Below are positions 1 to 56,681 of a stretch of 56,681 nt of DNA, piece by piece. Below the pieces are notes generated by a model. The model saw only the letters and a list, made by a program, of their open reading frames with translations. It was not told the origin of the DNA and searched no databases. The DNA is taken from contig JACMNL010000115.1 in NCBI GenBank assembly GCA_014378525.1, positions 1-56,681 on the forward strand. The letters are read 5' to 3'. The position numbers and the translations under genes were made by a program. The DNA is from Bacteriovorax sp. (lineage in GTDB: Bacteria; Bdellovibrionota; Bacteriovoracia; Bacteriovoracales; Bacteriovoracaceae). Numbering within the stretch: position 1 is the first letter of the stretch; each line of letters opens with the position of its first letter.

Positions 1-190
1 GAAAATTGATATCGCAAAGATCAATCTAGAAACAAGTTTCGTTGACGATCTAAACCTAGACTCTCTAGACATCGTTGAACTAATGATGAAAATGGAAGAT
101 GAATTTGGTGTAGAAATTCCTGAGGAAGATGCTGAAGGCCTTAAGACGGTTAAAGACATCGTTACTTACTTAGAAAAGAAACAAGCATAA
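1..190 (+). CDS. acpP: Acyl carrier protein, 3' part
   Basis: The window opens inside this gene; 63 codons remain, read from base 2 to the TAA at 188-190. The carrier protein holds growing fatty acyl chains on a 4'-phosphopantetheine arm in the cytoplasm. The attachment motif DSLDIVEL is present, with its serine at the 20th visible codon, followed by the acidic helix ([15 protein letters not shown]) that docks partner enzymes and a normal C-terminal end ([11 protein letters not shown]). fabF, whose product elongates the bound chain, follows in the same direction. A hairpin terminator separates the two genes, so acpP probably makes an abundant short transcript of its own. The identification is safe despite the missing start. 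Confidence 0.95.
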
Positions 191-202
191 GAATCCAATC
201 AT

Positions 203-232
203 AAGGCCTCGAAAGAGGCCTTTGTAGTTTTT
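203..232 (+). terminator. Terminator between acpP and fabF
   Basis: An 8-bp perfect stem, AAGGCCTC (203-210) and GAGGCCTT (215-222), closes a GAAA tetraloop and is followed by a T-rich run. It should end most acpP transcripts and let a minority run into fabF. Confidence 0.85.
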
Positions 233-260
233 ACGGACAAAAAAATTTCGGAGGCCACAC

Positions 261-1517
261 ATGAGCGAAGGTAAAAAACTCAACAGAGTTGCCATCACTG
301 GTATGGGAATGATCAATGGACTTGGTCATAATCTAAAAGATGTTTGGGCAAATGCACTTGAAGGAAAGTCAGGCGTTTCGCTAATTGAACAATGTGATAC
401 TGAATTACTAACGACAAAATTCGCAGGCGAAGTTAAAAACTTCACTCTTAATACAAATATATTAGATGAAAAAGAAGCTGGTAAATACGACCGCTTCATT
501 CATTTTGCCATGCACTCGACTGACGAAGCTCTTCGTGATGCAAATCTTTTAGAAAACCCTCCGTACGAAATGCACAGAATGGGATGTATTCTTGGTGTTG
601 GTATCGGTGGATTTCCGGAAATCGAAAGAACTGCAAAGACAATGTTTGAAAAAGGTCCACGTAGAGTATCTCCTTTTTTCATTCCAGCTATTATTCCAAA
701 CATGCCATCTGGTTTAGTTACAATTCGCTACAACCTTGGTGGATTAAATTACGGAATCGCTTCTGCGTGTGCTTCAGCTGCACACGCACTGACTGCTGCC
801 TGTTACGAAATTATGTTCGGCAGACAGGACATGATGGTTTCCGGTGGTGCTGAATCTGTTATCTGCTCACTTACGATTGCAGGTTTCGGAAACATGAAAG
901 CACTATCAAAAAGAAATGATGATCCGGCGACAGCATCTCGCCCTTACGATAAAGACCGCGATGGTTTCGTTCTAGGTGAAGGTGCGGGAATTTTAATTTT
1001 AGAAAATTACGATAAGGCAGTTGCACGTGGTGCAAAGATTTATGCTGAGATCGTTGGTCACGGGGCGACTTCAGATGCCTACCACATAACTGCTCCACAT
1101 CCAGAAGGAGATGGCGCTTCACGATCTATGAGAATGGCGATCGATGATGCCGGTGTAAATCTTTCTGAAGTTGGATATGTAAACTCTCATGGTACATCAA
1201 CTCCACTTGGAGATATCGGTGAATTAAGAGCGATCAAAAAAACTTTTGGTGATCACGCTTACAAATTAAATGTGTCTTCTACAAAATCTATGACAGGACA
1301 TTTACTCGGGGCCGCTGGCGGGATTGAAACAATTTTCTGTGCGATGGCACTTCATACAGGAATGATTCCTCCGACGATCAACGTGAAGAATCTTGATCCG
1401 GAATGTGACCTTGATATCACTGCGAATAAAGCGGTGAAGAAAGATATTAAGTACGCTCTTAACAATTCATTTGGTTTTGGTGGAACGAATTCATCACTCC
1501 TACTTAAGAAGGTATAA
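261..1517 (+). CDS. fabF: 3-oxoacyl-[acyl-carrier-protein] synthase II
   Basis: This cytoplasmic condensing enzyme joins malonyl-ACP to an acyl-ACP, the chain-extension step of fatty acid synthesis. The Cys-His-His triad of the KAS II family is visible: Cys170 in SACASAAHA, His310 in [10 protein letters not shown] and His347 in [10 protein letters not shown], with the C-terminal FGFGGTN glycine loop. At 418 residues it is the usual length. The start is fixed by the ribosome-binding site CGGAGG seven bases upstream. It lies behind acpP and its terminator, and glyA begins two bases after its stop, so fabF heads the fabF-glyA-nrdR-nusB run. Nothing is unusual about it. Confidence 0.97.
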
Positions 1518-1519
1518 AC

Positions 1520-2776
1520 ATGTTTAACAAAAATGCATCTTCTGTAAAAACTATGGACCCGGAAATTTTTGAGATCATTCAAAGAGAACGCGCTCGTCAG
1601 GAAGATGGATTAGAGTTAATCGCATCTGAAAATTACACGTCTCAAGCTGTCATGGAAGCACAAGGCTCAATCCTGACAAATAAATATGCTGAAGGTTTAC
1701 CGAACAAACGTTACTACGGTGGATGCGAATTCGTTGACCAGGCAGAAATTCTTGCAATCGATCGCGTGAATAAAATCTTCGGATCAAAATTTGCCAACGT
1801 TCAACCTCACTCTGGTTCGCAAGCTAACATGGGTGCTTACTTCGCTATGCTTGAGCATGGGGATAAAGTTCTTGGGATGAATTTAGCTGAAGGTGGACAC
1901 TTAACTCACGGGTCACCTGTTAACTTCTCTGGAAAATTATTTAAATTTTCTGCTTACGGATTACATCCTGAGACAGAAAGAATCGATATGAACATCGTTC
2001 GTGAGACAGCAAAAAAAGAAATGCCGAAACTAATCGTTGCGGGAGCTTCTGCTTACTCGCGCGAAATTGATTTCAAAGCTTTCAAAGAAGTGGCGGATGA
2101 AGTTGGTGCGAAGTTAATGGTTGATATGGCCCACATTGCGGGTCTTGTTGCTGCTGGTCTTCACATGTCTCCTGTTCCTCATGCTGATGTTGTGACTTCA
2201 ACTACACACAAGACTCTTCGTGGTCCTCGTGGTGGATTGATTCTTACGAACAATGAAGAACTATTTAAGAAATTAAATTCAAATATTTTTCCGGGTATTC
2301 AAGGTGGACCACTTGAGCATGTGATTGCTGCTAAAGCAGTTGCATTCAAGGAAGCTCTTGAGCCGGATTATAAAGTTTATCAAGCGCAGGTTGTAGCGAA
2401 TGCGAAAGCACTTGCAACGGCGTTGATGGCAAAAGGAATTCAACTTGTATCTGGTGGAACTGATAACCATCTTGTACTTGTAAAAACTGACTCTGTTGGA
2501 TTGTCTGGTAAAGAAGCTGAGCACGCACTAGAGATGGCCGGCATCACTTGTAATAAGAACATGGTTCCGAATGACAAGAGATCACCGTTCGTGACTTCTG
2601 GTGTACGTTTAGGAACTCCTGCTATCACAACTCGTGGCTTAACTGAAAAGCACATGGAGACTTTAGCTTCCTGGATCAACGACGCTCTAAGAAACTCAAC
2701 TGACGAAGCCAATCTTCGCAAAATTAAAACTCAGGTCCTTGACCTGTGTAAAACGTTTCCGGTTTATAAGGCGTAA
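1520..2776 (+). CDS. glyA: Serine hydroxymethyltransferase
   Basis: This PLP enzyme interconverts serine and glycine and loads tetrahydrofolate with a one-carbon unit for purine and thymidylate synthesis. The PLP-binding lysine is Lys231 in [13 protein letters not shown]. The family blocks [10 protein letters not shown] (N-terminal) and [12 protein letters not shown] are intact, and 418 residues matches the family. It starts two bases after the fabF stop and nrdR follows seven bases after it, so it is mid-operon. A short N-terminal extension precedes the usual first conserved residues and may be natural. Confidence 0.97.
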
Positions 2777-2783
2777 TTAGAAT

Positions 2784-3278
2784 ATGCATTGTCCTAGCTG
2801 TAATGCCGCTGATACAAGAGTAATTGATTCGAGAATGCTTCTCGAAGAAAACTCTGTGCGCCGTCGCCGTAAGTGCGATGTGTGTGAAGCTCGCTTTACA
2901 ACGTACGAGAACATTCAGATTCAAATGCCCTTGATCGTGAAAAAAGACGGGCGTCGTGAAAACTACAACCGTGAAAAAATTATGAAAGGTCTAAATAAGG
3001 CCTGTCAAAAAAGAAATGTTTCAACGGACCAGTTGAACCTTCTTTTAAATAACGTAGAGAGATCTCTTCTTGAAATTTCCAAAACAGAAGTTCAGGCACG
3101 CGACCTGGGTGAAACGATCATGGACCTCCTGAAGGAACTGGATCGTGTTGCTTACGTTCGTTACGCTTCTTTTTATTGGGACTTCAAAGACATTGAAGAG
3201 TTCGTCTACGGTCTTAAAAATAATCTGCACTCTGTAAAATCTATTAGTGATAAAGGTGATAAACGTGACTACCAGTAA
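2784..3278 (+). CDS. nrdR: Transcriptional repressor NrdR
   Basis: NrdR senses ATP and dATP and represses ribonucleotide reductase genes. The first 40 residues form the zinc ribbon, with Cys3, Cys6 (MHCPSC), Cys31 and Cys34 (CDVC), and residues of about 49-139 form the ATP-cone, beginning IVKKDGRRENYNREKI. At 164 residues it has the normal length. The glyA-nrdR-nusB neighbourhood is common in many bacteria. The end overlaps the beginning of nusB, suggesting coupled translation. No ribonucleotide reductase genes or NrdR boxes are seen nearby, so its targets lie elsewhere. Confidence 0.96.
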   Translation: MHCPSCNAADTRVIDSRMLLEENSVRRRRKCDVCEARFTTYENIQIQMPLIVKKDGRRENYNREKIMKGLNKACQKRNVSTDQLNLLLNNVERSLLEISKTEVQARDLGETIMDLLKELDRVAYVRYASFYWDFKDIEEFVYGLKNNLHSVKSISDKGDKRDYQ

Positions 3279-3747
3279 CCCGACAAAACGCTCTCTAGGC
3301 CGTGAATACGCCTTTAAATTTCTTTATAAGCACCTTCTTTCTGAATTCAACGAAGAAAAAGAAGAAATCCAGTCTGACCCGAAAGCACTTGAAGCTGCTT
3401 TTAATATGTTCGATCTGTCTTACAATGAAGAAGACGTTGAGCATCCGGATAACCAGATCGATATGAACACGAAAGTTTTCGCTCGTTCGTTAATTTTGGG
3501 TTCATTAAAAAATGAAACTGAAAATTCAAAGCTGGTTGAAAAATATTTAACGAATCACAATCTTCAAAAAGTTGATCGTATGAACCTTGCAGTTTTACTT
3601 CTTGGGGCCTACGAGCTTTTAAACACGACTGACACACCTTCTGGTGTCGTCATTAACGAATACGTTAACGTGGCCAAAAAATACTGTCCTAATGACTCTC
3701 ACGGGTTCATTAACAGTGTTCTGGATAAGATCTCGAAGAATGTATAA
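3265..3747 (+). CDS. nusB: Transcription antitermination factor NusB
   Basis: NusB with S10 binds BoxA RNA and prevents early termination of rRNA transcription. The N-terminal RSLGREYAFKFLYKHL and the C-terminal GVVINEYVNVAKKY...HGFINSVLDKI are hallmark regions. Three in-frame GTG codons occur at 3247, 3256 and 3265. I chose 3265 because AAAGGTG lies six bases upstream of it and because it gives the usual length (160 residues). The start sits inside the last codons of nrdR, a 14-base overlap. Confidence 0.93.
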   Translation: MTTSNPTKRSLGREYAFKFLYKHLLSEFNEEKEEIQSDPKALEAAFNMFDLSYNEEDVEHPDNQIDMNTKVFARSLILGSLKNETENSKLVEKYLTNHNLQKVDRMNLAVLLLGAYELLNTTDTPSGVVINEYVNVAKKYCPNDSHGFINSVLDKISKNV

Positions 3748-4159
3748 AAGTCAAAGGCCCACACTTTCAATCCTCGATCAGTTCACTCCTGAAGTGCTGG
3801 GGATTTTCTGGTTGACCCGCGATGACTTGAACCGCGAGCTTCAGGGCTTTGAAGATTTCAATTATCTTTTTGACGGATTGATCTCGCAGTACCTTTACGG
3901 TCAGGAAAACAACAACGAAAAACACGCCCATATTTTCTTTACGGAAAATTACAAATCGAAAATATTCTTAGCGCATTTAAAAACGAAAGAGCATTCGAAG
4001 TCTCAGGTGGCCGGTGATATTGATGAGCAGCTTGCTTTGATAAAGCCTGGTTCAAGTGAGAAGAAAATTATTTTAGTTTTTGATAAAACGGATGACCGTT
4101 GGTTCCTTGAACTCAATAAGCGTTATCCGCAGTTCGAGTTCAAGGAACTAGAAGCTTAA
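3740..4159 (+). CDS. Conserved small protein of unknown function
   Basis: A 139-residue soluble protein that I do not recognise. The ATG at 3740 overlaps the nusB stop (ATGTATAA), which implies coupled translation and makes this the last gene of the fabF operon; a longer frame extends upstream into nusB but has no independent support. The protein has no signal peptide or membrane segment. It is rich in aromatic and charged residues (for example DDRWFLELNKRYPQFEF near the C-terminus). It ends 17 bases from the end of a convergent methyltransferase gene. A role linked to transcription or translation is only a guess from position. Confidence 0.7.
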   Translation: MYKSQRPTLSILDQFTPEVLGIFWLTRDDLNRELQGFEDFNYLFDGLISQYLYGQENNNEKHAHIFFTENYKSKIFLAHLKTKEHSKSQVAGDIDEQLALIKPGSSEKKIILVFDKTDDRWFLELNKRYPQFEFKELEA

Positions 4160-4176
4160 ATCATTTAATATAAGAC

Positions 4177-5034
4177 TTACGGCTGTGCCATAATATAAGT
4201 AACCCACGATTCACAGTTGTCAGCTTTCAGTGATTTTTTGAATACACCGTTACCTGTTCCATCTTTATCTACGCCTTCCCAGTAAATATGACATTTAGAG
4301 AAACCCGCATCTTCAAGGATGTCCAGAAGTTCGCGAGCGTCCCACATACGCCAGTCATAAGTGAAAACCTTATCGTGTTTTACTCCGTCAGCAGTTTTGA
4401 AATGGATGTAATAAAGACATTCTGATGTCAGTGGATTGTATTTGCTGCAGTCCCAGTAGTAAGTGTGTTTTTTATGAACCACTGATTCAACCAGTTCTTG
4501 TCTTGTTTCAGTTCCACCGAATAAATCGATGAAGAAAGCGCCGTCTTTTTTAAGACCTTTTCTTGCTTCAGTAAAATATTTTAGAAGATCGTTTCTTTTC
4601 TTGAATAAGTAATAAGAGAAGTTGAAAGCAACAATGACGTCTGATTTAAAATCGTATGGCGACATAACGTTTCCGTTGATGTACTTCATGCGCTTTTGTT
4701 CCTCTTCAGAAAGTTCACTGAAGTGATTAACAACTCCGTAAGCAAGAGGTTCCATATCTAAATCGATTCCGAAAGCTTTGTGTTCTTTTGATTGTTGTAC
4801 CCACTCGCATGCCATCATTCCTGTTCCGCAGAAGTCTTCGCGAAGAACTAAGGGAGCTTTCCCGTAGATCGATTTGAATTCTTTGTTGATGAACTGGATG
4901 TCCGCTTCAGGATTTTGCACTGAAGATAAATACAGCTGGTACTTTTGATCGCGCGACAGTTTTGCTTTTTTTAAAGGTGGAGCTTTTTTCGTTGTCTTAG
5001 TGTCCACTCGCGTGTTGGTTTTTTTGATCGCCAT
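4177..5034 (-). CDS. Class I SAM-dependent methyltransferase
   Basis: A 285-residue cytoplasmic methyltransferase of unknown substrate. The first 30 residues are a lysine-rich basic tail (AIKKTNTRVDTKTTKK). The SAM-binding fold then starts with motif I at about 66-72 (EDFCGTG) and the acidic ribose-binding residue Asp91 (GIDLD), followed by VIVAFNFSYYLF and FFIDLFGG strands. The start has AAGGA nine bases upstream. It is the third gene of the greB-DUF6165-methyltransferase operon, 11 bases after the previous stop. The basic tail hints at a nucleic acid or ribosomal substrate, but this is inference. Confidence 0.85.
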   Translation of the reverse strand: MAIKKTNTRVDTKTTKKAPPLKKAKLSRDQKYQLYLSSVQNPEADIQFINKEFKSIYGKAPLVLREDFCGTGMMACEWVQQSKEHKAFGIDLDMEPLAYGVVNHFSELSEEEQKRMKYINGNVMSPYDFKSDVIVAFNFSYYLFKKRNDLLKYFTEARKGLKKDGAFFIDLFGGTETRQELVESVVHKKHTYYWDCSKYNPLTSECLYYIHFKTADGVKHDKVFTYDWRMWDARELLDILEDAGFSKCHIYWEGVDKDGTGNGVFKKSLKADNCESWVTYIMAQP

Positions 5035-5045
5035 GATAATCGTCC

Positions 5046-5426
5046 TTAATAGTCTTGATATGATTTGACCTCAACGAGGCCTGATTTATAAGTTGTGTTG
5101 ATGGTATTTTTTCTTTTGAAACGTTCGTCGTTTGTGATGTAGACCGCGCGGGCCAGGCGAACAAATTCTTCGCCGAAGTTTTTTTCGCGCTCAAGATCCC
5201 GGATGTCGTCTTCGATTTTCCATAGTTTCATATTCACGTCGATCATCTGGTCTAAATGATATTGAATATTTTCGAGTTTTAATGAATTAAGGGTGTCGGC
5301 TAAACTGATTTCTTCTTTTTTTACGTGGGCCAGTTTTTCAGTATCAGTAATCTTCTGCGATTTAATTTTGAGAATTGAAAGTTTATCAACTAATTCCCCT
5401 AAAGATATTTCGCAATTTATATTCAT
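5046..5426 (-). CDS. DUF6165 family protein
   Basis: A 126-residue, highly charged and mostly helical protein. Its blocks EISLGELVDKLSILKIK, LWKIEDDIRDLEREK and FVRLARAVYITND match what I recall of the DUF6165 family, whose function is unknown. It starts three bases after the greB stop and is followed by the methyltransferase gene after 11 bases, so the three are surely co-transcribed. There is no signal peptide or membrane segment. In other bacteria I associate the family with sugar or cell-surface loci, a context not present here. Confidence 0.75.
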   Translation of the reverse strand: MNINCEISLGELVDKLSILKIKSQKITDTEKLAHVKKEEISLADTLNSLKLENIQYHLDQMIDVNMKLWKIEDDIRDLEREKNFGEEFVRLARAVYITNDERFKRKNTINTTYKSGLVEVKSYQDY

Positions 5427-5429
5427 AAC

Positions 5430-5918
5430 CTAAATGATCTCGATATAGACTATTTTCATAATCTCGTATGTTTTTGTTCCGACTGGTATTTTAACAGAGA
5501 TTGTATCACCAACCACTTTAGATATTAAAGAACTTCCTAGTGGTGAGCGCCAACTTATGCGGTTTTTTTGTGTCTCAATTTCGTCGACTCCCACAATGGA
5601 AATTGTTTTCTCAACGCCATCGTCTTCATCACAGACTGTGACAGTTGCGCCAAAGAGCACTTTGTCGGACTTAGTAGTCGCAGGATCGACGACAATAGCG
5701 AGGTCAATTCGTTTGCTCAGGAATCTTGTACGTTTGTCGATCTCTCTTAGTCGCTTCTTGCCATAAATGTAGTCTGCGTTCTCAGATCTATCACCGTTTG
5801 AGGCGGCCCAGGCGACCGTTTTGGTTACTTCGGGACGCTCTACTCTCACCAGTTGATGGAGTTCACTTTGCAGTCGTGAATAGCCCTGTGGTGTAATGTA
5901 GTTTTTTTCCTTGTCCAT
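5430..5918 (-). CDS. greB: Transcript cleavage factor GreB
   Basis: GreB rescues backtracked RNA polymerase by stimulating cleavage of the 3' end of the nascent RNA. The N-terminal coiled coil carries the GreB signature ERPEVTKTVAWAASNGDRSENADYIY (given here by its key segments ERPEVT, WAASNGDRSENADY and KKRLREIDKR), with the acidic tip Asp and Glu residues in GDRSENAD. The C-terminal globular domain ends in SVKIPVGTKTYEI. I place the start at the ATG at 5918 (MDKEKNYITPQGY), which fits the family N-terminus; eight more codons lie upstream at 5942, and neither start has a strong ribosome-binding site. Length is 162 residues. Confidence 0.92.
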   Translation of the reverse strand: MDKEKNYITPQGYSRLQSELHQLVRVERPEVTKTVAWAASNGDRSENADYIYGKKRLREIDKRTRFLSKRIDLAIVVDPATTKSDKVLFGATVTVCDEDDGVEKTISIVGVDEIETQKNRISWRSPLGSSLISKVVGDTISVKIPVGTKTYEIMKIVYIEII

Positions 5919-5981
5919 GGGGTATAAGCTTACTCTATTCATTAAATTATGCTAATTATTTAGTGAGGATCAGGAGTATTT

Positions 5982-6539
5982 ATGACAGCAAGAAAAGTAA
6001 TTCGCATGGGCCATCCGACCTTGAGATTAGTGGCCGAACTCGTTGACGTAAGTGAGTTAAAAACTCCGGAGTTTATAGAACTCCTGGTCGATATGTATGA
6101 CACGATGAAAGTTGAAGGTGGCATCGGAATCGCTGCACCTCAAATCAATGTTTCAAAACAAGTCACGTTAATCGAACTTCCCGATGACAGCGACCGTTAC
6201 GGCGAGCTGGATGGAACTCCGCTGATGGTGATCATCAATCCAAAAATTACTTACCTCACTGAAGACAAGCAGGGATTCTGGGAAGGATGTTTATCTGTTC
6301 CGGGCCTTCGCGGTTTTGTTGAAAGACCAAATCATATTCAGGTTGATTATATCAATGAGCACGGTGAACCTAAGCAAATTATTGCTGATGAGTTTTTAGC
6401 GACTGTGTTTCAACATGAGCTGGATCATTTATTCGGGAAACTTTACATCGATCGTATTACTGATACGACGAAAATCACTTACACAGAAGAATTTTCTGAA
6501 TTCATCAAAGCAAAACCTAAAGATACGTTAGACGAATAA
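5982..6539 (+). CDS. def: Peptide deformylase
   Basis: This metalloenzyme removes the formyl group from the first methionine of new proteins. All three family motifs are present: GIGIAAPQ at about 47-54, EGCLS with the metal ligand Cys103, and QHELDH with ligands His145 and His149 and catalytic Glu146. It is 185 residues, slightly long for the family because of the insert ELPDDSDRYGELDG at about 65-78. CAGGAG precedes the start. The next gene begins at its stop (TAATG). It is divergent from greB with a short spacer of 63 bases. Confidence 0.96.
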   Translation: MTARKVIRMGHPTLRLVAELVDVSELKTPEFIELLVDMYDTMKVEGGIGIAAPQINVSKQVTLIELPDDSDRYGELDGTPLMVIINPKITYLTEDKQGFWEGCLSVPGLRGFVERPNHIQVDYINEHGEPKQIIADEFLATVFQHELDHLFGKLYIDRITDTTKITYTEEFSEFIKAKPKDTLDE

Positions 6540-6970
6540 TGAAAAAGAATTACTTCCTTTTTGTTGCAGTCATCGGTCTCATCGGAGTCGTACTTGTCGC
6601 CTACGCCATATTCGGATTTTCATTCGTAAATATGCTTTCAATCACAGTCAATCAGTATGAAAAATATAATGGACTAGCACCAATACTTGCGGGAATGCTG
6701 ATTCCTGCGGCCGCCGGATTTTACTGCGATAAAAAATATATAAATGTTCATTGGTTCCCGAGAATTTTCATCATTCCGGTTTTTATTTATCTGTCTGGTG
6801 TTGTTGTTGGAGTGGGTACGAATTTTTTAGTGAATGGACTCAATAGCTCAGACCCGATGGCCTATGTGAAATCTCCCGCACTAGTACTGACAATGTATGG
6901 TGTACCATGTGCAATGCTAGTGGGGATCATCTGTTACTTAATCGTGCAACCTGTATCAGTTTTACCCTGA
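6539..6970 (+). CDS. Small inner-membrane protein, unknown
   Basis: A 143-residue hydrophobic protein with about four membrane segments at residues 5-28, 45-63, 73-97 and 113-138. I do not recognise a family. Its ATG overlaps the def stop (TAATG), so it is translated with def. Its 3' end runs 37 bases into the 3' end of the convergent secreted-protein gene. A wide periplasmic or cytoplasmic loop lies at about 97-112. Nothing points to a substrate or partner. Confidence 0.75.
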   Translation: MKKNYFLFVAVIGLIGVVLVAYAIFGFSFVNMLSITVNQYEKYNGLAPILAGMLIPAAAGFYCDKKYINVHWFPRIFIIPVFIYLSGVVVGVGTNFLVNGLNSSDPMAYVKSPALVLTMYGVPCAMLVGIICYLIVQPVSVLP

Positions 6971-7212
6971 AGGCTGAACCCTTTTCCTGATTCTGTAGAA
7001 GCTTTTTTCTTTTCTTCAAGTTTCTTTAAAACATCTTCTTTAGTATCGCATGGAGCTTCCGCCGCTTTTTTTGCCGCTTCTTCTTTTTTCATTCTTTTAT
7101 GGTTTTTAGTAATTTGTGCGCTCTCAGGAACTACCGCTTGAACTGCTTTTGTTGATTGAGCGAATGTATTTAGAGAAAGAATCGTTAGAGATAAAATTAA
7201 AATTGATTTCAT
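6934..7212 (-). CDS. Small secreted lysine-rich protein, unknown
   Basis: A 92-residue exported protein. The first 19 residues form a classic signal peptide (MKSILILSLTILSLNTFA before QS). The mature part is very rich in Lys, Ala and Glu (KRMKKEEAAKKAAEAP) and has two cysteines, Cys53-region and Cys89-region, that could form one disulfide. GGAGG lies nine bases upstream of the ATG, a strong site. Function is unknown. Its last 12 codons overlap the end of the convergent membrane-protein gene. Confidence 0.72.
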   Translation of the reverse strand: MKSILILSLTILSLNTFAQSTKAVQAVVPESAQITKNHKRMKKEEAAKKAAEAPCDTKEDVLKKLEEKKKASTESGKGFSLQGKTDTGCTIK

Positions 7213-7276
7213 GATCGGCCCCTCCGTAAAGCGAACTCTAATACGTAGTTCACATTTTTATTTTTTCAAAAGCAGT

Positions 7277-7296
7277 AAAAAAGCTGCGCTTTTTTT
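7277..7296 (-). terminator. Terminator after the SDR gene
   Basis: AAAAAAGC (7277-7284) and GCTTTTTT (7288-7295) form a stem around a three-base loop, five bases past the stop of the SDR gene. The A and T runs on both sides would let it work in either direction. Confidence 0.55.
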
Positions 7297-7300
7297 CGCT

Positions 7301-8047
7301 TTACTCCTCACTATAATTAAACATTTTAAGGTTCATAATCAGACGATAAAGGCTACGAGGCATCTTATCGAGAATCGTTACAACGATTTTCATTCTAAAT
7401 GGAAACACATAAAGAACTTTTTTCTTTTCAATTGCACGCTTAATTAACTTCGCCGCTTTATCTGCACTCATCAAGAAAGGCATCTTATGATTATTTTTTT
7501 GCGTTAACGGAGTATCAACAAATCCAGGAGCAACCGCAGTCACATGAATCCCCTGTCTCTTTAAATCCAGCGAGTATGATTCACAAAGTTTCAACACTGC
7601 CGCTTTAGAAGCACTATAAGCACCGGCACCAGGAAGTCCCATGAATCCTGCAACAGAAGCTGTCGCCACAAGGTGACCTTTTTTTCTTGGAAGCATAATT
7701 TCGAGGGCAATATCAAAAGTATTCAACACACCTTTAACATTGATATCGATAATTTCATTAGCGACAGAAAACTGCGGAGTTTTTGATTTTGCGCCGACTG
7801 ATCGTCCTGCGTTTGCAAACACTATATCGAGATCTGTGGGAGCAAAATCGTGGATTGCTTTATATAGATCTTCCCTTTTTGTTACATCGACTTCAAAACA
7901 TTCGAGCTGCTTGTATTTGTTCTTAATTTCAGACGGAAATTTGCTCATATTACGAGCACAAATTCCCACGCGGTGACCTTCTTCAAGATAGAGTTTAGCG
8001 ACGGCCAAACCAATTCCAGTTGTTCCACCAGTTATAAAAATATTCAC
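7301..8047 (-). CDS. Short-chain dehydrogenase/reductase
   Basis: A 248-residue NAD(P)-dependent oxidoreductase. The Rossmann motif TGGTTGIG is at 6-13, the FANAG motif at about 77-81, Asn103, Ser131, Tyr144 and Lys148 (AYSASK) form the catalytic tetrad, and APGFVDTPL follows. Arg32 near ICARN favours NADPH. A hydrophobic, basic C-terminal tail (VLYVFPFRMKIVVTILDKMPRSLYR) could associate with the membrane, which fits SDRs that act on lipids. The start is GTG, with GGGAG five bases upstream. It stands alone on its strand; the substrate is not identifiable. Confidence 0.9.
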   Translation of the reverse strand: MNIFITGGTTGIGLAVAKLYLEEGHRVGICARNMSKFPSEIKNKYKQLECFEVDVTKREDLYKAIHDFAPTDLDIVFANAGRSVGAKSKTPQFSVANEIIDINVKGVLNTFDIALEIMLPRKKGHLVATASVAGFMGLPGAGAYSASKAAVLKLCESYSLDLKRQGIHVTAVAPGFVDTPLTQKNNHKMPFLMSADKAAKLIKRAIEKKKVLYVFPFRMKIVVTILDKMPRSLYRLIMNLKMFNYSEE

Positions 8048-8167
8048 GAGACTCCCAGAGCACTTAAGCTGTTATTTTTGTACTAATAGTCTAGGAGCAA
8101 TCTCACAGCGGCACAATCTTTAAGCATCGCAAAAAATCATTTTTTAATGATGAATCGCAATTTTATC

Positions 8168-8196
8168 TTGACGGAAAACCTCTAGATCCTTATATT
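8168..8196 (+). promoter_or_regulatory. Sigma-70 promoter of the tRNA-Asp gene
   Basis: TTGACG (8168-8173) and TATATT (8191-8196) are separated by exactly 17 bases, close to the consensus. Transcription would start near 8203, about 14 bases before the tRNA. An ATCATT-TTTT-AATGAT inverted repeat sits just upstream at 8136-8151. Confidence 0.8.
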
Positions 8197-8216
8197 TTAG
8201 CTTCTTTAAGATAGTT

Positions 8217-8293
8217 GGGGGCGTAGTTAAGTTGGTTATAACGTCTGCCTGTCACGCAGAAGGCCGAGGGTTCGAGTCCCTTCGCTCCCGCCA
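8217..8293 (+). tRNA. tRNA-Asp (anticodon GTC)
   Basis: A complete cloverleaf. The acceptor stem pairs GGGGGCG with CGCTCCC (one G-T pair), the anticodon stem TCTGC/GCAGA encloses the loop CTGTCAC with anticodon GTC, and the T arm contains GGTTCGAGTCC. The CCA end is encoded (8291-8293). It has its own promoter upstream and terminator downstream, so it is a single-gene unit. Confidence 0.97.
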
Positions 8294-8322
8294 TCTTGAA
8301 AGACATTAAATGAATATATAAT

Positions 8323-8350
8323 AAGCCTCGATTTACTCGAGGCTTTTTTA
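8323..8350 (+). terminator. Terminator after tRNA-Asp
   Basis: AAGCCTCGA (8323-8331) and TCGAGGCTT (8337-8345) form a 9-bp perfect stem with a five-base loop, followed by TTTTT. Confidence 0.88.
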
Positions 8351-8366
8351 TTTTAGGGATCACTCT

Positions 8367-8720
8367 ATGAAAATTATTCTTCTACTTGTTCTAGTTATTC
8401 CATCAATTGCATTAGCTGAAAAACAAATGACAAAAAAAGACATGTCAGTATTGGGGAAGATTGATGCTTCTAATTTTCAGCAACAACCGAATGAGAAAAA
8501 GCCTGATGCTGTGATTGAATCGAAAAAAGAAGTTGCGACGATGAATTGCAAAGATAAAGCTGGTGTTGTTTATAACCAGGGCCAGGTTGGTTATGATAAT
8601 TGCCTGAACGATTTAAAAAACAGAAGTGACTTCAGCAAAAAAAATTCCGGCGTTAATGTTAACAACAGCAATAATAAAGACGGATCGGGTGCAGGAATCA
8701 ATTTTAAAATTGGTGATTGA
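8367..8720 (+). CDS. Small secreted protein, unknown
   Basis: A 117-residue exported protein. A signal peptide spans residues 1-18 (MKIILLLVLVIPSIALA). The mature chain is polar, with two cysteines in MNCKDKAGVVYNQGQVGYDNC that probably form a disulfide, and an asparagine- and glycine-rich tail (NVNNSNNKDGSGAG) that looks unfolded. TAGGGA precedes the start. No family is recognised. It lies between the tRNA terminator and a convergent chemoreceptor gene and is probably monocistronic. Confidence 0.72.
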   Translation: MKIILLLVLVIPSIALAEKQMTKKDMSVLGKIDASNFQQQPNEKKPDAVIESKKEVATMNCKDKAGVVYNQGQVGYDNCLNDLKNRSDFSKKNSGVNVNNSNNKDGSGAGINFKIGD

Positions 8721-8740
8721 TTCCCGCACGACAACTCCTG

Positions 8741-10432
8741 TTACTTCCTTTCACCATTTATCGTTTGCACAAGTGACTGCACCAGAGAGTTAAGCTGAGT
8801 GGCCTGATCTGAAAGCATGCTGGCCGCATTCGCTGATTCAGATGAACTCGATGAGTTTTGCTGAGTCACCTGATCCAGTTGAGCGATGGCCTTGGTAATT
8901 TCATGAACTCCCTGAGTCTGCTCCTGACTTGCGGAAGTAATTTCTGAAACCATTTTAGAAACACTCGCAACCGAATTTACAATTTCATTCAGGACACTTT
9001 CACATTCGTGGGCCACTTTAGTTCCTGCTGCCACATTTTCTTTTCCGCTTAAAACCAGTTTTCCAATTTTGTCTTTGGAATTTTTTACAACTTCCTCAAC
9101 TTTTAAAATAGAGCTGTCGAGCATTTTAGTGATTTCCAGTGCAGCATTCCCACTCATTGAAGCAAGATTCCCGACCTCTTCTGCGACTACTGAAAACCCC
9201 TTCCCTTGCTCGCCAGCTCTTGCGGCTTCAACTGAAGCGTTAAATGAAAGTAGTTTTGTTTGAAAGACAATATCATTGATGACCTTGGTTTTAGTTCCGA
9301 TCTCATTAATGATTGTCACAATATTCTGAATATCTTTATTGGTTTCATCAATCTGATTCATGATGAGGTTATTGCTTGAGCTGATGTTGTCGATAGACTT
9401 GATCATTTGTTCAATAACAAGTCTGCCTCTTTCAGCAGTCACCAGACTTTGCTCGGAAGTTTTTGTCGACTTAACTGCGTTGTCAGTATTATTGCTGATC
9501 ATAGAACTTATTTCATCGATCGATGTAGAAGTTTCCTGTAATGAAGCGGCCTGCTCAGTAGAGGCCTGTGATAATTGCACCGACGCAGAAGCAATCTGCA
9601 CTGCTGCCGAACTTACTTCCTGACCTGATTGATTTAGTCCCTTCACGATTTGATTTAAAAAATCAATTGGTTTTTGAACCATGAAGTAGGCCATAGCGAT
9701 GGCAACAACACCACCGAGAAAAATCGCAATAATTAAAATATTTGAAGGTGCAATTTTATTGTTTGAAGATTTTGCCATGGCAAGTTTTTTCAAATAGGTT
9801 CTTACTGCAAATACTCCGTGAAGTTTCCCCTCATTCCAGTTCTCCATTTTATAACCTAAAACGTCTCTGCCGTTACCCCATGGACTTGTTTTAGGGTCAC
9901 CGTGACAGGCAAAACATCCTATTTCTTTTTTTAATCTAACTGGTTTAAACACTGTAATCGAGCTGGCGTTATCGTCGATATACTCCTGTAAATTTTCGTC
10001 TTTCAAAAATTTTTCGAATACTACTTTTTCTTCAGGACTTGCTTTATTTCCTTCATTACGTGGTTCATCTGAAAAAACTCTGAACTCATAGTTGTCCTTG
10101 TCAGCATCTTTTGCACCAATTTTCATTGCCGCAACTATCGGCACCTGCTTCAGTACAACTTCCTTGTCTTCTTTTGTCATGTCTTCAACTTTAGAATATT
10201 TTTTCTTCATTCTTTCAATTACCGGCTCCAGGCCATCCTGTGTAGCAACGAAATGAGTGGCAGCATCAAGACGCAAATGAATGGCCCGTGATTTTTCTAT
10301 AATTCCATTGTGTAACTCAATATTGTTAAAATATAAAAATCCTGAGATAGAAATCATTGAGCAAATCAGAATTGCTATACTCACGATAAATATAATTTTA
10401 TTTTTAAAACCTAATTGATTAAACCAATTCAT
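8741..10432 (-). CDS. Methyl-accepting chemotaxis protein with c-heme sensor domain
   Basis: A 563-residue inner-membrane chemoreceptor. TM1 is at about 12-34 and TM2 at about 229-252, leaving a periplasmic sensor of roughly 195 residues. This sensor carries a c-type heme attachment motif, Cys173-Phe-Ala-Cys176-His177, in a layout typical of DUF3365 (Tll0287-like) domains. The cytoplasmic part is a long coiled coil with the conserved hairpin tip at about 385-425 ([18 protein letters not shown] then [10 protein letters not shown]). GAGGAAA precedes the ATG. The heme suggests sensing of redox state, oxygen, NO or CO. No che genes are nearby, so it signals to a system elsewhere. Confidence 0.92.
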
Positions 10433-10543
10433 AATTTCCTCATGGTGATGTTTACAAAAAATTCTTCGGTTTAATTTTCCGTTTTAACTTTTTTATAATT
10501 CATATAAGGGTGAAATTGATGTTAACTAAAGTTTCGAAAAGTT

Positions 10544-10600
10544 TTTTTCATGAAAAACATGATTTGAATCATTTATAAATCAGAGATTTAAAAAATCTCT
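10544..10600. repeat. Cluster of three inverted repeats upstream of the chemoreceptor gene
   Basis: Three separate palindromes stand in 57 bases: TTTTTCATGAAAAA (10544-10557), ATGATT-TG-AATCAT (10559-10572) and AGAGATTT-AAA-AAATCTCT (10582-10600). They lie 110-170 bases before the chemoreceptor start and could be protein-binding sites for its promoter. The last can also fold as a hairpin in RNA. No gene is seen between 10433 and 10719. Confidence 0.5.
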
Positions 10601-10662
10601 ATAATAAACATTGAGGTTGAATAAGGTGGAAGGCATACTGATAAATATGTGATTTAATTTAT

Positions 10663-10713
10663 GTTCCAATCCACCTTTCTAGAGCCTTTTCTCCCTGAAA
10701 GGTGTGTTGGAAC
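10663..10713. repeat. Long imperfect hairpin after the secretin-like gene
   Basis: GTTCCAA (10663-10669) pairs with TTGGAAC (10707-10713) and CACCTTTC (10672-10679) pairs with GAAAGGTG (10697-10704), giving a 17-position stem with one T-G pair and one mismatch. It lies seven bases past the stop of the 10720-11388 gene. No run of T follows on the minus strand, while TTTTC follows on the plus strand. It may protect or terminate the mRNA, or be part of a small RNA. Confidence 0.6.
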
Positions 10714-10719
10714 TTTTCA

Positions 10720-11388
10720 CTATTTTTTCTTTTCGTCATCTTTTTGAGCTTCTTTCTTACGGCCATTTTCTTTGCACTCAGACTTTTTATCTTCTCTAAA
10801 TTCAACTTCACGTACTTTGGCCGCTTCAATTTCTTCTTTCGACAACTCACGGTCAAAGCTTTTGATTAAACCGTATGCTCGAACTAAATTTGCGGCATTC
10901 TCTTGAATAGTGATCGATCCTGCTCCCTTTAGTTCAATGACCCTTGCATATCTGGACATGAAGGGACGTAATGAGTTGGCAGCTTCTCTTAACTGGCCAT
11001 TATTAAAATGTTTGAATTTAAAGCTCATCATATAATAGTCATAATTAGGAATTATTGAAGGTGGGGTTTCTGAATCTACATTTAGAGTTGGAAACATATG
11101 ATAACGTATGTCTCTGGCAGAAATAATCAAAAAAGTATCCTTTTCAGCAGTGGGAACTCTCGCATAGCCATTCAAACTTAAAATATAAGTAAAAAGAGTG
11201 TCAGCGTTTTCAGCATTCAACTGATTATTGGAAGTGTCTTTGACTCCGCCTTTAATTTCTTTGGGATCGTAAATATATTTTTTGGTTGTTAACTTACTCA
11301 CTTGCTCAATGCACTTATTTAAATCAGAGCAATTGTTTGCGTATACATTGAAGCTAAGAAACAATAAAAGCGTAAAAATGATTTTCAT
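10720..11388 (-). CDS. Periplasmic protein with secretin-type N domains, no pore domain
   Basis: A 222-residue exported protein. The signal peptide covers residues 1-17 (ending NVYA). Residues of about 25-100 resemble the N0 domain of type II secretion secretins (IYDPKEIKGGV, then a helix and LNGYARVPTAEKDTFLIISA), and about 118-180 resemble the N1 domain (FKFKHFNNGQLREAANSLRPF, SITIQENAANLVRAYGLIKSFD). The secretin pore is absent; instead the chain ends in a highly charged Lys/Glu tail of about 40 residues. GAGGA precedes the start. It follows the 11406-12011 gene after 17 bases and probably shares its transcript. It could scaffold or modulate an envelope machine. The fold assignment is by eye. 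Confidence 0.65.
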   Translation of the reverse strand: MKIIFTLLLFLSFNVYANNCSDLNKCIEQVSKLTTKKYIYDPKEIKGGVKDTSNNQLNAENADTLFTYILSLNGYARVPTAEKDTFLIISARDIRYHMFPTLNVDSETPPSIIPNYDYYMMSFKFKHFNNGQLREAANSLRPFMSRYARVIELKGAGSITIQENAANLVRAYGLIKSFDRELSKEEIEAAKVREVEFREDKKSECKENGRKKEAQKDDEKKK

Positions 11389-11405
11389 AATATCCTCTGT
11401 TTTAA

Positions 11406-12011
11406 TTAATACTCAAGACTTTCTTTAAAATCTGGAATGCTGCCTTCATAAATAATTTTTTTCCATTCGCTAATTTTTTTATTGCTAAAAGAACTATCGG
11501 TCCATAATTTCAAAGAGGCATCCAAATAATCCATAACTGCATTCTTCTGACCAAGTTTCAGTAGCTCTTTTGCAAGGGTCATATTCGGTCCAGGTGATTT
11601 AATTTTTTCAGGGCCATAAAGTTTTGTAGAAGCTTCAAGGAAACTCATTCCACTCTCGATATCACCGGCAAACAAAGCAGCTCGCCCAAGTGAGATATTT
11701 GCATGATGGACGGCATCAGCATAAAGTGAATTTTTCCTATGACTGCCAGACATCATTAACAATGAGTTCGCATTGTCTTTTACATTGATAACGTTTTTAC
11801 TATTAATTACATAACTCTCTGAAGAATATTTTTTTACAATTTCATTCAATAGTAAAAAACGATCTTCATTCTTATGAGTGTTTCTTAATCTTACTTCTAA
11901 ATCCAAAGTTGGGTCTTTTTTATTGGCCACAAATCCATTGCCTACGACACGTGGACCAGCGTGCAATGAAAATGAAATTAGCATAATTATGAAAGCGATA
12001 TTCCTTTTCAC
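11406..12011 (-). CDS. Secreted protein with helical repeats, unknown
   Basis: A 201-residue exported protein with a signal peptide at 1-18 (MKRNIAFIIMLISFSLHA). From about residue 85 it is helical, with segments such as ANISLGRAALFAGDIESGMSFLEAS and LAKELLKLGQKNAVMDYLDASLKLW (given in part) that recall TPR-like pairs. The start is GTG and directly abuts the stop of the TIGR02147 regulator (TAAGTG), with AGGAGA inside the regulator's end, so it is translationally coupled to it. Function is unknown; the pairing suggests it is the regulated output or a partner of that regulator. Confidence 0.75.
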   Translation of the reverse strand: MKRNIAFIIMLISFSLHAGPRVVGNGFVANKKDPTLDLEVRLRNTHKNEDRFLLLNEIVKKYSSESYVINSKNVINVKDNANSLLMMSGSHRKNSLYADAVHHANISLGRAALFAGDIESGMSFLEASTKLYGPEKIKSPGPNMTLAKELLKLGQKNAVMDYLDASLKLWTDSSFSNKKISEWKKIIYEGSIPDFKESLEY

Positions 12012-12830
12012 TTAGTTCTCCTTTGAACCTGAATCTAATCTAAAAAGCTGTATGGATAATTGGCAAACCGAATCTTTAACTGAATTTTCAGTATAAAACT
12101 TATCAGCAAAATCTTTCTGAAACTGCCTGATAAATTCTTTTGCTTCAGTCATTTGTGATTGAGTAAAAGCAAGAGTCATATTCAAGAACTCTCTTTCATT
12201 CACGTGATCAAAGTACAAAGCATGTTCTGCTTTTTTTAATATTTCTTCATGGAATTTTTTTATTGAGAGAGAAGATATATCATAGGTAGTTTCACTTTGG
12301 TCATAACTGGCCTTGTATTTGCCATTTTTAAAAGTGATCCAATTAATCTTTTGTAATCTAAGAAGTGCAGATTTTATAACGGATTTATTCAAACTTAATT
12401 TTTCAGCAAACCATTCAATGGAGTGATCACAATCTCTAAGTTCAATTAATTCTAAAATTGCCAGATGATACCAATTATTGGCCAGCTCAAACTCTGCATA
12501 ATCTATCTTTTGGACAATTTTCATAGATTTTAATTTTTTCTTTAATGAAGTAACTGCTTCTTTTTTATCTTTATCACTGCGTGCATGAAGCGCTTTGGCA
12601 CTTAAAATAAAAACTTCAATTTCGTTTTCACTAAATCCAAGATTGGTTGCAATCTTTCTGGCAGCATCTGCTGATAGGCCTTTTTTGTAATTTATGATAT
12701 CGGATAATCGTGATGGTAAAATTTCCAGATCTCTAGCATAAGCTCGAAGTGAATAATTCTTATTTTTCAGGTTACGAATTTCAAATTGTCGCTTTAGTTC
12801 AACGACATAATCGTATTTCTCGTTTTGCAT
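12012..12830 (-). CDS. TIGR02147 family regulator
   Basis: A 272-residue soluble protein. An N-terminal helix-turn-helix lies at about 22-62 (LRAYARDLEILPSRLSDIINYKKGLSADAARKIA in parts), followed by the helical body typical of TIGR02147 (ILELIELRDCDHSIEWFAEKL, then a second winged-helix-like section near 135-170). The family is found mainly in Bdellovibrionota and Fibrobacteres, and its members are thought to be transcription regulators. It heads a transcript with the abutting secreted-protein gene and probably 10720-11388. The upstream spacer holds palindromes that could be its own operator. A second member is at 53367-54164. Confidence 0.85.
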   Translation of the reverse strand: MQNEKYDYVVELKRQFEIRNLKNKNYSLRAYARDLEILPSRLSDIINYKKGLSADAARKIATNLGFSENEIEVFILSAKALHARSDKDKKEAVTSLKKKLKSMKIVQKIDYAEFELANNWYHLAILELIELRDCDHSIEWFAEKLSLNKSVIKSALLRLQKINWITFKNGKYKASYDQSETTYDISSLSIKKFHEEILKKAEHALYFDHVNEREFLNMTLAFTQSQMTEAKEFIRQFQKDFADKFYTENSVKDSVCQLSIQLFRLDSGSKEN

Positions 12831-12869
12831 TATTAATTTATATTTTATTATTAAATCAATTGCAACACC

Positions 12870-12951
12870 TTAGTGAACAAAGTGTACACTAAAGTATTCA
12901 GCTTCGGTGAACACTTGCTTGAAATGCTAAAATGTCATAAATTTACGTCAT
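12870..12951. promoter_or_regulatory. Candidate operator region of the TIGR02147 gene
   Basis: The 128-base spacer upstream of the regulator contains AGTGTACACT (12881-12890, perfect palindrome), nested in TTAGTG (12870-12875)...CACTAA (12887-12892). Related heptamers GTGAACA, GTGTACA and GTGAACA start at 12873, 12882 and 12907. A 20-base imperfect palindrome centred on TAAATTTA spans 12932-12951 (16 of 20 positions symmetric). This pattern suggests dimeric repressor sites. Confidence 0.45.
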
Positions 12952-12958
12952 TATTCAA

Positions 12959-14320
12959 TTAAAGAGTTTTGCCTAAAAGGAACGTGTTAATTTGTTTTGA
13001 TGAGTTCTGGCATCCACCAAACTTCTTCCCTTCAACAATTTTTTTGAAATACATAAACATATCATTCTTAACTCTCTCGTTAAGAGAATCACTCGCCGAC
13101 ATGTTAAGTTTTGCTTTTAAAACCGGAAATGAAGTGTTCATCAATCGCCCTTCGCTGTAACTGAGGTCGAAGGTTTTTGTGTACTCTGGAAGCAGGAAAT
13201 TTTCCCAGATTATTGAGACTTCTTTCGGATTTAATGAGGCCGGTGCTTCGTTAATCTTCACCATAACTTCATCAACTGATTTTACCTTCATCATTTCATT
13301 AGTCCATGCCCAGGCCTCTTTCCAGTTGGCATTGCCTTTTAGAGCAACCATACTTTCACTGAACTGAAGCTTGAACTTGTCTTCGATTGAAGAATCTTTA
13401 AGTGCAAAGATATGACTTGAGATCATTATAGTCTTAACTGCTTTATCCATTTTCTCTTCTGATATAACCCAGTCGATATAAGAATCTGAGATTGAATTTG
13501 TTGTCAGGAAATTTTGGATACTTTGAAAGTTTAATGCTTTTTTATTGAAATCCAATTTTTGATACACAATATTCTTCCATGTTTCTTTTTGTAAAATTAA
13601 AGCTTGTACTCCAGTTTCATCTTCTCTGACAGGAAAAATGAAATCTGTCGGGTCATGCAAATGCATATTCTTTAGTAACGATTCTTGTTGTTTTTGATAA
13701 GCTTCAAATTGAATTTTTCCACCCAAAACTTCAGTCAGCGTTTTCTTCAACTGAATTTTATCAATATAACTTGGAATCATCATGAATAAAAATGAGAATG
13801 GAGCGAGGCCAACAACAGGGGCCAGAAAAGAGAGTCCGATGTTCGATAAGATCATTGGCAGGCCGATTTTTACAATATCACCAATGATAAATGCAGCAGC
13901 AACTCCTGGACCTTTCTTTTTAAAGAAGACTTCGATACCTACTCTGCTCTTTTTCATCAAAGGGATTACATTGTCCCAGCGAAGCGACATGAAAGCTAAT
14001 TTGAAAATATTCTTTTTTTCTTTTGGAATTTCCAGCGACTTTACAAAAAATTCTTCATAGATGAGAATTTTTTGCTTCAACAACCCGCTTATTTTTTCTG
14101 GTTTGTTAAACAGGTTCACATCATTTTGAGTCTCACGATCAATCTGCTCCCCGACTTCCAGCATGAGCTTGGTAAACTCGGCCTGCATTTTGAAATCTTT
14201 TTCCAGGGTGACAATATCAGAGGCAGTCATCTCACTTGCTGGAATTGACTGGGCCATGGACTGACTTATCAGAAGTGTAGAAAGGATGGCCGCTATAAAT
14301 GATCGGATCAGATTTACCAT
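12959..14320 (-). CDS. Large exported protein, unknown
   Basis: A 453-residue protein that I do not recognise. A signal peptide spans about 1-23 (ending SQSMAQ). The chain is largely helical, with a hydrophobic central part at about 140-185 (VAAAFIIGDIVKIGLPMIL and FLAPVVGLAPFSFLFMMI) that may be two membrane segments or a hairpin. The rest is charged and soluble, with a Cys-containing end (GGCQNSSKQ). Its upstream spacer toward the divergent lipoprotein gene is only 48 bases. Topology suggests an envelope protein facing the periplasm; no enzyme motif is seen. Confidence 0.7.
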   Translation of the reverse strand: MVNLIRSFIAAILSTLLISQSMAQSIPASEMTASDIVTLEKDFKMQAEFTKLMLEVGEQIDRETQNDVNLFNKPEKISGLLKQKILIYEEFFVKSLEIPKEKKNIFKLAFMSLRWDNVIPLMKKSRVGIEVFFKKKGPGVAAAFIIGDIVKIGLPMILSNIGLSFLAPVVGLAPFSFLFMMIPSYIDKIQLKKTLTEVLGGKIQFEAYQKQQESLLKNMHLHDPTDFIFPVREDETGVQALILQKETWKNIVYQKLDFNKKALNFQSIQNFLTTNSISDSYIDWVISEEKMDKAVKTIMISSHIFALKDSSIEDKFKLQFSESMVALKGNANWKEAWAWTNEMMKVKSVDEVMVKINEAPASLNPKEVSIIWENFLLPEYTKTFDLSYSEGRLMNTSFPVLKAKLNMSASDSLNERVKNDMFMYFKKIVEGKKFGGCQNSSKQINTFLLGKTL

Positions 14321-14368
14321 GATGAACTTTTCGGTAAACTTCCGTGCAATATGAGTCGATAAGTTTGT

Positions 14369-14728
14369 ATGAAGTTGGTTTTAATTTTTACATTAATTAC
14401 CCTGGCGTCCTGCTCAACTACTCCTGTTATTGACAGAGGTCCCGCTGCTGTATCAGATGATAATGTCTGCACGAGTGGCGTGAAAAACTTCTTTGATAAT
14501 GGTGTGAATTCATCTTCAAAAGAAGACCTGCTTTCGAAGAAGGTAATTTTACAGAAAGATTTAAAATTTCTTGATGGATCTGTCATCGCAAAGTCTTTAT
14601 CTGATAATCCGAATGACCGTGAACAGATGGAAATCAGTTATCTTTTAATCAAAAAACAGTACCCTGACTTCTCTGAAGAACAGGTTGTTAGTCACTATGA
14701 ACTTCTTAAAGTTTACTGTGGAATGTAG
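14369..14728 (+). CDS. Small lipoprotein, unknown
   Basis: A 119-residue protein with a type II signal peptide: MKLVLIFTLITLASC has lipobox L-A-S-C with the lipidated Cys15 and STTP after it. The mature part is polar; a helical C-terminal half holds QMEISYLLIKKQYPDF. No family is recognised. It is divergent from the large exported protein, with 48 bases between the starts, so the two may share regulatory sites. No clear ribosome-binding site is seen. Confidence 0.72.
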   Translation: MKLVLIFTLITLASCSTTPVIDRGPAAVSDDNVCTSGVKNFFDNGVNSSSKEDLLSKKVILQKDLKFLDGSVIAKSLSDNPNDREQMEISYLLIKKQYPDFSEEQVVSHYELLKVYCGM

Positions 14729-14740
14729 TCATCATGTCAG

Positions 14741-14774
14741 AAAAAGACGGCCATTCTCTTAAGGAAAACGGCCG
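14741..14774 (-). terminator. Terminator of the 14782-15171 gene
   Basis: On the minus strand CGGCC (14773-14769) pairs with GGCCG (14752-14748), with further A-T and G-T pairs toward a TTAA loop, and TCTTTTT follows at 14746-14741. Confidence 0.7.
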
Positions 14775-14781
14775 AAAGAAA

Positions 14782-15171
14782 TTATTTAGATTCGATAGTA
14801 ATTTTTGAATCAGAAGGAACTAATACTAGAGCTGATCCACCATATTTAGTTTTAACAACTACATTGAAGCTGATTCCAGAAGTTTCAACACGGTCAGTAC
14901 CAGGCAGACACATATTCATAGTGTGAGCTAACATTTGTTTTGTAACGATGATTTCACCTGTAACAAGTGTACTTTTTGAGTAACGTTCACTCAGTCCGTG
15001 GCAGTCAACTTTTCTGTCTTCAACATCAACTTTAACAGTGATTGTTGCAGGTTTATCAGTGTTGATCAGGTATTGTTCGAATTCTTTTTTCTCAGTGTAA
15101 GAACTAAGTTTAACTTCTGCAAACGAACTGAAAGAAACTAAAAAAAGTGCAGCGCATACGATCTTTTTCAT
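14782..15171 (-). CDS. Secreted protein of about 129 residues, unknown
   Basis: An exported protein, signal peptide MKKIVCAALFLVSFSSFA. The mature part is beta-rich, with alternating hydrophobic residues (ATITVKVDVEDRKVD, ISFNVVVKTKYGGSALVLV) and two cysteines (CHGLSER, NMCLPGTD) likely to form a disulfide. It resembles a small periplasmic beta-sandwich. I start it at 15171, where GGAG is eight bases upstream; an upstream TTG would add four residues without support. It has its own terminator, so it is probably a single-gene unit. Confidence 0.75.
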   Translation of the reverse strand: MKKIVCAALFLVSFSSFAEVKLSSYTEKKEFEQYLINTDKPATITVKVDVEDRKVDCHGLSERYSKSTLVTGEIIVTKQMLAHTMNMCLPGTDRVETSGISFNVVVKTKYGGSALVLVPSDSKITIESK

Positions 15172-15250
15172 ATATATCTCCAATGATTATTTAGACAACC
15201 GTCGCGTTTTATCACTTCACTATTGTTCAAGTAAAGGGCCTGTAAAAACT

Positions 15251-16462
15251 TCACTGGAGGCAGTCAGACGTCTTGATTCCCGAAAGAGTACAGGCCTCGA
15301 TGATCCCTTGATGAAACGTAAGCTGACTCAAGGCCAGGTTGTTTTCACTTTCCAGCAGACGGTTTTGTTCAATAATCAGGTCGTTAGTTGAAATGCGCCC
15401 CAGGCGAAAGCTTTTCAGGATATCTTCATAGAGTTTTTTAGACAGGTCCAGGTTGCGTTTTGATTCATAAAGATTCAAACGGGCCGTTTCAATTTTTTCC
15501 TTCAGGAATAAAGTGCGCTGCTGAAGAGTCTGGTCTGTATCTTTATAGTCGTTCAATGAGCCGATATAATCCGCATAAGCAGAAGAAACAGAGGCCGACG
15601 TTTCATACTGGTTCCAGATAGGAAATGAAAGTGAAACTACGCCAACAAGCTGCTTACTCGTGCGCTCTTTAATCGGTGACTCCTGATATTGCAGATGCAG
15701 ATCCAGTGACGGCCAGTGAAGTCCCTTTGTCGCTCTCCAGGTCTGCTCACGCGACTGACTGATCCAGAATTTTTGTTCTATCGCCGGAAGCTTTGATGTT
15801 TCAGTTAGTTTCGGCATGGTCTTTTCATTAAAAGGCCATGACTTGGTTTGAATGACATTGATGAAGAGTGAAGAAATCTGAGATCTGTTTTCACTCAATT
15901 CTAAAACTGCCGTTCTCAATTTATTTTTCTGCTGAACCAGATCGACTTCAGATTTTGTCACTTCCTGCAGAGGGATTTTTCCCTGACTGTAACGGTCCTT
16001 CACAATTTTATAAGACTCTTCTTTTAATTTTAAAAGCTGCTCTTCTATTCTTTGAGTCTCGGTAATATAAAGTGATTTAAAAATAAGATCTGAAGCTTTC
16101 ACTTCAACTCTTAAATTCTCATTCAATACCTGGAGCTCCTGAGCGTTGTTCTGCGCCTTCGCCCCTTTCATCTTGTTCCAGTCAGAGCCGCCCTTAAAAA
16201 GATTCAACGTCAGGTCACCTGTGATGCTGTCATAGTCAGTCACATCAGAGTTGTTGATACGAGTGCGGTTTTTATCGAGTGAAAAATTTAACTTCGGTGT
16301 CCAGAAAAGTCTTTTAGATAATAAAAAGTCATTACTTGCTTTTAAATTCTGCTCTTCAGTCTGAAGATTCAAATTTTTATTTTTAAAATTGTCCAGGTCA
16401 CCAAAAAATGGAGAAACGTCAGCATGGGCAGCAGTAATTAATCCAAGAAGTAAAATCATCAT
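15251..16462 (-). CDS. TolC-family outer membrane efflux protein
   Basis: The outer-membrane channel of the tripartite efflux system encoded here. At 403 residues it has two TolC-type repeats, each with long coiled helices; family features include KPLQEVTKSEVDLVQQ-type and RLGRISTNDLIIEQNRLLES segments (the second is present at about 350-370). A short signal peptide (MMILLLGLITAAHA) directs export. The ATG overlaps the stop of the RND pump gene (ATGA) and GGAG lies eight bases upstream, so it is translated with the pump. Order on the strand is LysR, adaptor, pump, channel. Confidence 0.88.
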   Translation of the reverse strand: MMILLLGLITAAHADVSPFFGDLDNFKNKNLNLQTEEQNLKASNDFLLSKRLFWTPKLNFSLDKNRTRINNSDVTDYDSITGDLTLNLFKGGSDWNKMKGAKAQNNAQELQVLNENLRVEVKASDLIFKSLYITETQRIEEQLLKLKEESYKIVKDRYSQGKIPLQEVTKSEVDLVQQKNKLRTAVLELSENRSQISSLFINVIQTKSWPFNEKTMPKLTETSKLPAIEQKFWISQSREQTWRATKGLHWPSLDLHLQYQESPIKERTSKQLVGVVSLSFPIWNQYETSASVSSAYADYIGSLNDYKDTDQTLQQRTLFLKEKIETARLNLYESKRNLDLSKKLYEDILKSFRLGRISTNDLIIEQNRLLESENNLALSQLTFHQGIIEACTLSGIKTSDCLQ

Positions 16463-19400
16463 ACTTTTTTCTCCTTACTGTGCAGGTAAAGATACTGCAG
16501 AGCTGGAACAATATACAAAGTTAAAAGCATCGAAACCCAAAGTCCTCCGCAGACTGCGATTCCCAATGGCTGAAGAATTTTTCCACCTTCGCCAAAGCCA
16601 AGTGCAATCGGAAGCATTCCCAGGACTGTTGTCATTGAAGTCATGAGGATCGGACGAATACGCGCGAGGGAGGCTTCAATAGTTGCAGTCTTTGCATCCT
16701 TTCCTTCATCGTGGAGTTTTTTAATGAAGTCGACGAGGATAATACTGTTGGCAACGGCAATTCCGTTTAAGAGAATCGTTCCGAGTCCCGAGTTTAATGA
16801 AAGTGTGCTCTTGAAAATAAATAATGAAATAAGAACACCGATGAATCCCAATGGAATCGCAACCAGAACCAGAAGTGAATGAACGAAGTCACCCAGCTGG
16901 ATAACCATCGTTAAAAATACCAGAGCAATAGAAATTCCTACGGCCCATTTCAATTGATCAAGCGACGTCTGAAGTTCTTTGTCAGGCTGAACTTCTGCGA
17001 GAGTCGGAAGATCAGGATTGTTCTGGTCTCTTTTTGCTTTATATTTTTTAAGAAGATCTTCTGCCTGAAGCTTGCGCTCTTTTGCTTTATCCAGCTGGTT
17101 CTTATTCAGAGTTCCTGTCAGAACAATAAGCGCTTTCTGGTCTTCTCTATAAATTCTTGGCGCTCTGTCTTCGAGTGTAATATTGGCAAGAGCTCCAAGA
17201 GGAATTAATCTTCCTTCAAAGCCGATTGGAAATGCTTTCAGCTGGTCAACCGAAGTCACATCGCCGCTGTTTACACGAAGGTAAATCGGCATTTCCTGTT
17301 GCTTTAAAAATATTTTTTCAGCATACACACCATCAGTCACAACACGCATGTAATGAGACAATTCATACTTCGATAAAACTTCAGATGCAGATCCCGATTC
17401 AACAAACTGCTGAACGCGGATTTCTTTTTCTTTATCTGCTGTCGGAGTTACACGGACCTTATCAAAAATTCCATTCTCCAGAAGCTGTGCCTGAATATCC
17501 TGAGCGGCCTCAAGTCTTTTTACCGGATCACCACCTGTGATCTCAAGGCGGTATTGAGGAGGATCAGGAATAGATAATTCTGAAGGGTTCCATGATTCTG
17601 CCCAGTAGAATTTAGTCGGAGTATTTTTATAAAGCTCTTCAGCTTTTTCCACCATCTCTTTGATTTTTTCTTTGTGCTTGATTCTCACCATGATGTTTCC
17701 GTCATGTGAGCCCTGGATTTGTGTAAACGTATAAAGCATTTCGTCGCCGAAATTTTTATTCAGACTTTCTTCCAGGCTTTCCAGTTCAGATTCCATTTGC
17801 TTCATTTCAGAAAACGAAGGTGATGAAACACCGACAATCATCCAGTCACTGTCCGGCTTGCCGATAACTTCTTTATTAAGATGTGGAAGCACTAAAAAAA
17901 CCAGAAGAGGAAGAATGAGGATAACTCCTCCGAACACTCCCATTTGCCATTTTTTATTTGTTAAAAATCCTTCAAGAGTTCTGCGGTAGAAATTTTCCAG
18001 TTTCATCAGAGGCTTTTCTACTGGAGACTTTGATTCAAGGTTCTGGCCCATTGATAAAAGCTGTAAACGAATTGTTGGAACAAGTATAAGGGCCACGACA
18101 GCAGAAAGTCCGTGTGAGAAAATTACGGCCTTCGCTAAATCCCCTAACAATGAATGTGTCAGACCTTGTGTAAAAATCAGAGGGAAAAAGACCACTAGTG
18201 AAGCAAGAGTTGAAGCGATAATTGGTAATCGTACTTCATTGACGGCAGTGATAACAATTTTAACTTTATCCTGGTAAGTCAGCTTCTCAACCTGGTGCTC
18301 GAAGTGACGTACAATGTTTTCCAGAACTACGACTGAGGCATCGACGTTCATACCTGCAGAGAGGGCTAGACCGCCGAGTGAAATTAAATTCAAGTTCATT
18401 CCCGCTAAACGCATAAGAATGAACGCCATCAAAAGACTTAATGGGATTTCAATAGCTGCTGTAATAACGTTTTTAAAACTTCCAAGAAAAATAAAAAGCA
18501 CGATAACCGCAAGAAACGCGGCCAGAAAAACTTCATGGACAACACTCATAACACTTCTGTTAATGAACTCTGCAGGGTTAACGAGAATTCTGAACTCAAC
18601 ATCGGCCGGCCACTGCTTTTTTAAAATTTCCAGCTGCGCCATGATCTGGTCAGACATCTGCTTAATGTTCCCGCCTTCTTTAGGACTGGCAAAAAGAATT
18701 AAACTTTCAACACCGCTGGTTTTAAATTTCTGGCGGCTGTTTTTTGAAACTCCAAGAGTGATTTTAGCAACATCTTTTAAAAAGATGGCGGGCTTCCCTT
18801 TTCCAGAGATTCTGATCTGAGAAAGCATTTCAAAGTTCGGAGTATTTTTTGGCAAATTGATCAGATAATCTTTTTCGCCAAGTTTTAAAGTCCCGCCAGT
18901 CAGACCGACAACGGACTGCTCGATTGCAGATTGAATCTGCACCGTCGTGATTTCATACTGAGCTAATTTTTCCGGAATCAAACTTACAGTGACTTCTTTT
19001 CTGTTGGGATTCCATAAACCAAAATCACCGGCGTCTTCTACTTTTGATTTTAGCGGAGTGATCATCGGTTCAAGTGTCTGATAAAGATCATCGAGAGATC
19101 TCATCGGACTATAAAAACTGATGGCGAAAAATCCGCGGTTTTCACTCCACGAATAAACCTGGATACCGCGACGGATATCTTCACTGGCGGAGGCCATGCG
19201 TGCGTTCACTAAATTCTGAACGTCGCTAATCGCTTTTTCAGGATCGGCACCCCATTCAAAAGTGATTCTGTAATTAGTTGTCTGGTTTCTGTATTCGGCG
19301 TGAAGTTCTTTTACGGCGACTGATTCGACTTTCATTCCCTGCAGGTTTGATTCGAGATCGTTTCCGTAAGCTTCAAAAAATTGTTGTGATGATAATGAGC

Positions 19401-19545
19401 CGGTAGGAATGCTTACTGAAACAGTAATCTGGCTGCTATTGGGAAATAATGAAATGGGAAGCTGTAATCCGCTGATGATCCCCCAGACTGCAAGTGCGCC
19501 CAGGATAATATAAACGCGTAAGGGCTTCGAATAAAGATTGCCCAT
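16459..19545 (-). CDS. RND efflux pump, inner membrane permease
   Basis: A 1028-residue proton-driven pump with the full AcrB-type layout: TM1 at about 11-30, a large periplasmic loop, TM2-6, a cytoplasmic turn, TM7 at about 535, the second periplasmic loop and TM8-12. The proton-relay helix TM4 reads GMNVDASVVVLEN, with one aspartate where AcrB has two; TM10 reads GIAVANSIILVDF. The single Asp recalls metal-efflux pumps, but TM10 is more like multidrug or small-molecule pumps, so the substrate is open. The ATG overlaps the adaptor stop (TAATG). Confidence 0.93.
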   Translation of the reverse strand: MGNLYSKPLRVYIILGALAVWGIISGLQLPISLFPNSSQITVSVSIPTGSLSSQQFFEAYGNDLESNLQGMKVESVAVKELHAEYRNQTTNYRITFEWGADPEKAISDVQNLVNARMASASEDIRRGIQVYSWSENRGFFAISFYSPMRSLDDLYQTLEPMITPLKSKVEDAGDFGLWNPNRKEVTVSLIPEKLAQYEITTVQIQSAIEQSVVGLTGGTLKLGEKDYLINLPKNTPNFEMLSQIRISGKGKPAIFLKDVAKITLGVSKNSRQKFKTSGVESLILFASPKEGGNIKQMSDQIMAQLEILKKQWPADVEFRILVNPAEFINRSVMSVVHEVFLAAFLAVIVLFIFLGSFKNVITAAIEIPLSLLMAFILMRLAGMNLNLISLGGLALSAGMNVDASVVVLENIVRHFEHQVEKLTYQDKVKIVITAVNEVRLPIIASTLASLVVFFPLIFTQGLTHSLLGDLAKAVIFSHGLSAVVALILVPTIRLQLLSMGQNLESKSPVEKPLMKLENFYRRTLEGFLTNKKWQMGVFGGVILILPLLVFLVLPHLNKEVIGKPDSDWMIVGVSSPSFSEMKQMESELESLEESLNKNFGDEMLYTFTQIQGSHDGNIMVRIKHKEKIKEMVEKAEELYKNTPTKFYWAESWNPSELSIPDPPQYRLEITGGDPVKRLEAAQDIQAQLLENGIFDKVRVTPTADKEKEIRVQQFVESGSASEVLSKYELSHYMRVVTDGVYAEKIFLKQQEMPIYLRVNSGDVTSVDQLKAFPIGFEGRLIPLGALANITLEDRAPRIYREDQKALIVLTGTLNKNQLDKAKERKLQAEDLLKKYKAKRDQNNPDLPTLAEVQPDKELQTSLDQLKWAVGISIALVFLTMVIQLGDFVHSLLVLVAIPLGFIGVLISLFIFKSTLSLNSGLGTILLNGIAVANSIILVDFIKKLHDEGKDAKTATIEASLARIRPILMTSMTTVLGMLPIALGFGEGGKILQPLGIAVCGGLWVSMLLTLYIVPALQYLYLHSKEKKV

Positions 19546-20420
19546 TATTGAATTTTCGCTGCAGCTGGAGCATCAACGTCGAACATCTCGCCTTCTTTTA
19601 AAGGACGGCTTGAACGAACAATAATCTGCTCACCTTTTGCAATTCCCGACTTAACGACAAAATTGTTATCTCTTTGCTCACCAAGAACAATAAGTTTTTT
19701 GCTGAACTGATTTTTGCCTTTCAACACTCTCACCATTGCTTTCCCGTCCTGAAATACTAACGAAGCTTCTGGGATCATAATGATTGAGCCCTGGTTGATT
19801 TCAAAAGTGGCCTGACCAATGCTTCCGATTGGTGGAAGTGTTTTTTTCAAATCAGTGAATTCGAATTCTGCAGACGCAGTTCCTGTGCGTGAATCAACAA
19901 GAGGACTGATACCGATAATTTTAATTGGAAGAGTTAAATCAGATTTAGAATCCATTTTAAAATTTCCAACGAGGCCCGAGTGAACTGTCATCACGTCATT
20001 GCTTGGAAATTCTGCAGATAATTTTAAAGACTTTGGATTGATAACTGTAAAGAGTTTGTCTCCACGGTTTACTTTAGTCATTTGAGTTGTGTGCATCTGG
20101 CTCAATACACCAGCAATTGGTGATCTCACCGGCACAGCTGCATAGGTATAACTTGGATCTTTGTTTTCTAAATACATGATCACTTCGCCGGCCTTTACAG
20201 TTGATCCAAGTTCTTTCAGGATTTTTGTAACGTGACCTTCGATATCTGCACTAACCAGTGACTGGATTTTTGCTTCGATTTTTACCGGAACGATAATGCG
20301 TTTGTTGTCGTTGAGAAGTTTGATTTCCTGAAGAAGAACTTTTGGTTTATCAGCAGGCTTCACTTCAGCGTGAGCAAGAGTAAATGAAAAAATAAGTGCG
20401 AGCGAAAATAAACTTTTCAT
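19545..20420 (-). CDS. Periplasmic adaptor of the RND efflux system
   Basis: A 291-residue membrane-fusion protein that bridges pump and channel. A signal peptide (MKSLFSLALIFSFTLAHA) is followed by a barrel-sandwich (lipoyl) domain (SADIEGHVTKILKELGSTVKAG in parts, PVRSPIAGVLSQ) and beta-barrel domains (LKLSAEFPSNDV, GIAKGEQIIVRSSRPLKEG). The helical hairpin between the lipoyl halves is almost absent, giving a short adaptor. I choose the ATG at 20420, which has AAGGG nine bases upstream and a proper signal peptide; a TTG ten codons earlier is open but unsupported. Confidence 0.9.
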   Translation of the reverse strand: MKSLFSLALIFSFTLAHAEVKPADKPKVLLQEIKLLNDNKRIIVPVKIEAKIQSLVSADIEGHVTKILKELGSTVKAGEVIMYLENKDPSYTYAAVPVRSPIAGVLSQMHTTQMTKVNRGDKLFTVINPKSLKLSAEFPSNDVMTVHSGLVGNFKMDSKSDLTLPIKIIGISPLVDSRTGTASAEFEFTDLKKTLPPIGSIGQATFEINQGSIIMIPEASLVFQDGKAMVRVLKGKNQFSKKLIVLGEQRDNNFVVKSGIAKGEQIIVRSSRPLKEGEMFDVDAPAAAKIQ

Positions 20421-20515
20421 GAATTGAACCCTTCTCTTAAATAAAAACAATTTTTAGCTGAAAAGTGGCCTTATTTCAATGGGGATGAAAAATATACTAT
20501 GGGGTAAACGACTGA

Positions 20516-21373
20516 TTATTCCTCATAAAACAGGCTTTTCTCCTGATCGGCCAGCCACAGAAGTGCTTTATCTACCCAAGGAGAAATGGATTTTCTTTCT
20601 CTCACCCACCAGACTCCAAAAAGCATGTGATTGCTCTTGTGCCCCGGGATGATTTTTAATGTTCCTTCTTTCAGTTCACTCACTACGGTGTAATAAGGAA
20701 GAATGGTCCAGCCGTGGCCTAATTTGCAGGCCTCTCTTAATGTTGAGATGTCACTGAATGTTCCAAAAGTTCTTTTTGATCCGTCATCATTTCCTAAAAT
20801 AAAAAGTGATGAGCGCGTGAAGTGCAGATACTCAGCATCGTTTAAATCCGACTTCTGTTTGATCTTATTTTTTTTGATGTAATCTTTTGAGGCAACAAGT
20901 GCAAATGATTCTCTAGCAACAGTTTTAAATGCGATCAGTGGATCAGTCGGTCTTCCGCAGTCAAAACCAAAATCGGCCTGGCCGGAAAGCAAAAGTCTTT
21001 CTATTCCATTGTCAGAACTCACGATAGAAACCGTGGTTTCATTATCACCTGTGAGATTATTTATTTTTGGCATGAGGATTCTGGATGCGAATTCTCTCGT
21101 TGAAGCAATCGTAACACTTTTTTGTTGCTGTAAAACCAGTCGTTGAGAATAGATGCTTTCTTCAGTCCACTTGTTTAATGCGAACCCTTTTTCTGTCAGC
21201 ATCCATCTGCCGTTTCTCTTTTCAAAGACGTCACTTTTTTCTGCAATGCCCTTAATGTTTCTTGATACAACCGAGATATCTTTTCCTAATCGAACGGCCA
21301 GGTCTTCTAATGTCTGGTTTCTTTCGAACTGATAAACGATTTCGCATTCTGTACTGGATAATTCAAACTTCAT
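20516..21373 (-). CDS. LysR-type transcriptional regulator
   Basis: A 285-residue regulator. The N-terminal winged helix is at about 1-65 (LEDLAVRLGKDISVVSRNIKGI recognition region, WMLTEKG wing), and a type 2 periplasmic-binding-like ligand domain is at about 85-280 (VTIASTREFASRILMPKI, LLSGQADFGFD, CKLGHGWTILPYYTV). It lies 95 bases upstream of the efflux adaptor on the same strand, rather than divergent as is usual, so it may be co-transcribed with the pump or control it from the spacer. I start it at 21373, where TTGGAAAG precedes the ATG; longer frames add a Cys-rich stretch of doubtful reality. Confidence 0.85.
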   Translation of the reverse strand: MKFELSSTECEIVYQFERNQTLEDLAVRLGKDISVVSRNIKGIAEKSDVFEKRNGRWMLTEKGFALNKWTEESIYSQRLVLQQQKSVTIASTREFASRILMPKINNLTGDNETTVSIVSSDNGIERLLLSGQADFGFDCGRPTDPLIAFKTVARESFALVASKDYIKKNKIKQKSDLNDAEYLHFTRSSLFILGNDDGSKRTFGTFSDISTLREACKLGHGWTILPYYTVVSELKEGTLKIIPGHKSNHMLFGVWWVRERKSISPWVDKALLWLADQEKSLFYEE

Positions 21374-21481
21374 GATCTTTCCAAGGTTGCATTTTTTGCA
21401 CATAACGTATGCCAACTTTGCAGTTTTCACAACATCTAATTAAATCTATTTTGCTGATAACGAAAGAAAGGAGAAGGATTT

Positions 21482-22735
21482 ATGAAACGCACTTTTAGTA
21501 TCTTAGCTATAATTTTGGGTCTGATTTCCCAGGCGCAGGCCGCAAATCTGACAGTTCACGAATGGGGAACTTTTACGAGCTTTATGGGATCGAATGGAGA
21601 ATTAATCGAAGGAATGCATCACGAAGATGAAGCACTTCCTGCATTTGTGTATGGATTGAAAAAAGATGCACCAACACCTCAGCCACAACCACCAACTCCA
21701 CGTCCACGTCCACCACAACCAGCTCCATGTCACCCGCACAGTAAAGTTGGTTGTGAAACTTTAATGAGTCTGTTTGCAACTCACTCGGAATTTTTCCCTG
21801 AAGCTCCGATCTCAGCAGGTGTAACTCAGAAAATGGAAACGCCGGTTATTTATTTTTATGGAGATCAGGGTAAAAAAGTTAATGTTGAAATTAACTTCCC
21901 TCAAGGGATTATTACTCAGTATTATCCGCAATCAAGTTACTCTTATCCGAAACTTGCTGAAGCTCGTGAACTGAAAGACAGTCATTTTATTTTTGATGTA
22001 ACTTTACTTGCTGCGAATGAGTCGAACCTTCCACTGGTAAATTCTCAAAGTATCTGGAGTCCAGCAAGACAAGTTCCGAATGCGAATGCAGTTCGTACAG
22101 ATAATGGTGATAAAGAAAAATTTATTTTCTATAGAGGGATTGGTAACTTTCCTTCACCGTTAAAAGTAAGTTCAGATCTTAAAGATGTTTTAACTCTGGA
22201 AAATGTTTCTCAATCTCCAATCAGTATGGCGATTGTCCTTAACTCGAATGGTAAGACTGGAAATATTGCAGTCGTAAATAACCTGACTTCTAAAACTCAG
22301 GTAGCAGTTCCAAGTTTGGTTAACGGTCTGGATTTCAATCTTTACATCCAGAAAACAAAAGCTGTGATTATAGATTCACTTGTTAAAAATGGTCTTTATA
22401 CCGATGAAGCTGTGGCCATGGTTAACACCTGGCAGAGAAGTTACTTCAATACTCCAGGGATCAGAGTACTCTATATCGTCCCATCAGAAGATACAGAATC
22501 AATTCTTCCTCTGAATGTTAAACCTGCACCGAATGAATTAAAGCGAGTTTTGGTTGGACGAGTTGAAGTGATGACAAAAAATGAAGAAGCAAAATATCTT
22601 CAGGTGATTCAGTCAAATGCTACCATCAATATTGAAACGAATTTTGGAAGATTTTATGAGCCAAAACTAAGACGTCTTGAGCAGATTGCTCCAGCAGAAC
22701 TAAAAGAAAAAATCAGAATATTGTACAGCAATTAA
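21482..22735 (+). CDS. Secreted HEWGT-type protein, unknown
   Basis: A 417-residue exported protein. The signal peptide is MKRTFSILAIILGLISQAQA, followed at once by LTVHEWGTFTSF, a motif I have seen at the mature N-terminus of a family of secreted proteins in deltaproteobacteria-like and planctomycete genomes, without known function. A proline-rich linker (PTPQPQPPTPRPRPPQP) at about 66-82 splits the N-terminal part, followed by two cysteines. The remaining 300 residues look beta-rich with a helical C-terminus. AAGGAGAAGG precedes the start, a strong site, and a clear terminator follows: a well-expressed single-gene unit. Confidence 0.75.
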   Translation: MKRTFSILAIILGLISQAQAANLTVHEWGTFTSFMGSNGELIEGMHHEDEALPAFVYGLKKDAPTPQPQPPTPRPRPPQPAPCHPHSKVGCETLMSLFATHSEFFPEAPISAGVTQKMETPVIYFYGDQGKKVNVEINFPQGIITQYYPQSSYSYPKLAEARELKDSHFIFDVTLLAANESNLPLVNSQSIWSPARQVPNANAVRTDNGDKEKFIFYRGIGNFPSPLKVSSDLKDVLTLENVSQSPISMAIVLNSNGKTGNIAVVNNLTSKTQVAVPSLVNGLDFNLYIQKTKAVIIDSLVKNGLYTDEAVAMVNTWQRSYFNTPGIRVLYIVPSEDTESILPLNVKPAPNELKRVLVGRVEVMTKNEEAKYLQVIQSNATINIETNFGRFYEPKLRRLEQIAPAELKEKIRILYSN

Positions 22736-22744
22736 TAAAACTAA

Positions 22745-22777
22745 GGGCCTCGATTAATTGAGGCCCTTTTTTATTTT
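22745..22777 (+). terminator. Terminator after the HEWGT-type gene
   Basis: GGGCCTC (22745-22751) and GAGGCCC (22760-22766) form a 7-bp stem followed by TTTTTTATTTTT. It reaches the stop of the convergent GlsB-like gene and may serve that gene as well. Confidence 0.85.
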
Positions 22778-23034
22778 TAATGAGTGAGTCTGGAATTTCT
22801 TCCAGTAACAGCTCTGTAAATGGCAAGAATGATCACTGCACCTATAACGGAAGCAAAAAATCCGGCTGCTTCATTGTCGGCGTACCAACCGAACCCAATT
22901 CCAACATAGTGAGCGAACATCGCCCCGATAACCCCAAGAAGCATAGTAAGAATAATTCCTCCTCCATCTTTGCCTGGCATAATTAATTTAGCCACAGCAC
23001 CAACGACCAATCCAACTAACAATGTCCAAAGCAT
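22777..23034 (-). CDS. GlsB/YeaQ/YmgE-type membrane protein
   Basis: An 85-residue inner-membrane protein of the transglycosylase-associated (GlsB/YeaQ/YmgE) family, usually induced by stress. It shows the family pattern: LWTLLVGLVVGAVAKL, a short polar PGKDGGG loop, GIILTMLLGVIGAMFAHYVG, and a last helix ASVIGAVIILAIYR, i.e. three membrane segments. I place the start at 23034, where AAGGAG lies seven bases upstream; the longer frame to 23091 is unsupported. A second family member is at 26570-26863. Upstream, 23035-23230 holds no gene or clear signal. Confidence 0.88.
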   Translation of the reverse strand: MLWTLLVGLVVGAVAKLIMPGKDGGGIILTMLLGVIGAMFAHYVGIGFGWYADNEAAGFFASVIGAVIILAIYRAVTGRNSRLTH

Positions 23035-23230
23035 AAAAACTCCTTGTTTAAACATTTTTATTTCGCAAATTAATGCGGTCAATATTATCAATGCAAATTA
23101 AAAACCAATTCAATTAGCGGCCGAGATAAATACTCAAATAAATTAATTAATTGTAATTACTGAATGATTGAAGAAATTTAATTTTAAAAAAATTGATAAT
23201 GATCCGCATTTTAGAAACTAAAAAGCCCCA

Positions 23231-24259
23231 TTAACTGATTTTTTTCAAGACCTGCGATCTTAATTTCATGAAAGGACGCTCAATTATGTAATAAGTCGCA
23301 ATACTCACGGCAAAACTCGTTACTATAAATAGAAAAAACTTTGAAACATTATTCATGTGAGGAAATATTTTTCCGAGAACTCTGGCGACAAGATTGTTCC
23401 AGAGATAAAGCCCGTACGAATAAAGTGCAATGTGCTCGAATCCTTTCTGAAAAATGATCCTTTTCCAGTCGTAAACGCCCACCAGGATCAAAGAGAAAGA
23501 AATAGCGAGCAATTGGAAGCTCAGTACTACTGGTGAATTAAAGTTAGTTGGTTTGATATAAGTTAAAGTCAAAAAGAAAAGAATAATTCCGGTCAGTCCA
23601 AAAAATTTTTTACTTTTGAAAGCAGACCAGCGGTCATATGTGCTTGCGAGGAATACACCCCAGCTCAATCCATCGAGATGAGTAAGTGTGATGAACTGAT
23701 AATTGTAGGCAACACCTGGCAAAGTGGCCGCATCTGCTCCTGATCTGTAGAGATAAAAACGATAAAAAACAGAAAATAGTCCCGGCAGAAGCCAGATCAA
23801 TGGATTTATTTTTTTAAGTTTGAAATTAAAAAAGACCAGGGGGAATAAAAAGTAAAACTGCTCTTCAATACACAATGACCAGCTTTGCACAAAATCTTTC
23901 AGGGAGAAAAAATTCTGGATGAAAAATACAAAAGGCAAAGGTGATTCATTAAATGGAAAACCCAGGGCTGGTTTCACGAGAACATAAAACAGAAGAACCG
24001 TGTAATACAAAGGCAGTGTTCTGAAAGTTCTTTTAATAATAAAAGTCAGCACAGGTGATTTTGAATTGTCCTTGAATGACTGCAGCCCGATTAGAAAACC
24101 AGACAATACAAAAAATAGATCTACCCCGATCCAGCCGTAAGAAAAAATATACATCAGTGAGTAAGGAGCATCCTGAAGCAGCTCGCGGGAGTGCAAAAGA
24201 AGTACTGATAATATCGCCAGAGATCTTAGCAGATCCAAAGCTGGGTTACGATTGTGCAT
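23231..24259 (-). CDS. Acyltransferase 3 family membrane protein
   Basis: A 342-residue integral membrane O-acyltransferase of the OafA/YrhL type. It opens with RNPALDLLRSLAILSVLLLHS, holding the Arg and His of the family's active motif (His23), and continues with about ten membrane segments, including SYGWIGVDLFFVLSGFLIGL and WSLCIEEQFYFLFPL, both family signatures. It ends in a membrane segment without the SGNH domain found in longer relatives. Such enzymes add acetyl or similar groups to surface sugars or lipids. It is flanked by the ATP-grasp gene upstream on the same strand. Confidence 0.92.
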   Translation of the reverse strand: MHNRNPALDLLRSLAILSVLLLHSRELLQDAPYSLMYIFSYGWIGVDLFFVLSGFLIGLQSFKDNSKSPVLTFIIKRTFRTLPLYYTVLLFYVLVKPALGFPFNESPLPFVFFIQNFFSLKDFVQSWSLCIEEQFYFLFPLVFFNFKLKKINPLIWLLPGLFSVFYRFYLYRSGADAATLPGVAYNYQFITLTHLDGLSWGVFLASTYDRWSAFKSKKFFGLTGIILFFLTLTYIKPTNFNSPVVLSFQLLAISFSLILVGVYDWKRIIFQKGFEHIALYSYGLYLWNNLVARVLGKIFPHMNNVSKFFLFIVTSFAVSIATYYIIERPFMKLRSQVLKKIS

Positions 24260-24322
24260 GCTTCATTCTAAACAACTTCTATACTTTTGAACAAACACGG
24301 CAAAGAAGTACAGTTTAAACGT

Positions 24323-25699
24323 TTATGTTTTTTTATTGAACATAACACCGACCTGAGAGCCGCCTGAGCTTATGTTTACCTTGAGACTTGTATTGGTTGC
24401 ACGTGATAAAAATCCTCCGACTTCGAAGTGATTAAACTTACCGTTGCTCCAGTCGTATTGAACGAAAACTCCAAGATCAGAGATCGCTCTTTTTGGATGA
24501 CTTAGAAATCCATCGATTCCAATTGTATTAAGATTAACCCTTTTTTGAATAACCCACTCATGCAGTTTTTTTGGCGGGATTTTTTTTATAGTTTTCACTA
24601 ACTCATCATCCATGAATACGTGTTCACCTCCGAAACCATCGACGTACTTGATGACATACTTATCCGGGTTCAATAAGGCCTCTCCTCTCACTTCGCTTAA
24701 CATATTTGCAGGAAGGATTGAGTTTTGTAATCTTGCAGATGAGCCCAGCATTTTTTTTCTGAGCGATGGATCAGCAAGAATAGCGAGAATACTTTTTGAA
24801 GCGAATAGTCCAGTAATAAATGGACCGTAATGAGGAACCTGCTCGCGAACCAGTTTTGAATAAAAATCTTTTGATTCAATATAATCCTGAATGGTCAGAG
24901 CGAAGCTCACCATATAACTTTCCGGATACCAGTCCTTCCCTACTTTAATCATCCCGTCTTTAATCGTGATTTTTTCTTCACGTAAAAATGGATAGTCGCT
25001 GGTATCTACATTCAGTTTGTAATTTGCAGGAGTAATCAGGCGCAGGTCGTACTTTTTTTCTTTTGCACGTCTTAAAAGACACTCTTCATCCCAGTTGTAA
25101 CAATCAGTCTGAAAACGTGCGAGACTTTTTCCCAGTCGCTTCATATTTTTTATTTCTGCCGTTGATGTATCAAGTGAAAAATATTTTTTCTTCAGGTCAG
25201 GCATTAAAGAATAAAGAGTATCGTGAATGAAAGGCATTCTTGCAAGGCCATCAAAGCCAATTTCATTGATCTCTAAAAGTTTTGGAGGATTATTTACAGT
25301 CGGCTCTCCTACGATGGCCATATCAAATCGTAAGCTTCCCACCAGCCTGTCAGGTCTGTTTTTAATAACATTTAATTCTTTCAATAAAAAATCACGTACA
25401 GGACCTGTTGGAAAAATAGCTGCCACTTCTGCCTGCGGAAGTGAGATGAGTTTTAAAATCATTTCAGTGATATCTTTTGCAGTCTTATTAATCACCGGCA
25501 AATAAGAACCCGGAAGAACTCTGGGATAAATCGAGCAGTCCTGATCGAGAATATCTGAAAGGCCGGAATCAGAAAAAGCATTCCATAAATTTGTTTTATG
25601 ATTGTGGACTTCAATCTTTCTTGTTTTGAAATTCTCTAAATGTTTTGGGTGTTCTTCGTGATAATGGTGTTTAAAGTTCAAAGCTTGCTTTTTTTTCAC
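24323..25699 (-). CDS. ATP-grasp family ligase-like protein
   Basis: A 458-residue soluble protein that looks like a circularly permuted ATP-grasp enzyme of the glutathionylspermidine synthase-like kind. Key segments are LLEINEIGFDGLARMPF at about 145-160, PYGPFITGLFASKSILAIL-like at about 290-308, the nucleotide loop KYVDGFGGEHVF at about 355, EWVIQKRVNLNTIGIDG at about 384, and a C-terminal VNISSGGSQVGVMF. Such enzymes join carboxylates to amines. The start is GTG with GGAG seven bases upstream. It precedes the acyltransferase gene by 63 bases, so both could modify the same surface molecule. Assignment by eye; the substrate is unknown. Confidence 0.65.
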   Translation of the reverse strand: MKKKQALNFKHHYHEEHPKHLENFKTRKIEVHNHKTNLWNAFSDSGLSDILDQDCSIYPRVLPGSYLPVINKTAKDITEMILKLISLPQAEVAAIFPTGPVRDFLLKELNVIKNRPDRLVGSLRFDMAIVGEPTVNNPPKLLEINEIGFDGLARMPFIHDTLYSLMPDLKKKYFSLDTSTAEIKNMKRLGKSLARFQTDCYNWDEECLLRRAKEKKYDLRLITPANYKLNVDTSDYPFLREEKITIKDGMIKVGKDWYPESYMVSFALTIQDYIESKDFYSKLVREQVPHYGPFITGLFASKSILAILADPSLRKKMLGSSARLQNSILPANMLSEVRGEALLNPDKYVIKYVDGFGGEHVFMDDELVKTIKKIPPKKLHEWVIQKRVNLNTIGIDGFLSHPKRAISDLGVFVQYDWSNGKFNHFEVGGFLSRATNTSLKVNISSGGSQVGVMFNKKT

Positions 25700-25792
25700 G
25701 GGAACTCCACAAATTCTTCGATGATTGGTGAGTCTCTATGATAAAATAAGGCCATATACCTTACAAGTGCGGTCTTTTTTTCCGGATAAAAT

Positions 25793-26200
25793 ATGATTTC
25801 CAGATGGAAAAAAAATTTATTAATTATCATCATGGTGATCAACATCCTTCCTATGGGTGCTGTATTTGTCTTGTACAGAATTGCTATGGCAACTGATCTT
25901 CCCGGCAGGGGCAATGGCCCGCAGGACGCTTTCAGGCACACCTACTCCTCAGCGTTGACCGCGAGATATATTTCGCCCAAGGCCGTTGAGCTGGTGAGTT
26001 TTTTATGTGAGCGCGATCATAACTCTCCGATGGACTTAATGGATATCCACAATAATAAAATCGGAGCTAAAATTGGTATTGGAGAAGGACCAATTTATGA
26101 AACTGTTGCAAAAAAAGTTCAGGAAGGACAGATTGATGCGAAAGATGCAGATGTCGTTACCTGGCTGGCAAAAAGTTATTGGGATGGCGACGGATTTTAA
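25793..26200 (+). CDS. DUF6973-like membrane-anchored protein
   Basis: A 135-residue protein with one N-terminal membrane anchor (KNLLIIIMVINILPMGAVFVLY, residues 6-27; shown for position). The rest contains NGPQDAFRHTYSSALTARY and MDLMDIHNNKIGAKIG, matching what I recall of DUF6973, a domain of unknown function with conserved Asp, Arg-His and His-Asn residues. These polar clusters look catalytic, and the domain would face the periplasm. It is divergent from the ATP-grasp gene (93 bases) and ends one base before the convergent Mpo1-like gene. Confidence 0.65.
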   Translation: MISRWKKNLLIIIMVINILPMGAVFVLYRIAMATDLPGRGNGPQDAFRHTYSSALTARYISPKAVELVSFLCERDHNSPMDLMDIHNNKIGAKIGIGEGPIYETVAKKVQEGQIDAKDADVVTWLAKSYWDGDGF

Positions 26201-26201
26201 T

Positions 26202-26498
26202 CTAGTTTGGTTTTTTTCGAAATAACATCATATAAAACATTTTGAAGTCCCCCATCAAACTCCAGACTGGATGCTTGAAAGTCGCAGGTCGATTCTGTTC
26301 AACGATAAAATGACCGACCCATGCGAAGGTATAGCCAACCAGTGGAACGATCCATAACATCTTCCAGCGCGCCGTCACAATAATAAAAATCACAATTAAA
26401 TGAACGATAAAAGTTCCGACAAAATGCAGCCTGCGGTTAGTCTGATTAGAATGCTCATTTAAATAGTAGGGCCAGAATTCTTTAAACGTTTTCATCAT
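26202..26498 (-). CDS. Mpo1-like (DUF962) membrane protein
   Basis: A 98-residue membrane protein of the DUF962 family. It shows the conserved start FKEFWPYYLNEHSNQTNRRLHFVGT with its HxxxxNRxLHxxG pattern and the later GHFIVEQNRPATFKHP block, with two membrane segments between. The yeast homologue Mpo1 is an Fe-dependent dioxygenase that alpha-oxidises 2-hydroxy fatty acids, and the same His and Asn residues are kept here. A role in fatty acid breakdown is therefore plausible. It is convergent with the DUF6973-like gene. Confidence 0.85.
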   Translation of the reverse strand: MMKTFKEFWPYYLNEHSNQTNRRLHFVGTFIVHLIVIFIIVTARWKMLWIVPLVGYTFAWVGHFIVEQNRPATFKHPVWSLMGDFKMFYMMLFRKKPN

Positions 26499-26569
26499 AA
26501 AATTTTAAACAAAAAGAGGAACTAAATCTATTCTATATGATACGGTTTTAAAGAGACCATGGAGGCCAG

Positions 26570-26863
26570 ATGAGCACAGTCACAATTATGTTCTGGATTC
26601 TAATGATAGGCTTCATAACAGGAGCTATCGGAAAATACTTTTCACCTCAACTTAAGCAGGGTGATCTTTTCATCGCTATGTTGCTTGGCCTAATAGGCTC
26701 TGTGATTTTTGGCTATATAGGTTCATTCACTAAGCTCTACATCTTCGGCGAACTCAAGGGCCTGATTGCATCCTTTATAGGAGCGGTCTTATTCGTAACT
26801 ATTTACCACTATAAGCTGGCGAAAAACGGCGTCCAGGAAAACGGTCTTCCCAAGGACGAATAA
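26570..26863 (+). CDS. GlsB/YeaQ-like membrane protein, second copy
   Basis: A 97-residue membrane protein with the same three-helix plan as the one at 22777-23034: FWILMIGFITGAIGKYFSP, then KQGDLFIAMLLGLIGSVIFGYIG and ASFIGAVLFVTIYHY. The charged linker between helices 1 and 2 is shorter in glycine, so it is a divergent paralogue rather than a recent duplicate. GGAGG lies seven bases upstream of the ATG. It stands alone, followed by an inverted repeat. Confidence 0.82.
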   Translation: MSTVTIMFWILMIGFITGAIGKYFSPQLKQGDLFIAMLLGLIGSVIFGYIGSFTKLYIFGELKGLIASFIGAVLFVTIYHYKLAKNGVQENGLPKDE

Positions 26864-26864
26864 A

Positions 26865-26887
26865 GACTGTCAAAACTTTTGACGGTC
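26865..26887 (+). repeat. Stem-loop after the second GlsB-like gene
   Basis: GACTGTCAAAA and TTTTGACGGTC pair with one T-G wobble around a single C, giving an almost perfect palindrome directly after the stop codon. No T-run follows on the plus strand, so it may stabilise the mRNA end or bind a protein rather than terminate. Confidence 0.5.
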
Positions 26888-26975
26888 ATAGTAACTATTA
26901 CAATCCCACTCCTCAATTTTTATCATGATGCTATTCTGTTGGCGTAACACAAACATTTGCACCAAAAGGTTAAGT

Positions 26976-27386
26976 ATGAAAACTCTTCTAGTGATGGGAC
27001 TTTTTACTCTTTCATCAACTGCTTTTTCTTCAGTAGTAAAGAGCTACGATGCTGAAAAAAAATGTAACCTGTTTCGCGTAGTAAGCGAAACTTCAAAAGC
27101 AAAACAAAACAATGAAACTGTTGTCTACGCAAAATCGGTATACGGAATAGCGATCGAAAATTTAGAAGTAGACTTCGATAATCGTGAAGCGAAAGTAAAC
27201 GTTATCATGAATATCGTTATGGGATTAAATCGTCCGGTAGTTGAAGGTAAAGCTACAATTGACGAAAACAACTCTCAATTTAAAGTATTAGTTAATCAAT
27301 TAAATCGTAAACTTTCTTTGCTTGAAAACATTTGTATTTCTAAAGATAATAAAATAGTTTACGGAAAAGTAGCTGAAACGAACTAG
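26976..27386 (+). CDS. Secreted protein of 136 residues, unknown
   Basis: An exported protein with signal peptide MKTLLVMGLFTLSSTAFS. The mature part is beta-rich, with two cysteines (KKCNLFRVV and ENICISKD) probably bridged. The pattern IAIENLEVDFDNREAKVNVIM suggests a small beta-sheet domain. I start it at 26976, where AAAGG lies seven bases upstream; a longer frame from 26925 would bury the signal peptide. It ends three bases before the convergent CNNM gene. No family is recognised, though its size and layout resemble the protein at 14782-15171. Confidence 0.72.
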   Translation: MKTLLVMGLFTLSSTAFSSVVKSYDAEKKCNLFRVVSETSKAKQNNETVVYAKSVYGIAIENLEVDFDNREAKVNVIMNIVMGLNRPVVEGKATIDENNSQFKVLVNQLNRKLSLLENICISKDNKIVYGKVAETN

Positions 27387-27389
27387 TCG

Positions 27390-28427
27390 TTATTTAAAAA
27401 TATTATTTCTACGTAAGAATAATTTAACTTTACCGTCTTCATCTTCATCAATAAAGTCACCGAAGACCTCTTCAAGAATGTCTTCGAGTGTGACTATTCC
27501 CTGTGGCTCTTCCAGACTTCCAACAACCATGAAATGCGCTTTTTTCTTCTGCATTGTTTTTAGAGCTAATAAAACTTTTGTATCAAGACTCAAGGCCTGA
27601 ATCGGTCTGACAAAACTAAGCCAGTTTTCACCCACGCCACTTTGGGAAAGATTTAGAAATTCTTTCGAGTGAAGGTAGCCGTAAACTTCGTTTGAATCCA
27701 CAACGGGAATTCTCGTTCTTCTCGTACTTAAAATAAGTGCAGATACTTCCTGTGCTTCAGCTGTTGAACTCAAGCGGTCTACTTTTTCCCACGGCACCAT
27801 AATCATCCCGATATTTTTTGAATCGAGATCCATCAGGTTGTGAAAATATTGTTTGTATTCGTGGCGAAGACCTTTTAGTGAAAGTTCTTCACCTTCTACA
27901 CTGACTTCTGCTTTTGGTTTTGATTTCAAAATAACTTTCAATATTAGGTCCGTTACTTTTTCCATCGGTGTAACTAAGGGGCCAAGAACTTTTTCAGCTA
28001 CTTTTAAGGCCGGAGCAAGTGCAAGCATGATGGGCATTGAAAATCTGATCGCTAAAGATTTTGGAACGAGCTCACCAATGATGACGGATAAAATAGTTAA
28101 AGGCGCAACGATAATAATAATGGAAAGTGTTTCGGCAAAAGAAGAACTTATCGTAAAGATTTCCATCAATTTCGGAGCGAGCATTTCTTCTGCACCAGCA
28201 CCAGAGACGGCAGCAGAGATGGCCCCCACAAGTGTAATACCGATTTGTACAACTGAGAGAATTCTCTCCGGCGATTTTCCCATCTGTTCGATGTAATCAG
28301 CGTTCTTATCACCAGTTAAAACTTTTTTGCGCAATGACCTGTCATCAATGGTCACAAAGGCCATTTCTGCACATGAGAGAACTGCATTCAGGAAAAGGCA
28401 TACACAAACAATTACTATCGTGATCAT
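27390..28427 (-). CDS. CNNM/CBS-domain membrane protein (hemolysin C-like)
   Basis: A 345-residue protein of the CorC/HlyC group. Residues 1-190 form the CNNM membrane domain (LNAVLSCAEMAFVTIDD, VGITLVGAISAAVSGAGAE, VIIGELVPKSLAIRF) and 215-330 form a CBS pair (MVPWEKVDRLSSTAEAQEV, HFMVVGSLEEPQGIVTLEDILEEVFGDF in parts). The usual C-terminal CorC_HlyC domain is missing; the chain stops 15 residues after the CBS pair. The family is linked to magnesium or sodium-coupled transport. The start at 28427 leaves 46 bases to the divergent gene; upstream ATGs at 28475 and 28565 are open but overlap that gene. No strong ribosome-binding site decides. Confidence 0.85.
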   Translation of the reverse strand: MITIVIVCVCLFLNAVLSCAEMAFVTIDDRSLRKKVLTGDKNADYIEQMGKSPERILSVVQIGITLVGAISAAVSGAGAEEMLAPKLMEIFTISSSFAETLSIIIIVAPLTILSVIIGELVPKSLAIRFSMPIMLALAPALKVAEKVLGPLVTPMEKVTDLILKVILKSKPKAEVSVEGEELSLKGLRHEYKQYFHNLMDLDSKNIGMIMVPWEKVDRLSSTAEAQEVSALILSTRRTRIPVVDSNEVYGYLHSKEFLNLSQSGVGENWLSFVRPIQALSLDTKVLLALKTMQKKKAHFMVVGSLEEPQGIVTLEDILEEVFGDFIDEDEDGKVKLFLRRNNIFK

Positions 28428-28473
28428 AGATAAATATTTGCACGCCAGCGTTAGACTTGCTAGGATTATTTGC

Positions 28474-29142
28474 ATGAATACACTATCAATATCATCAATC
28501 GACAATTCCCGTTGCGAGCTGATCGAATTTAAGCGATTGGCACACGAGTATTGTGAAATTATCAATCAATTTGGCTATAAAGTGAAACCCCACAGAGACT
28601 GGAAGGTATTACATTTTGAAAAGTGCGCACTCCCGCAAAAAAAGCGCGCGATATTATTTCTTGATGCCAATATTGAAATCTTAAAAGAGTGTATTGCATC
28701 CGGAGAAAATCCAAGAAATTCGGCACGACTTTTGTGGAGAATTTTAAGAAAAATTAAAGCGACTCCTGAAGCAGATATTTTTGATAAAATGCTTGAGACT
28801 GACGTAGTGGAAGTTTATCTCGATGACCATACTCAGATCTTCAGGAATCTGGAATTTTTTAACTATACTTCATTTACGATTGACGAATTATTATGTGGTC
28901 CCTGGCACAAGCTTTATAAACGAGACTGGATTCCCACACTTCGCATGATGAGGATGGCCGTGAAAATTTTTGCCGGAAGATTAAACTCAACTTCTGCGTG
29001 GAATGTTCCGACACACGTATTCTATGAAGTGGGCAGCGAAGAAACACTCAAACAAACGATTGAGTTAAAATATCTTTCACCGCTTAAGAGCAATGGAAAA
29101 ATGATGGGTGCAATCTGTACCAGCGCGGCCTCTCGCTGCTAA
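28474..29142 (+). CDS. Soluble protein of 222 residues, unknown
   Basis: I do not recognise this protein. It has no signal peptide or membrane segment. Two regions stand out: a dense basic-aromatic stretch (HRDWKVLHFEKCALPQKKR in parts) and IYDDHTQIFRNLEFFNYTSF-like sequence at about 115-130 that recalls a PAS or heme-NO-type fold, without certainty. The start at 28474 has AGGA nine bases upstream. An XRE regulator gene follows after 20 bases and is probably co-transcribed, so the pair may be a sensor and its regulator, but this is inference. Confidence 0.65.
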   Translation: MNTLSISSIDNSRCELIEFKRLAHEYCEIINQFGYKVKPHRDWKVLHFEKCALPQKKRAILFLDANIEILKECIASGENPRNSARLLWRILRKIKATPEADIFDKMLETDVVEVYLDDHTQIFRNLEFFNYTSFTIDELLCGPWHKLYKRDWIPTLRMMRMAVKIFAGRLNSTSAWNVPTHVFYEVGSEETLKQTIELKYLSPLKSNGKMMGAICTSAASRC

Positions 29143-29162
29143 ATACTTAGGAAGAATCTAAC

Positions 29163-29468
29163 ATGGCCAAAAAAGTAAAATCAAAACGCGATTCAAAAAA
29201 GATCAGAGAAACTCTGGGATCGTTTATTAAAGAAAACCGCCTTGAGAAAAATTACTCTCAGGCAGAACTTGCAGCAGCATTAGGGTACTCAAGCCCGCAG
29301 TTTATTTCTGACTGGGAAAGAGGAGTTTCATCTCCACCGCTGAAAAAACTTCCGGAACTAGCAAATGAGCTCGATGTAAAAATGGAAAAATTATTTGATT
29401 TGCTTTTAGAACTTGCGACAACGCAGCTGACGACGAATTTAAAAGAAGAGTACAAAAAGATTTCTTAG
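29163..29468 (+). CDS. XRE-family DNA-binding protein
   Basis: A 101-residue protein with a lambda-repressor-like helix-turn-helix at about 16-72: LGSFIKENRLEKNYSQAELA, then SSPQFISDWERGVSSPPL as recognition region. A short helical C-terminus (residues 75-101) may dimerise. It follows the unknown gene by 20 bases and ends before a strong bidirectional terminator. No addiction-type toxin gene is adjacent. Target genes are unknown. Confidence 0.85.
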   Translation: MAKKVKSKRDSKKIRETLGSFIKENRLEKNYSQAELAAALGYSSPQFISDWERGVSSPPLKKLPELANELDVKMEKLFDLLLELATTQLTTNLKEEYKKIS

Positions 29469-29476
29469 ATAACAAA

Positions 29477-29505
29477 AAGGGCCCAATTCTGGGCCCTTCT
29501 TATTT
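29477..29505. terminator. Bidirectional terminator between xre and ompA
   Basis: AAGGGCCC (29477-29484) and GGGCCCTT (29491-29498) form an 8-bp stem with a six-base loop. A run of A precedes it and T-rich sequence follows, so it can end transcripts of both convergent genes. Confidence 0.85.
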
Positions 29506-29509
29506 ATAA

Positions 29510-30556
29510 TTACTTTGAAGTTAAAACGGCTACAACTCTTCTGTTGGCCTGTCTTCCTTCCGGTGTGCTGTTATCTTGTAAAGGATCTTTCGGTCCGTAT
29601 CCTTTAGCTGTTAAACGAGATTTTGCAACCCCTTCTTTCACTAGTGCATTCATAACAGCGTTCGCTCTCTGCTCTGATAGTGCTGTGTTTTTCGCCGCTG
29701 AACCAGTGTTGTCTGTGTATCCTTCGATCGTTGCATTTACTTCAGGGTATTTTTGTAAGAACGCTGCGACTTCTTTCATGTGAGCATTGTACTTAGGTGC
29801 AAGAGCAGCTTTACCGCTTGCGAATTCTACGTTGATTTGCATTGAAGCTTTTTCATCAACTGCACATCCGATAGAGTTAACTTTTACACCTGCTGGTGTG
29901 CTTGGACATTTATCTTCGTTATCTTTTATTCCATCTCCGTCTGAATCAAGATTGCTTTCATCAACGAATGTAGATTTTGGAGCTTCTTTAACTTCTTCTT
30001 TACGAGATGGACGAGAGTTGTCTCCACCGAAGTACCAAGTAAGTGCCAGAGTTGGTGCGATTACATGAGCTCTTCCACCAGGCATATCGCCCATAAATTT
30101 TGAAACATATTGGTAGTCAGCAAATAATCCAACTGAAAACCATTGTGAGACACCGTATTCAGCTCCTAAACGAACAAGGCCGGTTAGTTTTGCGCTTTTT
30201 GGAAAGTAGTTTTTAATTTTTGTTAATCCAACTCCAAGGCCCACGATTGGAGAAAAATCAGCAGCTCCTGCAACTCTGAAAACACCAAGAACGTTCAGGT
30301 TGTCGAATGCTAAATTTGTTTTATCAAATTCAGTTCTGGAAACACCAATTTCAAGGTTGAATGATTGATTGAAGTGGTAACGGCCGTGGACTCCATATCC
30401 GAAGTCACCATCTGCAGCTCTGTTGAATGCATTTCCAAAAACCGGAATTGCATATCCACCGCTGATTCCAAGTCCAAATTTATTTGTCATGTCATAAGCT
30501 GAAGCTGAAGTTGCGAATGCTGCCATAGCAAGCACAACCAGGATTTTTTTAAACAT
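29510..30556 (-). CDS. OmpA-family outer membrane protein
   Basis: A 348-residue outer-membrane protein. After the signal peptide (MFKKILVVLAMAAFATSASA), residues 21-190 form an eight-strand barrel with alternating hydrophobic strands. A calcium-binding type 3 thrombospondin-like linker follows (DSDGDGIKDNEDKCP, with CAVD closing the disulfide), then the peptidoglycan-binding OmpA domain at about 230-348 (IEGYTDNTG, NTALSEQRANAVMNALV, GRQANRRVV). It ties the outer membrane to the cell wall. GGAGG precedes the ATG at 30556; a longer frame is unsupported. CGCATT-AAACAA-AATGCG (30599-30616), 43 bases upstream, is a perfect inverted repeat. Confidence 0.94.
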   Translation of the reverse strand: MFKKILVVLAMAAFATSASAYDMTNKFGLGISGGYAIPVFGNAFNRAADGDFGYGVHGRYHFNQSFNLEIGVSRTEFDKTNLAFDNLNVLGVFRVAGAADFSPIVGLGVGLTKIKNYFPKSAKLTGLVRLGAEYGVSQWFSVGLFADYQYVSKFMGDMPGGRAHVIAPTLALTWYFGGDNSRPSRKEEVKEAPKSTFVDESNLDSDGDGIKDNEDKCPSTPAGVKVNSIGCAVDEKASMQINVEFASGKAALAPKYNAHMKEVAAFLQKYPEVNATIEGYTDNTGSAAKNTALSEQRANAVMNALVKEGVAKSRLTAKGYGPKDPLQDNSTPEGRQANRRVVAVLTSK

Positions 30557-30700
30557 CTTATTCCTCCGTAGAATTAAAAAAAGCACTGTAATAGGTATCG
30601 CATTAAACAAAATGCGTCTACGATTTTATTTAATTTCAGGAATACGCGAAAATACTTTTCTCTCTTTTCTCTGAATCTCAGTTAGTGTTAGGATCATTTC

Positions 30701-31201
30701 ATGATTCACTACAAAACTATGACCTCTCCTATAGGAATAATCACACTCGTCGCCTCTGAAGGTGCTCTTATTGCTTTATACGTTAAAGATGAAGAGAAGC
30801 CTAAGATGGCCGGTGCAGTGAAAAATGACTCACACAAAATTCTCGCGCTTGCTTCAAAACAATTGAATGAATATTTTTCCGGGAAGAGAAAAAATTTTGA
30901 TCTTCCTCTTAGTCCTGAAGGAACAGAGTTTCAGAATAAAGTCTGGGATGCACTTTTAAAAATTCCTTATGGCGAAGTCTGGAGTTACGGGAAACAAGCG
31001 GTGTATTTAAAATCGCCGAATGCTCAAAGAGCAGTTGGTGGGGCGAATGGAAAGAATCCGATTCCGGTAATTATTCCTTGTCACAGAGTGATCGGGTCGA
31101 CGGGAAAGTTGACCGGTTTTGCTGGTGGGATGGAAATGAAAATTTTTCTGTTGAAGCTAGAAGGCCATGAGGTTGATCCTCATGGCCTTAAATTAATGTA
31201 G
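30701..31201 (+). CDS. ogt: Methylated-DNA--protein-cysteine methyltransferase
   Basis: This suicide repair protein takes methyl groups from O6-methylguanine onto its own cysteine. The acceptor is Cys127 in IPVIIPCHRV; the helix-turn-helix with the Arg finger is NAQRAVGGANGKNPIP at about 107-122. At 166 residues it has the Ogt/MGMT core and a short N-terminal domain, so the adaptive-response Ada N-domain is absent. The last codons form a perfect 12-bp DNA inverted repeat. It is divergent from ompA (144 bases) and convergent with the potassium importer gene. Confidence 0.95.
   Translation: MIHYKTMTSPIGIITLVASEGALIALYVKDEEKPKMAGAVKNDSHKILALASKQLNEYFSGKRKNFDLPLSPEGTEFQNKVWDALLKIPYGEVWSYGKQAVYLKSPNAQRAVGGANGKNPIPVIIPCHRVIGSTGKLTGFAGGMEMKIFLLKLEGHEVDPHGLKLM
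31161..31189. repeat. Perfect 12-bp hairpin inside the end of ogt
   Basis: AAGGCCATGAGG (31161-31172) and CCTCATGGCCTT (31178-31189) are exact complements around TTGAT. The repeat encodes the last residues of Ogt and lies 13 bases past the stop of the convergent importer gene. No T-run follows on either strand, so it is terminator-like only in shape, yet could block both converging transcripts. Confidence 0.65.
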
Positions 31202-33109
31202 CTACTTAGCTTTTTTTTCTCTTTTTTCCAAATGATAAGGAACCGCTGTCACGATAACGCTTTCTATTTTTTGTAGCTCATCATAGAGACCTCGGGCATT
31301 TTTAGAGTGCAGTAGATGTCCAAAATTTCCGGGAACAACAAGCTGCCCTGTAATGATATGAACAACTCCATGAGGCATCTCAACTTTTAACTTGCGAAGG
31401 AATTCAGTAACAGGCTCAAGAAGTAAACGATATGGTGAATATAGAAATACGAGTTCACTCTCCCCAATTATCTCATTCCATTTCTTCTGCACTTCTTCAG
31501 CTCGAGCGTGATCAAAATTTACATGTAGGGCAATCCATGGATGACCAAGTGTTTTCGCAAATCGAATCATTCTTAGCGTTCCAGTGTTAACATCATCAAC
31601 GAGTATGATCGTTTTCATGTGTGGATAAGATGTAACGGAAATCTTTTTCCATGGAAGCGTAAGAAATTTTCCAACACGTTTATAATGACTATGAATGCGG
31701 AAGAAAATCCAAACCATGGCCGGTATTAAAAAAACTGTTACCCATGCACCAGAAGAGAATTTTGTAATAGCAAAAATCGCCATAACTAATCCTGAGGCCA
31801 GTGCGCCTATGAAGTTGATCATTTGTTTAAAGCGCCACCCTTTCAAATGATGAGCTTCTTCTTGTCCGTTTAATTCATGTTCATGGGCCTGCTTCTTTCC
31901 AATTTTCTGCCAACGTACAACCATTCCAACTTGAGAGAGAGTAAAACTCATAAAAACGCCAATAGCATAGAGTGGAATGAGCGCTGAGGTATGAGCGTTG
32001 AAAATAAAAATAAGTGCTCCGGCAGAGACACTTAAAAAAATAATTCCCCAACTAAAAACCAAACGTCCACTTTTGTAAGTTAATTGACGAGGTAAAAATC
32101 CATCTCCCGCATGAAGAGCACACAACCTTGGAAAATCTGCATAGCTGGTATTCGCTGCCATTATCAAAATAATAGTCGTTCCGGCCATTAGTAAATTATA
32201 CATGAGGCCTTTGCCGTAAATAGCACGTCCCAGTTGAGAAATAATGGTTTCACTTTCCGAAGGTAGTGCGTGAATATGAACTGAAAGGTATGTAATTCCA
32301 AGAAAAAGAAAACCTAAAATAAGTCCCATAAAGACCATCGTATTGGCAGCATTTTTACTACGTGGCTCTTTAAAAGCTGTAATTCCATTTGATATCGCCT
32401 CCACTCCAGTGAGCGCTGTGCAACCACTACTAAAAGCACGAAGAATTAAAAACATTGTTAAAGGTTGTAAAGTTGTCTTTATCATCTCTACGCCTTCAAC
32501 AGGCATAAGTGTGCCGTGAAATGTTTTCCAAAGACCTATACCCACTGTGCACGAACTCACGATTACGAAAAAATAAGTTGGAAAAGCAAAGGCCGTTCCC
32601 GACTCCTTCACTCCTCGAAGATTCATGAGCATCATAAATCCTATAAGTCCTAAACATAGCGTCACTTGATGAGGAAGAAGATTTGGAAAAACTGAAACAA
32701 TTTGATCTGTACCACTCGAGATACTGACGGCAACAGTAAGAATATAATCCATCAATAGTGCAGCCCCCGCAGTTTGCGCGGCCCCTTCACCTAAATTATC
32801 TTTTGCAACAATGTATGCGCCACCTCCATCAGGATAGGCAAAAATAGTTTGGCGATATGACATGGTAAGAATGGCCAAGAGGAGAATAATAACTCCTGCG
32901 ATTGGAAGGGAAAGATGAAAAGCAGCAACACCTGCAATTGCTAATATTAGTAGAATTTCCTGAGTAGCATAGGCAACACTCGAGAGAGCATCAGAAGCAA
33001 AAACAGCAAGCCCAACTGCTTTACCAATGGTTTGGTTATGGGCCTCTTCGTTATGAATCGGTTTACCAAAAAAAATTCGAGAGAGACCGTTTTTGATATG
33101 CGTGTCCAA
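31202..33109 (-). CDS. KimA-like APC-family potassium importer
   Basis: A 635-residue inner-membrane transporter. It matches KimA (YdaO) of Bacillus subtilis over its length by eye: FFGKPI start, ASDALSSVAYATQEILL, YRQTIFAYPDGGGAYIVAKDNLG in parts, MDYILTVAVSISSGTDQI and FSSGCTALTGVEAISNGI, about 12 membrane segments to residue 480, and a cytoplasmic USP-like domain at about 500-620 that ends VIVTAVPYHLEK. KimA takes up K+ with protons and is inhibited by c-di-AMP in Firmicutes. The start is TTG with AAGG seven bases upstream; no ATG fits better. No c-di-AMP enzyme is in the window. Confidence 0.88.
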   Translation of the reverse strand: MDTHIKNGLSRIFFGKPIHNEEAHNQTIGKAVGLAVFASDALSSVAYATQEILLILAIAGVAAFHLSLPIAGVIILLLAILTMSYRQTIFAYPDGGGAYIVAKDNLGEGAAQTAGAALLMDYILTVAVSISSGTDQIVSVFPNLLPHQVTLCLGLIGFMMLMNLRGVKESGTAFAFPTYFFVIVSSCTVGIGLWKTFHGTLMPVEGVEMIKTTLQPLTMFLILRAFSSGCTALTGVEAISNGITAFKEPRSKNAANTMVFMGLILGFLFLGITYLSVHIHALPSESETIISQLGRAIYGKGLMYNLLMAGTTIILIMAANTSYADFPRLCALHAGDGFLPRQLTYKSGRLVFSWGIIFLSVSAGALIFIFNAHTSALIPLYAIGVFMSFTLSQVGMVVRWQKIGKKQAHEHELNGQEEAHHLKGWRFKQMINFIGALASGLVMAIFAITKFSSGAWVTVFLIPAMVWIFFRIHSHYKRVGKFLTLPWKKISVTSYPHMKTIILVDDVNTGTLRMIRFAKTLGHPWIALHVNFDHARAEEVQKKWNEIIGESELVFLYSPYRLLLEPVTEFLRKLKVEMPHGVVHIITGQLVVPGNFGHLLHSKNARGLYDELQKIESVIVTAVPYHLEKREKKAK

Positions 33110-33375
33110 TTGATGACCTTGAGTAAAAAATTAATAAAGATTTAAATTATACTTTTCAGTTTTACCTGTCATCCAACAATAAATTAAATGGATGGTTTTA
33201 CTAAAATCTTTACTTTATTTTTATGCCCCTATGTGTCTTTTTTCATAAGTCTGAAACCATTTAGTCAATAATCGTACATCGCTAATAAATGTAGTAGTTG
33301 AAGTCATAAATTTAAATTATTTGAAGTGAGTTAATTTTGTAAGCTACTTTGCCAGCAGTCTTTAAAAAGTAAGTG
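33110..33375. other. Gene-free spacer upstream of the potassium importer
   Basis: This AT-rich stretch holds the leader and promoter of the importer gene, but I see no convincing promoter, small gene or ydaO-type c-di-AMP riboswitch fold in it. A weak inverted repeat, CATCC...GGATG, lies near 33171-33195. Confidence 0.4.
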
Positions 33376-33405
33376 AAAAACCCCAGAACTTCTGAGGTCT
33401 TTTTA
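33376..33405. terminator. Terminator after the PLD-like lipoprotein gene
   Basis: CCCCAGA and TCTGAGG pair around a three-base loop with one C-A mismatch. A5 precedes and T5 follows, so it can act on the minus strand for the lipoprotein gene 27 bases upstream, and also on the plus strand. Confidence 0.65.
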
Positions 33406-33431
33406 TTAAAAATCTTTTTTTGCAAAAAAAG

Positions 33432-35525
33432 TTAGAGAGCTTTATCAGCAATATTAATAATCCACTTCTTCCAGAACACAACCTTCTGCTGCTCTGTTAA
33501 CCTCTTGGACAATTTCAAATAATCTTTATAAAGCTCACCCATCTGAATCGTAAACTTGCTATCATTAACAACAGTCCCATTCTCAAGATCGTGATAAAAA
33601 CTTCTCTTGTTAAGATTAACAGAAGAAATAAATGAAACTTCATCATCAATCATCACAAGTTTCGCGTGAAGAATTACACTCGGCTCGATATATTCGAAAA
33701 CTTTTACTTTATCCATGAAACGATTTACACCTTCTTTATTAACAGCACCTAAAATAAAATCAGCAGTGTCACCTTTTAAATCCAGACGTGTGATAATTGT
33801 AACGTCCACTCCTCTTGCCACAGCACGGTCAAGTGCCTCACCGATTTCTTTTACCGGTCTGAAGTACGGCGAGCTGATAAGAATTTTCTTTTTAGATGAA
33901 TCAATTAAACGAGCGTAAAAAAGATTCAGGTTAGGCTCATCTTTAAATGGAATAGAAATGTAATGTCTCATGCTCTCTTCTGAAGCATCAACAGCATCAG
34001 CTTTCTGAACAGCAACACTAGAAACTTTCATAAGAAGATTTTCTTTGTTGATGTGGTAGAAGTTTAAGTAAGCTCTCGCCGCACTTTCAACATACTCCTG
34101 GCCGCGAACAACCATTTCGAAGTCTCTCCAGTACGCCCAGGATTCATCTCCCTTGTCTCCGTATGAAACGACTTCAGGATATTTTTTTACATCTATTGGT
34201 TTTCTGAAAGCAAAACCATCGTGAATGTTACGTCCACCTACAACGGCGAACGAGTCCTGAGGATTTGATTTTGAATAACCAACAAACATCTTCACGTGAT
34301 TGTCGCGGTGGAATTCTGAAATCCATGCTCCGCCACCTTCTGATGTATCAAAACGATATAGACTCATTTTCAGGTTTGGATGTTCTGCCATTAATTTTTC
34401 AAACATCGCTTTATCTTTTTCTAAAACAATAACGTCTGAAATAACAACGCGAACTAAAGCTCCCTGGTCTGCGTGCCATGCAAGCATTCTTCCCAGTAAA
34501 GTTCCGTAAAAGTCTGCTCTGAATACAAGATACGATACTAAGATCGCATCAAGTTTTGGGGCTTTGGAAAAATCAAGTTCGCCATATGGGTTTCCGTTTT
34601 TAATGAAATCTTCCGGTAGATCCTGACCTAAAAGTGCAACGGCACGGGCGTGAAGACTGTCTTCCGGCTCAGGTAAAATTTTAATTGAGTCGTACTTCGA
34701 AGGACATGTCATACTTGCAAATTCATTCGTATTGAAAAATTCGCCCGTCCCTTTTTTAAGTGAACAGACTTCTGTCGTCGACATTAATGAATCCAGTTTT
34801 GCCAGTTTTGAGGCTTCATTTACAACTCTAAATCCGTAGGCCTTATGTTTGTAGTCCACTGAGCTTACAAATTTAAAGTCACACGAGTTCATATCTTTAT
34901 GAAAAATAAGTTCGCGTGAATCATTTGATATTTTTTTATCACCTAGTGAAAACTTGTATATTTTTCCTGCGATCATTTTTTTAGTTGTCAGCCCCCACTT
35001 TACTTCGAACGGAGCATCACATTTCACAGAAAAATCCATTACTGGTTTTTCTTCATCCCCCATCTGCTTGTAGCCAGTCGATGAAAAGAATTTGTGAGTT
35101 AAATAGATTCTAGTGTCTTTTGCTTCATATGTAGAAATAGAAAGTTCTACGTTTTTATCCAGTTCATAAAGGCCTAGATTTTGAAGCTCGATATTTTCTT
35201 TTTCCAGTCGCCAGTCAGATGGAGGATTCACAATCGTTTGTTTTGAAGCGTCTTCAAATGCATTGACGTGCGATTCAATCTCAGCAATCTTCTTATCAAT
35301 ATTTTTTTGTTCATCCTGGATTTGCTCCAGTTGAAGTTCATTTTTCTTTTTCTTGAAGTGAACACTCATCGCACCCAGTTCAACTTTACGCTGCTTCAGT
35401 ACTTTTAAGTCTTCCCAGTCTTTTGCAGTTGCTGCTACAGAGCCTGGATTTCTATGCATTGGAGACGTACATCCGGCCAGAGATGCGAGTAAACAGCTAG
35501 CGGTTAAAAGATTAAATTTTTTCAT
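33432..35525 (-). CDS. Phospholipase-D-like lipoprotein
   Basis: A 697-residue lipid-anchored protein. The lipobox is L-A-G-Cys19. A coiled coil follows at about 35-95, then a beta-rich domain at 125-240 and two phospholipase D modules. The second has the full HxKxxxxD motif (His620, Lys622, Asp627) with SSVNLNKRS after it; the first has His410 and Lys412 but an insert before GGRNIHDG, as in some clostridial-like and effector PLDs. Cardiolipin synthase-like or phospholipase activity on membrane lipids is likely, outside the inner membrane. GAGGG precedes the ATG. It could act on host or own phospholipids; which one is unknown. Confidence 0.85.
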   Translation of the reverse strand: MKKFNLLTASCLLASLAGCTSPMHRNPGSVAATAKDWEDLKVLKQRKVELGAMSVHFKKKKNELQLEQIQDEQKNIDKKIAEIESHVNAFEDASKQTIVNPPSDWRLEKENIELQNLGLYELDKNVELSISTYEAKDTRIYLTHKFFSSTGYKQMGDEEKPVMDFSVKCDAPFEVKWGLTTKKMIAGKIYKFSLGDKKISNDSRELIFHKDMNSCDFKFVSSVDYKHKAYGFRVVNEASKLAKLDSLMSTTEVCSLKKGTGEFFNTNEFASMTCPSKYDSIKILPEPEDSLHARAVALLGQDLPEDFIKNGNPYGELDFSKAPKLDAILVSYLVFRADFYGTLLGRMLAWHADQGALVRVVISDVIVLEKDKAMFEKLMAEHPNLKMSLYRFDTSEGGGAWISEFHRDNHVKMFVGYSKSNPQDSFAVVGGRNIHDGFAFRKPIDVKKYPEVVSYGDKGDESWAYWRDFEMVVRGQEYVESAARAYLNFYHINKENLLMKVSSVAVQKADAVDASEESMRHYISIPFKDEPNLNLFYARLIDSSKKKILISSPYFRPVKEIGEALDRAVARGVDVTIITRLDLKGDTADFILGAVNKEGVNRFMDKVKVFEYIEPSVILHAKLVMIDDEVSFISSVNLNKRSFYHDLENGTVVNDSKFTIQMGELYKDYLKLSKRLTEQQKVVFWKKWIINIADKAL

Positions 35526-35579
35526 AAGTAGACCCTCTTAAGGGGACTTATCGAAAGTTAGGAATGAAGAATGAATTTA

Positions 35580-36269
35580 TTAAGCCTGATCAATAACGGC
35601 CGGTTCTTTTTTGCCGAAGATTTTCTGCTTTAATTTGTAAGTAAGATAAATAGCTAGAGTTACGGCCGTAATAATAAGGGCATAGTGCTTGATCTCTTTA
35701 ATAGTCGACAGAATCACTTCTCCATACTTGGCGAAAACGTAAACCTGAGTTGGTACTGATATTAGAGCAGCTAAACCGTCTGCGAGTAAAAAAGTAAAAG
35801 TTGAGATCCCCATCATTCCGCAAGAAAGGTGTCCCGGAAAACGAATCCCCGGTGTGAATCTAAAAATAGCAGGAACTAAAAAGCGGTGCTTGTGAATCAT
35901 CGTGCGCGATCTCTCAAGAGAATTTTCGCCAAGAAATCTTCTGAATAATTTATGAACGATTGGACTCGCACCGAATTTTTTTCCGATGAAATAAACGATG
36001 TAGTCACTGATCATGATGGAGAAAAAACAAACGGCCATGGCCGTGAAGACGTGAAGTGGCTGATAAGTAACACCCGGTGGTGGTGGATACTGCTCGGGAT
36101 GTTTTCCCATATGAACCATAATTCCGAGTGCGAGAATCGTCACTTCTTCAGGAAGTGGCAAACCGAAACTCGACAGAAACATCATGGCCGCAACGATACT
36201 GTAAATTAGTGCCGGCGAATGAGCATACTGCGCAAAAAATTGCATAATGTGAGCATCGGATGGAAACAT
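35580..36269 (-). CDS. DedA-family membrane protein
   Basis: A 229-residue inner-membrane protein of the DedA/VTT family, now seen as lipid carriers (undecaprenyl phosphate or phospholipid flipping). Family blocks are present: SSFGLPLPEEVTILALG with its acidic Glu, SDYIVYFIGKKFG, and FRFTPGIRFPGHLSCGMM with the conserved Arg-Phe/Pro-Gly re-entrant loop. A proline-rich insert (YPPPPGVTYQP) extends the first loop. Four to five membrane segments span the chain. AGGA lies upstream. It is 54 bases downstream of the lipoprotein gene on the same strand, so the two are close in position and possibly in lipid metabolism. Confidence 0.92.
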   Translation of the reverse strand: MFPSDAHIMQFFAQYAHSPALIYSIVAAMMFLSSFGLPLPEEVTILALGIMVHMGKHPEQYPPPPGVTYQPLHVFTAMAVCFFSIMISDYIVYFIGKKFGASPIVHKLFRRFLGENSLERSRTMIHKHRFLVPAIFRFTPGIRFPGHLSCGMMGISTFTFLLADGLAALISVPTQVYVFAKYGEVILSTIKEIKHYALIITAVTLAIYLTYKLKQKIFGKKEPAVIDQA

Positions 36270-36386
36270 TAAGTTAGGTGTCCTGAAATAAAACTAAAAT
36301 TCAACCAGACACATCATAAGTGATAAAGGGTTTGTAGACAACTTATTCGCGCTGCTCTGACGCGTAGTTTTTGTGAAGATTTTATT

Positions 36387-37316
36387 TTATTCTGCGTAAA
36401 TTAAAAATTCTTGTTTGTGCGACGGAAGTTGAGTTGCCATCACAACATTCAGTCCCATTTTACCAACAAGATTTAAATACATCGGCACACGCGATACGAG
36501 TTCAAATTTTGTCATCTTCAAAGTTATGAATGCGCCTTTTAAAGAAGGTCTGACGGCCTCAACAACTTTTTCAATCTCACGCAAGGTTGCTTCAGGTGCA
36601 AGGTTCATATCGACGTATAACCACTGCACATGATCTTTTAATGAAGACACATGGAAATCCTGAATCGATTGTCTGTGGTGTTTGAATTTTGGATTGTTCG
36701 AACAAATCGGATCCATTAATCCCGGATCGATTCCTTCAACTCTTAATCCCATATTTAATAGTGCGTACGTTGCTCCACCAGGTGAAGAACCAATTTCTAG
36801 TGCATAATCATTTTCCGGGAGTTTTACTCCCATGTAATTTAATCCATCGATCACTTTTAAATAAGCACGTGAGGGAGATTCTTCCGGTAACACTGCCGTA
36901 GAAAATCCGCCGGGAGACGGTGCTGTTAAAATTCCAGCGCGGAATTCACCGAAGTAAAATTGTGTTTCAGAAACTTTGATAATTTCTTTAACCCAGTCGC
37001 CGGTTTTATATTCATACGTTTCGAAAATTTCTCCTTCAAGCGAATAAAAAAGTGCCTTCCCTACCCAGGCAGATCTCAATTCTTCGTAAGTTCCTCTGCG
37101 GAGAAATTTTCCGAAGTGGCGGCAGAACACTGGTCTCAATGTTTTGCCTAAGGGTCTGGTTTCTTTAAACGTTAAAAATCCCTCTGTAGAGTAAGCGAAA
37201 ACCAGCTCCGGATAAATGAGTCTGATTTCTTCTTTAAGAAATTTTTCACTCCCTGGATTGCAGAGAAAGTAGTAAAAATTAGCCGCTGGTGCATTATCGT
37301 TTTGGATTTGTGACAT
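36387..37316 (-). CDS. RlmM-like RNA 2'-O-ribose methyltransferase
   Basis: A 309-residue SAM enzyme. Residues 1-120 look like the N-terminal RNA-binding region of RlmM (FYYFLCNPGSEKFLKEEI start). The RrmJ-type catalytic domain follows with motif I ALEIGSSPGGATYAL at 172-186 and the K-D-K-E tetrad of 2'-O-methyltransferases at Lys154, Asp236, Lys267 and Glu303. RlmM methylates 23S rRNA C2498; the same substrate is likely but not certain, as the N-terminus is short. The start is 23 bases from the divergent radical SAM start. Confidence 0.85.
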   Translation of the reverse strand: MSQIQNDNAPAANFYYFLCNPGSEKFLKEEIRLIYPELVFAYSTEGFLTFKETRPLGKTLRPVFCRHFGKFLRRGTYEELRSAWVGKALFYSLEGEIFETYEYKTGDWVKEIIKVSETQFYFGEFRAGILTAPSPGGFSTAVLPEESPSRAYLKVIDGLNYMGVKLPENDYALEIGSSPGGATYALLNMGLRVEGIDPGLMDPICSNNPKFKHHRQSIQDFHVSSLKDHVQWLYVDMNLAPEATLREIEKVVEAVRPSLKGAFITLKMTKFELVSRVPMYLNLVGKMGLNVVMATQLPSHKQEFLIYAE

Positions 37317-37339
37317 ATGCTGTGCTAAATATCACATCA

Positions 37340-38236
37340 ATGAACAAATTCAAACGCGTTTATATTGAGATCAGTAATATTTGCAACCTGCAGTGCTCGT
37401 TTTGCCCTGTCGTGGACCGCGATAAGAAAATCATGAACGCTGACATGTTCAAGACCATCATTCACGACGTCGCTCCTCACACAGAGCAAGTTTGTTTACA
37501 CCTCATGGGTGAACCCCTGGCCCATCCGGAATTCGAAACGATCATCAGACATTGCGAAGAGGCCGGCGTAAAAATCAACCTCACGACCAATGGAATTTTG
37601 CTCAATAAATATAAAAAATTATTAGCGACATCTCCTGCTTTTCATCAGGTGAATTTTTCAATTCACGCTTTCAAAGACAATTTTAAAAACAAAGATATCA
37701 ATCCTTACCTTCTGGATATTTTGAATTTCTCGAAGGAGTCACAGGAATCTAATCCTGAGCTTTATATCAACTACCGCCTGTGGAATATCTTCGAGACGAC
37801 AGTTCAAAATGATTCGAACTCGGACATTTTAAAAACGATTGCGAACTTTTTTGAAACAGAAATTAAAGAAGACATCGATGTCGGATCAATTAAAAGTAAA
37901 CGCATTTACAAGCGCGTGTACCTGCATTTTGACTCGCGCTTTGAGTGGCCTTCCCCACTTATGCCGAAAGTTTCTGAAGTTGGCTTTTGCCACGGTGTAA
38001 GCTCTCACGTGGGAATTCATGCTGACGGAACAGTCGTCGCCTGTTGCCTCGATAAAGAGGCCCGACTCGATTTAGGGAAGATGCCTGAAAAAACTCTTAG
38101 TGAGGTTTTAGGCGGACAAAGGGCTAGAAAAATGGCCCAAGGCTTTGCGCAACGAAAACTGGTCGAAGATCTTTGCCAGCGTTGCACCTTCATAAAGAGA
38201 TTTCAAACAGTTAAAGAACAACAGGCCGTCATTTAA
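37340..38236 (+). CDS. Radical SAM/SPASM domain protein
   Basis: A 298-residue iron-sulfur enzyme. The radical SAM motif CNLQCSFC sits at about 13-20 after RVYIEISNI, followed by HLMGEPLAHPEF and NLTTNGILL, as in peptide-modifying enzymes. The C-terminal SPASM-like region has CCLDKEARLDLG and CQRC, about four cysteines, room for one auxiliary cluster. I start it at MNKFKR (37340), which matches the family start; the longer frame overlaps the divergent gene. No precursor peptide gene is obvious nearby; the next gene encodes a small membrane protein. Substrate unknown. Confidence 0.88.
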   Translation: MNKFKRVYIEISNICNLQCSFCPVVDRDKKIMNADMFKTIIHDVAPHTEQVCLHLMGEPLAHPEFETIIRHCEEAGVKINLTTNGILLNKYKKLLATSPAFHQVNFSIHAFKDNFKNKDINPYLLDILNFSKESQESNPELYINYRLWNIFETTVQNDSNSDILKTIANFFETEIKEDIDVGSIKSKRIYKRVYLHFDSRFEWPSPLMPKVSEVGFCHGVSSHVGIHADGTVVACCLDKEARLDLGKMPEKTLSEVLGGQRARKMAQGFAQRKLVEDLCQRCTFIKRFQTVKEQQAVI

Positions 38237-38288
38237 GCTTTGCCCTATAATATCCGATAAGTTCCATAGAGTACTCAATGAGGATTTT

Positions 38289-38555
38289 ATGACAGAAGAC
38301 GAACTCCAACGGAAACGGGCCGAATTTCGCGATCAGGAAGTGAACAGCAAGATTTCACAGTACAGTCAGGTCGCAGAATATCGTCAGCAGGTAATTAAAA
38401 GTAATTACACTCACAAAACCGTTGATAAAAGCTTAACTAAAATGGGCTGGTTCCTGGTTCTTACTCACGTTATTTTTCTCGTGTTCTTCTGCACTCTTTT
38501 CGTCTTCAGTTACATCCCGCACACTAAGAAAATCGTCGCTATGGTCCTTCCATAA
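38289..38555 (+). CDS. Small membrane protein, unknown
   Basis: An 88-residue protein with a charged N-terminal helix (EDELQRKRAEFRDQEVNSK, ~2-20), a glutamine-rich middle, and one membrane segment at about 56-80 (MGWFLVLTHVIFLVFFC). GAGGA lies six bases upstream of the ATG. It stands between the radical SAM gene (52 bases) and coaBC (27 bases) on the same strand. No family is recognised. Confidence 0.7.
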   Translation: MTEDELQRKRAEFRDQEVNSKISQYSQVAEYRQQVIKSNYTHKTVDKSLTKMGWFLVLTHVIFLVFFCTLFVFSYIPHTKKIVAMVLP

Positions 38556-38582
38556 ACATCCCTTTTGTGAAATATTTCTCCA

Positions 38583-39809
38583 ATGAGAATATTACTTGGT
38601 GTGAGCGGATCAATCTCCGCATATAAAGCAATCGACATAGCACGCGAACTCTTCAAAAAAGATCATGAAGTTAAAGTTATTTTAACTGATGGTGCACTGA
38701 AATTTGTCGTGCCTGAAGTCTTCACTTATCTCGGCGTTCAAAACGTTTATAAATCTCAGGATGATTTTTTAAATAAAAATGTTCTGCACATTGATCTCGC
38801 AAGATGGTGTGATGTTTTTGTCATCGCTCCTGCTTCGGCCAATACGATTTCACGTTTAGCTCAAGGCCAGGCCTCTGATTTACTCTCATCAGTTTTCTTA
38901 GCTCTTGAACCCCTTAAAAATGTTTTGATGTTTCCGGCAATGAACAGCAACATGCTCGCACATCCGTTTACTCAACAAAACGTGGCCGAACTAAAAAAAT
39001 TAAAAACGCTTTCTAACTTTTTTGTCTCACCAACTGATGCCGGCATTCTTGCCTGCGAAGAAGTGGGGCTTGGAAAACTTCCAAGTGTGAATGAAATTGT
39101 AGAAATGATTCCGACGATGATTGCGCCACTCTCAGGTGCGAATCAAAAAACAATTCTGATCACAACCGGTGCAACGATTGTTCCACTGGATCCTGTACGT
39201 TATTTAACCAACTCTTCCTCTGGTATCACAGGATTTTATCTTGCAGAAGTCTCTTTAAAGCTGGGTCACAAAGTTGTGATGGTGGCAGGACTAAATGCGA
39301 CTGAAAAATTAAACCTGTTTTCTAAACATCCAAACTTTTCAATGACGAGAGTTTCAACAGTTGATGAAATGAAAAATGCAGTTCATGCAAATCTTGCAGC
39401 AGCCGATTTATACATCAGCTCTGCTGCGATATCCGATATAGAATTTGATACATCTTCTGAGAAAATCAAAAAAGATTCGATGGGTGATTCTTTAAAAATT
39501 AAAAAAGCGACAGACATTCTAAAAACTGTGATCGAAGCAAAATCATCAAAATTAAAAATTGTTGGATTTGCAGCTGAAACAGATTTAAGTGATGTTGTCT
39601 TGCATTCCAAAATGCAGTCTAAGCCGGTTGATCTCCTGGTCGGTACGAAAGTTCACAATGGATTAACCAACAATGAAAAAGTTGCTGGCTTCAACGTTGA
39701 CTACGCTGACTACCGCCTGCTTTCTTCGAAAGGTTTTACTTTCGAAGGACATTTAACAAAAAAAGAACTGGCCCATAAAATTATTATTCAATTTTTCCAA
39801 CCCAATTAA
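38583..39809 (+). CDS. coaBC: Phosphopantothenoylcysteine decarboxylase / phosphopantothenate--cysteine ligase
   Basis: A bifunctional coenzyme A synthesis enzyme. The N-terminal CoaC flavoprotein has GVSGSISAYKA at the start, the catalytic His69 (VLHIDLARW), ASANT at 84-88 and PAMN at 118-121. The C-terminal CoaB half (from about 185) begins ILITTGATIVPLDPVRYLTNSSSG (in parts) and has SAAISDIE and KIVGFAAET. At 408 residues it is normal length. It starts the coaBC-panC-hflX run; both of the first two genes serve the pantothenate-to-CoA path. No clear ribosome-binding site precedes the ATG. Confidence 0.94.
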   Translation: MRILLGVSGSISAYKAIDIARELFKKDHEVKVILTDGALKFVVPEVFTYLGVQNVYKSQDDFLNKNVLHIDLARWCDVFVIAPASANTISRLAQGQASDLLSSVFLALEPLKNVLMFPAMNSNMLAHPFTQQNVAELKKLKTLSNFFVSPTDAGILACEEVGLGKLPSVNEIVEMIPTMIAPLSGANQKTILITTGATIVPLDPVRYLTNSSSGITGFYLAEVSLKLGHKVVMVAGLNATEKLNLFSKHPNFSMTRVSTVDEMKNAVHANLAAADLYISSAAISDIEFDTSSEKIKKDSMGDSLKIKKATDILKTVIEAKSSKLKIVGFAAETDLSDVVLHSKMQSKPVDLLVGTKVHNGLTNNEKVAGFNVDYADYRLLSSKGFTFEGHLTKKELAHKIIIQFFQPN

Positions 39810-39811
39810 TT

Positions 39812-40681
39812 ATGATTAAAGTATTTACCACGAGAAAAGATTTCGATCACTACGGAAGCACGCTTACGACTCAGACTATCGGGCTGGTTCCGACAATGGG
39901 AAATCTACATAAAGGGCATGTTTCATTGATTGAAAAATCAAATGAAGATAACGATGTCACTATTGTTACTATTTTTGTAAACCCGAAACAATTCGGGCCG
40001 AACGAAGATTTTGATAAATACCCGAGAACGTTAGATGAAGACCTTGCAAAGATTTCGGGTGTTGCACTTTTAATTAATGCCAAAAAAGATTTAGTCGTTT
40101 TTGCACCGAGATCAGAAGAAAGTATTTATCCGAAAGGATTCTCTACAACCATTTCTGTGGGCCCGATGACCCAGAAATTTGAAGGCTCTGTTCGTCCTAC
40201 ACACTTTGACGGTGTAACGACAGTTGTGTATCAGTTGTTTTCAATTACAAAAGCTCACACGGCCTACTTCGGACAAAAAGATGTCCAGCAATGCCTGATC
40301 ATTAAAAAAATGGTGAAGGACCTTGAGATCCCGGTCAACATTCACATTATGCCAATCGTGAGAAACTCAGAAGGGCTTGCACTCTCTTCACGCAACCAGT
40401 ATTTATCTGAAAGTGAGCGAGTTGAAGCGATGGTTCTTCCGCATACGTTAGTAAAAGTGGAAAAACTTATCCGCACGAAACAGGATTACAAAACATTTGT
40501 GGCCGAGACTTTAAAAGCTGACAGCAAATGGGATTACCTCGAAGTTCTGGATTCATCGAATCTTGAAACTCCGAATGATTCGACGACTGAACTGGTGATC
40601 GTTGCTGCTTACAGAGCAGGCATGACCCGACTTCTCGACAATATTTTAGTTCCAATGAACGAAGGCAAAAAAACTATATGA
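39812..40681 (+). CDS. panC: Pantothenate synthetase
   Basis: This cytoplasmic ligase joins pantoate and beta-alanine with ATP to form pantothenate. The adenylation motif VPTMGNLHKGH (26-36) holds the HxxGH-like His33 and His36, and the later blocks FDGVTTVVYQLF, TAYFGQKDVQQ and GLALSSRNQYLS are all present. At 289 residues it is normal length. It starts two bases after coaBC, and its stop overlaps the hflX start (ATGA). Grouping with coaBC makes functional sense. Confidence 0.96.
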   Translation: MIKVFTTRKDFDHYGSTLTTQTIGLVPTMGNLHKGHVSLIEKSNEDNDVTIVTIFVNPKQFGPNEDFDKYPRTLDEDLAKISGVALLINAKKDLVVFAPRSEESIYPKGFSTTISVGPMTQKFEGSVRPTHFDGVTTVVYQLFSITKAHTAYFGQKDVQQCLIIKKMVKDLEIPVNIHIMPIVRNSEGLALSSRNQYLSESERVEAMVLPHTLVKVEKLIRTKQDYKTFVAETLKADSKWDYLEVLDSSNLETPNDSTTELVIVAAYRAGMTRLLDNILVPMNEGKKTI

Positions 40682-42012
40682 TGGATAACGAATTTAACAT
40701 TGACCCCGATTACCGCGCGACACTGGTCTCGATCGTATCTCCGAGTTTTCCGGACCATCAGACAGAGAGTGAATCAAGAAGATCAATTAACGAGCTCAGA
40801 GAGCTTTTAAGAACGCTTGGATTAAAGACAGGTGAAGCTCACATTCAAAATAAAAAAGAAATCGATCCTGCGAGTATTTTAGGATCGGGAAAATTAAAAG
40901 AGATAGCTGACGCTGCTAAAGCTGACGGGTCACAACTTCTGGTTTTTGACTTCGAACTAACGGCCCGTCAGATCACGAACATCAGAGAACTGACAGGACT
41001 TTCTGTTGTCGATCGAGTTCACGTTATTTTAGAAATTTTCGCGAAACACGCGCGTACAAAAGAAGCAAAGATTCAGATCGAAATTGCTCGCCTTCAATAC
41101 ATGCTTCCTCGCCTTGCGGGGTTCTGGACTCACTTAAACCGCCAGCGCGGTGGTGTCGGGGTTCTCGGTGGAGAGGGTGAAAAGCAGATCGAGTTAGATA
41201 GACGTATCATTCGCGACCGCATCGAGTTTTATAAAGAGGAATTAGTAACGTTAGCTAAACAAAGAGAAGTCAGAAAAAAACGCCGCGAGAACCAGGCCGT
41301 TACAGCTGCTCTTGTTGGTTATACCAATGCCGGAAAATCTTCGATCATGAACCGCTTGTGTAAAGTGGAAATTCTCGAAGAGAACAAACTCTTTGCAACT
41401 CTTGATTCAACTTATCGTATGCTGAATCCGGACACGAAGCCGCCGATGATTATGATCGACACTGTAGGATTTATTTCCAACCTTCCCAACACTTTGATCG
41501 ACGGATTCAAGACAACTCTCGAGTCTGCACTTGAAGCTGATCTTTTAATTATCGTGTGTGATATCTCTGACCCTCATTATGAAAAGCAACTGGATGTGAC
41601 GTACGAAGTTTTGAAGGAACTAAATGTTACAGACAAAGAAACTATTATCATCTTCAATAAAAAAGACCAGCTCGATGATGATCTGTTGAAGAAAATAGTT
41701 TTAAGAAAATACCCGAACAGCTTTTTAGTTTCCAGTTACGACCCGGAAGATATGGCGGCCCTTCGTAAACACATCGTTGAGTACTTTTTGTCCAAACAAG
41801 AGCACTACGATTTATTTATTCCTTATGAAGACGGAGCTTCGCACTCTGCGGTTATGTCGAAGACCAATGTGGTGACGACCAGCAACCACGAAAAAGGAAT
41901 CTTCTATCGTATTCGTGTGCCTGATTTTATTTTTGGAAATTTAGGTGTGCAGAAATATATTCTCGGCCCGAATGATGTTATGCCTGAAGAACCGGACTGG
42001 ACTACTTCTTAA
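40678..42012 (+). CDS. hflX: GTPase HflX
   Basis: HflX splits stalled 70S ribosomes under stress. The N-terminal HflX domain has DPASILGSGKLKEI at 63-76 and the Q-rich middle region LPRLAGFWTHLNRQRGG; the G domain has GYTNAGKS at 214-221, DTVGF at 261-265 and NKKD near 327. At 444 residues it is normal length. The start overlaps the panC stop. Its last 11 bases overlap a convergent small-peptide gene on the other strand. No hfq gene lies next to it, unlike in enterobacteria. Confidence 0.95.
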   Translation: MMDNEFNIDPDYRATLVSIVSPSFPDHQTESESRRSINELRELLRTLGLKTGEAHIQNKKEIDPASILGSGKLKEIADAAKADGSQLLVFDFELTARQITNIRELTGLSVVDRVHVILEIFAKHARTKEAKIQIEIARLQYMLPRLAGFWTHLNRQRGGVGVLGGEGEKQIELDRRIIRDRIEFYKEELVTLAKQREVRKKRRENQAVTAALVGYTNAGKSSIMNRLCKVEILEENKLFATLDSTYRMLNPDTKPPMIMIDTVGFISNLPNTLIDGFKTTLESALEADLLIIVCDISDPHYEKQLDVTYEVLKELNVTDKETIIIFNKKDQLDDDLLKKIVLRKYPNSFLVSSYDPEDMAALRKHIVEYFLSKQEHYDLFIPYEDGASHSAVMSKTNVVTTSNHEKGIFYRIRVPDFIFGNLGVQKYILGPNDVMPEEPDWTTS

Positions 42013-42091
42013 GAGCGAGAAAAACAGCGCCTGCAAAAATCGCGATTGTAAGAATGATGCCGGCGATTACAATTTTAGAATCTTTATCCAT
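42002..42091 (-). CDS. 29-residue membrane peptide at the end of the luxCE-like operon
   Basis: A very short gene: ATG at 42091, stop TAG at 42004-42002. It encodes a charged start (MDKDSK), one membrane helix (IVIAGIILTIAIFAGAVFLA, residues 7-26) and a Lys-Lys end. AGGAGT lies eight bases upstream of the ATG, a strong ribosome-binding site, and the gene starts 13 bases after the stop of the PaaK-like gene, so it is the last gene of that operon. Single-helix peptides like this often tune membrane transporters or enzymes. The function is unknown; the ribosome-binding site and position are the evidence that it is real. Confidence 0.7.
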   Translation of the reverse strand: MDKDSKIVIAGIILTIAIFAGAVFLALKK

Positions 42092-42104
42092 ATATCACTC
42101 CTGA

Positions 42105-43358
42105 TTATTGTTTTGATCGCATATCTATAATACGTTTTAACTTCCCCGTGCGGGAGTTATTTTCAAGGGTTTTTTGTTCCACGATTTCAATTTTAAGTGG
42201 GTGAATAAGATTTTTTTTCAAAAGTTCTTCATAACTGGTTTTATCTTTACTGAAAGCTTCGAGAACTCTTTTTTCAATTCCAGATCCTCTGGATAGATTA
42301 ACTCCGGCAATTTTTAGAACTAATTCATCTTTGTGATCAAAGTGTGTAAGCACCATCTGAAACTGTATTCCTGAAATTTCCGACAAGGACTTAATGATCA
42401 TTTCTCTTGTGTCTTCAAAATAAACACTCAGAGTTCCCAGTCTGGCCGCTTCTTCAGACCGCCCTTGAAGCTTAAACTTTCTATTGGGTACACCTTCATC
42501 TTCAAGCCACATCGCCATATCACCGGCGGGATAACGAATGATTGGCATGAGTTTTCTTGTGAGGTTAGTTAACAGAACTTTCCCCAGAATATTTTTTTCA
42601 GTGATCACTTCATTAGTATCCGGATCGACGATTTCAATAATACTGGCGTCATCATAGACTCTATGTTCATTATTGGCGCAGTCTCTGCTGGAATAACCTA
42701 TCATTCCCCCGTCAACGCTGGCGCATCCGATAGATGAAATTTTAATATCAGGAAAAATATTTCTTAAGGCCTGGTGCTGGTCATCGTATAGAGCTTCACC
42801 GCCAAAAAGGATTTTTTCTATTTTCAGCTTTGGAAATCTGGTTTTGTTGTATTTTTCCAGCATCGTTAGAATCGCGGAGGGTACACCCACGATAGTATTT
42901 ATTCCAAATTCTTCGATGATCTTTAAAATCTGTATATGATCAGTCTGCCCTGCAATCGGAAATTGAGTGATCTTCTTCTTTTCGGCCGGAATAAACTGAA
43001 GCGAATCTTTTATAAATAAAAATGAAGCATATAAATCACCGGCATAAAAAAGATTTCCAACTCTGTCACCATGATCCAGAATTCCTTCGCTCATCCCCCA
43101 TCCAAACGATGTGGTGTAGGCCATCCATTCAAGGTGAGTAAAATAAGAATATTTGGGAGCACCTGTGCTTCCACCGCTTTTAAAAACGATTCCATCCGGC
43201 GAAGTGGATGTCACAACTTCCGATTTCCAGAAATTCGTCTGATCAATAACCGGAAGATCTGAAAGATTGTCAGTCTTCGCATTTTTATACAATTCACGAT
43301 AGTAAGGTGAATGTTTTTTTGCGTGTTCAATAATTTCCTTCAACAACCATTTCTGCAT
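42105..43358 (-). CDS. PaaK-like adenylate-forming enzyme
   Basis: A 417-residue member of the phenylacetate-CoA ligase (PaaK)-like branch of adenylating enzymes. The nucleotide loop is SGGSTGAPK at 61-69, FYAGDLYASF follows, the A5-like region is GCASVDGGMIGY, and the C-terminal end SRTGKLKRIID carries the catalytic lysine position. It should activate a carboxylic acid as acyl-AMP for transfer to CoA or a carrier. It starts one base after the stop of the LuxC-PaaK fusion gene and resembles the second half of that fusion (matching SGGS.G.PK and NLFYAG.LY blocks), so the two are paralogues. AGGAA precedes the ATG. Confidence 0.85.
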   Translation of the reverse strand: MQKWLLKEIIEHAKKHSPYYRELYKNAKTDNLSDLPVIDQTNFWKSEVVTSTSPDGIVFKSGGSTGAPKYSYFTHLEWMAYTTSFGWGMSEGILDHGDRVGNLFYAGDLYASFLFIKDSLQFIPAEKKKITQFPIAGQTDHIQILKIIEEFGINTIVGVPSAILTMLEKYNKTRFPKLKIEKILFGGEALYDDQHQALRNIFPDIKISSIGCASVDGGMIGYSSRDCANNEHRVYDDASIIEIVDPDTNEVITEKNILGKVLLTNLTRKLMPIIRYPAGDMAMWLEDEGVPNRKFKLQGRSEEAARLGTLSVYFEDTREMIIKSLSEISGIQFQMVLTHFDHKDELVLKIAGVNLSRGSGIEKRVLEAFSKDKTSYEELLKKNLIHPLKIEIVEQKTLENNSRTGKLKRIIDMRSKQ

Positions 43359-43359
43359 A

Positions 43360-45879
43360 TTAATTCCTGTGATCTATGACACTTCTTAATTTCCCGGTGC
43401 TCGGATTGTGGGTCATTTCTTTTTTATCAACTATCGTGACATCAAAATCCATCACCAGGTCGAGATTTACGACTAAGTTTAAATCGGGGTATTCAGCTAA
43501 GAACATTTTCCGTAATGCTTCAGGAGTCTGCGCATCCTTAAGTTGATTTTCAACTTTGATTTCAACTTTTTCTTTTTTAAGCGCATCACCTGAAAAAAGA
43601 TGAAGTTGAATGGATCCTTCGAATTCCAGTTTATCGATCAGGATTTTTTGAAACTTCTGGTAACTTAAAAATGTGGTTCCTATTCTGAAGACATCACCGT
43701 GACGGCCGAGAAGTTCAAAACGAATTCCTCTTCTCCCGCATTCACATGCACCAACAAGCTCTTTACCCACATCCCCAATAGCATATCTCTCTATATTCTG
43801 ACCGTGACGGACTTTTGAAGTAAATAACAGCCTTCCAATTTCACCCAACTTAACAGGTTCATCTTTTTCCAGGTTTACGATTTCAAGGTCGTGAAGTTTT
43901 TCGTGTAAGTGGTGAACTCCTCCCGTGGAGAATTCACACTGATAAGCGAGTGGCCCTGCATCAACCGATCCATAGCTGGCCGATCTGACAATCTCAACAC
44001 CGTACTCGCGCATTAAAAAATTTCTTTGCGCTTCACTGAAGTGCTCGCCACCGTAAAATATTTTTTTTATTCCACGGTATTTTTTAAAGTCGTCATGATT
44101 CTCTTTGAACAACTGGATTAAGTACGACGGCATTCCTAAAAGAGTATCAACTCTATTATTAATGATGGTTTTTCCAACCAGGCCAAAGTCAGTGCTCGCT
44201 CCCATTGGAAAATGAACTGCATTTAATTTTTCGAGAATGGTAAAAAAGCTGATGAATCCCCCATAAAGAGATCCGGCATAAAATAAATTCATGCAACGGT
44301 CTGTTTTTGGATTTAATCCTGCGGCATAAAGTCCTTCACCTGCAAGTTCCATCTGACGGTTGTAATCCTGATACGTGAACACTGAAAGTTTTGGTTCTCC
44401 CGAACTTCCACCGCTGTAGAAAAACAAATCAGAGTATTCAGCTTTTACAATCTGGCACTGAAAATCTGCTTTTTCCATAATGGATGTGAGTCTTACCGGG
44501 GCAGGCGATTTCATATCTTCGAATGAACATTTATTTTTCATCATGGCCGAATCTTTCGAGTCGTGAAAATTAATTCTCTGGCAATATCTCTCGAGGGCGT
44601 AAACACCATCATGTGGCTCGCCTATATAACTGTCAGTCATTTCACCAATAGCTCTCACTCTCTGGGCCCCGGCCATAAAAAGATCTCTGGTCAAAGCTTC
44701 AACTTCCATCGCACTGGCCGCAATCCCTGCTGTCTGCAGATACATTTTAAGCGGACGAAGATGGTTAATCATTTTTGATCTGGGCATTGGCTTCAGCCAG
44801 ATTGTTCTGAAAAGTGGCGATGAACTTAAAGCAGAAGTGTCTTCAACATATATTCGCCAGTCATTTTGTGGAGAAACCACCAAGTGACTTCCGCCAAGAA
44901 TTGATTTCAATCTAACCTGTTCACGGGTCACAGTTAACTCAGCTGTTTCCTGAACTCCGGGCATAACTCTTTTCATTGTCGGAGAAATCATATTCAGTGC
45001 GGCCGATAATTGTTCTGCTACCTTTTTTAATTCTTCAAAATTAGTGTCTTCAATAAAAATCGTCTGCGGGCTCGAACATGCCATCTGTTCATTAAGACAG
45101 ATTTCATAGGCCATCTTTTTATAAACTTCAGCATTATTTTTTTGCGACTGGGTAATATAAGAAAATGAAATTTTGTGCCCCCACTCTACAATACGTGCAC
45201 CACGTGGGGCAATCTCGCGTATACTCTGAACACTTTCTTCTCCTCCCCAGGCAGAGATCACGTCAGCAATACTTAAAAAACTTTTTAAATACTCTTTTTG
45301 TTTTGAACTGATTTTTGCAATGTAAATATAATCTTTCAATGAACTGGTTGTATCCAGCCTGCAGAACTCTTCATAAAAAATTCCTGCGAACTGACTGTCT
45401 TTGTGAGCGAGTTTTAAAACGTTAACGTTCCCGCTCAATAAACCTTCCATCACTCCAAGGACTGCAAGCAGAGGTGAATTATTCGGTGTCACATGAACTA
45501 GTGTTCCCAGAGGATACCAGGCTTCAAAATGATTTTCGCGTGCATCCTGTCTCTTCAACTCAAAGGGATGTTCGCTTCCAAGTTCTCTTTTTAACTTTGT
45601 ACGAAGATGATCGATGCTTAAAAAATCAATCAGCCCCTGCATATTGATATCAACTTCATCACTCGCAATATCTTCTCTGCTCTTTAAATCAGACTCGAGT
45701 CTTTTATAAAATTTATCTTTCTTTAAAAGCTCTGCCTGAATTTTTCCGACGACATCAAATAGAAGATAGTGACTTAGCGGTGGTTTCGCCCACCAGTGAG
45801 CATTATCAACATGACCCATGAATAAGTTTTTAAACTCATCATCCGTCACCATTTTTCCCTGCCATAAATTCGTTGTCAT
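43360..45879 (-). CDS. LuxC-like acyl-CoA reductase fused to a PaaK-like domain
   Basis: An 839-residue fusion. Residues of about 90-440 form a LuxC-type acyl-CoA reductase (aldehyde dehydrogenase fold): WYPLGTLVHVTPNNSPLLAV, and Cys268 in NEQMACSSPQ as the acyl-accepting nucleophile. Residues of about 455-839 form a PaaK-like adenylating domain with YSGGSSGEPK at 488-497, NLFYAGSLYGGF, and the C-terminal STGKLRSVID lysine end. LuxC reduces an acyl thioester to aldehyde with NADPH. The start overlaps the LuxE-like stop (TAATG), with AGGGAAGG upstream. One chain could activate an acid and reduce it, or use two substrates. Confidence 0.85.
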   Translation of the reverse strand: MTTNLWQGKMVTDDEFKNLFMGHVDNAHWWAKPPLSHYLLFDVVGKIQAELLKKDKFYKRLESDLKSREDIASDEVDINMQGLIDFLSIDHLRTKLKRELGSEHPFELKRQDARENHFEAWYPLGTLVHVTPNNSPLLAVLGVMEGLLSGNVNVLKLAHKDSQFAGIFYEEFCRLDTTSSLKDYIYIAKISSKQKEYLKSFLSIADVISAWGGEESVQSIREIAPRGARIVEWGHKISFSYITQSQKNNAEVYKKMAYEICLNEQMACSSPQTIFIEDTNFEELKKVAEQLSAALNMISPTMKRVMPGVQETAELTVTREQVRLKSILGGSHLVVSPQNDWRIYVEDTSALSSSPLFRTIWLKPMPRSKMINHLRPLKMYLQTAGIAASAMEVEALTRDLFMAGAQRVRAIGEMTDSYIGEPHDGVYALERYCQRINFHDSKDSAMMKNKCSFEDMKSPAPVRLTSIMEKADFQCQIVKAEYSDLFFYSGGSSGEPKLSVFTYQDYNRQMELAGEGLYAAGLNPKTDRCMNLFYAGSLYGGFISFFTILEKLNAVHFPMGASTDFGLVGKTIINNRVDTLLGMPSYLIQLFKENHDDFKKYRGIKKIFYGGEHFSEAQRNFLMREYGVEIVRSASYGSVDAGPLAYQCEFSTGGVHHLHEKLHDLEIVNLEKDEPVKLGEIGRLLFTSKVRHGQNIERYAIGDVGKELVGACECGRRGIRFELLGRHGDVFRIGTTFLSYQKFQKILIDKLEFEGSIQLHLFSGDALKKEKVEIKVENQLKDAQTPEALRKMFLAEYPDLNLVVNLDLVMDFDVTIVDKKEMTHNPSTGKLRSVIDHRN

Positions 45880-47045
45880 TATGACGCCTTCCCTTTTAGA
45901 AGTTCTGAGGCCGCAAGAGCACAGCTTTTATTCTTTGAAACTCCGGCACGGCCGTGAATCCTGAAATAAGGTGTGTTCATTCCACATTTACAATTTTCAT
46001 GAAGAGAAGCTAAGTCCCCCATGATCACAGAGTGGGCAGGCATACTTGTAATATAGGGTGAAACAAAATGCAGAAAACCTTTTTTATCAAAACCAAGTGG
46101 CTTCAATGTATCGACTTCGCGGATAAAAACACGTGACCATACAGGAACATGGAATTCATGATTCGAGCATTCAACGTAAGGAATGCAATGCTCAACTGAA
46201 CCAAACCCGTCGCGAAGCCTGGCATTGGGAATTCCCAGCATCTCTTCCGCTAAACTATACAGGTCATTTTTTTCAATCGCTTTATCAGCATGGCCTTTCC
46301 ATCCACCGCCTAAAAACACCAGTGAATCTTTATGAAATTTTAACGGAGGTAATCCAAGTTTTTTCATTCTTTCCAGTGCGAAATAAAAGAAGGCGGGAAA
46401 TCCAAAAAGCCTGACTGGTAAACCCTGGTCAGCAAAACGTTTGAAAGCTTCAATCGTACCGAAGACATCAAACTCATGTCCTCCGCTTCCTGTAAATTTA
46501 AGCGACGTAAAAACTTCGTTCACAGGTGCATACTTACAAAGAAAGTTATCCGTATAAGAAGTCCCGAGTTTTGAACTCTCTTCAGTCTGATAACTGAAAA
46601 GAATATAATTGCACTTCTGTTCAGGAGTTACCCATTGGTATTTTTCAAAAATAGCATCGACCATTGCCTGAGCAGACCTGATTGTCCATTCATCAAAAAA
46701 GATCTGAGACTTTTGTCCGGTCGTTCCCGAAGATGTTAAATGCAAAAATACTTCAGAAGGCGGAATGGATAATATCTCATTGCCTTTAAAAAAATGCGCC
46801 CACAGATGAGGGATTTTTAAACAATCCTCCATCGTCTTTACATCATCAGATTTAAAGTTCTGTGACTTTGAAAGGTCTCTGTAAAAATCACTTTTTTCAA
46901 TATGCCATGAGCTGATTTCTTCCATCGCTTTTAAAAACAGCTCATCACTTTTTTTAAAGTCATTATAAGGATCACTTTGATCACAAAGCTCCTGCACATG
47001 ACTTAATTTTTTAGCATCGGGAACAACAAGCTTATTTGTTGCCAT
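45879..47045 (-). CDS. LuxE-like acyl-protein synthetase
   Basis: A 388-residue enzyme of the LuxE family. In light-emitting bacteria LuxE activates a fatty acid as acyl-AMP, takes the acyl group on a C-terminal cysteine and hands it to LuxC. Here the nucleotide loop is TSSGTTGQK at 104-112, FLGGGWKGHADKAI is at about 247-260, and GSVEHCIPYVEC follows. A cysteine in the expected place, Cys375 in KNKSCALAAS, could be the acyl carrier. The start overlaps the previous gene by 14 bases and has AGGTG upstream. Together with the next gene it makes a complete acid-to-aldehyde pair. Confidence 0.88.
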   Translation of the reverse strand: MATNKLVVPDAKKLSHVQELCDQSDPYNDFKKSDELFLKAMEEISSWHIEKSDFYRDLSKSQNFKSDDVKTMEDCLKIPHLWAHFFKGNEILSIPPSEVFLHLTSSGTTGQKSQIFFDEWTIRSAQAMVDAIFEKYQWVTPEQKCNYILFSYQTEESSKLGTSYTDNFLCKYAPVNEVFTSLKFTGSGGHEFDVFGTIEAFKRFADQGLPVRLFGFPAFFYFALERMKKLGLPPLKFHKDSLVFLGGGWKGHADKAIEKNDLYSLAEEMLGIPNARLRDGFGSVEHCIPYVECSNHEFHVPVWSRVFIREVDTLKPLGFDKKGFLHFVSPYITSMPAHSVIMGDLASLHENCKCGMNTPYFRIHGRAGVSKNKSCALAASELLKGKAS

Positions 47046-48198
47046 AGATCACCTCAATTGAATCCAGGTTGATCTGCTTCCAGGTATCCACATACTGATC
47101 GATAAAAGGTTTGAATTGTGAAATGACCGACATACCTCTGAAATTCAGCGGCTCCATCGTCCTGCTTAAAACAATATAGTCTTCAAACTTACCATCGACC
47201 TCTCTCATTGCCGGATAAATGGCAGATGGAACGAACTGACCTACTAGAAGCGGCTCAATAAACTGGGTCAGCTTTACGTTTAATAAAACTTCAATATAAG
47301 AAACCCCAATATCATCGAGTTGCATATATAAACTTGTAAGACTTCCACTCAACTCTTCAATAGGTTTTGTGGTTTTAATCAGAGTGCAGTAACCATCGCG
47401 TTTACTGAAGTATGCAAAAATTTCCATGCGTCCTTTTTTATCTGCGATTAACATGTTCGGGGTATGGAATGGAAAAAAACGGTCACGTGGATCAGGAAAT
47501 GTTTCCAGGAATTTTCTTAATACGTAATTGGGAGCGCGGATAATTTCGAATTCCCAAGCTTCATTCGTTGGCAGCGTCACCGGCACTGCTACTGGAACTA
47601 GTTTGGGAATTGAAAGATCAGGAACAAGATTCTGAAGGATTGAATACAACGGCAACAATGAAGCCGATACTTCCTTGACTGGAATTCTTTTTTCTAAAAG
47701 TCCTTTTCTGAATTTTGCAAACAACGTTACTGTTTCGTACTGGCTTAATCTGTGTGCATTGGGAAAAATCCCCAATGGAAGATAATGATTTTTAATGAAA
47801 ACGCGCTGAGGTCCTGCTGTCACTGTTCTCGTCGTTGCGTAGAGAGAGTTAAGCTCTGTCCCCTTCTCTAAAAAATGCTCACCGACATAAACAACTAAAT
47901 GATTTCCGATTTTATTTTTCTGAAATGCCGGATGAACGACAAGGCCCACGAGTTTCCCGATTTTATTTTCTTTATCGATCTCTGTGATAAGACAACCCGT
48001 AATCACTTTCTGGGTCATGTCTCTTGCAACTAAAACCAAATGCGATTCATTATCTAAGATCGCACGCGATAATAAATCAGGATCAGTTCCATAGGAGATA
48101 GGATATTTTCTTCCATACACCAGTCGATAGAGATTGATAATCTCATCCACATCACTGACGATGGCCTTTTCAATGATCTCGTTGTTTCCAAATTCCAT
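47032..48198 (-). CDS. GNAT-like N-acyltransferase
   Basis: A 388-residue soluble protein. The first 150 residues form a GNAT fold: IEKAIVSDVDEIINLYRLVYG, then VGLVVHPAFQKNKIGNHLVVYV, the acyl-CoA-binding loop (QKNKIG in place of the classic R/QxxGxG/A). The remaining 230 residues have no clear family but alternate strands and helices like a second, decayed GNAT unit. GGAAGGA precedes the start, which lies two bases after the MFS stop, and the LuxE-like start overlaps its end. It may transfer an acyl group to an amine in the same pathway. Confidence 0.75.
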   Translation of the reverse strand: MEFGNNEIIEKAIVSDVDEIINLYRLVYGRKYPISYGTDPDLLSRAILDNESHLVLVARDMTQKVITGCLITEIDKENKIGKLVGLVVHPAFQKNKIGNHLVVYVGEHFLEKGTELNSLYATTRTVTAGPQRVFIKNHYLPLGIFPNAHRLSQYETVTLFAKFRKGLLEKRIPVKEVSASLLPLYSILQNLVPDLSIPKLVPVAVPVTLPTNEAWEFEIIRAPNYVLRKFLETFPDPRDRFFPFHTPNMLIADKKGRMEIFAYFSKRDGYCTLIKTTKPIEELSGSLTSLYMQLDDIGVSYIEVLLNVKLTQFIEPLLVGQFVPSAIYPAMREVDGKFEDYIVLSRTMEPLNFRGMSVISQFKPFIDQYVDTWKQINLDSIEVIYGNK

Positions 48199-48200
48199 AT

Positions 48201-49421
48201 TTATCCTTCCTGAGGTTTAACTCTTAAAAAACTAGGCATAAAAAAAGCACTGACCATTGTGAGCATGCCGCAAATCAAAGCGAAGCGCGGGATATCGACA
48301 AGCGGAAATAAAATCCCGGAAATTGCAAAAGAGACCGGCATTGATGCCGCTGAAATAATATTGACTGCCACCATGATGGCCGGCACTTCATGTTCTTTAA
48401 GGGCGGTCTGGAAATAAGTAAGAACCTGCACGTTTAAAAACGTACTGAGGATTCCGATTAAAAATAAAAGAAAGGAAGCTTCGCCTGTCGATTTAGAGAA
48501 CGAAAATACCTGAAAAAATAATCCGAATAAAAAACACACGATTGCAATCATCCCGATGCGCTTATCCTCGCGAACTTGAATGGCGGTAAGAGATAAAAAC
48601 ATTCCGGTTAAAAAAGCACCGAGCCCCATCGCTCCTTCTATCGTCGCGAGGTCACTTCCCGTCCCCTTAAATACATTCGCTACATACCAAGGGATCATAA
48701 CGAGAATTGGAGTGAAAATTAAATTAATGAATAAAAAGCTCATCAGCATTCTTTTGATCGCCGGATATCTTTTCAAAACGGCCATCGGCCCTTCTGCTTC
48801 CTGTCCTTCCGGAATCGGCGCTTCAGAATGTTTCACGACAACTTTATTCTGCAGAACTGCTGCAAAAATAAAACTGCCCGCATTGATCATCACCAGCGCT
48901 TTAATATCAAAAAGATTTAATAAAAAAATCGAGCAGGCCGCTCCTAGAATATTTGAAATAGAAAAACTCGTATCGAGTAGTGCGTTCAGCGCCGGTACCT
49001 GTTCTGTCTCAACAAGAATCGGAGGCAATGATAAAATCGCCGGATTAAAAACACTCGATCCTATTCCCACTAAAAAAGCGGCAATAAATAAATACACTAA
49101 AAATATTGTACTTTTTTCAGGAACAAAAAACATTGAGATAAAAAACACCAACAAAACGGCACCTCTGAAATATTCTGTAGCAACGACAGTTTTTAAAATT
49201 CCATTACTACCGATAATTTTCGATGAATAAAAAGACATGAAGATGTGAGGAAGAAAACTAACGGCGAGAAACCAGGGAACGATGTTGATGGAGTAATTCT
49301 TCGTGAGATACCACACCAGCCCGATGGACATCATCTTGTCACACACCGTGGATAAGAGTTGAGAAACGAATACGATGAACGCATTCCTGTCCTGCAATAT
49401 ACCTAGTTTAAAATTTGTCAT
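48201..49421 (-). CDS. MFS transporter
   Basis: A 406-residue inner-membrane protein with 12 predicted membrane segments. Features include LGILQDRNAFIVFVSQLLSTVCDKMM at the start, the family-type GIGSSVFNPAILSLPPILVE after TM4, and PVSFAISGILFPLVD in the second half; it resembles the MFS_3 (enterobactin exporter-like) group. It is the first gene of the operon leading to the LuxE/LuxC-like enzymes, so it probably exports the pathway product. AGAGG lies just before the ATG. The upstream spacer (49422-49495) must hold the promoter, but I see no clear one. Confidence 0.88.
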   Translation of the reverse strand: MTNFKLGILQDRNAFIVFVSQLLSTVCDKMMSIGLVWYLTKNYSINIVPWFLAVSFLPHIFMSFYSSKIIGSNGILKTVVATEYFRGAVLLVFFISMFFVPEKSTIFLVYLFIAAFLVGIGSSVFNPAILSLPPILVETEQVPALNALLDTSFSISNILGAACSIFLLNLFDIKALVMINAGSFIFAAVLQNKVVVKHSEAPIPEGQEAEGPMAVLKRYPAIKRMLMSFLFINLIFTPILVMIPWYVANVFKGTGSDLATIEGAMGLGAFLTGMFLSLTAIQVREDKRIGMIAIVCFLFGLFFQVFSFSKSTGEASFLLFLIGILSTFLNVQVLTYFQTALKEHEVPAIMVAVNIISAASMPVSFAISGILFPLVDIPRFALICGMLTMVSAFFMPSFLRVKPQEG

Positions 49422-49495
49422 ACCTCTATTTTAAGAGGGTTTAAAATTCCTTCAAAGCCCCTTTAAAATGTGACAATTATTGCTCTAAAAGTATT

Positions 49496-49831
49496 TCAGT
49501 CAATTAACGACAGCACTCTTTCAGCAAGATTATGGGCGATTATTGGCTTGGGTAGGAAACCTGTAACTCTCGAATCGAGAGAATTCTCTGAACCAGCGGG
49601 TCCCGAGGCGACTAAACGGACATGATTTGAGTACTCATAAAGCTTTTCAAGATCGGCCGGATTCTGGTCTAAATCAAAAATAACCAGATCAGGTTTAAGG
49701 TCATCGATTAAATAAAAATTTTCATTCAGAGTTTCAACGGTATAGATTTCCGCTTTCTTGGCACGAAGGGCCAATTCCATCATTGAACGCAAAAACTTTT
49801 CTTTTTCTACATAAAAAACTTTCTTTACCAT
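49496..49831 (-). CDS. Single-domain response-regulator-like protein
   Basis: A 111-residue receiver (CheY-like) domain alone. The phosphorylation site is Asp53 in DLVIFDLDQNP, and the conserved lysine is Lys95 in FLPKPI. The usual acidic pair after strand 1 is replaced by glutamates (YVEKEKF), so metal binding may be altered. It lies 74 bases upstream of the MFS operon on the same strand and may be co-transcribed with it, or independent. No histidine kinase is nearby. Confidence 0.8.
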   Translation of the reverse strand: MVKKVFYVEKEKFLRSMMELALRAKKAEIYTVETLNENFYLIDDLKPDLVIFDLDQNPADLEKLYEYSNHVRLVASGPAGSENSLDSRVTGFLPKPIIAHNLAERVLSLID

Positions 49832-49859
49832 GGGAGCATTCTCTTGTTAGTCTAAGAAA

Positions 49860-50144
49860 ATGTCAAACCAAGTTCGCGTAATAGATTCACTCTCAAAAAC
49901 AGTTCTTTTTGAAACTACAATGGATAAAATTTCTGATGCTTATTCATTTGCCACGCAAATGGAAGAGGCCGGATTAGACATTGAAGTTGTGGCACCAAGC
50001 CTCGCTGAAACGTTAATCACCTCTCTTGGTGCTAACGAAAAAGACGTCGACCAGTTAAAACAAAGCATGCAGGAAGAAATCGACGATCACGATGAATCTG
50101 ATTTTGGATGCGCTGTCTGCGTTGCCCCGGGACCTCATCAATGA
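49860..50144 (+). CDS. Small soluble protein, unknown
   Basis: A 94-residue acidic protein without signal peptide or membrane segment. Its N-terminal half (VRVIDSLSKTVLFETTMDKI) looks like a beta hairpin, the rest is helical, and it ends CAVCVAPGPH with two cysteines two apart, which could bind metal. No family is recognised. It is divergent from the receiver gene (28 bases between starts) and its stop overlaps the start of the M24 gene (ATGA), so these two are translated together. Confidence 0.72.
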   Translation: MSNQVRVIDSLSKTVLFETTMDKISDAYSFATQMEEAGLDIEVVAPSLAETLITSLGANEKDVDQLKQSMQEEIDDHDESDFGCAVCVAPGPHQ

Positions 50145-50797
50145 GCATAAGCCCTCACGAATTTACTGGTGAACAGTTTAATTTAGAGGACTATCTTCGC
50201 GCACAGGAAAAAACCAGACAACTGGTTTTAGAATTCTCAAAAAAATTACATCCCGGCATGACTGAAGCAGAAGCTAAAGTTCTTCTTGAAAAATCTCTTG
50301 ATGATTCAGGCCTGGAAAAAAAATGGCACCCTACTAAAATGCGAATGGGTCCAAACACGAAATGCAGTTTTCGTGACACTTCAGTTGAATACACGTTAAC
50401 TGATAATGATATTTTTTTCGTCGATATCGGACCTGTTTACTACAATCACGAAGGTGATTACGGTGAATCGTTTGTCGTTGGAAATAATCCTCGTTTAAAG
50501 CATTTAGCTGATGCCTCTAAAAAAATCTTCTATGCAACTCAAGATGTTTGGAGAGAAAAAAATCTAACAGGCAAAGAGCTTTATGAATTCGCAACGAATG
50601 AAGCAGAAAAATTAAACCTTAGACTCAATACAAATATGTATGGCCATCGCGTGGGTGATTTCCCTCATGCCGTTCATACTCAGGCAAAACTTGGTGGTTT
50701 GCCATTTAAACCATCGCCTAATCTTTGGATTCTGGAAATTCATGTGATCGATGATGAATTAAATCGCGGTGCTTTTTTCGAAGACGTTCTGGCCTGA
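50141..50797 (+). CDS. M24 family (methionine aminopeptidase-like) protein
   Basis: A 218-residue protein of the pita-bread fold. The metal-site motifs are visible: FFVDIGPVYYNHEGDYGESF with two aspartates, GHRVGDFPH with the histidine, and WILEIHVID with a glutamate; the last glutamate could be the one in FFEDVLA. Compared with true methionine aminopeptidases it is short at the C-terminus, so it may be a divergent dipeptidase or a non-peptidase. I start it at 50141, overlapping the previous stop; the upstream frame adds residues from another gene. It is convergent with the methyltransferase, one base apart. Confidence 0.85.
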   Translation: MSISPHEFTGEQFNLEDYLRAQEKTRQLVLEFSKKLHPGMTEAEAKVLLEKSLDDSGLEKKWHPTKMRMGPNTKCSFRDTSVEYTLTDNDIFFVDIGPVYYNHEGDYGESFVVGNNPRLKHLADASKKIFYATQDVWREKNLTGKELYEFATNEAEKLNLRLNTNMYGHRVGDFPHAVHTQAKLGGLPFKPSPNLWILEIHVIDDELNRGAFFEDVLA

Positions 50798-50798
50798 A

Positions 50799-51485
50799 TT
50801 ATTTTGAAAATTCAAAAAGATAAATTTCACGTTCAATATTTTTCAGTGTGAATTTCGCTGCCACTTTCTGAGTGGTGAAATGATCCGGATAACCAAGCTC
50901 TCTCATCGAAGAAATAAATTTTTGAACGTAAGCTCTTCCCGGGTCAGAAAGAATAATTTTTCCGCCAGGTTTTAAGAAAGCAATTAAGGCCTCTGCGACC
51001 TGCATAGGGTGCTGGCTCTCATAAAGAATGTCAGAGCCCAGAACCAGATCGAAAAGTCCAAGTGTGCCTTTTGTTCTTTCAATTTCAGAACGCCAGTTCA
51101 TCACCTGATATTCAAATTCAATTTTATTTTTTTCTTTGTTCAGGTCTAAGAAAAGTGGAACGTCTGCATGAAAGTCAGTGGCGATGACATTGCCACCAAA
51201 GCGTGTGGCCACAAAGCTCGGCAGGGCCAGCCCACAGCCGATTTCAAGGATTTTTTTCCCTTCACATGTCTCACGAGTAAGAAATTGACTAAGCCCTATC
51301 CCCGCTTCCCACATCACTCCAAAATAAGGGCAATGCTCTTCTGCGAGAGATAAATCCTGATTTTCTTCGCCGAAATGTTCACATAAAATGTCGATGCTCT
51401 CATCGAGATCGCGTATCGTCGCCATATCGAGGTCTAAAACCTTGAGCTGCTTCGTTAGGTACTGATATCCAAAATGGCTTTTCAT
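50799..51485 (-). CDS. Protein lysine methyltransferase-like SAM enzyme
   Basis: A 228-residue class I methyltransferase. Residues 50-80 hold the start of the fold: ILEIGCGLALPSFVATRFG (motif I), VIATDFHAD with the ribose-binding Asp. LFDLVLGSDILYE is motif IV-like and PGGKIILSDPG follows. The WEAGIGLSQFL segment before motif I is typical of the METTL20/21 (methyltransf_16) group, which methylates protein lysines; the bacterial member acts on electron-transfer flavoprotein. Target here is unknown. It is probably monocistronic. Confidence 0.8.
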   Translation of the reverse strand: MKSHFGYQYLTKQLKVLDLDMATIRDLDESIDILCEHFGEENQDLSLAEEHCPYFGVMWEAGIGLSQFLTRETCEGKKILEIGCGLALPSFVATRFGGNVIATDFHADVPLFLDLNKEKNKIEFEYQVMNWRSEIERTKGTLGLFDLVLGSDILYESQHPMQVAEALIAFLKPGGKIILSDPGRAYVQKFISSMRELGYPDHFTTQKVAAKFTLKNIEREIYLFEFSK

Positions 51486-51508
51486 AAGGGGATGTTTAAC
51501 TCAAAACC

Positions 51509-51536
51509 AATAAAAAGGCCCGTATGAAACGGGCCT
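51509..51536 (-). terminator. Terminator after the HExxH secreted-protein gene
   Basis: AGGCCCGT and ACGGGCCT (51516-51523 and 51529-51536) form an 8-bp perfect stem with a five-base loop. On the minus strand TTTTTATT follows, so it ends the transcript of the 51545-53380 gene. Confidence 0.85.
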
Positions 51537-51544
51537 GATGTTAG

Positions 51545-53380
51545 TTAATTTCTTGGAACACAACCAATTCTTTTGTCTGTAGTGGATGTTTCCGGCAGGC
51601 CTGAAGGAATATTTCCGTTTAGTGTATCGGGTGTCCTCACAGTGAAGAGTTTTCTATTTCCCTGGGTCAATGGATCTGCCGTCGGACTCGCCGGCCAGTA
51701 ATAATAAATAGTCTTAGTATGAAGTGAATTTGCATCAGCTCTGATCTTTAGACCATTCTCAATGTAAAATCCATAATTCATAAGTATGCTCTGTCTCGTA
51801 AACATAGTTCCATAAATAGTTTTATAAGTTGAACCATCATTAACTGTTTCAGCTTCTTTTTCTGCAACATACAGTCCTTCTGTATCGTCCATGTACTCTC
51901 CCAATAAATTTAACAATGGCTGATTGCCATTATAATCTGTTGAAGTAGGGCAATAAGTTTTTCCAGTGTATTCATTTACAAACGGGACCATGATGTATCC
52001 CAAGGAAGAATTGATATTTGTAGGACGATTCGGAAAACTAATAAGAGTGAATAAGTTTAAAGATACACCACTAATTCCATACTCATTTAGAAGACGCTCT
52101 TCTAAAATTTTATTAATTTTTAATTTTCCACCATTTTGAATTTGTGAAACAAAACGAGAATCATGTCTATCCCACATAGCTGCCAGATTTGGATACAACT
52201 CCAGTCTGTTATATTCTGCAGAATCATTTCCCGGATTTAGTTGTTCATCATGACATACTATCAGTGACTGATTTGTTCCGCCGGCTGCAGGTATGGGTGC
52301 TAGATTTTCATTGGCCGCGAAATAATAAAAATTGCGAACGTAAGTTGTTCTCTGGATATTTCCAACCGGATCAACTTTTCCACCATATAGTAAGCAAGTG
52401 TACTGACTAACCGGTATAATTTTTAGGGCACCTATTTGATCAGGGTCAGGCGAAGGTGGTGATTTTCTTCTCAACTGAAATTCTTTTGAACTGGCACTTG
52501 AACCGGTTTTAGATTCTTCCAGTCTTAATATCCACGTATGATCTTTTGATAATGAAGAAATATTTGCGCTAAACGAATTTGAACCGGGAGTAACAGTTAC
52601 CGGCAAACTCATTGCGACAGTTCCATCTCGTGCAACTAGAGTACACTGCGGAGTTGTTGAATCACCTTTTAGCTGAACAGTACACCAGTTATATAGATTT
52701 CCTAATTTTGAATTTAAAGTAATGTCCGGCCCTAAAATTGTATTCACATAAAGAACCGGCTGATCAGATACTGGTTTTGTCGCACAAAAGTTGTCGCAGT
52801 TATTTATAATATCTGACTTACCATTTAAGCATGAACAAAAATCACTCTTGATATCAACAGAGTTTGTAGGTCTGTCTCCATGACCTGATTCGTTTCCATC
52901 ATCATGGTTCATAAATGCGATTGCAAAAATTTCCGCAGCGTCTTCTTTGTAACCCCAGATATGAGCAGCTTCATGGACCAGTCTTTTCTGGACTTCCAGT
53001 GATGCATCTTCCAGCTCTGTTCCTGTCTTGGATTCAAATGCTACGTAATAGGCCTTTGTCACCGTTACACGCGGAGGATTTACATCGTAATCCATTTCAA
53101 GTTTTTTTCTGTCACGGTATAAATTCCACAAATACAATTTGCGAATTTTTTCATAGGCCAGAGTATCCTGAAGAATGGTCCTTCTCTCGGGGTGATCTAC
53201 GAGGTCCTGTAATTGAGAATCCTGAATTTTTTCTTCAAGAGCAGCAGTGGCCATTTTTAAAATTTTGATTGATTGTGCATAAGCAAATCCACCGTTGCCG
53301 GCATCATCCCCGCCTTTCGCGAAAACAGATACACTGCTGATGAGAACTGCAGCTATAAAAAAACTTTTAATTAATTTCAT
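51545..53380 (-). CDS. Secreted zincin-like protein coupled to a TIGR02147 regulator
   Basis: A 611-residue exported protein with signal peptide MKLIKSFFIAAVLISSVSVFA. A Gly-Asp-rich start (GGDDAGNGGFAY) leads to a helical domain with HEAAHIWGYKE at 136-146: an HExxHxxGxxE zinc motif (His136, Glu137, His140, Glu146), close to the metzincin pattern. The next 450 residues are beta-rich and contain Cys pairs (FCSCLNGKSD, CDNFC), as in large secreted enzymes or surface proteins. The start and its GGAG site lie inside the regulator gene's end (14-base overlap), so expression is coupled. Protease activity is plausible but not proved. Confidence 0.8.
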   Translation of the reverse strand: MKLIKSFFIAAVLISSVSVFAKGGDDAGNGGFAYAQSIKILKMATAALEEKIQDSQLQDLVDHPERRTILQDTLAYEKIRKLYLWNLYRDRKKLEMDYDVNPPRVTVTKAYYVAFESKTGTELEDASLEVQKRLVHEAAHIWGYKEDAAEIFAIAFMNHDDGNESGHGDRPTNSVDIKSDFCSCLNGKSDIINNCDNFCATKPVSDQPVLYVNTILGPDITLNSKLGNLYNWCTVQLKGDSTTPQCTLVARDGTVAMSLPVTVTPGSNSFSANISSLSKDHTWILRLEESKTGSSASSKEFQLRRKSPPSPDPDQIGALKIIPVSQYTCLLYGGKVDPVGNIQRTTYVRNFYYFAANENLAPIPAAGGTNQSLIVCHDEQLNPGNDSAEYNRLELYPNLAAMWDRHDSRFVSQIQNGGKLKINKILEERLLNEYGISGVSLNLFTLISFPNRPTNINSSLGYIMVPFVNEYTGKTYCPTSTDYNGNQPLLNLLGEYMDDTEGLYVAEKEAETVNDGSTYKTIYGTMFTRQSILMNYGFYIENGLKIRADANSLHTKTIYYYWPASPTADPLTQGNRKLFTVRTPDTLNGNIPSGLPETSTTDKRIGCVPRN

Positions 53381-54164
53381 TAGTATCTCCGTTCGTTGAC
53401 TTGCTTAGTGGAATTAAATGCACTCCCAGGTTATAGACTCTGGTTTTCGCGCCATCAGCTAAAAACTCTGCCATGCGCTTTCTGAATTTCATGATTTCTT
53501 TTTTTGCTTCTGGAATACGGTCTTCATTGATCGCGATCGTAATCGAAGTAATGTCACGCTCAGAAATATCATCTCGTTCAAGTGACTCTACCGATTTTTC
53601 CAAAATCTGTTTCTGGAAATGTCTGATCCCTGCACTCGCAATATCGGTCGACGTCGATAAGTGAGTTGCGGTTCTATAGAGCCTGCCAAATTCATTCCGG
53701 TCTAAAATTTCAAGACGAAGAAGTCTATCAACCGCAAGCTTTGCTTCCAGCTCAGTGATCGACAACATTTTCGCAATCCATTTTGGATCTTCCTGAAAAG
53801 CCTCTATATAAAGAAGCTGGGTAATACCGTAGTGGTACCACTCCTTCATGGCATTGAAGCAGTCGATGCTTAATTCTTTTTCATGACGATCTTCATCCGA
53901 TCTTTCAGCTGCGGCCGCACCTGTAAAAAAAGAATAGAGATGATCACGCTCAATTGGCCCCAAGACCAGCGCATCTGCAATTCGAACTGCAAGGTTAAAG
54001 GTAAGCCTTCTTTTACCTGAGAGAATACGTGAAAGAACTGCAGGACTCACATCAACTAATCGTGCAAACGCACGCAGTGAGAATTGCGGATTCTTCTTAA
54101 TCTTCTCTACCAGTAAATTTTCCAGCCAAAGTTGTGAACTCGTGTTTTCAATATTTGTTTCCAT
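53367..54164 (-). CDS. TIGR02147 family regulator, second copy
   Basis: A 265-residue soluble protein. The N-terminal helix-turn-helix is at about 24-62 (LRAFARLVDVSPAVLSRILSG, RLTFNLAVRIADAL), and the helical body has MKEWYHYGITQLLYIEAF and WIAKMLSITELEAKLAVDRLLRL in order (in parts), matching the other member at 12012-12830 in layout. Identity to it is modest by eye, so they are old paralogues. Both drive an exported protein by overlap. The upstream spacer holds repeated GGGTTAC-type motifs. Confidence 0.88.
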   Translation of the reverse strand: METNIENTSSQLWLENLLVEKIKKNPQFSLRAFARLVDVSPAVLSRILSGKRRLTFNLAVRIADALVLGPIERDHLYSFFTGAAAAERSDEDRHEKELSIDCFNAMKEWYHYGITQLLYIEAFQEDPKWIAKMLSITELEAKLAVDRLLRLEILDRNEFGRLYRTATHLSTSTDIASAGIRHFQKQILEKSVESLERDDISERDITSITIAINEDRIPEAKKEIMKFRKRMAEFLADGAKTRVYNLGVHLIPLSKSTNGDTNEIN

Positions 54165-54217
54165 AAATTGATTATCGAGCGTTTTGAAAAAATTAAAAGA
54201 TATTTAGGAAACAATCT

Positions 54218-54331
54218 GTTACCCGAAAGCAACATCCGATCAAAATGCTTTGGTCACAACTAGAGCTTCTAAGTTGGGTTACGCACCGTTACCAAATGAA
54301 AACAACAGAGAGACAAAGTTGGGTAACATCC
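54218..54331. promoter_or_regulatory. Repeated GGGTTAC/GTTACC motifs between the TIGR02147 gene and ldt
   Basis: AAGTTGGGTTAC (54271-54282) and AAGTTGGGTAAC (54317-54328) are direct repeats with one difference, 46 bases apart. GTTACCCG (54218-54225) and GTTACCAAA (54287-54295) are the same core in the other direction. AACATCC also follows two of the copies (near 54231 and 54325). Such spacing suggests binding sites for a regulator, possibly the divergent TIGR02147 protein. Confidence 0.42.
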
Positions 54332-54453
54332 ATTTTTTAACTATAGCAGACACTTAACGCGTTGCTGTTTTTTAAACTTCGACAATATTTATGATGTCTT
54401 ACTGCGCATATGGTGTTACTTGTGCGTTAGCAAATCAATCATGGAGACATAAT

Positions 54454-55137
54454 ATGAAAATTTTAATCGCTACTTTATTCGCCTTCGCTTTAACTAGCAC
54501 AGGTGTATTCGCTCAAGATGAAGGAGCTGCAACTTCAGCAGAAAGACCATACGACGTTGCAGTAAATTTCACTGCGGACACTCTTCAACAACCGTGGGTA
54601 AAAGAATTCCGTTACGTTGTTGTTGTTAACAAAGCTGTAAAAGGATCTGAAAAACAATCAGTAAAAGTTTTCGAATACGGACAATTAATCACAACAGATA
54701 AAGTTTCTACAGGAAGAGACGCTTTCGAGAAAAAAGGTGAACACCACTCGAAACACGATTCATGGTCAGTAACTCCAACTGGATTTTACTCTCCTGACTA
54801 TTTAGATATCGACCACAAATCTTCTTCATATGGTGGAAGATTTTCATGGTTAGTTGGTGGAGTTAAAATGCCATTCGCAATCTTCTTCAACGGTGGAATC
54901 GCTCTTCATCAGGCACCAAAAGGAACTGAAGGACAATTAGGAACAAACGCTTCAGGTGGATGTATCCGTCTTCCAGGTGCACTTGCTTCTGATCTATTCG
55001 CAAGAGTTAACGAAACTAATGGAGCAAAAATTCCAAAGTTTACTGTTGATGGACAACCGAAACTTGATAAAGACGGGCACCAGTTATACAGAAATGGTTT
55101 CTCTGCTCTAATCATCGTTCAGTCACAAGTTAGATAG
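54454..55137 (+). CDS. L,D-transpeptidase (YkuD) family protein
   Basis: A 227-residue exported protein with signal peptide MKILIATLFAFALTSTGVFA. The catalytic motif is ASGGCIRLPG, with Cys170 as nucleophile and His152 in GGIALHQAP, the [ST]-x-G-C-[IV]-R pattern of YkuD enzymes. These enzymes make 3-3 crosslinks in peptidoglycan, attach proteins to it, or modify the wall. GGAGA lies seven bases upstream of the chosen ATG; a longer frame starting 54391 would hide the signal peptide. It is divergent from the regulator gene and has its own terminator. In predators related enzymes alter the prey or own cell wall. Confidence 0.9.
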   Translation: MKILIATLFAFALTSTGVFAQDEGAATSAERPYDVAVNFTADTLQQPWVKEFRYVVVVNKAVKGSEKQSVKVFEYGQLITTDKVSTGRDAFEKKGEHHSKHDSWSVTPTGFYSPDYLDIDHKSSSYGGRFSWLVGGVKMPFAIFFNGGIALHQAPKGTEGQLGTNASGGCIRLPGALASDLFARVNETNGAKIPKFTVDGQPKLDKDGHQLYRNGFSALIIVQSQVR

Positions 55138-55164
55138 TCAGTTACATATTTTAGATACCGATAG

Positions 55165-55191
55165 AAGGCCCCTTTTTGGGGCCTTTTTTAT
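55165..55191 (+). terminator. Terminator after the L,D-transpeptidase gene
   Basis: AGGCCCC (55166-55172) and GGGGCCT (55178-55184) pair around TTTTT, followed by a T-run. Confidence 0.88.
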
Positions 55192-55301
55192 TCCATCCGC
55201 AATCTCTTAACATTGCTTTTTTCAATTAGTAATTCGCAATATCTAGGCCTCACTAAAACTAAAACAATTTAATCTAATAAAAAACTAGATACCACTTATT
55301 T

Positions 55302-55636
55302 ATTTTTACTCAACTATACCCACCACTCACTGATAACCTTTCGGCCAACAGTGCAGCTATCAACAGCTCTTCTCTTTCTGCAAATAGCAAAGAGCAAAGA
55401 GCAATCGAAAGCGCTTAATGTACCTGTCGTAGCAGTTGATGAAAAACATTAATGTCACATCAGATATGCAGTCGAAATGTGCGAAAGAAATATCTGAGGC
55501 CATGAAAAATTTTGGCAATCTAACGATGATTAACAATAAAACGGCAATCCTTTCAGAAGACTCATCTCAAAAGCTAAAACAACAGGCAGAAGGGATTAAA
55601 GAAGTCGTAGAAAGTTTATCCAAAGCAGTCGCTTAA
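55302..55636 (+). pseudogene. Decayed C-terminal end of a chemoreceptor gene
   Basis: Two reading frames hold pieces of a chemoreceptor signalling helix. From 55332 one frame reads DNLSANSAAINSSSLS and then ANSKEQRAIESA to a stop at 55401-55403; this resembles the conserved part before the C-terminus. Another frame (ATG at 55439, 65 residues) reads KEISEAMKNFGNLTMINN and SSQKLKQQAEGIKEVVESL, the typical final helix. A frameshift, and perhaps a small insertion, separates them, and the N-terminal five-sixths of the gene is gone. No ribosome-binding site precedes 55439. It may instead be a small real protein; the first option is favoured. Confidence 0.5.
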
Positions 55637-55640
55637 TTAC

Positions 55641-55673
55641 AAAAAAAGGCCCGCATTTCTGCGGGCCTCTTTT
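55641..55673. terminator. Bidirectional terminator next to rpsA
   Basis: AGGCCCGCA (55647-55655) and TGCGGGCCT (55660-55668) form a 9-bp perfect stem around TTTC. A-run before and CTTTT after let it end rpsA transcripts on the minus strand as well as any from the plus strand. Confidence 0.85.
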
Positions 55674-55710
55674 CATAACTACGAGTGGGTTAAACCTTTC
55701 GTTACTATTA

Positions 55711-56681
55711 CTAAACGTCTTTTTTGAATTTATCAGCAAGAGTTGCAGATTTAATCTTATCAGTAGATTTGAATTCTCCACCGTGAACTGCAGCTTTAAT
55801 TGATAGAGCGATTTTCTTCGCTTCTTTATCAACAGAGATAACCATAGCTTTTGGCTTGTCACCTTTTTTGATAACGTCAGAAGGTTTTTCAACTCTTTCT
55901 TCAGAAAGTTCAGAAATATGGATTAGACCTTCGATACCAGTTTCTAGTTCAACGAAAGCTCCGAAATCTGTAACACGTACAACTTCAGCTTCAACGATCG
56001 TTCCAACCGGGAATCTTGATTCGATTTTCTTCCATGGATCTTCCTCTAGTTGTTTAAGACCTAGAGAGAACTTTTGGTTTTCTTTATCAACGGCCATAAC
56101 CATTGCAACTACTTCTTGTCCTTCTTTGAACTCTTCAGCAATTACGATGTTTTTCTTAGTCCAAGAAACGTCAGAAACGTGGATTAATGCATCCATGTCT
56201 TCACCGATGTCTACGAAAACTCCGAAATCAACGATTGATTTAACTTTACCTTTAACTTTGTCACCAACTTTGAACTTAGTAACTAGAGCATCCCATGGGT
56301 TTGCTTGAAGTTGTTTTAGACCAAGAGAGATTCTCTTGTTTTCAACATCTACGTCTAAAACTTGCGCCTCTATACGGTCGCCAGCATTGAAGTGTTTAGT
56401 TGGGTTTTTAATTTTGTTTGTCCAAGACATTTCTGATACGTGGATTAATCCTTCGATACCATCGTCAAGTTCAATGAATACACCGTAGTCTTTTACAGAA
56501 ACGATTTCACCAGCAACTTTAGTTCCCGGGATGTATTTGTTCTTAGCTTCTTCCCATGGATTAGCTTGAACTTGTTTTAGACCAAGAGAAACTCTCTCTT
56601 TATCTGTATCAAATTTAAGAATCTTAACTTCGATTTCGTCACCGATGTTTAGGATGTTGCTTGGATGTTTAACTCTTCCCC
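55711..56681 (-). CDS. rpsA: 30S ribosomal protein S1, C-terminal part
   Basis: The gene runs off the window at its 5' end; 322 codons remain. S1 binds mRNA at the 30S platform and helps unfold it for translation start. Between three and four S1 (OB-fold) repeats are visible, each with a core like VKDYGVFIELDDGIEGLIHVSEMSW, VDFGVFVDIGEDMDALIHVSDVSW or VTDFGAFVELETGIEGLIHISEL (key parts given) joined by LGLKQL.ANPW-type linkers. The C-terminal tail is short and lysine-rich. The frame stays open to the window edge, so the apparent first methionine at 56430 is internal. Confidence 0.95.
   Translation of the reverse strand, partial: GRVKHPSNILNIGDEIEVKILKFDTDKERVSLGLKQVQANPWEEAKNKYIPGTKVAGEIVSVKDYGVFIELDDGIEGLIHVSEMSWTNKIKNPTKHFNAGDRIEAQVLDVDVENKRISLGLKQLQANPWDALVTKFKVGDKVKGKVKSIVDFGVFVDIGEDMDALIHVSDVSWTKKNIVIAEEFKEGQEVVAMVMAVDKENQKFSLGLKQLEEDPWKKIESRFPVGTIVEAEVVRVTDFGAFVELETGIEGLIHISELSEERVEKPSDVIKKGDKPKAMVISVDKEAKKIALSIKAAVHGGEFKSTDKIKSATLADKFKKDV

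Follow-up and report, generated by a model that had tools for sequence, protein, structure and literature searches.

An operon on a 56,681-nucleotide stretch of Bacteriovorax sp. DNA (hereafter, the window) is probably of the leupeptin type, directing the synthesis and export of a short N-acylated peptide aldehyde by an NRPS-independent route. Judged by its sequence, it is a relative of the leupeptin (leup) operon of Klebsiella and Photorhabdus. The kind of operon is known, and this member from Bdellovibrionota is new; a search of the open-access literature found no report of a leup-type operon in the phylum and no paper joining LuxE, LuxC and Bdellovibrio.

Six ORFs, all on the minus strand, span positions 49421 to 42002 (Table 1). 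The MFS and GNAT genes are separated by 2 nt, GNAT and LuxE overlap by 14 nt, LuxE and LuxC-PaaK overlap by 1 nt, and the free PaaK gene lies 1 nt from LuxC-PaaK and 13 nt from the ORF for the 29-aa peptide. All six ORFs were re-found with the tight packing originally claimed for them. A scan for promoters and terminators returned 28 promoter-like sites, against 19.7 (sd 4.8) in shuffled sequence, and 6 terminator-like sites against 6.6 in the shuffles. The 29-aa peptide ORF ends within the 3′ end of a convergent hflX-like ORF (40678-42012). A similar peptide (starting with MDKD- or MNSD-) occurs no more than 300 nt from the PaaK stop in 7 of the 12 own-genus loci, window included; its membership in the pathway is doubtful.

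Table 1. Genes of the leup-type operon and their positions in the window
Feature	Position	Strand	Basis
MFS exporter, 406 aa, first gene of the unit	48201..49421	-	MFS_1 match
GNAT N-acyltransferase with second GNAT-like half, 388 aa; LeupD position	47032..48198	-	Acetyltransf_1 match
LuxE-type acyl-protein synthetase, 388 aa; LeupA counterpart	45879..47045	-	PF04443; 51% to K. michiganensis LeupA
LuxC-type reductase fused to PaaK-type ligase, 839 aa; LeupB counterpart	43360..45879	-	PF05893
Free PaaK-type adenylate-forming ligase, 417 aa; LeupC counterpart	42105..43358	-	NCBIfam PaaK-type models
29-aa peptide, one predicted membrane segment	42002..42091	-	ORF reading

Gene order is identical in all 12 own-genus loci (window counted), and LuxE, LuxC-PaaK and PaaK follow one another in 76 of the 80 loci of a genome scan. 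Hence the order, whose absence from other genomes would have spoken against the original prediction, is conserved. Comparison with one of the loci (L042) gave dN/dS ratios of 0.048 for MFS, 0.037 for GNAT, 0.036 for LuxE and 0.041 for LuxC-PaaK, rough values as dS exceeds 1; these four genes are under purifying selection. The preserved order in the own-genus loci and the low dN/dS argue that the operon is more than a chance arrangement.

Pfam analysis assigned the MFS protein to MFS_1 (71.9 bits, cut-off 33.4), the GNAT to Acetyltransf_1 (25.4 bits, cut-off 20.7), and the LuxE and LuxC proteins to their families with 104 bits (cut-off 24.9) and 294.3 bits (cut-off 21), respectively. The two PaaK parts scored 29.8 and 29.5 bits with AMP-binding, slightly below the cut-off of 29.9; both were matched by PaaK-type NCBIfam models (1e-15 to 1e-27, none reaching the model cut-off), the best match of the free PaaK being 8e-27, also below cut-off. 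The LuxE loop (residues 105-112), LuxE Cys375 (codon 45921-45923) and LuxC Cys268 (codon 45076-45078) are where they had been placed. Cys375 is kept in 68 of 68 aligned rows and Cys268 in 66 of 66, so that the LuxC cysteine, whose loss in relatives had been named as a possible objection, is retained. In alignments with the solved structures of LuxE and LuxC (7xc6), both coincide with cysteines that we take to be catalytic in Lux. As far as sequence can tell, the acid-to-aldehyde chemistry proposed at the outset should therefore be feasible. One observation against the leup-type reading concerns the LuxC-linked PaaK: although the window keeps its P-loop lysine, 10 of the 27 type I rows and all 3 Streptomyces rows have another residue there.

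The relationship to leup was established through a Klebsiella michiganensis locus (L073). The published leupA and leupB primers match it perfectly and delimit a stretch of 1,235 bp, the length given in the publication, identifying leupA as the LuxE gene and leupB as the LuxC-PaaK gene; the PaaK and GNAT ORFs follow, and an MFS gene lies in front. Identity to K. michiganensis LeupA, LeupB and LeupC is 51%, 39% and 39%, the LeupB alignment running over 758 positions and taking in both domains. PMC8283571 and PMC11480411 attribute leupeptin synthesis to the leup genes, and describe leupABCD and a transporter in Klebsiella michiganensis, Photorhabdus and Xenorhabdus; PMC9177418 and PMC10676414 cite the leup study as Li et al. 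2020. As in the window, LuxE, LuxC-PaaK, PaaK, GNAT and MFS form one unit in leup. However, the GNAT gene precedes LuxE in the window and comes last in leup, the exporter is of another MFS group (it lacks a match to the Klebsiella leup MFS and has only a short one to the Streptomyces MFS) and the host is of another phylum. The original prediction would be contradicted by an already named pathway using the same genes, and leupABCD with its transporter is such a pathway. Because of this match, the lipid reading is not supported, and the acid being reduced is most likely an N-acylated peptide. Of the proposed route to a lipid aldehyde, alcohol or N-acyl compound, what stands is the biosynthesis-export operon and the N-acyl option.

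The GNAT is the weak point of the leup assignment. It is only 22% identical to Klebsiella LeupD (E 6e-4), from which a very long branch separates it, and its loop following VHP has K in place of the G of most leup GNATs. Its AlphaFold model (pLDDT 89) is assigned a GNAT fold by Foldseek. As the part most different from leup, the GNAT leaves some room for the same machinery reducing an N-acyl amino acid or peptide to a different working product: an alcohol, a pyrazinone-type signal or a long-capped compound rather than a protease inhibitor. PMC11480411 does report a pyrazinone with signal-like effects from leup loci; yet the pyrazinones there derive from leupeptin itself, and the window has counterparts of LeupA, B and C, all closest to leup and Streptomyces. 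We consider such an end product unlikely.

Besides type I, the phylum also has one-ligase type II and two-GNAT type III operons. In a LuxE tree, a single clade (support 100/98) unites 25 rows of type I with 12 from leup, 3 from Streptomyces and 2 others; lux-type LuxE lies outside it. Quick trees of LuxC and the LuxC-linked PaaK likewise group type I, leup and Streptomyces, with type II apart. Window LuxE and LuxC are 50-51% and 37-39% identical to LeupA and LeupB, versus 26% and 25% to the lux-type Photorhabdus proteins. These figures bear on the first reading of the operon, in which lux-type chemistry would turn a fatty acid into a lipid aldehyde or alcohol. The luxCDABE fatty acid reductase (7xc6) does have the LuxE and LuxC families and the aligned cysteines in common with the window; but identity is about 25%, and the window operon lacks luxAB and luxD and carries two PaaK ligases and a GNAT, for which the lux route has no place. 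The absence of luxAB noted originally was confirmed for the operon, and no luxAB pair was found in the 93% complete assembly; a single luciferase-superfamily ORF lies on another contig. The low identity to lux-type proteins and the trees led us to reject the lipid aldehyde, which we regard as very improbable.

An NRPS route was also rejected. In the Pfam analysis, none of the five operon proteins showed a condensation, carrier or reductase domain; condensation domains are encoded at other places in the genome (C52 and C106). The window would share its presumed product class with the NRPS peptide aldehydes flavopeptin, antipain and chymostatin (PMC10548850), but differs from their clusters in lacking these domains.

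Three Streptomyces operons (L062, L063, L067) have the same four enzymes and a transporter in the order PaaK-MFS-GNAT-LuxE-LuxC/PaaK, thus beginning with PaaK where the window begins with MFS. Identities between the window and L062 are 56% for LuxE, 42% for LuxC-PaaK, 37% for GNAT and 36% for PaaK. Since PMC10548850 assigns Streptomyces leupeptin to an NRPS, these operons are not proven leup operons. Nor does the LuxE clade fix the product, as it includes a Streptomyces LuxE-LuxC pair in a YcaO/DUF692 cluster (L065) and a lone pair in Chloroflexota (L066). The L065 neighbourhood, together with a Rhizobium pair beside a glycosyltransferase and a DegT aminotransferase (L158), could suggest that LuxE-LuxC acts within the cell or its envelope, forming an aldehyde on a larger molecule such as a sugar polymer or ribosomal peptide; this is the least credible alternative, as the operon proteins have no YcaO, DUF692 or glycosyltransferase match, the L158 LuxE falls outside the clade and an MFS gene stands beside the set again and again in several lineages. 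A same-strand MFS gene within 9 kb was found in 12 of 12 own-genus, 3 of 3 Streptomyces and 2 of 2 f3 loci and in 48 of 81 proteobacterial loci. None accompanies the family's 15 other type I loci or the 9 type II loci; in families f6 and f8, 7 of 8 type I loci have one.

For the leupeptin-type operon we infer the product class, the order of steps, the bond made by each ligase, export and the protease target as follows. The GNAT would use an acyl-CoA thioester to acylate the first amino acid. The free and LuxC-fused PaaK ligases would activate the growing N-acyl acid by adenylation and couple it to the next amino acid. LuxE would then adenylate the finished peptide acid, bind it through a thioester at Cys375 and pass it to Cys268 of LuxC, which would reduce the peptide to the aldehyde. 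Once exported by the MFS protein, the aldehyde may add covalently to serine or cysteine proteases and so inhibit them.

An unnamed LuxE/LuxC operon would thereby gain a concrete product class, that of capped peptide aldehydes, which are well known as protease inhibitors. Bdellovibrionota are known for secreted proteases and, if the assignment is true, also produce small-molecule inhibitors of proteases; the leup pathway would then be broader and more diverse than the genera of its original description. The close LuxE type is present in 55 of the 368 genomes of the phylum searched, and the genome analysed here has single copies of the LuxC and LuxE families. It is conceivable, though we hold the whole of this only tentatively, that NRPS-free peptide-aldehyde operons have their widest, and perhaps their oldest, reservoir in Bdellovibrionota, with the proteobacterial leup and Streptomyces operons branching from within the type I of this phylum, and that the predator's aldehyde restrains its own or rival proteases during digestion of prey protein or gives rise to a pyrazinone signal. 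Evidence on restraint of the predator's own proteases goes both ways: in PMC5288813, leupeptin, ALLN, antipain and chymostatin all fail to inhibit the Bdellovibrio protease BspK, and PMC6510308 describes a crude B. bacteriovorus activity that cleaves IgA and is sensitive to ALLN, antipain and chymostatin. The question of which bond each ligase makes can be approached with types II and III and with a natural LuxC/PaaK split.

The tight packing described in the original prediction is confirmed: gaps of 2, 1 and 13 nt and overlaps of 14 and 1 nt join five long minus-strand ORFs and an ORF of 29 codons. Pfam assigns MFS, GNAT, LuxE and LuxC to the operon proteins; both PaaK parts fall slightly below the AMP-binding cut-off, and are better detected by NCBIfam PaaK-type models, with scores still below cut-off. 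Cys375 of LuxE and Cys268 of LuxC, also part of the prediction, are confirmed in the window proteins and align with cysteines of LuxE and LuxC in the solved structure 7xc6. In the window's genome, LuxC and LuxE family members were found once each. Upstream of the MFS gene by 74 nt, on the same strand, lies a 111-aa response-regulator-like ORF (49496-49831, minus strand; 19.1 bits against PF00072, below cut-off), whose family precedes the MFS gene in 10 of the 11 other loci of the genus, the remaining locus (L049) being truncated at the contig start. Elsewhere in the window, the G+C content of the segment 10001-14000 is about 33%, against about 40% across most of the window; Pfam gives no match at 0.001 for the 453-aa ORF located there, at 12959-14320.

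Scanning genome contigs with a LuxE alignment gave at least 549 relatives. The best 80, which were kept, include Klebsiella michiganensis, Photorhabdus, Xenorhabdus, Chromobacterium, Pseudomonas, Erwinia and Morganella, and 76 of these best 80 carry LuxE, LuxC/PaaK and PaaK in this order (L089, L091 and L101 run off contigs; the fusion is shortened in L071). A section of PMC8283571 places the K. michiganensis leupABCD genes at positions 315,353 to 321,183, beside a transporter, and gives a 1,235 bp product for primers leupA_f and leupB_r. Both primers match the K. michiganensis locus (L073) with no mismatches, at 9053-10287 (1,235 bases), the product covering the LuxE ORF and the start of the LuxC-PaaK ORF. 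The primer positions thus identify these two genes as leupA and leupB, and the order and length of the ORFs identify PaaK as leupC and GNAT as leupD. From the start of LuxE to the end of GNAT, L073 measures 5,837 bases, versus 5,831 in that section. Elsewhere, an excerpt of PMC11480411 states that leup loci produce leupeptin and a pyrazinone.

Genes of the K. michiganensis locus L073 and their identification
Gene	Positions	Identification
MFS	7705-8964	in front of LuxE
LuxE	8992-10128	leupA by primers
LuxC-PaaK	10130-12538	leupB by primers
PaaK	12574-13914	leupC by order and length
GNAT	13911-14828	leupD by order and length

In blastp comparisons, window LuxE is 51% identical to LeupA of K. michiganensis, 50% to that of P. 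luminescens and 56% to LuxE of a Streptomyces set (L062), but only 26% to a lux-type LuxE, the protein with the best Pfam LuxE score in the P. luminescens genome that supplied LeupA. A LuxC lies some 3 kb from this lux-type LuxE, and the two are taken as a presumed luciferase operon. The window LuxC-PaaK protein shows 39, 37 and 42% identity to its K. michiganensis, P. luminescens and L062 counterparts, respectively, over 756-787 positions, against 25% between window LuxC and lux-type LuxC; for the free PaaK, the corresponding figures are 39, 35 and 36%. Window GNAT is 37% identical to the Streptomyces GNAT and 22% to Klebsiella LeupD (E 6e-4), with nothing significant in P. luminescens LeupD. 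The window MFS has a short match to the Streptomyces MFS and none to that of Klebsiella.

Relatives of the window GNAT occur in 49 of 144 related genomes, and 40 loci were fetched. The order is conserved: MFS-GNAT-LuxE-LuxC/PaaK-PaaK is found in all 12 loci of the genus, the window included, with hflX within the fetched stretch in 10; the two genomes of the genus (of 14) giving no match are both less than 90% complete. Other genera of the family have GNAT-LuxE-LuxC/PaaK-PaaK, and three MFS queries found no adjacent MFS in their 15 loci. Sets of this kind, with a free PaaK, are called type I here; type II, GNAT-LuxE-LuxC/PaaK without it, comprises nine loci (L022-L030), and also L189, L191 and L194. 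In L036 and L061 the other operon genes are not beside GNAT, and L031 and L033 are interrupted by contig ends.

Across the phylum, at E 1e-50, 100 of 368 genomes are hit by LuxE alignment A1; by our count, 55 have a match of at least 455 bits and the remaining 45 of at most 345. Among 20 loci fetched from these matches, all eight type I loci of two other families, f6 and f8 (L176-L183), retain GNAT-LuxE-LuxC/PaaK-PaaK, preceded by MFS in every one except L177. In L176 and L177 the LeupB-type fusion is naturally split, LuxC and the PaaK that partners it being two adjacent ORFs. No GNAT adjoins the other operon genes in L192 and L193; the genome of the latter has one on another contig (L036). 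A looser type III (L184-L188, L190 and L195) typically contains PaaK, a longer ORF that matches GNAT weakly (48-61 bits), LuxE, LuxC/PaaK and the usual GNAT, with MFS in four of the seven loci; L188 deviates from this order and separates from the others in the LuxE tree. No published report of such operons in this phylum was found in the open-access literature.

Among plasmid records, tblastn matched GNAT in 4 and LuxE in 37. The annotation of L062 (Streptomyces sp. NBC_00158) reads PaaK-MFS-GNAT-LuxE-LuxC/PaaK, and L063 and L067 have the same parts by similarity. Just downstream of the L062 set, at 13434-14801, are three genes assigned by annotation to peptidase inhibitor family I36. In a Salmonella enterica plasmid (L064, 8578-14740), LuxE, LuxC-PaaK and PaaK are accompanied by a broken GNAT and a short transporter ORF, and then come transposase-like ORFs. 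These sets resemble the leupeptin operon in the genes they contain. In a Rhizobium anhuiense plasmid (L158:3651-7131), outside the leup clade, DegT aminotransferase, LuxE-type and LuxC-type genes are consecutive.

The LuxE tree (61 rows, including 12 of the 81 proteobacterial loci and a selection of others; long branches flagged) unites 25 type I, 12 leup and three Streptomyces rows with L065 and L066 in one clade (support 100/98). The leup and Streptomyces rows are joined (94/97) and nested in type I by forks with 86 to 91% support; in 96% of 200 bootstrap trees, type I does not form a single clade. The rows outside are those of types II and III, Rhizobium and Priestia and the lux-type row. 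Because the trees were rooted on the lux-type row or at the midpoint, the direction of transfer has to be inferred. Quick trees, which cover 22 of the 81 proteobacterial loci and leave out short pieces, agree for LuxE (68 rows) and for the LuxC-linked PaaK (63 rows; support 97), and that of LuxC (66 rows) unites two other rows with those of type I, leup and Streptomyces at 97; the free PaaK tree has 53 rows, type II being absent. In the GNAT tree (64 rows), leup GNATs sit on a very long branch, apart from the Streptomyces GNATs and those of types I and II. The cysteines are kept in 68 of 68 LuxE and 66 of 66 LuxC rows, lux-type included. The LuxC histidine of WGHK is present in every leup (22 of 22) and Streptomyces (3 of 3) row and in 23 of the 27 type I rows, whereas all 9 type II rows have Pro at this position.

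The AlphaFold model of window GNAT (27 rows; pLDDT 89, pTM 0.87) has a GNAT domain and a similar second half. The top Foldseek matches are small GNAT enzymes covering one half; among the best 50, the long acetyltransferase alignments are to histidine N-acetyltransferase (9emd, 9en3, 9emp), where TM-scores of about 0.4 and rmsd of about 15 indicate a loose fit over both halves. The model would suit an amino acid N-acyltransferase, short of proof.

L065 and L066 are same-clade LuxE-LuxC pairs without the full enzyme set, so membership in the LuxE clade does not by itself fix the product; all four enzymes together say more. In L065:5361-11507, on a Streptomyces europaeiscabiei plasmid, the pair adjoins YcaO, MBL-fold and DUF692 genes, and a ribosomal peptide bearing an aldehyde may be the product. 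For the window operon, a peptide aldehyde is predicted; type II operons perhaps make a shorter product. A capacity of PaaK-type enzymes for amide or ester formation is suggested by weak matches, below cut-off, to BagE/FevW and DdaG, along with the meaning of those names, and we infer a division of labour among the operon enzymes. Three activities were reportedly described in old work on Streptomyces roseus: leucine acyltransferase, leupeptin acid synthetase and a leupeptin acid reductase dependent on ATP and NADPH. They would fit GNAT, PaaK and LuxE-LuxC, respectively. A section of PMC10548850 states that Streptomyces leupeptin is made by an NRPS and that serine and cysteine proteases are blocked by peptide aldehydes through covalent attachment. 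The window's genome also has an NRPS, as indicated by two condensation domains in a 1884-aa open frame (G000:C52:55606-58554).
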